IMG/VR virus record: IMGVR_UViG_3300025168_000402
Location: 1 to 30,645 of that record
Source of the DNA: a virus
Length of the DNA: 30,645 nucleotides
Direction: 5' to 3' (one strand)
The notes under the pieces: model-generated
Told to the model about the DNA's origin: nothing
Database searches by the model: none
What the model saw: only the letters and a program-made list of their open reading frames with translations
Shown: positions 1 to 30,645 of the stretch, in pieces
Numbering within the stretch: position 1 is the stretch's first letter
Layout of the letters: every line of letters starts with the position of its first letter
Made by a program: the position numbers and the translations under genes

Positions 1-2023
1 TGGCGATATTTTCAGTAGTTTCAAAATTGATTGGGAAGTTCGCATTTGGAACACCAGCATAAACTTCTTCAAACCTACCAATACCTCTTCGCTTTATGTA
101 AATCTTCACCATCATATGCGTGGCATTGTCGGGTGGTGTTATCTTTGTGAAGTAGTCATTGATGCTTGTCCAGGCGCCTGTGTTATTTGTATAATTATAC
201 TCAACATTATGTGGTTGTGAGGTATTATCAGAAGATTCAGTCGATTGACTAAAGAATATTCTGAACTTTTCATATGTCGAGATTTCAGGATCATACGGAG
301 ACGGATTTGTTCCTGATGCTAAGAATGGCAAGGGAGCAGTTGATCTTGCTTGCTTGAACATCAGTTTAGTTACTTTTTGTCCATCGGTTGGGGAGAACGT
401 CTTACCTGTTAATGAAGTAGTTTCTTCTGAGTCTCCGTCGCCAGTAGGTGGAGCAACATTTGTAGTAATTTTTCTACCAACATACGACAGAACCAGTCCT
501 CTTGTTGGACTCGTTGCAATGAACATTGGTTTCTTGACCATGTTAATAGTTCGTGGATATTCTAATCCAAGACTACTGATCGGCGCACCTGAACTGTTTG
601 GTGTTAAGAAGTATACTCTTCCCGTGTTATATGTGTACGGTCCGTCCTGAAGATCTACCCAACCTGAGTTTGTAAGATAGAATGCATCTGATGATCCAGA
701 AGCAGGAGTTACAATTTCACTAATGATTCCCTGTGACTCTGCATCATATTCACTATTTGCTTGTGCTTTAACATAGACACCAAACGGTTGTGCTGGATTT
801 GTTATACCAGTTTCAAACCTCATAACATCACCAACGGTATATCCGTGGTTCTCCTGATTAACAAGAAGTCTATTTCCCTGTGAAACCACACCAGTTTCAA
901 TTGACTCTGCAATTTCTCCGCCGATATAACTAACAACGAATCCAGTGTCTCCTGTCACACCAATCATCATTGGTTTTCTTACGAAACCAACTTGCGAATC
1001 TACGGGAGAATTTTGAGAAAGCATACCAGTCGTTCCAGACGAGAGGAAGTAGGCCCTTCCAATCTCCAAGGTAAATCCTGCGGGGACATTATCAATTATG
1101 GTGTCCCACCTAGAACTCTTAACCTCACCTTGGAACGTAATGTCGAATGTTTTGTCATTGATGACTTCGGATACAATACCGATTGCTTCTGCACTTTCTT
1201 TACTACCGGCAAATGCTCCGGTGAAACCTTCACCGTGAGGTCTGACTGGCATACCAAAAGAAAGTCCATGTGCCGTATCTGTCGTTACTCTCTTCTTGTT
1301 AACACCGTGGAAGAAACTAGTGTGTCCCTCTTCGTCAATTTCTGCTACATCAATTGGTGTTGATAAAGTTGTATTATCATAACGGAGAGTTACGCTTCTG
1401 TGATTCCTAGTTATTCCACGCTGACCGTTTGTGAATCCGGGAGGAGCAGTAAATCCAAAAATGAGAACTTCACATGACTCACCACCACCAAAGTGTAGAT
1501 TGCCTGCGGTTCCTGTTACTAATCCTCTACCGTCACCAAATTCTATATTTTCGTTTGTAGTCCACGCACCAGTGTGTCCACATACACCAATTTGGTGTGG
1601 TTTCCATAACCAACCGGCACTAGGACCGTCTGAACGAGCGATGATAATACCACCACCACCCGCTGCAAGAATTTGTGAATCTGCACTTAATCCTTGTGTT
1701 CCGTCTTCGTAGGTTCCACCTAGTACAAGGTTGTAATCAGCAACAGTAACATTCGTAGAATGAACAGTTGTCATTTGACCTAAGATGGTAATATCAGAAC
1801 CAAAGGTAACACCCTTCTGAACAAACCCGGAGTGTTCTATGGCAAGATTTCCGTTTGCATCAGTGGACACAGAGATACCGTCACCAGAAACTCCAGTATA
1901 AACTTTGAGTCTGTTTAGTTTATCAATAATGTCTTCGTTAGTAATACGTCTCCACTCTTGGAAGGTATCACCTAAAGAAACGTCTGCAATTTCATATGTG
2001 TTAAACTGTGGTCCGGTAGACAT
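1..2023 (-). CDS. Tail-fibre/baseplate-appendage-like structural protein, 3' end off the window
   Basis: The frame is open from an ATG at 2023 to the left edge, giving about 674 codons with no stop, so the C-terminus is missing. The product begins MSTGPQFNTYEIADVSLGD. An N-terminal segment (DTFQEWRRITNEDIIDKLN, about residues 19-37) resembles the attachment region of marine T4-like fibre and appendage proteins. It is followed by beta-rich sequence. Two tandem modules share the pattern GR-YFL....KPM-I-.....G-V-SY-G, at roughly residues 285-350 and 440-515. Such modules are common in virion structural proteins of marine myoviruses. AGAGGA lies about 10 nt upstream of the start. The gene is preceded in the same frame by the 62-aa coiled-coil gene, with only TAATAA between them. 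A role in a baseplate-attached fibre is inferred from the modules and from the position, which corresponds to the T4 gene 9-12 region. The exact T4 counterpart is unknown. Confidence 0.8.
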   Translation of the reverse strand, partial: MSTGPQFNTYEIADVSLGDTFQEWRRITNEDIIDKLNRLKVYTGVSGDGISVSTDANGNLAIEHSGFVQKGVTFGSDITILGQMTTVHSTNVTVADYNLVLGGTYEDGTQGLSADSQILAAGGGGIIIARSDGPSAGWLWKPHQIGVCGHTGAWTTNENIEFGDGRGLVTGTAGNLHFGGGESCEVLIFGFTAPPGFTNGQRGITRNHRSVTLRYDNTTLSTPIDVAEIDEEGHTSFFHGVNKKRVTTDTAHGLSFGMPVRPHGEGFTGAFAGSKESAEAIGIVSEVINDKTFDITFQGEVKSSRWDTIIDNVPAGFTLEIGRAYFLSSGTTGMLSQNSPVDSQVGFVRKPMMIGVTGDTGFVVSYIGGEIAESIETGVVSQGNRLLVNQENHGYTVGDVMRFETGITNPAQPFGVYVKAQANSEYDAESQGIISEIVTPASGSSDAFYLTNSGWVDLQDGPYTYNTGRVYFLTPNSSGAPISSLGLEYPRTINMVKKPMFIATSPTRGLVLSYVGRKITTNVAPPTGDGDSEETTSLTGKTFSPTDGQKVTKLMFKQARSTAPLPFLASGTNPSPYDPEISTYEKFRIFFSQSTESSDNTSQPHNVEYNYTNNTGAWTSINDYFTKITPPDNATHMMVKIYIKRRGIGRFEEVYAGVPNANFPINFETTENIA

Positions 2024-2026
2024 TTA

Positions 2027-2215
2027 TTATTTTTCCTCTTTGATTAGATCACAGATCATTGTCTTAAGATTTTCTATCTCTTGCCTTAGATTATGTATGT
2101 CTTTTTTTTGACCTCTTTTTTCGAGATCTTCTTTTAGTTTTACATTATTTACCATAATCAAAGCGCCCGTTTCTAGATCTCGTTCATAATTTTTATTATC
2201 AGTTTTCGCTCTCAT
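2027..2215 (-). CDS. Small coiled-coil protein (62 aa), function unknown
   Basis: This 62-residue, highly charged protein has a C-terminal half (about residues 25-62) rich in Leu/Ile at heptad-like spacing with Glu and Lys between them (LRQEIENLKTMICDLIKEE), which predicts a coiled coil. There is no signal peptide or membrane segment. The start at 2215 is favoured because its ATG overlaps the stop of the upstream giant gene as ATGA and a GAGTGG-like ribosome site sits in the upstream coding end. A second Met at residue 21 has no visible ribosome site. The gene ends in TAATAA, immediately and in the same frame before the ATG of the fibre-like gene. Small coil-containing proteins between baseplate and fibre genes are common in marine T4-like phages. 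A chaperone or oligomerisation role would be inference. Confidence 0.7.
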   Translation of the reverse strand: MRAKTDNKNYERDLETGALIMVNNVKLKEDLEKRGQKKDIHNLRQEIENLKTMICDLIKEEK

Positions 2216-5200
2216 ATCATTGCTACCACTCTAAGGTCTTTAATTTGCGGGACATTACTAGTATTGTCAGAAAACATTAATACCTTAACTTGTAATGTGG
2301 TGTATTGTCCAATTTTATCTTGAGCGTTATCACCAACTTTAAAACTAGTTTCTGTAAACTCGAATGGGTTCTCTGTTTCCTGCACAGGTGTCAATTCTTG
2401 TAGTCTATAAAAATCAGATTCTTCAATTTCTTGATAGGTAGAAGGTGGAAGAGTTCTACAGTAAACTTCAATTGAAGTTCCAGTTGGTTTGTTGATATCA
2501 AGGAAGACGCGAAGATCGTCTCCAACCTCTTGCAGTTTTATGCAACGTGTTAGATACCTAGCGGCCGCGTTATCAACGGCAGGACTTTGATAATTTGGAT
2601 CACCAGCACCAGAATTGTTTATCACGTTTTCTACTGTAATAACAGAAAGATTCTTCGTGTCGAGAACCGCACTTATTGTAGTAGAAGATGGATTTGTAAA
2701 TTCAACAACATGTGTAGTTTTTTCCTGTTCGGAAGGATTAGATGAAATTAACTGACTCGGTGAGAACTGATAATTTTCATTTTGTGGTAACTGGAATGTG
2801 GTTTGTGAGGTCCCAAAAGTTAATTTATGAACTATCGATGTTGTTGGTAAGATTAATTCATTTGATAGAATCTTAACAAGGTTTACATCCGTAGATACTC
2901 CGGGATCTGTCAGATTAATCTGTAAGTTCCCGGGCGCAGCAGTAAACAAGCACCTGTTAATTTCACACATAAATATCGTTGCAGTTTCTTCTTCTGCCAC
3001 ATTTGTGTTTTGTGGTAGGAACACACTACCCATTTGAGGATCTCTAGTTATTACATTTCCAGTTAAAGAATCTTCTAGTCCAATATTTCCTGTATACAGT
3101 TTGTAATCATCTGTATTAGAAATGACACTCAACGAGTAGTTTCCGGGTTGTAGATATACCGGAGAAGAAAATTGGAACTTGGTTGCTGTTGGAATATCTG
3201 TATTGGCATTGACTTCGCTCGGATACACCGTAACCTCAGAGAAAGGTATGATCGAAGATGCAGATGGATATCCACTAACAGTTGGTCGAATCTGTATAGT
3301 GACTGGAAGTGTTTCAGATTTAGATGCAAAGTAAAGATTTACATGATCTAAAAATGTACCATTAGAGTGTATATTAGAGGATACGGTAAAGATCTGTGAG
3401 AGTGGATCTACCCACTGTGTTTCCAATGAAAGATTTAAAGAATCTTCTCTAGTATAAACATCCCGAACAATTTTCTCACTAGTTACTGTTTGTCTTCGAA
3501 GAACTATAGGACGAGTAGCACTAAAGGTGGTATCAGTGGTGTTCTGAACACCTTGTGCATAGTAGATACCCTCGGCAGAAGTTTCTGCATCTGCCGCCGT
3601 ATTAGTAGACGAATCTGTTAGTCTAAAGACTTTTTCGCCGGTAAGATATTTCTTTGGGGGAATTGAAAATTTAAGATTTGTAATCTTACCAAATGAATCC
3701 GTTGTGATGTCACCACCAAGAGACCCTTCATTTGGTGTACAGAATTGACTGACATCATCACCATCAAAGAAAGGAACGACTTTCGTATTTGGTTTTAGAT
3801 TCTCTGCTTTAATCGTTATAGTTTGAGATCTAATGAAAGGAACAACACTAACATCAATAATCTTGTCATTTACTTTCTTCTTCAGAGTATCAGGAACATT
3901 CCCTAGTCTGATGTTAAGTCTGGACTTTCTTTGTTCGATGGTACTTGCAATGTTTGATACAGAAGATACGTTTTTCTCAATCCTAGATGCAATGAATATA
4001 TCAGAGTTTTGAATTCTTGCTTGCTCTAAGAATCTTTCACCGACAACATTAACTAGATTGTCGTCTATGCTTTCAACTCCAGACCAAATACTAGACCATT
4101 CGTTCCACTGAGTTCCGAATCCTCTATTGTCATTGAAGTTATTGACTTTCCAGTTGTCGTTTGAACCAAGATCGTTAATTTTCACCACTGGACGAACTGA
4201 AGTAGAGAACCATTGATCCGATGGCGGATCGAGTTCTAAACGACCAATCCAGTTGATTAAATCGAACGGATTAACTGAAACAAAACCATTACTTAGAGTT
4301 TGTGAAATTAGTGGTTGGGTTCCTGTAATCTTAGAGTGAACAAGACCGTCCGAAGAAATTTGCAAATTGTCACCAAGTATTAATGAACTTGTATCTAGAG
4401 TGTGACTAGTTTCGTTGAATGGTGGTCTTAGAATTGAATTTTCATAATCAACAGAACATGCATAATTTGAATTTGATACATCTCCTAATCCATGTCCTGC
4501 AAAAGTATCGACAACTATACCGACTTTACTTCCGATTTCACTACTATTACTCTTTTCAATATCCATCGCTTCAATTTCATTTTCGATAAGAGATAGTTTT
4601 GTATAAAGTTCAAGATCATCAACTCTCTTCTCAACCCTACCAATGTCTGCCATGGTGTATCGGTTATTTTCGATATACTTAACCGCAACATCCGATGCAT
4701 TGTGTGTATATGGTGGCAGTGCAATAGTATACAATGTCATAGAGTCAGGTCTGTCTGCTGGCGCCACTGGTTTGAGATCTGGAACTCCCTCGATAACATC
4801 AAAGTTTATGTCATCACCAAACGACTGTCTCGCAACAATCTTATCAATTCTAGACTGATAATATGTGTGGGACTCTTCTATGCTAATGATATTGTCTGTC
4901 GGGATTACATGGCCCGAAATTTCATCTCCTATGGGACCACTGTGTCTGAAGTCTATACAACTTGCCAGTGAAGTTGTCTTACCTAAACTTGGACTTGCAA
5001 ACAATGGAATATTATCATAAGTTATTCCAGCGTAAGATTCAACTGTAAATGGTCCAATTGATCCACTATGCTGAAAGTAGTCATATGTTATTCCAAACGG
5101 TTCATTTAGTATAGATGATTGGTTCTCGGGATCCTGTGTAATATAAGTGCTATACTTCTCTGGTTTGATGTATAATTTTCCAGTAAGATATCTTGTATCT

Positions 5201-7452
5201 CTTTGTCCATCATCAAACAAGAAGTCTCCCGGTTCCGCAGAATCCATTTCTGTTATTTGATATGCATCAAACTTACTTAGAGGGACATAAAACACAGGGG
5301 CGTCAAACGTACCTTCATTTACAAGTTCCGAGGTAGTAAACCTTTGACTTTCTTTAGTAAGTGTTTTACTTCTAATAGTAGGTGAAGTGATGATAGAATT
5401 TGAAGAACCTTGATCTTGCGCCACAATAGGAGCAACTAGAACATATTCATTTCCGGGAGAAGAATCTGGTATTGTTATAGTCAGAGTTTTCCCATCAGCA
5501 GATCGTTGATAGACGGGGGCATCATCTGAATTATTTTGGAAGTAATTATCTACAAGTTGTAGTACCCCAGTTGTCCCGTCGTCAGTAATGGGTCGTGCAA
5601 ATAAAATGTAATCACTAGTGTTTGTGATGAGTTCAGTGCCAGATTCACTAAAGAACTGATGAACACCCTCTGGGTCTGTTGCAACACTGAGATTCCAAGT
5701 TGCAACACCATTGTCGTCAACTGTGATTGTGTTTGATCTATTATAGACGTATCTAAGTTGATTAATTGACTTAACAGTTTTTCCCTGTGGAACTTCAAAT
5801 ACTAGACCGGACTCTGGAATATCAAATAACGTCTGACTATCTTTAGAGTTTGGAACAGAAATCAACCTGATAGCCGGGAACCCAGTTCCTAGATTTTCAG
5901 GTGCAGTATTGAGATTACTCGGTGGCGTCATATAATACGCACTAGAAAAGTCACCATCACCAATAAACGAATCGATATAAAATCTATGAATGTAGTTTTG
6001 ATCTACTTCTCCACTTTGGTGATTAGATATTTCATTTCTAACGGCGTTTATGACAGAAGAATTGTTTTCTTTTTCTAAGTTATGTACCGTTGCATTACCG
6101 ATTCTTTCTCCGGTTTGCTTCCAAAGACTGACGGTAACTGCACCTGTTATTACATCATAACCATTCGTAGGAGCAATTAAGTTGTTAAAGAATTCTCTAT
6201 TACCTGTAAAGTCATCACCAACACCGTCTGGTGTCGGTGCATTTCCGTCACCGTCAACTTCAACTCCAACGAAAAAGTTTCCGACCTTTGCGCCGGGAAT
6301 CTTAGTTAGACTAGAACTATCGGTTGTTCTTGATTTATTAATGTTAATAAACTGTGGCGATTGTGTTTCGTACTCATAGCCATACAGATATGCTTTTCCC
6401 GGTTGAAGAGCAGAAACTAATTTAGTAGAATCTCCACCCCGATCAGATGTATAAACACCTCGGTTTGTTCCATCATTTAAGTGTTCTCGTAAATCAATCT
6501 CAAATGGTTTTACTGTGTAGGATCCAGATTCATCGAATGTTCTTCTTGCTAGTGTCTTTTCTAACTCTGCATAGTCTGTGTATAGAGTCTTAAAAATTAC
6601 ACTACCTTCATCGAATCTGACTAGTTCTATGAAGTTCTTTGTGGTTGAAATATTATTCACAAAACCAAGATTCAAATCAATCTTATATCGATCGCCACCC
6701 GGAGCGTTATAGTTGTAGGATCCAGAAGCAGGATCTCGCAGAGTCGCATCATCTCCCTCTGTTACAGCACTTCTTCGGACACTAAAACCTACGCTTCCAC
6801 TTGGTTGATTAAAGAATCTAACTCCATCACCAGTGAATCCATAAATCGAAGTTGACTGTTTGTCTGTTTTTACAAAGAAACCATCGGTGTAGAAAATACC
6901 GGGACTTGTTGTTACTACTTTAGATCTTCCCTGAACACCATTAACAATAGTTGCGTCGGTGACGGTTTCAGATACCTCTGCAATTTCTCCTGCTCCCGTT
7001 CCGCCTACGATTGTTGATCCAAAAGTTCCTCCGGGTTGAAAAGTATTTCCCTGTAGGAAGTTTACATACAGCAAATCGTAGTTGTCTACAGTGGATGTGG
7101 GTGTTTTTTCAAGATGAACCACCCTTGCACTAACATTCTCTGTTGTTCCACCGTCAGTTTTAACCTGACTAATATCGTACCCACCAAGTAAATCTAAATC
7201 AGAACCTTTAACTATCCTGACATAAGAACAGTTTTGAACTGATTGATCACCACCGAGAATCTTTGCCCCATCTTCGAAGATATGGTCACCCATCCTAGAA
7301 ACTTGGTTCTGGAGGATGCTTTGAAGTTGAGTAAGTTCTCTTGCTTGAACTGCATAACCCGGCCTAAAGAGGACTCTAAGAAACTTCTTGTCTTCGTCGT
7401 AGTCGTCATAGTAAGGATCTATGTTCAGTAATGTCGGGTCATATGATGCCAT
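2212..7452 (-). CDS. DUF4815-like giant baseplate/tail structural protein (1746 aa)
   Basis: The N-terminus (about residues 1-70) carries the pattern YD......LFRPGYAVQARELTQLQ followed by QNQVSRMGDHIFEDGAKI. This matches my memory of the DUF4815 family of phage virion proteins. The rest is beta-rich with Asn, Ser, Thr and Asp abundance and no enzyme motif I recognise. The end (FQ-KV-MFSDNTSNVPQIKDLRVVAM type) is also typical of large structural proteins in marine T4-like phages. It lies directly after gene 8, where T4 encodes gp9-gp12, so a peripheral baseplate or fibre-anchoring role is likely. AAGGTGG about 10 nt upstream supports the ATG at 7452, and a 13-bp gap separates it from gene 8. 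Its stop overlaps the next start as ATGA. The frame is intact over 5.2 kb. DUF4815 assignment is fairly sure; the precise role is not. Confidence 0.88.
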   Translation of the reverse strand: MASYDPTLLNIDPYYDDYDEDKKFLRVLFRPGYAVQARELTQLQSILQNQVSRMGDHIFEDGAKILGGDQSVQNCSYVRIVKGSDLDLLGGYDISQVKTDGGTTENVSARVVHLEKTPTSTVDNYDLLYVNFLQGNTFQPGGTFGSTIVGGTGAGEIAEVSETVTDATIVNGVQGRSKVVTTSPGIFYTDGFFVKTDKQSTSIYGFTGDGVRFFNQPSGSVGFSVRRSAVTEGDDATLRDPASGSYNYNAPGGDRYKIDLNLGFVNNISTTKNFIELVRFDEGSVIFKTLYTDYAELEKTLARRTFDESGSYTVKPFEIDLREHLNDGTNRGVYTSDRGGDSTKLVSALQPGKAYLYGYEYETQSPQFININKSRTTDSSSLTKIPGAKVGNFFVGVEVDGDGNAPTPDGVGDDFTGNREFFNNLIAPTNGYDVITGAVTVSLWKQTGERIGNATVHNLEKENNSSVINAVRNEISNHQSGEVDQNYIHRFYIDSFIGDGDFSSAYYMTPPSNLNTAPENLGTGFPAIRLISVPNSKDSQTLFDIPESGLVFEVPQGKTVKSINQLRYVYNRSNTITVDDNGVATWNLSVATDPEGVHQFFSESGTELITNTSDYILFARPITDDGTTGVLQLVDNYFQNNSDDAPVYQRSADGKTLTITIPDSSPGNEYVLVAPIVAQDQGSSNSIITSPTIRSKTLTKESQRFTTSELVNEGTFDAPVFYVPLSKFDAYQITEMDSAEPGDFLFDDGQRDTRYLTGKLYIKPEKYSTYITQDPENQSSILNEPFGITYDYFQHSGSIGPFTVESYAGITYDNIPLFASPSLGKTTSLASCIDFRHSGPIGDEISGHVIPTDNIISIEESHTYYQSRIDKIVARQSFGDDINFDVIEGVPDLKPVAPADRPDSMTLYTIALPPYTHNASDVAVKYIENNRYTMADIGRVEKRVDDLELYTKLSLIENEIEAMDIEKSNSSEIGSKVGIVVDTFAGHGLGDVSNSNYACSVDYENSILRPPFNETSHTLDTSSLILGDNLQISSDGLVHSKITGTQPLISQTLSNGFVSVNPFDLINWIGRLELDPPSDQWFSTSVRPVVKINDLGSNDNWKVNNFNDNRGFGTQWNEWSSIWSGVESIDDNLVNVVGERFLEQARIQNSDIFIASRIEKNVSSVSNIASTIEQRKSRLNIRLGNVPDTLKKKVNDKIIDVSVVPFIRSQTITIKAENLKPNTKVVPFFDGDDVSQFCTPNEGSLGGDITTDSFGKITNLKFSIPPKKYLTGEKVFRLTDSSTNTAADAETSAEGIYYAQGVQNTTDTTFSATRPIVLRRQTVTSEKIVRDVYTREDSLNLSLETQWVDPLSQIFTVSSNIHSNGTFLDHVNLYFASKSETLPVTIQIRPTVSGYPSASSIIPFSEVTVYPSEVNANTDIPTATKFQFSSPVYLQPGNYSLSVISNTDDYKLYTGNIGLEDSLTGNVITRDPQMGSVFLPQNTNVAEEETATIFMCEINRCLFTAAPGNLQINLTDPGVSTDVNLVKILSNELILPTTSIVHKLTFGTSQTTFQLPQNENYQFSPSQLISSNPSEQEKTTHVVEFTNPSSTTISAVLDTKNLSVITVENVINNSGAGDPNYQSPAVDNAAARYLTRCIKLQEVGDDLRVFLDINKPTGTSIEVYCRTLPPSTYQEIEESDFYRLQELTPVQETENPFEFTETSFKVGDNAQDKIGQYTTLQVKVLMFSDNTSNVPQIKDLRVVAMI

Positions 7453-7465
7453 TTATTTGTCCACC

Positions 7466-9814
7466 TTAGAAACCAAGAATAATCTTGAAGTTTTCTTGTT
7501 GTTCGATGTTACGATCTATTCGTCTTATATTCTCTATGTATAATACATCACCAGATGATAGTTTCAATTCTGGTTCAGACACAGATGTAATCCACTTATT
7601 TTCTGGTAGATTTGGTGAACCACCAGACACACCAAATCCATCAGTTCCTGCTCCGCCTCTGAAGGTTCCGATTACATTTGTAAGTAGCAATTCTCCTGTC
7701 CCTCCGGACTCGTACTTCCATTCAACCACACTTCCCTTGGCGTAATTGGAATTTACCTTTGATCCTTGCTCAATTACATCATCAGCAGAGAACATTCCTT
7801 CTGTCAACTTATATCCGGTTGGAGAAGTTGAGTCTACCCTACCTTCAACAACTACATTTGTTGTAGTTCTGTATACCTTGTTTAAAACTTTTGATGATGT
7901 TACGTCATCTACTGAAACTATCCGTGCTATGTCTTGTTCTCCTGCGATCATTTGAGGTGTAATCACGCCGTTAGTCGCTCCCTCAACAAAGGTTTTGATT
8001 AACTCACCACCCTTTGCTTCTACTCGCACTACGTTTGGATAGAAAGCAGAACTACTGATACCACGAACTTCTGATGCTAAAGTAGAACCAGAGAACGATC
8101 CAACTACAGGATCTACCAATAATTCGTTACGATCTGGGTTCCATGCTTTTACCAAACCTTCTGCCGTTCCGGTTCCAATTCCAGTATACTGTGATACCTT
8201 TTCATCTACCTCGAACGAACCGAGTTGACCCAAAGTGGCACCAAAAATAATTCGTTTTGTGTCGTCATTGAGTTCTTGAGTTTTGAATGTACCCTGTACA
8301 TCTTCAAGAATCAATTCAACGTACTCACTATTTCTACCAGTAAAAGACTGGATTTTAGCGGCGGCCTTACTTTCACTACCTATGATAAATTTACCATCTA
8401 AGAAAGTACCACTTGTATTAGTAAAATCATAATTAGCAGCCAGATACTCTGGTTTTCTAATTACCATTTTATTTGCCTGCTTTAGTTCTTTTCCTGCAAC
8501 TTTATTTGTGCCATCGTTCAGTAATGGATTTTTTACAATCCCGAATTGTCTAAAATCATTTTTAGTCGAGATCTCATTATTCTCATCTCTGCTAATTTTC
8601 ATGTTGATCATAGTTCTTGATGCTTCAAGATCTTCAACTATGTTCGCTGCGTGACCTTTCTTTGGACCAATTATAGGTCTCCAGTTATCGGCAGTCCCGG
8701 ATGATGGTGTAGTCAATATATCTACGGTGGCAACACTATAGTCTTTGCCTTTAGTAATTGTAACCAGATCACTAACTTTATTTGAAGAATTTAATTTGGT
8801 TCTAACAGTACAATCTGTTCCGTCACCAGTTATAACCGCATGTGGGATTATGATATACGATGAGGGTTTCTTAGTAGAATCTAAATTACCCAATGTTTCA
8901 TCTGAGTGCAATTGAAAATCAAAAGGTTGATCTACAACGATATACGGATCACCATCAAATCTTGCGTCATTATCCCCATCGAAATACACATAATTTGATA
9001 TTCTTCGATATTGTCCAACTTCTGGTCCTCGTCCATCTACAATGTAAACTGCATACCCAGCATAGTATGAACTGATTTCATTCGGTGCCAAATTTTTATC
9101 AAGGTAAACACGATTTAAATCTCCCGTGTTTCCATGACGCACGTTTTGCCTGACTCCCTCAGCGAACCCTGCTGAGTATACTGCGGAACCTTTAACGTCT
9201 CTATCGAACTCCTCGATAGATCCTGCAACGGCCTTTTCTTGTGCTTGGTATTGATGAATACTGTTTGTATTTGTTATATCAGTAACAAGACGAACAGGCA
9301 TATAATCATCAGTCATGAATGGTCTAATATCTTCTGTGACTTTACCCAAAAACTTCCACTTATATTGATCACTACCAACTGTGACAACATCGGTTCCAGT
9401 AAACTCTGGTTTTACTGTTGATGCTCCGCCATCATTATTATCAATGACTTTATATACTCTAGAATCATCAACCAATGCATAAAAATTATTAGCAGTCAAT
9501 CCACTAGATGGGTTTTCGAATAACGACAGAGTATCATCATATTCAGAGTAGAAAGAACCAGAAACCCAGTTGTTTCTTGGTACGACATGGATAGCATCAT
9601 TTTTATCAATACGCTTTGCTGCTATTGCATTTCTAAATGCATCGTTCTGAACATCTATAGAACCTGTTACGCCAGGTGCTGCGGATTCATTTGGCCATTC
9701 GTCTACATTACCTATAAACAAGTAATATTGATCTTCGTTTGACTTATCAAAGTCATTAATCAAAGAAGTCGCAAAATGACGGCCGAATGGTTTTTGGAAG
9801 TTTTGTGTACTCAT
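7466..9814 (-). CDS. 8: Baseplate wedge subunit gp8 (782 aa, enlarged)
   Basis: Both ends align by eye with T4 gp8. Near the N-terminus are YYLFIGNVDEWPNE (about 30-43), VVPRNNW (77-83), VYKVIDN (120-126) and a YKWKFL segment, matching T4 FITFGRSEPW, VIPRRDW, VYRCLD and YVWEYL in order. The last residues (SGDVLYIENIRR....I-QQENFKIILGF) match the T4 end SGEMIYMENRPPI...TEEINILFTF. In T4, gp8 forms part of the baseplate wedge that undergoes the hexagon-to-star change on attachment. At 782 aa it is more than twice T4 gp8 (334 aa), the excess being a central beta-rich insertion between the conserved ends. I chose the ATG at 9814, 1 bp after the gp7 stop, because it gives the expected MSTQNFQKPFGR start. 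An upstream in-frame ATG at 9847 lies inside gp7. Confidence 0.9.
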   Translation of the reverse strand: MSTQNFQKPFGRHFATSLINDFDKSNEDQYYLFIGNVDEWPNESAAPGVTGSIDVQNDAFRNAIAAKRIDKNDAIHVVPRNNWVSGSFYSEYDDTLSLFENPSSGLTANNFYALVDDSRVYKVIDNNDGGASTVKPEFTGTDVVTVGSDQYKWKFLGKVTEDIRPFMTDDYMPVRLVTDITNTNSIHQYQAQEKAVAGSIEEFDRDVKGSAVYSAGFAEGVRQNVRHGNTGDLNRVYLDKNLAPNEISSYYAGYAVYIVDGRGPEVGQYRRISNYVYFDGDNDARFDGDPYIVVDQPFDFQLHSDETLGNLDSTKKPSSYIIIPHAVITGDGTDCTVRTKLNSSNKVSDLVTITKGKDYSVATVDILTTPSSGTADNWRPIIGPKKGHAANIVEDLEASRTMINMKISRDENNEISTKNDFRQFGIVKNPLLNDGTNKVAGKELKQANKMVIRKPEYLAANYDFTNTSGTFLDGKFIIGSESKAAAKIQSFTGRNSEYVELILEDVQGTFKTQELNDDTKRIIFGATLGQLGSFEVDEKVSQYTGIGTGTAEGLVKAWNPDRNELLVDPVVGSFSGSTLASEVRGISSSAFYPNVVRVEAKGGELIKTFVEGATNGVITPQMIAGEQDIARIVSVDDVTSSKVLNKVYRTTTNVVVEGRVDSTSPTGYKLTEGMFSADDVIEQGSKVNSNYAKGSVVEWKYESGGTGELLLTNVIGTFRGGAGTDGFGVSGGSPNLPENKWITSVSEPELKLSSGDVLYIENIRRIDRNIEQQENFKIILGF

Positions 9815-9815
9815 A

Positions 9816-11666
9816 CTAGTATATATCTCCGCCGGTTGGTCCAACATTATTCACATCTAGGGTGAAAAAGTTTCTGAGAGTTATGCCGTCAAATGAAATT
9901 CCGTTAGGTATTGTTGTTACACCACGAACAGCAGGGTGGAAGTAGATTGAAAAATATGTTACTCCAAGATTTTTTGCAGCAGTATATCCACCATCAAATG
10001 TTGCACCACTACCACCAAGAGGTCTTCCTAACGGATCATGACTTGTGATACCACCTTCTGGGACTGTTACAAAGGTAATACCTTGAGTGCCGGGATTAAA
10101 AACAGATCCATCTGGTCCAGTTGCTGCGAAAGGATTATACCCAAACGGATATAAATCCCCGGTTGCACCTACGAAGGTCCCCCCGACATTCCCAGTTCGA
10201 CCGTTATTTCTTAGATTTAGCGTTGTTCCGGGAGCATATGGAGTGTAATGTCCAATGATAGGAAGTTCTTGAATCTTGCTTATGTTAAGGTCTTGAGAAT
10301 TGTCTCTTGCCAAAACTCTAGTTAGTGCTATTTCACCAAATACTTTCATCCCTGCTGGGTGAATTATTTTCTTTATTGTATCTTCGAATTTACTAAGAGT
10401 AACTTCAGATCGTAAAACATAAGAATGAATTTGGTAGTAGTGATTATCTTGTACGACTTTATTAGAACTAATTTTACCCATGTTTCCATCATAATATCCC
10501 GGTTTACGATTTACTGCTTTGGGTATCAAAAGACCATATGCACTTCCATCACCTGTTTGACTTCGGACCGTAAACGGAACGGATTCGTTATAAAAAATTC
10601 CGCCGTCTGTAATATGAACATCTAAAATCTCGCCCTGTAAACCAACTTGAGATACATATCCCACAGCACCTGCGCCTGGAACACCGTATATTTCGCCGAT
10701 AGGAATTGATGGATCTTGTTCGTAAATACCAAATGAGCAACATGGCGCACATCCAAAATCAATTTGTGGATACACAAGAACATCATCGCTTCCTGTCCTA
10801 TAACGATTTAATATAATCGGATCGCCTATCTGATAATTAAATCCCGAACTAATAATTCGAACCTCTGATAATATACCATAAACATTTTCATAAACATCTC
10901 CGGTTGTTCCTCCTACATCAAAGAATGCAGGTTGTCCCGAAGCAAATTTTCCATTGATTTCTTTCAAAGAAAATTCAGCAACATCAGCACCACGAACACT
11001 GTATTGTATTACAGAATCCACTGTTGCAAATGCCGTGATTTTTTTACTATATGGATCTCTTTGCTTAATTTTTCCATAAACATAGTCAAAAAGATCGTCC
11101 CCAGCAAATGCTGTTGTTTTTATAATATCTGGAGAGTTCCATCTACCATCAGATAAACGAAGCATGTCCGTCTCTGGATAATAGAACTCTAATACACTAT
11201 TATAAATTATACGGAATAAGAACTCAAAGGCCTTTTCTGTTCCTTTGAGTTTATAAAACTCTTTTATGTTTTTAATTACTGACTGGACATTTAGAGGAGT
11301 CGTGCCGTTATTTGTAGTTGCTAATTCAGTTGGAAAATTTAAAAGGTAAGTTTTTCTAAACTCATCAACAAAAGAATTTATAGTGGTATCGATATCCGAC
11401 ACTGAGGTGAGTCTACTAATTGCACCAACTGAATTTTCATTTTGTTCTACCCATTCATAATACGCTTCGATAAATGAAAGAAACATTGGGTAGTCAGATC
11501 GGACAAAATCAGGAACCTGTGATTCTATGAAGGGAGATATACGGAAAAGAACCGACTCTTGTTCTGGAGTCAGTTCAGCAAGAACCTGCGAGATATCCGA
11601 TGGTTGGAGATCAACGAAGGACTTTAACTGGAATAATAGGGGTAAACTATTATATGGGTTTGACAT
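9816..11666 (-). CDS. 7: Short gp7-like baseplate wedge protein (616 aa)
   Basis: The sequence between genes 6 and 8 matches the C-terminal third of T4 gp7. The segment YPMFLSFIEAYYEWVEQ (about 59-75) parallels T4 SNFEAFCEAYIQYL. IKNIKEFYKLKGTEKAFEFLF (about 131-151) then parallels T4 FFESRSYDFYSTKGIEASYKFLF, and IIHPAGMKVFGEIALT (about 434-449) parallels T4 FVHPVGFGFIAITLLT. In T4, gp7 joins the gp6 dimer to form the wedge core. The long N-terminal part of T4 gp7 (1032 aa in total) has no counterpart here. The C-terminal 150 residues are Gly-rich and beta-like, without T4 similarity that I can see. The start codon overlaps the gene 6 stop as TAATG. GGAGGG five bases upstream, formed from the last Gly codons of gene 6, is a strong ribosome site. 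It probably assembles with gp6 and gp8. Confidence 0.82.
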   Translation of the reverse strand: MSNPYNSLPLLFQLKSFVDLQPSDISQVLAELTPEQESVLFRISPFIESQVPDFVRSDYPMFLSFIEAYYEWVEQNENSVGAISRLTSVSDIDTTINSFVDEFRKTYLLNFPTELATTNNGTTPLNVQSVIKNIKEFYKLKGTEKAFEFLFRIIYNSVLEFYYPETDMLRLSDGRWNSPDIIKTTAFAGDDLFDYVYGKIKQRDPYSKKITAFATVDSVIQYSVRGADVAEFSLKEINGKFASGQPAFFDVGGTTGDVYENVYGILSEVRIISSGFNYQIGDPIILNRYRTGSDDVLVYPQIDFGCAPCCSFGIYEQDPSIPIGEIYGVPGAGAVGYVSQVGLQGEILDVHITDGGIFYNESVPFTVRSQTGDGSAYGLLIPKAVNRKPGYYDGNMGKISSNKVVQDNHYYQIHSYVLRSEVTLSKFEDTIKKIIHPAGMKVFGEIALTRVLARDNSQDLNISKIQELPIIGHYTPYAPGTTLNLRNNGRTGNVGGTFVGATGDLYPFGYNPFAATGPDGSVFNPGTQGITFVTVPEGGITSHDPLGRPLGGSGATFDGGYTAAKNLGVTYFSIYFHPAVRGVTTIPNGISFDGITLRNFFTLDVNNVGPTGGDIY

Positions 11667-13834
11667 TAATACCCTCCGCCTCCTGAGAATGATCCGCCGT
11701 CACTACCACCACCATCACTACCACCACCATCAGAATCACCGCCTGCACCACCCGGTGGTGATGGTGGAATACTCGTACCTTCTTCGTCTGGAGGAATGAT
11801 GGGTGGATCTTGAACCGTGCCATCTACGACACCAGTTCCACCCTGTCCACTGTCTGAATTCGAAACTGATCCATCACCACTGTAGAATGATGATGATTGT
11901 GATCTATCTATTATTGTGCTATCTGCACCAGTTGGAACTTGATATCGATCCAATCCAATCGCAAGAGAAGTAGAGATATTATCATATCGTTCTTTTCTAA
12001 GTGCTTTAGTAGTTATTGAGACTTTAATAGAATCGCTGTCTAATTCATCGTATGTTAATATTAAATTATTCGTTGCCAAAACATCTTGATCATCTGGAAC
12101 TGCCGTGAACCGAATAACTTCGCTTCCATCATCGATAGATACAGGAACAAAGGAAGACGATAATGTTATCTTACCTTTCTTATAATTTACTGCACCAACA
12201 TTTGAATTTAAAATTTTCTTGGTTCCCTTTTCAAAGTACAGTAAACGGATAAATCCACGACCATCATCTTCAGCAAAAGCGGTTTGCATTTTACCATTTA
12301 AATCTAGATGTTTAAAATTTGTAGATGTAATAACTGGCATATGACCATCATGTGGATGAAAGATCGGGTTCTTGAAATTTATTGTATACCCGGTAGATGC
12401 CCCTAACGTCGGATATAACCATTTTTGTATTCTTATCGTTGTTTGATTTCCAAGAATAGAATCTTCTGTCTCGTCAATTTTCTCAAGTAATCTAGAAAAC
12501 ACCATGTCTTGCTCAAACTTTTCTAGGTTTGTATCAATGTATGACTTAATATTTGCTTCTGTTAGAATAGCAACCGCTTGTGGTGATAATAAAGTTTTGT
12601 TTGGATTGTATAAAACTTCTGTATCTAATAGTAGATAAAGATACTCTGGGTCGATAACCTCCGGAATTATACTGACAAGGTTCTTACTTTTAACTATGTC
12701 ATTGATAATATTTCTCTTGGCACTTTCATTTAGATACTTACCACTCTCTGGTTTTATAGAGATAAAAACTTTTCCATATTGAGGTGGAGATTCTTCCTCA
12801 CCACCATACACATTAATTGTTTCAACGTCTGCGTATTCTTTTGCTACTAAAGTTTCATAATCGATGGCAGTTACTGCACGATCTTGTGCTTGGAATGTTC
12901 GAGGAGCAAAGTATTTGATGTTTTTAATATCTTCTGGATCAGAACCACCAGAAGAAAAGTCTATAGTTTCCACATATGCATTACCCGAAATCGAGAATGC
13001 CCTGTTTGCAGTAGACTCATTTTTGCCGATATTATTGGCATTACTTCCTGCACTAGAAACATATGTTAAAGTTATGACATTACCATCTGCTAATTCTTGT
13101 CCAACAATCCCATCCCCGAAATATACTTCAAAGAAATTATCTTTTGATTCTTGCAAGAACCAAACTTTGTCTGTTGATTTATAATCTGTAAAGTTTGTTC
13201 CTTTAGACCAAGTATCGAAAAATCCACTTCTATCTGAAGTTGAAGTTTGTACATTTATCACCAGATGTTCTGTATCTACATTTACATCTGGAATTCTAAA
13301 CATTTTGTTTGACACTGATGAGTCATAAACAAAGGAAACAGTTCTTCTTAATCCTTCATAAATTGACACATTAGGAGCAATTCCGTTTCCTAAATTATCT
13401 TGGTTTGTATCTTCTTCAATTAGCACAGGGGTTTTATTAAAGAAAGTATAATTTGTTCCATCAGGACCCGTGGCGGTAAATGTTGTAAATGCAGGCAAAT
13501 ATGTGCCTGATTCATAAGTGGTGTTATACTTTACATTTATAGTAGAAAAGGCAGACTTTTTTGATGTTGGAGTATATCCAAGATGTTTTGATAGAGAAAC
13601 AACAGAGTCTCTCATAACTGCACTGTCTAAGAACATTTCATTCGCAACCATGTTTGCATAGAAACCCATGTAGTGAGTATTGTATGAAAGAACATCCAAA
13701 AGTATAGATAGACCAGATCCTTCGAAGTCATAGTCTTTGAAAACTTCTTGAGACTTCAGATAAGTCTTGAGAGATTCTTTGATATTCAGAAAGTCTAATT
13801 CTGTAAGTTCAAGATTTTTATCGTTGGTTGCCAT
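11666..13834 (-). CDS. 6: Baseplate wedge subunit gp6 (722 aa)
   Basis: The N-terminus is a classic gp6 signature: LDFLNIKESLKTYLKSQ, then FKDYDFEGSGLSILLDVLSYNTHYMGFYANMV, then NEMFLDSA. It belongs to the baseplate J/gp6 family whose dimers form the inner ring holding the wedges around the hub. The wedge core spans about residues 1-640. Residues about 644-722 form an extra low-complexity tail: Ser/Gly/Asp-rich, then Pro-rich (PPIIPPDEE, IPPSPPGG), then GGGSDGGGSDGG and a final GGGGY. T4 gp6 is 660 aa, so the tail explains most of the excess length. The start overlaps the gp25 stop as TAATG and the stop overlaps the gp7 start the same way, so the three genes are probably translationally coupled. 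Identification is secure; the role of the tail is unknown. Confidence 0.95.
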   Translation of the reverse strand: MATNDKNLELTELDFLNIKESLKTYLKSQEVFKDYDFEGSGLSILLDVLSYNTHYMGFYANMVANEMFLDSAVMRDSVVSLSKHLGYTPTSKKSAFSTINVKYNTTYESGTYLPAFTTFTATGPDGTNYTFFNKTPVLIEEDTNQDNLGNGIAPNVSIYEGLRRTVSFVYDSSVSNKMFRIPDVNVDTEHLVINVQTSTSDRSGFFDTWSKGTNFTDYKSTDKVWFLQESKDNFFEVYFGDGIVGQELADGNVITLTYVSSAGSNANNIGKNESTANRAFSISGNAYVETIDFSSGGSDPEDIKNIKYFAPRTFQAQDRAVTAIDYETLVAKEYADVETINVYGGEEESPPQYGKVFISIKPESGKYLNESAKRNIINDIVKSKNLVSIIPEVIDPEYLYLLLDTEVLYNPNKTLLSPQAVAILTEANIKSYIDTNLEKFEQDMVFSRLLEKIDETEDSILGNQTTIRIQKWLYPTLGASTGYTINFKNPIFHPHDGHMPVITSTNFKHLDLNGKMQTAFAEDDGRGFIRLLYFEKGTKKILNSNVGAVNYKKGKITLSSSFVPVSIDDGSEVIRFTAVPDDQDVLATNNLILTYDELDSDSIKVSITTKALRKERYDNISTSLAIGLDRYQVPTGADSTIIDRSQSSSFYSGDGSVSNSDSGQGGTGVVDGTVQDPPIIPPDEEGTSIPPSPPGGAGGDSDGGGSDGGGSDGGSFSGGGGY
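11672..11683 (-). promoter_or_regulatory. Ribosome site for gp7 embedded in the gp6 Gly codons
   Basis: The minus strand reads GGAGGCGGAGGG, the last four Gly codons of gene 6, ending 5 bases before the gp7 ATG at 11666. The GGAGG core complements 16S rRNA well. The poly-Gly tail therefore doubles as the translation signal of the next gene. Confidence 0.75.
11700..11729 (-). repeat. Two 15-bp tandem repeats in the gp6 C-tail
   Basis: TCACTACCACCACCA occurs twice in direct succession (11700-11714 and 11715-11729). The minus strand encodes the GGGSD repeats of the gp6 C-terminal tail. The five-codon unit can change copy number in frame. Confidence 0.85.
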
Positions 13835-14226
13835 TATCGTAATCTCTCCAGTGCAAGATTCAAGGTTTCTATTCTATCGTCATTTTCTAACCTAAAAATA
13901 ATAGTTGCTACCATTTGATGTGTATCGGATATAATTGCAACTCTAACATCTTCCACTATTGCTCTAGGTTCAAAATCCTGAATAACCTCTTTTATCCTAT
14001 CTTTTGTTTCGATGACCGCAAAGGGCCCTGCTAGTTCAAATAATTGATCTGTTATTCCACCGAAGAGGCCTGGTTGAAATGGTCGTTCGTATTTATTTGT
14101 CATTACCAAATTTCGAATAGACCTTTTTACCGCCTCATAATTCGTCTTTAGCGGAACATCTCCTGTAATGGGGTTCCGAGTAAACGAAAGATCTAGATCT
14201 GAAAATTTGTATTTTTTATCTCTCAT
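13834..14226 (-). CDS. 25: Baseplate wedge subunit gp25 (130 aa)
   Basis: This is a short gp25/W0-family protein, the sheath-polymerisation initiator of contractile tails. Features are YKFSDLDLSF near the start, then a TGDVPLKTNYEAVKRSIRNLV helix region, the conserved NKYERPFQPGLFGG stretch (about 55-68) and an ERPF-type Glu, then REV/RV strands to the end. T4 gp25 is 132 aa, which supports the ATG at 14226 (MRDKKYKF). A longer form from 14286 would need a TTG start and would add 20 residues unlike the family, although GAGGGAA precedes that TTG. The ribosome site before 14226 is weak, so coupling to the upstream gene, whose stop is 4 bp away, is likely. Its own stop shares an A with the gp6 start (TAATG). 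Confidence 0.93.
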   Translation of the reverse strand: MRDKKYKFSDLDLSFTRNPITGDVPLKTNYEAVKRSIRNLVMTNKYERPFQPGLFGGITDQLFELAGPFAVIETKDRIKEVIQDFEPRAIVEDVRVAIISDTHQMVATIIFRLENDDRIETLNLALERLR

Positions 14227-14230
14227 ATGT

Positions 14231-14878
14231 CTATTTATCTGCCTGAAGTGTAAGATGTGTAGAAATCTTGCGAACTGACTCGCCAATTATTCCCTCAACA
14301 ACTTCCTCATCAATAGCGTCTACTTTATCTGTCGCACACCACTGGAACATGACAAAACCAGTAATAAGTCCGTGGTGCTTCAATGGTTGTACAGAGAATG
14401 CCAGAACATTGTGTAACTCTAGAAAGTTCTTACAATACGAACTTGCATCTTCTTCTCGCCAATCTCTTTGGAGATAAACCACGGTTGGTTTATCTTTCTT
14501 TATCTGTCGAAGCAAAGAAACACACATAGAGATCAAGATGTTTTGAAGTTTTTCACCACAACTAGAAATACCATAACGAAGAGACTCGTGTGAGGTAGAC
14601 ATTTTTTTCACACCAGAACCATCGAGGAAGTATTCCCCGTTGTGGAACTGAATAATCATTGCCCTTGCGGCATCTACTTTCGTTCGTGCCTCCGTGAGTG
14701 CTTCATGTACTTCGCTGTGCATATCCCATAATTGATCATTTGCCCGGCGGTTTGTTTTGCCGGTTAGTAATCTTTTGAGTGTCTGCTTTAACGTCCATGT
14801 TATACCCATACCGATCAGAGCAATCACGATTCCAAGTTCAACATAAAAACCGAGATCAACTGATTTTAATAAGTCCAT
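14231..14878 (-). CDS. Membrane-anchored GAF-like protein (215 aa), function unknown
   Basis: Residues about 11-30 (FYVELGIVIALIGMGITW) form one hydrophobic segment followed by a basic stretch (KQTLKRLLTGKTNRR), predicting an N-terminal membrane anchor with the rest in the cytoplasm. A helical linker (about 46-70) leads into a domain beginning AARAMIIQFHNGEYFLDG (about 70-87) with KKMSTSHESL next. This FHNG pattern recalls GAF-fold proteins. The remainder alternates strands and helices (PTVVYLQRDW, VLAFSVQPL, ITGFVMFQW), compatible with a GAF fold of about 140 residues. Several cysteines are present. It has its own late promoter (TATAAATA at 14929-14922) and TAAGGA upstream, and is the first gene of the wedge operon. 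A virion role is not obvious. It could be an inner-membrane sensor, a late-function regulator or a membrane-bound assembly factor. Fold and role are inferred. Confidence 0.75.
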   Translation of the reverse strand: MDLLKSVDLGFYVELGIVIALIGMGITWTLKQTLKRLLTGKTNRRANDQLWDMHSEVHEALTEARTKVDAARAMIIQFHNGEYFLDGSGVKKMSTSHESLRYGISSCGEKLQNILISMCVSLLRQIKKDKPTVVYLQRDWREEDASSYCKNFLELHNVLAFSVQPLKHHGLITGFVMFQWCATDKVDAIDEEVVEGIIGESVRKISTHLTLQADK

Positions 14879-14954
14879 ATGTACAACAATCCTTAACTTA
14901 TATTATTTTGAGATGTAGTAGTATTTATACATCCGGCACATCGTGTTTTATACT
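14879..14954 (-). promoter_or_regulatory. Longest intergenic gap: leader and promoter of the wedge operon
   Basis: This 76-bp gap between the 1673-aa gene and the GAF-like gene is the only sizeable non-coding stretch in the window. On the minus strand it holds TATAAATA and, further on, TTAAGGA as ribosome site, ending ACAT before ATG. No convincing hairpin plus T-run terminator is visible in it, so upstream transcription may read through. Confidence 0.6.
14922..14929 (-). promoter_or_regulatory. T4-type late promoter (TATAAATA)
   Basis: The minus strand reads TATAAATA here, an exact match to the T4 late promoter -10 element recognised by the phage sigma factor gp55. Counting from the element, transcription would start near 14916, leaving a leader of about 38 nt with a TAAGGA ribosome site before the ATG at 14878. 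It lies in the only real intergenic gap of the window. It would transcribe the GAF-like gene and the coupled genes 25, 6, 7 and 8. Confidence 0.75.
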
Positions 14955-17900
14955 TTAGTCGTCAAAATCGATTCTAATTACGATATTAGAGAGTATGCCA
15001 CTTCCGGGACGGAACTCGTCATTCTGATCCATGAATGATGCCTGCATGTCTTCATGCAGGTGTAGGAAGAAATCATTCTTACCACCGGCCTGATCTTCGA
15101 ATGGTATTTCTAGATGGATTGAGTCACTGAACGGAGTTACGGCATGTATTCCCTTATCACAGTTATCTGGGAAACCCATGTTTCCATTAGTTGAAGACAA
15201 CATTGTCAGCGCCATGTGCCAACCAAAGGGGTCTGGTAACTTCGGAATCATTGAACATCCAGCGATACCAGGTCCACGTTGTCCTCGAACGTAAGCACTA
15301 GATCCAGTTTCGGGTGGAGTTCCGGCCGGATCAAGACGCAAATCTCCAAATATGTGGATTGTTCCGCTGCCCTGTATGAATTGTCCGTTTGGGTTTCCAA
15401 AGACTCGACCGGGCATCAATCCATCATTGAAAACAGGTACGGTGAATGCGTCCGGATTGTCGAAGAGATCTTCTGTTATGAACACATGTGAGTGATCCAT
15501 AGTAGGATTGGAACCATCTTCTGTACCCCACCCATTCATCATACCTTCGGGAAGTTTTTCTAGATCCGGGTAATTTGTTATTGTTATACTTCGTTCGGTG
15601 GACTGACTTTCTTGTTCTGCCTGATTTAGATCTTTTCCGGGGGTTATTGTAAACGAGAATGATACTGGTACGTTAGCAGTCCAGTTTTTCATGTTATCGT
15701 TTAAATGTACACGCAATGCGTCATCTGTAGTTTTTGCTTTCTGACGACCCGAAGCATCATAATCTTTTCGAGCATATCCAAATATAGCAGGAACACACCA
15801 ATCAACAGGCAAATCCGTTTGATCTCTACCCTCGTTACAGGTTACAAGAAGATCTTCCATACTTCCGTAGCGATCCTTTAGTTGCTTATGTAAATCGAAT
15901 TCTTCTTGTGATAATGGCCAGAAGAAATTACCATTTTGCACAGGGACGTTTCCTGTTTGTGGGTATGCTGGATCGGTTCCAGGCCCGGATACTAATCTAT
16001 CAATGTTTTCAATTCCACCTGAAAAACTAAATTCCGTTCCTAGATTATTGAAATGTCTATGTCCAATTGTAACTTTTTGGTTTCCGGCAAAAATGAATAC
16101 TTCCTTTTTCCAACACCCATCTTTTTCTAGTTCAAATGTGTCTCCATACGAGGTATTACGATTTGGAAGATTCCCCTCACCATTATATCTGTTTTTACTT
16201 TTTCTTGACTGTGTGTTCTGGACATATTGTCCATCACCACTGTTATACCCACGACCTATGATATTAATAGGGAGTGTCATGTACACATCATCCCAGATTA
16301 CGGTTCTCTTGGGAACAAGTGTAACTGTACATTCTATATTATCTTCGTTGAACTTGTATGTTCTTTCCAAATACCCAATACCACCCAACTCAGAAACTCC
16401 ATCAAACGTAGACGGAACATTTTGTGAATTTGAATATAGGAAATCAGTGGGTTTTGCTAAAAAGTTACGATTGAAGTGTTGTTTATGAACTAAAGTTCCG
16501 ATGTGATCCGGGTCAGTGCCTTCAGTCCATTCTGCCGTAGCACTGTCTGACGAAGGTTCTGCCCATGCGTAACCACACCCATCCGCATCTATTGCATCAT
16601 TCCAGACTTGACCCAAATCGGGATTATTTACATCATCCTCCCGCTTATATCGTTTCATATAAATTTGGTTTGAACCCATCCAACCTTTTCGACGACCACA
16701 TAAGACTGATCCATTTTCTGGTGTGGTTAGCAAACTAAAACCACCTCCAGCAGACGGACCCAATGCCCACATGTATTCTGGATCGTGTCCTTTGTTTATC
16801 CTGTTATTCCAATCTTGATCTTGATTACTTGGGTTCCACCCATCAGTATGGATATGACAGTAATACTTGTCTGTTTTTACAGACACACTACCCAGATCTT
16901 GTCTGGTGGCAGAGGTTTCATTACCTGCTGTATTTTTCTGATTGGTTCTCACTCCAATATTATTTTCGTTATATATAACAAAACTAGGCCATAATTTAAC
17001 AAAAGATCCATTGATATGTGCGGGTAGTGGACTCGGCAATTCATTAGGTATTGAATTTGGTGATATTCCAAAGTTTGCGTACTGTGGACCTTGTGTTACA
17101 TCTAATGTATTATCATCCTTATCCATCCATGCAGATGTTGCGTTCCTTGGTGTGTTGATATCATACGATGGATTTACTCCCTTATTACCAAGTCCTTTAA
17201 GTTGCCCGTTAGATTGTAGATCGAAATTTTCACGAAATCTAGTTGGTGAGTATGGATTGTCATTTGTTGGATTCAGTTTAGTTTGAATAAACAGCCTTTT
17301 TTCTATAAAACTAACATCATCTCCGTTGTCTTCATCGAGGTTGAAAGAAACACCATAAGGATCTGTAATATTATGTTGCCACTGACGATACATGTCGTTC
17401 CAGTTTTCGTAGTTTCTCCCAGTTGTCCATGCAACTAGACTGTGACACGCCTCCATCACTGGAATGTCTATAGTATCACCATAAGAATTGCCTATGAACT
17501 CCAAGAAACGACGAGGGGAAGTTGCCCAACAAGAACCATCAACTCTTGAGTTGTAGTCATTACATCCAGCAACAGAACCATCCGGTTCAATTACGATTGT
17601 GTGATTCCAGTAATCGGTTAGATCATTTATCTGACTTTCATAATCACGCAGAGTTAGTTCATTTATGGCAAGAACGTCATCACCCTCACCGTTCTCTATT
17701 ATCTTGTCTCTTCTTTTTAGTAAGTAACCACGGACTTCGGTTAATGAGTATATCGCAAAGGCACAGTAAATATTACAATATCCACCAGACTCTTGCCAGG
17801 TTGGATGATTGTGGTTGTATCGATTGTCTGATATCTTTATATTCCGAAGGAAAAGATAATCAATTGCACTATCGTTAAAACATGCTGCTGCTTTGGCCAA

Positions 17901-19976
17901 CGCAATCCACGCATGAACCCATTGGTTGTGAGCAGAACATATGAGATATCCCGCATATCGTTCGAGGTGATTCATTACACCGATTTTTATTATCTGTTTG
18001 ACTTCCTCTGCATCTTCTCCGGTAAATATATCATCCTCCGTAGATCCAATATCCTCCCAAACATCGAGCAGTGGAATGATTGTGTTTGTAGTAAATGCAA
18101 GTGCGCCACCTCTGTAATCGTCGTTCCAATAAGGACTGTCTCCATTTTGATCGAACTGCATCAATTGATGTAGGAGAGCGAGAACAAGTCTATTTCGAAT
18201 ACCAGCATTCTTATAAAAAGGATTTGCATCACGAAGGAATCCTAGACCCAAGTCTTCTCTGGTATCACCAAGAGAATACATTCTGGCAAGAGGGGCCCCC
18301 AAACCTGAAGTAGGTCCGAGACGAGGAAATTCCTGATCTTTCCAGTTGGAATAAATGTTTCCCTCTGCATCATGAAGATATCTAAACACACTGGCGTATG
18401 GATTTCCTAACGAATTGGGGTTTCCTAACGCATCGAGATCCGCCCCATCAAGTTTAATATCTTGATGTAAGTTTTTATGCCAGTTCCAAAAAACACCAAA
18501 CCAAGGAGAAGTCGGATCCATATTTTGTTCGAATATGTGACATGGTAGAAACTCAAACAATCCCGGTTTTATAACAGCATTGCTAAGTCTATTTACCTTA
18601 TCTTCACCCCAATACTTAGTAACTTCAAAATCGACGTTGAAGTCAGGCGCTGGGCCCAGCGCCGTCTGGAAATCATCCAAGATATTCTGTCTGATTGACG
18701 CTTGCATTTCTCCGGCGTAATCCCACGAATCGCCTTCTAGATCTATACCGGGCCGTCCAACCCAATAGGGATCATCCGGTGTATTTACAAGGCCTTCATC
18801 AACAACAAGTAGTTTATAATCTTGTCTTGCTTGTTTTATGTACTGCCACGCAGATCTTTGATTAGCATTCAAGAATGTAATTCTTTGAGAATCCCAAGGA
18901 TAAACTTCTAAGTCTTCGTCGTACTCGTAACTAATTCCATTGTTCAGTCGTATCGCAGTGTTCCTATCAGAACATAGAATAAGAGGAACATCCGTTGCAC
19001 CATGCCTGAGATAGTTTATCGGTGGTTTAACATCATCCGGTTCCCTATCCTCTACTTCTGTTATTTCATGTGTCTCTACCATCAAAGCATTTGCGTGATC
19101 TGTAGATGATCCATCACCATCATCCAAGTTAACCCAGTCAATTCTATACACCTGTCGAAAACTCTCGTTTCTCAGGTGTTCAGGTCCAGAGATCGAGTAA
19201 TCTAATGTTAGAGAAGGTGTATCAGAAGTTTCATGAACTACCCAAGACCTTCTACGTTCACCAGTTTCTGTAAGGGTTTCGTTCATATCAAATTGTTTGA
19301 TAAGCACATCGTCTGCATCCACGACATCTTTAAATATTTTTACGTTAAATCCGGCAGATCCAGAGAACATGTCTCTTGCCTGAAACCATTGTTTTAGTCC
19401 TGCGTTTGGATCTGTATGATCTATAATCTCCGGCGGAAGCGAACAAAAGTAAACAGAACCGCTTTTTGCTTGTCTATCATCTTTCTTGCAAAGATCAGTA
19501 AATCCCATATCACCTTTCCACCCGTAGGGTAAAGGCGGATCTAAGATCAACTCAACGGTACTCATTCTTCCTTCGCCGTTTATAGATGCGTATATCGTAA
19601 CTATTCGTATTTGGTATACCCCACCAACTTCCGAAGCAGGAACATCAACAGAAACCTGTACAGATTCACCAGACCCTCTGGGAAATATTGCTTCGTGTTC
19701 TGGGTACTTGACAGGCACGGGAGGAGATGCATCAGGTCTACCATAACTAGGTCCGTGGAATACAGTTGGATCTTTGTAATCAACACACTCTAAAAATTCT
19801 TTGTGTAGAAGTCTACCTTCCGGATCCAAAACTTCTATATTATATCCCGGAGCAGAGTTAAACCATAATGCTTCGAAACTTAGTGTAGCGTTAAATGCAT
19901 ATCCACTCTCGTTATCAACGAAGAATGAATAACCGAAGGAGGGTATTGAGTGTCTGCTTTCTGGTAATTCTGCCAT
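14955..19976 (-). CDS. Giant tail-associated protein, putative alpha/alpha-toroid polysaccharide lyase-like (1673 aa)
   Basis: The N-terminal third (about 1-330) is beta-rich, with two probable sandwich domains. Residues about 420-870 are strongly helical and aromatic-rich. They include SAHNQWVHAWIALAKAA (about 681-697) and NHNHPTWQESGGYCNIYCAF (about 721-740), patterns that recall the Asn/His/Tyr clefts of alpha/alpha-toroid lyases such as heparinase- or alginate-lyase-like families. A beta-rich part follows (about 990-1320), with YCHIHTDGW (1039-1047) and HRHFNN as possible metal or substrate His sites. The last 350 residues are again beta-like. The protein has no signal peptide. GATAAATAGAGT separates TAAGGA from the ATG at 19976. 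It is the third of three giant genes between the PAAR tip and gp25, so I infer a virion-borne enzyme acting on host glycans. It could instead be a non-enzymatic fibre. No family is proven. Confidence 0.72.
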   Translation of the reverse strand: MAELPESRHSIPSFGYSFFVDNESGYAFNATLSFEALWFNSAPGYNIEVLDPEGRLLHKEFLECVDYKDPTVFHGPSYGRPDASPPVPVKYPEHEAIFPRGSGESVQVSVDVPASEVGGVYQIRIVTIYASINGEGRMSTVELILDPPLPYGWKGDMGFTDLCKKDDRQAKSGSVYFCSLPPEIIDHTDPNAGLKQWFQARDMFSGSAGFNVKIFKDVVDADDVLIKQFDMNETLTETGERRRSWVVHETSDTPSLTLDYSISGPEHLRNESFRQVYRIDWVNLDDGDGSSTDHANALMVETHEITEVEDREPDDVKPPINYLRHGATDVPLILCSDRNTAIRLNNGISYEYDEDLEVYPWDSQRITFLNANQRSAWQYIKQARQDYKLLVVDEGLVNTPDDPYWVGRPGIDLEGDSWDYAGEMQASIRQNILDDFQTALGPAPDFNVDFEVTKYWGEDKVNRLSNAVIKPGLFEFLPCHIFEQNMDPTSPWFGVFWNWHKNLHQDIKLDGADLDALGNPNSLGNPYASVFRYLHDAEGNIYSNWKDQEFPRLGPTSGLGAPLARMYSLGDTREDLGLGFLRDANPFYKNAGIRNRLVLALLHQLMQFDQNGDSPYWNDDYRGGALAFTTNTIIPLLDVWEDIGSTEDDIFTGEDAEEVKQIIKIGVMNHLERYAGYLICSAHNQWVHAWIALAKAAACFNDSAIDYLFLRNIKISDNRYNHNHPTWQESGGYCNIYCAFAIYSLTEVRGYLLKRRDKIIENGEGDDVLAINELTLRDYESQINDLTDYWNHTIVIEPDGSVAGCNDYNSRVDGSCWATSPRRFLEFIGNSYGDTIDIPVMEACHSLVAWTTGRNYENWNDMYRQWQHNITDPYGVSFNLDEDNGDDVSFIEKRLFIQTKLNPTNDNPYSPTRFRENFDLQSNGQLKGLGNKGVNPSYDINTPRNATSAWMDKDDNTLDVTQGPQYANFGISPNSIPNELPSPLPAHINGSFVKLWPSFVIYNENNIGVRTNQKNTAGNETSATRQDLGSVSVKTDKYYCHIHTDGWNPSNQDQDWNNRINKGHDPEYMWALGPSAGGGFSLLTTPENGSVLCGRRKGWMGSNQIYMKRYKREDDVNNPDLGQVWNDAIDADGCGYAWAEPSSDSATAEWTEGTDPDHIGTLVHKQHFNRNFLAKPTDFLYSNSQNVPSTFDGVSELGGIGYLERTYKFNEDNIECTVTLVPKRTVIWDDVYMTLPINIIGRGYNSGDGQYVQNTQSRKSKNRYNGEGNLPNRNTSYGDTFELEKDGCWKKEVFIFAGNQKVTIGHRHFNNLGTEFSFSGGIENIDRLVSGPGTDPAYPQTGNVPVQNGNFFWPLSQEEFDLHKQLKDRYGSMEDLLVTCNEGRDQTDLPVDWCVPAIFGYARKDYDASGRQKAKTTDDALRVHLNDNMKNWTANVPVSFSFTITPGKDLNQAEQESQSTERSITITNYPDLEKLPEGMMNGWGTEDGSNPTMDHSHVFITEDLFDNPDAFTVPVFNDGLMPGRVFGNPNGQFIQGSGTIHIFGDLRLDPAGTPPETGSSAYVRGQRGPGIAGCSMIPKLPDPFGWHMALTMLSSTNGNMGFPDNCDKGIHAVTPFSDSIHLEIPFEDQAGGKNDFFLHLHEDMQASFMDQNDEFRPGSGILSNIVIRIDFDD
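15041..15060 (-). repeat. Perfect 8-bp stem-loop inside the 3' end of the 1673-aa gene
   Basis: On the minus strand CCTGCATG and CATGCAGG flank the four-base loop AAGA. The hairpin lies about 90 bp before the gene's stop and encodes part of HEDMQASF. There is no T-run after it, so it is not a typical intrinsic terminator. It may be incidental, or it may slow decay or transcription just before the next promoter. Confidence 0.5.
18646..18663. repeat. Perfect 18-bp GC-rich palindrome inside a coding region
   Basis: GGCGCTGGGCCCAGCGCC is a perfect self-complementary 18-mer, 16 of 18 bases G or C, in otherwise AT-leaning sequence. It encodes part of ALGPAPDF in the 1673-aa protein. It could be a protein-binding site, a strong cruciform or hairpin, or chance. 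Confidence 0.7.
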
Positions 19977-19989
19977 ACTCTATTTATCC

Positions 19990-22900
19990 TTATTCAAATA
20001 TCCCAATTGGTGGATCATCATTAAATCCGGGAAGTGGGATACCTCGAAGATCTATTGCACTTTGTGGGAGGACTTGCACGAATTTGTTAATACTGTTGTC
20101 GTAAGATAAAGTAAAGTTATCTCTTAGTACACCTTCCCACTTACCTGTGCCGTTGCTTCCCGATCCTGCCGAAAGGGTGTTTTCGTCCGGTTGGAACAAG
20201 CAGTTTCTAACCCATATTCCGGTAGGAACATTCGTTCTGCCCACATTAGAATCCCAAAATTTAAACGTGGAATTTTGAATCAATGAGTTTGTATAAACAC
20301 CAGTTGTAGGTCTACCGGCCTTGATCCACTGCGTGAAAGAACAGTTACTAATGAATATGTGATCCGAAAGACTAAACATATTATTACCTTCAGTGCCTCC
20401 GTCTGTCCATTCACACGCATAATCAACGTAAGCAATTCTTTCAAATATTGAGTTTGTGGCATCAAGAAGGAATGGTTGGAAGTTCTTCACATTCCAGATG
20501 CGAAGACCGAAACAGATTCTGTTTCTGTTCATCTTGTATGCATTACTACCAAAATGCTGGACACCATCGATATGTGCGCCACTTCCGGGACTAATATCAG
20601 AATCCGAAGCAGTGCAATCAAGAAGCATACGACTAAGAGAAAAAACGTCAGTGTCTCTCGATCCTGTAAAATCTGTATTTCTGATAATAGTAGATCCACC
20701 AAAACCAAGGTATCTGTTAGAAACACGACATCCATCTACCATTTGTGCATAGGTTTTACCATTACCATTTATAAGACCTTGTCCCTGACGCCGGTCACCT
20801 TCTTGGTTTGTATTCTCTGAATCATAATGATAAGTGTTTTTAAACCAGAAATATGAACCATTTTGATTCGGTTGCATATACTGAGCAACCTCATCATCTA
20901 CAGTAATATTCTCAAATTTAGTGTATTTTGGACCAGACCAAGTGAAAAATGCTTTCGGGCCAGAGAATCCTGTTCTACCTAATATAACTTGTTGTGCTGG
21001 ATCAGTCTGATCTAAACTTGGATCTGCACTGAAAGTTACCCATACATCATCGGGACCACCTTCGTATGCAGAGGTTTCATAAACACCGGGAGTTTGTATC
21101 ACGAATTTTGCGTTTTCTTTTTGTCCAGTAAAGTTTCTGTAGGTCCACTTTAATCCATCATACGGATCTTCAGCAGTTCCCGAACCGTTTCCTGTGGGAA
21201 CTATTACAGTAGGTGCATTTGCGTATTTTGCTGGACCCCAAAGGAACATAGAGTGTTCACCTTCACTAATAACTTCAGTTCCCCCACCCGCTATATTCCG
21301 TAGCAAGTGTTCTGGGTTGTTTAAGTAATCTACATCGCCGTTGGGTGTATTCTGTAGGACAAATGGTTTTCCTTGATCTTTAGGATATACTATTGCACGA
21401 ATTTCAATTAGATCATTATTCTCTGGTGCTTGAAGAGTTACCCAATATTCACGATTGCCCGTTCTTGGATTCCGTGTCATCTCATTTACAGTTGTTACTG
21501 GTCCATTGTTTGCCTGAAACTCCACTCTGTCTATACCGTTTGCATGAAACGCAACAACTCCGATATTAAATCCATCTGAATCTATTACCTGCATAGGAAT
21601 AACATTCCACCTTGCAATTGGTAATGTTTGTTGATCTGCTGGGTGGTCTCCACCATCCGAATACGAGGCAGGTTGTGGTGTATCGTTCCAAGTTCTAGCC
21701 AGGCCTGGTTCTAGTAGTTCACCACTCCCAACATCACCACCAGAAGCATCGGGGTTGAGAATATAATCACAAAGATCTCCAGGCCCAACCGTCCCACCAT
21801 TAATATCATCCACCATCAAACTGCTAGACCATGAAGTTGCAGAAACAACTAAACCTTTACTTAGTAACGTATTAACCAGTTTTTTGAATTCTGAGAATAC
21901 CATGAGTCTACCGTTTGGGGTTTTTCCACCTTGAGTATTATTAACCCACGGTGCCGTAATCAAGGACTGAAGGTCAAGAACCGCATGATGTTCGGTTGTT
22001 GCTGGATCTAGATCCCATGTGGTAAAGTCAATAACAAACTGAGAACCTGTATTAACCTTCCCAATGAATTCTCCGTTTTCACCTGAAGTTGGGACAAATA
22101 CACCAGAAGAAATGGGAAACAATCCCCATCCCTTGTTTTTGGTGTAGTCCCAAGTACCATTTAGTTTCATTCCACCATCTGGATCGCGGGGAATCAATTC
22201 AAATATTTGGTTATCAGTTCCGACTATATTAGCGATAGTTTCTATTCGTTGATCTCCCGCCAGATAATCACTTTCGTTGTTTGATCTTGCGATTCTAGTT
22301 CCTGCATCAAACGAAGCATTATCAAAACCACATTGAGAAAGAATATCCCACTGACGTTGCCATTCATCTGCTGGATATACCGATGGTTCTTTTTCTGATC
22401 TTGCCCATCCCGGTGAAAATGCTAAGAGATCATCATCGATAAAATCTTTGCTCGATGTTTCATACGCTTGACCATAACCTATATAACAAAATACTTCTTG
22501 GACACCGGCCGCCCTCAACGCATCTGTAGCAACTTTCCACGAAGAAACCTGATCTCCTCTGGCCTCCTCACCGGGTAAACCATTTGGTGTGAATGGAGTA
22601 GGATATGTATTTACAAGACCTATTTCCGTATCTTGTCCGATTAGAGAATTATTAGAACGAGTATCGTAGGAATTTGCCCCATCGAGAAGCATACCTGTAC
22701 CGGCCTTGTTTGTGAAGTATCCCTGATTGTCTTCGAGATTTCCGCTTAAAGGATCCCCTGCCACAAACCCAGCAGGATTTCCAATCATCACACGATTAAA
22801 CATTCTTCCACCGGCAAGGGGCTTGTTTATAATCTGTTGTTGCACATAAAACAATCTACCATTTTGCTCGGGGTTCTGTAGAGCAGAAACATTACCAAAC

Positions 22901-23415
22901 GCTGGGGTATGTAACCAATCCGAACGACCACCATCCACCCCACCTGCTATTCCGTAAGATTCTCTGAACCCAGAGAAAGATGCAAAGTAGTTGATGTAGA
23001 ATGGTGATCGATCTATAGTACGGAAATCTACATCACCACCTCCGGGTTCACCGCCACCACCTCCGGGTTCACCAGAGTTTCCTTCGAACTCACTAATGTA
23101 ATGGCCTAGAGTGGTTTCTGGACTGTTTTTTTCAACCTCTACTTTGTATTCAATGTTGACAATATTTTGGTTTGGAATCCAACTAAAATTATCTACAAAG
23201 AAAGGATCTCCGACCTGGAGATCACCGGGTAATAAGTTTTCAATCAATGTCCAATTTGAAGTACCCGAGACACGACCGTAAAGATTATATGATAATGCGT
23301 TTTCTGCAATTATAAATTTAATTTTATTTGAAGCATTACTATCTTCAACAGATATAACACCGTTGTTGGAATTTGTTAAAGAAGTACCTACAAATACAGT
23401 TCTATTCCATGTCAT
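19990..23415 (-). CDS. Multidomain tailspike/depolymerase-like protein with beta-helix (1141 aa)
   Basis: Residues about 1-108 form a fibronectin-like beta domain, followed by a Gly-rich linker (GEPGGGGGEPGGG, about 115-127). Residues about 130-570 look like an alpha/beta, perhaps TIM-barrel, domain: VATDALRAAGVQEVFCYIG (about 295-313) and QCGFDNASFDAGTRI (about 361-375) resemble strands with acidic residues at their ends. Residues about 600-690 are an Ig-like domain (VEFQANNGPVTTV, REYWVTL, IEIRAIVYP). From about 735 to 1110 is a right-handed beta-helix, seen in GSGTAEDPYDGLKWTY and in repeated IENC/IRNTDF/ISNCSF/IQNSTF turns. HIDGVQHFG (948-956) is a likely active or ligand site. This order fits cyanophage-type tail proteins that bind or cut surface glycans. 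The ATG overlaps the previous stop as ATGA. Beta-helix is fairly certain; enzyme activity is inferred. Confidence 0.8.
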   Translation of the reverse strand: MTWNRTVFVGTSLTNSNNGVISVEDSNASNKIKFIIAENALSYNLYGRVSGTSNWTLIENLLPGDLQVGDPFFVDNFSWIPNQNIVNIEYKVEVEKNSPETTLGHYISEFEGNSGEPGGGGGEPGGGDVDFRTIDRSPFYINYFASFSGFRESYGIAGGVDGGRSDWLHTPAFGNVSALQNPEQNGRLFYVQQQIINKPLAGGRMFNRVMIGNPAGFVAGDPLSGNLEDNQGYFTNKAGTGMLLDGANSYDTRSNNSLIGQDTEIGLVNTYPTPFTPNGLPGEEARGDQVSSWKVATDALRAAGVQEVFCYIGYGQAYETSSKDFIDDDLLAFSPGWARSEKEPSVYPADEWQRQWDILSQCGFDNASFDAGTRIARSNNESDYLAGDQRIETIANIVGTDNQIFELIPRDPDGGMKLNGTWDYTKNKGWGLFPISSGVFVPTSGENGEFIGKVNTGSQFVIDFTTWDLDPATTEHHAVLDLQSLITAPWVNNTQGGKTPNGRLMVFSEFKKLVNTLLSKGLVVSATSWSSSLMVDDINGGTVGPGDLCDYILNPDASGGDVGSGELLEPGLARTWNDTPQPASYSDGGDHPADQQTLPIARWNVIPMQVIDSDGFNIGVVAFHANGIDRVEFQANNGPVTTVNEMTRNPRTGNREYWVTLQAPENNDLIEIRAIVYPKDQGKPFVLQNTPNGDVDYLNNPEHLLRNIAGGGTEVISEGEHSMFLWGPAKYANAPTVIVPTGNGSGTAEDPYDGLKWTYRNFTGQKENAKFVIQTPGVYETSAYEGGPDDVWVTFSADPSLDQTDPAQQVILGRTGFSGPKAFFTWSGPKYTKFENITVDDEVAQYMQPNQNGSYFWFKNTYHYDSENTNQEGDRRQGQGLINGNGKTYAQMVDGCRVSNRYLGFGGSTIIRNTDFTGSRDTDVFSLSRMLLDCTASDSDISPGSGAHIDGVQHFGSNAYKMNRNRICFGLRIWNVKNFQPFLLDATNSIFERIAYVDYACEWTDGGTEGNNMFSLSDHIFISNCSFTQWIKAGRPTTGVYTNSLIQNSTFKFWDSNVGRTNVPTGIWVRNCLFQPDENTLSAGSGSNGTGKWEGVLRDNFTLSYDNSINKFVQVLPQSAIDLRGIPLPGFNDDPPIGIFE
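23034..23073 (-). repeat. Two perfect 19-bp repeats at 21-bp period encoding the Gly-Glu-Pro linker
   Basis: The 19-base unit at 23034-23052 recurs exactly at 23055-23073. The 21-bp period equals seven codons and produces the duplicated GEPGGGG linker of the 1141-aa protein. The site can expand or contract in frame by slippage, varying linker length between the N-terminal domain and the rest. Confidence 0.85.
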
Positions 23416-26400
23416 CCTCTTCCTCCTCCGGTGCTAGAATCATCAATTATAGTCGATCCATCATTGGGACTGATATCTGGTTCATCTACTGTATCACATC
23501 CCGGATCCTCGGGGTCTCCGCCTTCATCATCAACCGTGCCTGGATCAATTTCACTGTCCTGTAGAATTATAAAAAGTGTTTCATCAGACAACGGTGGATC
23601 TAGATCTGTTATGGGTGGATCAACATCAGGATCTTCGATGGGATCTAAATCGAACAATATCCTAGCATATTCAGTTTCATAATCTATGAATTTATAAAAG
23701 TTGAGTGCATTTTCTCGTGTGATGTCTCCAAACTCACCTACCGTATTCCATGCGCCGGGATATATTTCTCCATCTAAAAGTTCCGGATCGAATGAATCAG
23801 GAACACACATATCACATATGGTTCTAAGTCGTGTATCACCAAACGCACTACTCAATGGATATGGTTCTCCGTCACTTTCTCGTCCGCGAAGATACCACTC
23901 CCATTTTGTTAAAGGCCACCACTGTTGCCAACTTATTGCCATCACTGTTTTTGGGATGACAGGATCTTCTCCGGCCACCAGATGTTTCCAAATTTCAAGT
24001 GGAATCCAAGGGAAATCAACTCCAACACAATTTCGATCTAGTTCCTGATCTGTCTGGTTTTCTAAAACTTTACCTGTAAATTTTCCGATGATTTGTCCAC
24101 CTAAACGGTTACTAAGATAATCATTTTCGGTTGGAACATTAACATCAGGGAAATGTTTTTCATATGGTCTTTCATCACAACTATTCATAGAATTGGATGA
24201 TGCCGCTTTCATTTCGTATGCATGTGATATCATGACTCCGGCCTTTTGTCCTAGTCTTTCTTCCATTGCTCGTATATAATTTCTAAGAGGCATTGTCATA
24301 TTACTGCCCGATTGAGAAAAATATAGTTCTGCATTGTTAAAGTCTATTGAACCAACCATCAATTCTCCAATGTTCTTTGTTGATGATCCAAGACCAAGAT
24401 TCGTACGAATCTCATCCATCTCTTCTCTAGTAACAGTGCTAAATTGATCTGGTAAACCTGTCAAATTGAGTCGATAAGATGCATCTCCATTCCAGGCATC
24501 GTACAGTGTAGCGTTCATCATACCATCAATATGATCTCTCGCAACTTCCATTGTATACAATCCCTCGGCACCCGGATCGATATCTGGTTCGTTGAAACAA
24601 AGATGCCAATACCTTGCATCACAACCAATCGGACCTTGATATACTGCTATTCTTCTGCTGGGAGTTCCAACAAATTCAGAAGGCGAACCATCAGGTAGTG
24701 TAGGTGAATCACTCTCGTCCACTACAGTTTTTGCATATGCCACGAGATCAACAAAAGTTTCTACCATTCTCTCTAATTTTATTTGCGAGAGTACCAATCG
24801 TTCTTTGATCTCTTGAAAACTCGGTGGGTTTTGGAGGCCCTCGCTGGCAATATCGAAAGGAAACTGCGTAGGAACTCCTTGACACGATTTATCATCTGGA
24901 CCCAATATATGTCGAGTTTCCCATTCGATTTCAGTTCTGTCGTTTACCACACCCATTAATCGTGCTAGTCCTGCTCGTTGTATAATTGAGAATATACATC
25001 TGTCATAATTTGGTATCTCCATATTATACAACATGACTCCGAACTCACCAACTAGATCGACACCAGAAGCATCTGCTATATTTTTCTCACTTTTGCTGTT
25101 TGTGAGAATTCTATTTTTCATGCGTTCATATAAACATTTGAGCATCGCGTCCCACTGATCTAAATTTGCTCGTTTTAAAATGTGCTTTCTTGTGTCATCG
25201 TTATTATGCCATATACCGGGTGTCCAAATTACTTGCTGACCTGGAAGTCCACCGTCAGAACCCGTTGTAAGTGGTTGTTCTTTCAATGTTCCTAGTAAAC
25301 CTTCATCTGGATCCCACCAACATCCCGGATCGCCTAAGAACATCAATTCGTTTCCTCTTAAGTGTCCATACTCACTACTACCAAGAGTAGAATATATTTT
25401 CTCACCAGTGATAACATCGTAGTCCTGATCATCAACCCAGTGAGCAACAAATTTCCAATTGGTTCCGACTGATGGTGCTTCATCAATTATATCAGCATAA
25501 ACCGATGCAAGGATTGGTGTACTATCGTTTTGGGGACCATTCAGTATGGTGCCGGTCCTTCTCTCGGGTAGACATCTTTTTTGATTAACTCCACGATCAC
25601 GGATAGATTCCATGTAGTGCAAGTATTGGCCCTCCATCCAATCGGAATCTTGAGAACCTTCACCCCGATCTGCTACGAAGTATTCATGAGAAAGACCGGT
25701 TCCAGTCACCGTTTTAAATTTACCATAACCACTTGCCCACCACCGTTCCATGCTAGTTCTATAATATAATCCACTGGTCCCTGGTCTTTCGGAGTCCGTT
25801 TTCATAACACCAGTTCGCCATCTAGAATAATCGGAATCAGAACCATTATTAAAATATCTCTTTCTGGTTTGTATATGGGGATAAAATGGTAGCCATGTAT
25901 CGTCACTAATATTTGGACTTTCTTGCCAACCTCGCGGTGGTTCTGAAAATCCACAATACCATCTGTTCCAAAGGGTGAGTTCCTCGGTAGTCATAAATGG
26001 ATTCCCCGTATCCGGTGGTTCGCCATTTATCAAATCTGACGCAAGATAAAAACCGGCGCCGCCAGGGATGTAGGTATCATCTCTGTATCCCCAATCGTCA
26101 ATTGGATTGGGTAATCCGAATTGATTGTTCTCGCCCCATTTGTCTTTGATATTGTGGTTCATAATTGTTCCGTTTGTGGTAACACAATTATGGTCTCTAG
26201 GAGGCGAATCGATAAAATAGTTAGAAACAAAATCAGAACCCATCACAACAGGCCCATAGTTATTGTGAATTTCCCATACCAATTTATTACCCACACCAGC
26301 AATGTCTGCTGCTTCTGATATTCTTGTAAAATAGTCAGTGAGTCGTGCGCCGCTGTTCTCATTGTTATCTACAATCGTCCACTCAAATGGCCAATGTCCT

Positions 26401-27176
26401 CTATTCTGATCTGATCCTCCACATGTTGCAGCAATCGTAGCATAATCCAGCGGTTCGAGCATCCTCGCAGTGTATCCTCCGGGACTAAGCATTGTTTGGA
26501 AAAACGAATCCATAAAATCACCGGCCGGCGTTCCTTTTTTTGCTGCCCAATATTTAATGCTTCCTCTGTTAAGATACGGAACATAAGCACAACCAACTGG
26601 GTTATCTGGGTATGCGGACTTGTATCTTGTAATACCAGCAATCCACGCTTCGACAATCCATTCTCTTTTAGTTTCGAAGTTAAACGGAACGCTATTAAGA
26701 ACTGCTGAACTCATCTCTAGAGGATTTCCTGCCTCTTGGTTCATCAGAATTAATGTGTAATAAAAAACTGACGCATCAAAAAACCCACACTCCATATCGA
26801 GATTGATAGCAATATCATTATCCCACGGTAAACTAAACGATCCGTGTGGACCACCACCGATCGGAAAATCATTTCCGTGCATACCCGATGCGATTGAGTT
26901 GAACGTCCACGGACGATTTTCTCGAAGACCGATCGGATCTCCTAATGTATCGTTTGTTCTTTGTAGTTGAGCATCAACCCAATCATCCATGAACTGGTTC
27001 GCCTCGATTTCCGTATTTGGAAATCGCTGGTACATCAGACTATCGGTTTCGCTCGCAAGAATCCAATGTGTTAGCAATACGTCATCACGACCTTGTTTGA
27101 CTTTATTATGTAAAGCAGGATCATACGCTCGAACGGGCATAGACTTGATGACTTTTTCATTCCATACAAATTGCAT
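23412..27176 (-). CDS. Giant unassigned tail-associated protein, enzyme-like, with acidic C-tail (1254 aa)
   Basis: I do not recognise this 1254-residue protein. It is unusually rich in Trp, Tyr and Asp and mixes strands and helices, with stretches such as GCAYVPYLNRGSIKYWAAKKG (195-215), WPFEWTIVD (262-270), KLVWEIHNNYGP (298-309) and KFVAHWVDDQDYD (575-587). These strand-then-acid patterns resemble TIM-barrel carbohydrate-active proteins. A second such region follows (GVDLVGEFGVMLYN, about 705-718; VGSIDFNN, 941-948; MAISWQQWWPL, 1079-1089). Residues about 1175-1247 form a Pro/Asp-rich, very acidic tail ending in GGGRG. No signal peptide is visible. It starts 3 bp after the previous gene and overlaps the next start as ATGA, so it belongs to the same late transcript as the PAAR tip gene. 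I infer a virion protein with possible glycoside-processing activity. A purely structural fibre is equally possible. Confidence 0.7.
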   Translation of the reverse strand: MQFVWNEKVIKSMPVRAYDPALHNKVKQGRDDVLLTHWILASETDSLMYQRFPNTEIEANQFMDDWVDAQLQRTNDTLGDPIGLRENRPWTFNSIASGMHGNDFPIGGGPHGSFSLPWDNDIAINLDMECGFFDASVFYYTLILMNQEAGNPLEMSSAVLNSVPFNFETKREWIVEAWIAGITRYKSAYPDNPVGCAYVPYLNRGSIKYWAAKKGTPAGDFMDSFFQTMLSPGGYTARMLEPLDYATIAATCGGSDQNRGHWPFEWTIVDNNENSGARLTDYFTRISEAADIAGVGNKLVWEIHNNYGPVVMGSDFVSNYFIDSPPRDHNCVTTNGTIMNHNIKDKWGENNQFGLPNPIDDWGYRDDTYIPGGAGFYLASDLINGEPPDTGNPFMTTEELTLWNRWYCGFSEPPRGWQESPNISDDTWLPFYPHIQTRKRYFNNGSDSDYSRWRTGVMKTDSERPGTSGLYYRTSMERWWASGYGKFKTVTGTGLSHEYFVADRGEGSQDSDWMEGQYLHYMESIRDRGVNQKRCLPERRTGTILNGPQNDSTPILASVYADIIDEAPSVGTNWKFVAHWVDDQDYDVITGEKIYSTLGSSEYGHLRGNELMFLGDPGCWWDPDEGLLGTLKEQPLTTGSDGGLPGQQVIWTPGIWHNNDDTRKHILKRANLDQWDAMLKCLYERMKNRILTNSKSEKNIADASGVDLVGEFGVMLYNMEIPNYDRCIFSIIQRAGLARLMGVVNDRTEIEWETRHILGPDDKSCQGVPTQFPFDIASEGLQNPPSFQEIKERLVLSQIKLERMVETFVDLVAYAKTVVDESDSPTLPDGSPSEFVGTPSRRIAVYQGPIGCDARYWHLCFNEPDIDPGAEGLYTMEVARDHIDGMMNATLYDAWNGDASYRLNLTGLPDQFSTVTREEMDEIRTNLGLGSSTKNIGELMVGSIDFNNAELYFSQSGSNMTMPLRNYIRAMEERLGQKAGVMISHAYEMKAASSNSMNSCDERPYEKHFPDVNVPTENDYLSNRLGGQIIGKFTGKVLENQTDQELDRNCVGVDFPWIPLEIWKHLVAGEDPVIPKTVMAISWQQWWPLTKWEWYLRGRESDGEPYPLSSAFGDTRLRTICDMCVPDSFDPELLDGEIYPGAWNTVGEFGDITRENALNFYKFIDYETEYARILFDLDPIEDPDVDPPITDLDPPLSDETLFIILQDSEIDPGTVDDEGGDPEDPGCDTVDEPDISPNDGSTIIDDSSTGGGRG

Positions 27177-27179
27177 TAA

Positions 27180-28376
27180 TCAGAGTCTCCCGATGACGTT
27201 TTGTGCTTCTGCTGCTCTCTGTTCAGTCGTCCCTGCTTCGCTTGCAGACATTGCGAGCAATCCTTCACTACCCAACGATTCCTGAATACCTGCAATCGCA
27301 TTCTTTGCTGAAGCAGATACAGTATCTATTGCACCCTGAGCAAACTCCGTGATGCCCGACTGCACTGATCTAACAGCGTTACCTACTTCTTCTGCTAGTT
27401 CATTTGCCTTTGCTTTCGCTTGGTTGATTGCATCTGCACCTGCCGCAACAAATGGGGGTGCTTCTGGTAACTCTGGAGTTGGAATCGAGAATGTACCTGA
27501 TGGGATTGACGTTCCTTGTTCGAATGCCTGTAGTGCATCAAGTTTGCCCTGAAGACCAGGAACTGCAAACTCCTTCAACAACTGACCAGTCCAACACGGA
27601 TTTGATCGTACTGCCGCAATGAGAGTATTTGCGACTCCATACTTCTGTACCATGTTTCTCATATTACTAAGATTATCAACTGTTTGGTTATAACTGTCCA
27701 ACGCATTGTTTTTTGTTTCGGTTAGTCCACCCGCGAGATCTGTTACTTGTTGAACAAGTTCATTTTCTTGAATATCACCACCAAGGAATGAACCAATTGT
27801 TTGTTGGAGTATATTGTTAGACGCACCGACCGATTGCATCAATGTAAGTCCACCGTCTTCAAGAATTAAATTGAAGTTTGGTCCAAAGTTATCTTCGATC
27901 ACATCCTGTCCGGGAAGTCGGAGGTTTGCCTTCATGCTGTTGAATGTATCAGACAGACTGACAATATTATTCTGATTGAAGGCATTGGCATCAAGTGTGT
28001 TGACAGCACCGGACATTCTATCTGTTGCGTCTTTGATGTTGTTAAGAATACCTGCGTTCGGACTTCCGATTTGTGCGCCGGGTTGTCCGTTCAATTCACC
28101 GAGCAAGTTGTTCATGCTCTGTAGTGCCGAAACTGTTGCAGGTTGGAGTCCTGTTCCCGGAGGAGCATTTTCATTGTTATCTAATATATTTGTAATCGAC
28201 AGTTCGTTATCCTGTGCAATTGCCTTCGCTGTGTTGACGATCGTACCAACCGGGTTCTGAAAGGCGTTGCCAGTCATCACATCGTTGATGATGTCCAGTG
28301 AAGTTTGCCCGAGATCTTGTGTCTGGGGATCGCACTGTGGATCGAGTGGGTTGAAATCTTCTAGACTTAATGGCAT
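27180..28376 (-). CDS. Ala/Asn-rich protein of unknown function next to the PAAR tip (398 aa)
   Basis: I do not recognise this 398-residue protein. It is rich in Ala, Asn, Leu and Gln and probably mostly helical, with a Pro-rich break (IPTPELPEAPPF, about 300-311) and a C-terminal helix of the form INQAKAKANELAEEVGNAVRSV. SNPCWTGQLLKEFAVPGLQG (about 263-282) is the only segment that looks tightly conserved-like. There is no signal peptide or clear transmembrane helix. The start at 28376 (MPLSLEDF) is chosen because its ATG overlaps the PAAR stop as TAATG, with GAGG upstream. An upstream in-frame start at 28421 would lie inside the PAAR gene. Its position between the spike tip and the giant appendage proteins suggests a baseplate or spike accessory, perhaps a connector or assembly factor. 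That is inference. Confidence 0.75.
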   Translation of the reverse strand: MPLSLEDFNPLDPQCDPQTQDLGQTSLDIINDVMTGNAFQNPVGTIVNTAKAIAQDNELSITNILDNNENAPPGTGLQPATVSALQSMNNLLGELNGQPGAQIGSPNAGILNNIKDATDRMSGAVNTLDANAFNQNNIVSLSDTFNSMKANLRLPGQDVIEDNFGPNFNLILEDGGLTLMQSVGASNNILQQTIGSFLGGDIQENELVQQVTDLAGGLTETKNNALDSYNQTVDNLSNMRNMVQKYGVANTLIAAVRSNPCWTGQLLKEFAVPGLQGKLDALQAFEQGTSIPSGTFSIPTPELPEAPPFVAAGADAINQAKAKANELAEEVGNAVRSVQSGITEFAQGAIDTVSASAKNAIAGIQESLGSEGLLAMSASEAGTTEQRAAEAQNVIGRL

Positions 28377-28648
28377 TATCCGGCCCTCACATTTCCTGAA
28401 CCTGTTGCTGAGTGTCCACACGATGCGGCATCACCTGCACGACATACTGGTATTCCGCCGACTCTAACCATACCAGATCCCGTTACTATAACGGGGGCAG
28501 TGTGTTGGTTAGGACAATCTCCGCCGCAGTGATTTGCAATCAAACTCCCAATTTGGGCCACAGGCATTCCGTTCACCTTGACGTTTGAGTTTCCTGTTAA
28601 GATTGTATTTCCGGCCGTGTCCATTCCGACTCTTGATATTCCTGGCAT
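28376..28648 (-). CDS. 5.4: PAAR-repeat spike-tip protein (gp5.4-like, 90 aa)
   Basis: The 90-residue sequence is a PAAR fold. Repeated GN-Val and Val-Gly-Gly-type turns (NTILTGNSNVKVNGMPVAQIG, VIVTGSGMVRVGGIPVCRAGD) are joined by a Cys/His-rich segment. Candidate zinc ligands are H40, C41, C45, H49, C69, C77 and H79. PAAR proteins cap the membrane-piercing spike of contractile tails and type VI secretion systems; T4 gp5.4 is 97 aa. GAGGAG five bases before the ATG is an excellent ribosome site, and a TATAAATA late promoter lies 15 bp upstream. Its stop overlaps the next gene (TAATG), so it heads a late operon. The richness in Cys is more than the usual single Cys and two His. Confidence 0.92.
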   Translation of the reverse strand: MPGISRVGMDTAGNTILTGNSNVKVNGMPVAQIGSLIANHCGGDCPNQHTAPVIVTGSGMVRVGGIPVCRAGDAASCGHSATGSGNVRAG

Positions 28649-28663
28649 GATATCTCCTCAGTT

Positions 28664-28671
28664 TATTTATA
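28664..28671 (-). promoter_or_regulatory. T4-type late promoter (TATAAATA) for the PAAR operon
   Basis: The minus strand reads TATAAATA exactly. The predicted start is near 28658, giving a very short leader of about 10 nt that would begin at the GAGGAG ribosome site. It sits 2 bp after the stop of the Gly-rich adhesin-like gene. It would drive the PAAR gene, the 398-aa gene and probably all three giant genes. Confidence 0.65.
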
Positions 28672-28673
28672 CG

Positions 28674-29411
28674 TCAACCAAACGCCTTTATGATTACTTT
28701 TCCAGCACCACCATTATTGGCCGCAGTGTTGTTCTGTGAAGCACCACCTCCACCACCACCACCGGGAACCTGTCCTACCGCAGCAGCAGAACCAAGTCCG
28801 CCTTCAGTTCCAGCACCACCACCATTACCACCATCGGGATTTGCACCATCACCACCATCAGTTCCTGCTATGGCAGTACCAGAACCAGAAGTTCTATTTG
28901 TAGCATCTCCACCGTCCGTGTTTACTAAATTTCCATTTTGTGCAACACCGCCTTCACCTCGAAGACCGCCGCCTGGGGCCTGGGCGCTTCTTCCCCCCTC
29001 ACCACCACCTGCTATGATATCACTGAATGTAGTGATTGTGCTACTACTTCTTTTGTGTAAAGTGAGTTGTGTGTCTCCTCCATCAACACCATGATTAATC
29101 GTGTTGATCGCAGCACCACCACCTGCACCTACCGTAAAAGTTAAAGTGTCATCTTTACGAAGATCTACTATTCGAATTTTGTGTTTGACATATGCACCAC
29201 CACCACCGCCTTGACCGTTGGTATGAGACGACGAACCTCTACCAATGACGATTGTCCCACGTCCACCGCCGCCTCCACCACCATACATCTCGACTTCGAT
29301 GAAAACAACTCCGGAAGGTATTGTATATGTTTGAGTGCCTGTCGAAGTGATGTTCGTGGTACTCAATACTTGATATGCTCTTCCGCTTGCTGCTCTACTT
29401 GCACCAATCAT
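28674..29411 (-). CDS. Glycine-rich adhesin/tail-fibre-tip-like protein (245 aa)
   Basis: After a short N-terminal region, the pattern TQTYTIPSGVVFIEVEMYGGGGGGG (about 26-50) matches the phage glycine-rich domain family (strand, then strand, then a poly-Gly run). Repeated Gly runs follow to the end (GQGGGGGAY, VGAGGGAA, AGGGEGG, PGGGGGGGAS), ending GGAGKVIIKAFG. This recalls the poly-Gly type II helical bundles of T-even gp38 adhesins, where loops between Gly runs set host range. Similarity to gp38 is in composition and layout only. The ATG overlaps the stop of the upstream fibre-like gene as ATGA, so it is likely its tip or partner. The DNA is correspondingly rich in CCACCACC. Confidence 0.8.
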   Translation of the reverse strand: MIGASRAASGRAYQVLSTTNITSTGTQTYTIPSGVVFIEVEMYGGGGGGGRGTIVIGRGSSSHTNGQGGGGGAYVKHKIRIVDLRKDDTLTFTVGAGGGAAINTINHGVDGGDTQLTLHKRSSSTITTFSDIIAGGGEGGRSAQAPGGGLRGEGGVAQNGNLVNTDGGDATNRTSGSGTAIAGTDGGDGANPDGGNGGGAGTEGGLGSAAAVGQVPGGGGGGGASQNNTAANNGGAGKVIIKAFG

Positions 29412-30645
29412 GAGAAGTTAATTCCACCCACAAATCCATAGATGTTTGATCCGGCGTCTATTGTAACGAACGATAGAATGTCGATACCGGATGCTGTGAG
29501 TGTTGGTGCAACATCACCGGGCCACTTGACTGCTGACGCCCAAGTTGTTGTGTTTGCACCACCGTTTGTGATCAGGAGTGTGAGGGTTCCTGCATTACCA
29601 GTTGCTGGTGGATTCGTGAAACTGAATTCACAGTTTCCGTTCCCGGTTACAGTCTGCACATTACCGGAAGAGAAATCAATCGCAGTATTGCCAGTGATTG
29701 TTCCGATTGCATTTACAGTTTCTGCGTAGTCCTTGAACTTGGGTCTTTCGAGTTGGTTGTCTTGGAAGTTTATCGCACTTCCGAAAGTAGATCCACCAGT
29801 CACCGAAACTCCAGAAGAGAATGTTACCCCTGCTTCAGCAGATATTCCCTGTGTGTGGATTATACCAGCGTCTAAGGTACTACCCTCTATAGTTGTGTTG
29901 GTAGCGTCGGCATCTAGGAAAACATTACCACCGGCAGAAAGTTTTATATTATCAGGAGTGAAGTCTAAGTATGTGTCACTATCTCCCACATGCGTGAGTC
30001 TTTGCTCGATGTCAACGGCAAAAATGGGGAATCTAACAAGTCCATTAGCATCGTCAAACAACGCTACTTGGTTGCCGTTTTGAATGATCGTCGAGGATGA
30101 TGCACCATCGAAAACGATATCACGACCGTTTCCTATTGTAAGATCCTGTTGAACGTCAAGGGTTGCACCGATGTTGACTTTATCCGAGAAGGTGCATCCT
30201 GCACCGGAAGAAATACCACCGAGCGAAAGTAGATCGGTGCTGGGATTGTAGATCAAACCATCCTCACCAGTACCGCTGTCTACCTTTGCTGCAAGATTTG
30301 CTGTTCCCGTAGTAGCATCAGCAAAAATTATCTTATAATCATTGTCATCACTTTTTGCTTCAACTTGCACCTGAGTGGCCGTGGTCGCGGTGGTTGCGTT
30401 GGTTGCGGAGGTGGCATTTCCGAACACAGCACCAACCACATTACCAGTTATCACACCATCTGATGTCAGTGTTCCACAGTGAATATGTCCACCACTGATA
30501 CCACCGTCTGCTGAGATACCTCCGTCTGTGTGTATGTTGCCATCGACTTGAAGTGCAGCACCGAATGTAGATCCGTCATCAGCAGAGATACCTTCAGCAA
30601 AGTGAGTTATCTTATTGTGCTTATGTAAAGTAGAATTAACGAAGA
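29408..30645 (-). CDS. Tail-fibre-like repeat protein, 5' end off the window
   Basis: The frame is open from the right edge (first full codon 30643-30641) to the stop at 29410-29408, giving 411 residues of a longer protein. An apparent GTG start at 30454 is only an internal codon: upstream sequence translates without stop as GISADDGSTFGAALQVDGNI and onward. It contains diverged repeats of the GISA-GG-TF type (GISADDGSTF, GISADGGIS, GISSGAGCTF, GISAEAGVTF, GVSVTGGSTF), typical of long fibre proteins of T4-like cyanophages. The C-terminal 100 residues (NGNCEFSFTNPPATGNAGTL, then WPGDVAPTLTASGIDILSFVTID) form a common fibre-tip domain of such phages. The stop overlaps the start of the Gly-rich protein. 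The 5' end and true start are not visible. Confidence 0.88.
   Translation of the reverse strand, partial: FVNSTLHKHNKITHFAEGISADDGSTFGAALQVDGNIHTDGGISADGGISGGHIHCGTLTSDGVITGNVVGAVFGNATSATNATTATTATQVQVEAKSDDNDYKIIFADATTGTANLAAKVDSGTGEDGLIYNPSTDLLSLGGISSGAGCTFSDKVNIGATLDVQQDLTIGNGRDIVFDGASSSTIIQNGNQVALFDDANGLVRFPIFAVDIEQRLTHVGDSDTYLDFTPDNIKLSAGGNVFLDADATNTTIEGSTLDAGIIHTQGISAEAGVTFSSGVSVTGGSTFGSAINFQDNQLERPKFKDYAETVNAIGTITGNTAIDFSSGNVQTVTGNGNCEFSFTNPPATGNAGTLTLLITNGGANTTTWASAVKWPGDVAPTLTASGIDILSFVTIDAGSNIYGFVGGINFS

Follow-up and report, generated by a model that had tools for sequence, protein, structure and literature searches.

The locus described here raises the question of what is encoded by a very large open reading frame that stands among phage structural genes and resembles no described protein family. 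The window, by which we mean the whole stretch of DNA analysed, is a virus record of 30,645 bases, and the frame in question (positions 23412-27176, minus strand) encodes a protein of 1254 residues, called A below, with a body of unknown fold and an acidic C-terminal tail. The frame opens with an ATG and its limits had been given exactly in an earlier note on this DNA; read on the plus strand, these positions are interrupted by many stop codons. A single relative of A was found in the IMG/VR collection, on a 42-kb contig (L002), and it is 72% identical over residues 1-1253. The two genes differ in the body by a dS of 0.72 and a dN of 0.20 (dN/dS about 0.27 over 1176 aligned codons). The existence of this relative, together with the low dN/dS ratio, argues that A is a functional gene under purifying selection. 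As developed below, A is probably a host-recognition or sugar-degrading part of the virus, and its acidic end probably fastens it to the particle.

The window is a tail and baseplate fragment of a distant T4-like phage, as judged from its baseplate gene matches and from the nearest relatives of gp6. The genes downstream of A are T4-type baseplate genes. Among them are the baseplate wedge genes gp25 (13834-14226, minus strand) and gp6 (11666-13834, minus strand), which match phrog_261 (E 4.9e-39) and phrog_219 (E 1.3e-164), respectively, in a PHROGs profile search; the start of gp25 is taken at a conserved ATG, and a longer open reading frame reaches 14286. Wedge-type proteins, gp8-like proteins and a DUF4815 protein are also encoded downstream of A, and two tail-fibre-like proteins, p411 and p245, are encoded upstream. 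The nearest relatives of gp6, at 37-38% identity, belong to phages of Pelagibacter and Methylophilales that are classed in Kyanoviridae.

Protein A is unrecognised in the collections searched, as the earlier note had claimed: it has no family in Pfam, PHROGs or NCBIfam and no credible match in the PDB, and a tblastn search of 50,697 phage records found nothing. No ordinary fibre family matched A confidently over its full length, and pieces of A used in a family search gave matches only at E 0.3 and 2.5. A genome-contig scan with A found none. There was no credible match in 963 sampled bacterial genomes, where a negative outcome proves nothing unless a positive control accompanies it. The draws, whose class and phylum are named after the titles of their centre loci, gave 0 of 294 genomes for a Planctomycetota-type draw, 0 of 274 for Gammaproteobacteria and 1 of 395 for Bacteroidia, the last (E 0.009) covering 44 positions with an internal stop and taken as chance. 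A further set gave one match among 11 genomes (E 0.14), again with an internal stop. AlphaFold2 models were unusable, probably because there are too few homologues, both for A residues 1-1182 (2 sequences; mean pLDDT 26.5) and for the middle domain of protein C (4 sequences; pLDDT 32.6; see below).

The earlier note had suggested one or two catalytic barrels on the basis of Trp-rich and repeated strand-ending acidic segments. A glycoside hydrolase TIM barrel, with a (beta/alpha)8 fold and paired catalytic acids, would be a candidate of this kind. The richness in Trp is real: Trp makes up 3.31% of the first 1179 residues of A versus 0.32-0.88% of the baseplate proteins gp6, p616, p793 and p1746, and 2.04-2.39% of proteins B and C (described below) and of the proteins that take the places of A and B in the related contig L009. 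The acidic segments were not borne out, since a pattern of three hydrophobic residues, an optional residue and then D or E occurs 16 times in A versus 18.6 times in shuffled versions, 757 of 1000 of which reach 16. Alignment found no internal duplication in A. A likeness suggested by eye, of residues 20-330 to D-x-E barrels of a GH25/GH56-like kind and to the C-terminal domain of the L009 slot-B protein, found no support in an alignment: 16 of 300 shuffles reach its score of 43, and the aligned piece falls elsewhere than residues 20-330.

A, B (1141 aa; 19990-23415) and C (1673 aa; 14955-19976) are three giant genes in one orientation, on the minus strand, between gene D (27180-28376) and a gene for a 215-residue protein (14231-14878) that lies beside gp25. 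D and the 215-aa gene, both also on the minus strand, are the slowly diverging left and right flanks of what behaves as a cassette. The gaps D-A, A-B and B-C are 3, -4 and 13 bases, so that A and B overlap by 4; the last codons of A (GGA GGA GGA AGA GGA) resemble a Shine-Dalgarno sequence for B, with the stretch GGAGGAGG right ahead of the start of B. None of the three proteins has a PHROGs or NCBIfam match or a credible Pfam match, B and C likewise gave 0 tblastn matches in the 50,697 phage records, and A shows no relation to B or C. Phages HTVC008M and Melnitz-3 carry no gene of more than 700 codons in the 15 kb read upstream of gp25. D is probably 398 residues long, from a conserved ATG, rather than the 413 of the longest open reading frame, because a 90-aa open reading frame (28376-28648, minus strand) overlaps that ATG at 28376.

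Six related contigs altogether came from scans in which A, B, C, D and the 215-aa protein served as queries. L002/L008 carries A, L007 begins at C, and L005, L006, L009 and L010 carry another protein in the slot of A; these four are near-identical and were counted once, as one lineage, giving two slot-A body types in total. The slot-A protein of L009 has 945 residues and a body unrelated to that of A (alignment score 51, reached by 64 of 200 shuffles), and the N-termini of the two bodies are likewise unrelated. Comparison with L008 shows gp25, gp6, p616 and p793 to be 98-100% identical in protein, with synonymous divergences of 0.011-0.026, whereas A, 73% identical, has diverged by 0.45 and C, 58% identical, by 0.71; D and B are intermediate (0.25 and 0.15). 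Against L009 the synonymous divergences are 0.64-0.69 in gp6, p616 and p793 versus 0.24 in D, 0.19 in the 215-aa gene and 0.023 in the end of C after residue 1600. These contrasting divergences indicate that the cassette, with its flanks, is exchanged separately from the baseplate genes. The suggestion that whole bodies are swapped in slot A draws on only the two body types.

What the two slot-A proteins do share is the tail. As the earlier note had said, the last 75 residues of A are acidic and Pro-rich (24 D/E, 10 P, 1 K/R), and their net acidity of 23 compares with a maximum of 20 when the protein is shuffled 5000 times. The charge-hydropathy line places this Pro/Asp tail (residues 1180-1254 plus the stop codon; 23412-23639, minus strand) on its disordered side, apart from a hydrophobic core (residues 1196-1210; 23547-23591, minus strand) that is its best conserved piece. 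The last 80 residues of A and of the L009 protein align with a score of 113, which 0 of 2000 shuffles reach (mean 46.7, sd 8.2, largest 88). When the tail of A was compared with 818 distinct C-termini of open reading frames from all loci gathered, only slot-A proteins scored above 49: L002 at 280, the L009 type at 113 and an L006 variant at 63. The three tails have in common D-P-P-[LF]-S-x-E-x-L-x-x-I-x-Q-D-[ST]-E-x-x-P-G, followed by a Gly/Asp/Pro linker, one Cys, acidic residues and P-D-I. The window and L009 tails share 27 residues, and 15 of these are encoded by different codons, arguing that it is the protein sequence that is conserved. In the viral collection, a degenerate DNA pattern for the tail core occurs in no more than four contigs, each of them found before, and tail peptides had no match in the phage records, in a search where the BLAST low-complexity filter may hide such peptides. 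In L006 (5770-5890), immediately past the tail core, the slot-A frame differs from that of the other near-identical contigs; the distal tail may be dispensable, or the contig may contain an error.

The earlier note had offered two roles for this tail. Calcium binding found no support: A contains no loop of the RTX or dockerin/EF-hand type, nor any D-x-[ND]-x-[DN]-G, and the aligned tails of the relatives do not retain the looser aspartate pattern that A has at residue 1234. The idea of a flexible tether gained ground, because the tail is disordered by composition and is kept on an unrelated body in the same slot; it is strengthened into that of a conserved C-terminal connector on swapped bodies.

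We give an even chance to the explanation that A belongs to the late proteins of a T4-like (Kyanoviridae-like) phage, where it would be virion-associated and exchangeable, would interact with the host and would dock by a C-terminal connector. For A we infer a virion location, host contact, attachment, activity on polysaccharide, and a docking role and partner. The body of about 1180 residues would meet the host surface, probably binding and perhaps cutting a surface polysaccharide. It would be replaced by recombination, and the connector, comprising the last 65-75 residues or so, would stay on different bodies. In the connector, acidic and disordered linkers would flank a short hydrophobic core and one cysteine, and it would hold the body on an invariant part of the tail such as D or the N-terminal part of B, which is translated immediately after A. 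More tentatively, and in our judgement less likely than not, the locus could represent a reversed receptor-protein design, in which a C-terminal disordered docking peptide, with its hydrophobic core and a conserved cysteine that is possibly a covalent lock, mounts any large N-terminal body, within a three-protein cassette beside gp25 whose exchange does not depend on the baseplate.

A C-terminus held in common may be something other than an anchor, because tail bodies of unrelated kinds are known to carry C-terminal intramolecular chaperone domains (PMC10684548). The tail of A resembles these domains of tailspikes and fibres in being a common C-terminal piece on unrelated bodies, and it might be a folding or assembly tag, either chaperone-like itself or bound by a chaperone of the phage, and perhaps cleaved off afterwards, with the body attached N-terminally. 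However, a chaperone domain is folded, whereas the tail is short and its composition disordered, A lacks a Pfam match up to E 1 (known chaperone family included), and the two bodies show no relation at their N-termini, so that we regard such a tag as improbable. One might also suppose that the tail is mainly a recombination joint, its DNA staying alike because the crossovers that exchange bodies fall in it, with the last codons of A serving the start of B and the peptide being of little function. The GGAGGAGG stretch of A does precede the start of B, and synonymous divergence between the window and L002 is 0.093 in residues 1180-1235 versus 0.46 in the body, which may reflect recent recombination there and not only selection. 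DNA homology alone would nevertheless not keep the 15 of 27 shared residues that have other codons, and 33 aligned residues differ between the window and L009 tails; a joint of this kind seems to us a poor prospect.

The lack of a structural match for A would also suit a cytoplasmic or lysis-stage enzyme that is encoded in a late operon and is no part of the virion. This is very unlikely, given that A sits between tail-fibre-like and baseplate genes and is exchanged together with B and C beside gp25. A virion-associated host-interaction protein with a docking connector is the explanation that we favour.

Comparison with known systems bears on this explanation in several ways. Receptor-binding proteins are usually described as anchored by a conserved N-terminus and variable towards the C-terminus (PMC10684548). 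Of these classical traits, A shows a variable body that is exchanged between close phages and lacks the conserved N-terminal anchor; the order is reversed in A, whereas the neighbouring B follows the usual order and keeps its N-terminal part. Like modular receptor-binding proteins and depolymerase tailspikes, for which the same source gives a three-part scheme (PMC10684548), slot A combines a constant part with unrelated exchangeable bodies in a fast-changing locus beside baseplate genes. Unlike modular tailspikes, A has a constant part that is C-terminal, short, disordered and acidic, it matches no family, and its depolymerase role is putative. A literature search for a phage tail fiber with a conserved C-terminal and a variable N-terminal part returned no match, a weak result because wording varies and coverage is partial. 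In pelagimyophages, the host recognition cluster lies between VrlC and gp14 (PMC7029224); it resembles the A cassette in that hypervariable host-recognition genes stand in the structural region of a Kyanoviridae-like phage, and differs from it in position, the A cassette being directly upstream of gp25, between D and the 215-aa gene. That source also mentions another plastic region that splits the baseplate module in some cyanomyophages, and this region may correspond to the A cassette (PMC7029224).

If the tail is a docking tag, it would be a portable handle explaining how unrelated, very large proteins mount at the same virion position, and it provides a concrete peptide to test. The bodies, of about a thousand residues each, have no recognised relatives outside a small phage group in the collections searched, so that solving a single structure could bring to light a new family of enzymes or adhesins.

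B is modular, with a conserved N-terminal part and an exchangeable remainder: kin of its domain at residues 125-560 sits further along the slot-B protein of L009 (score 182, reached by 0 of 300 shuffles), and a C-terminal part of about 585 residues is absent from L002, whose B stops near residue 555 of the window protein. C, the conserved third member, is present without its last 220 residues or so in L002 and L007. Judged by eye from its motifs, C resembles a heparinase-type polysaccharide lyase (alpha/alpha toroid plus beta-sandwich), and this reading has no supporting profile match. A match between a C domain profile and tachylectin-2 (E 0.022, 58 residues) was judged too weak, and C was found in 0 of 295 sampled Bacteroidia genomes.

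Some smaller observations concern the window at large. The word NATAAATA, presumably late-promoter-like, occurs five times on the minus strand and once on the plus strand, and was dropped as promoter evidence since about 6 to 7 per strand are expected by an estimate from base composition. The gp6 protein of this group carries a long Gly/Ser/Asp/Pro-rich C-terminal extension, ending in GGGY, past the part matched by phrog_219. The 215-aa protein has an N-terminal hydrophobic stretch (by eye), a match to phrog_14038 (E 7e-12) and a weak GAF-like Pfam match under the cut-off. It is 97-99% identical in all relatives, though the synonymous divergence of gp6 from L009 is 0.65, and by these comparisons its gene is unusually constant for a tail-operon gene.
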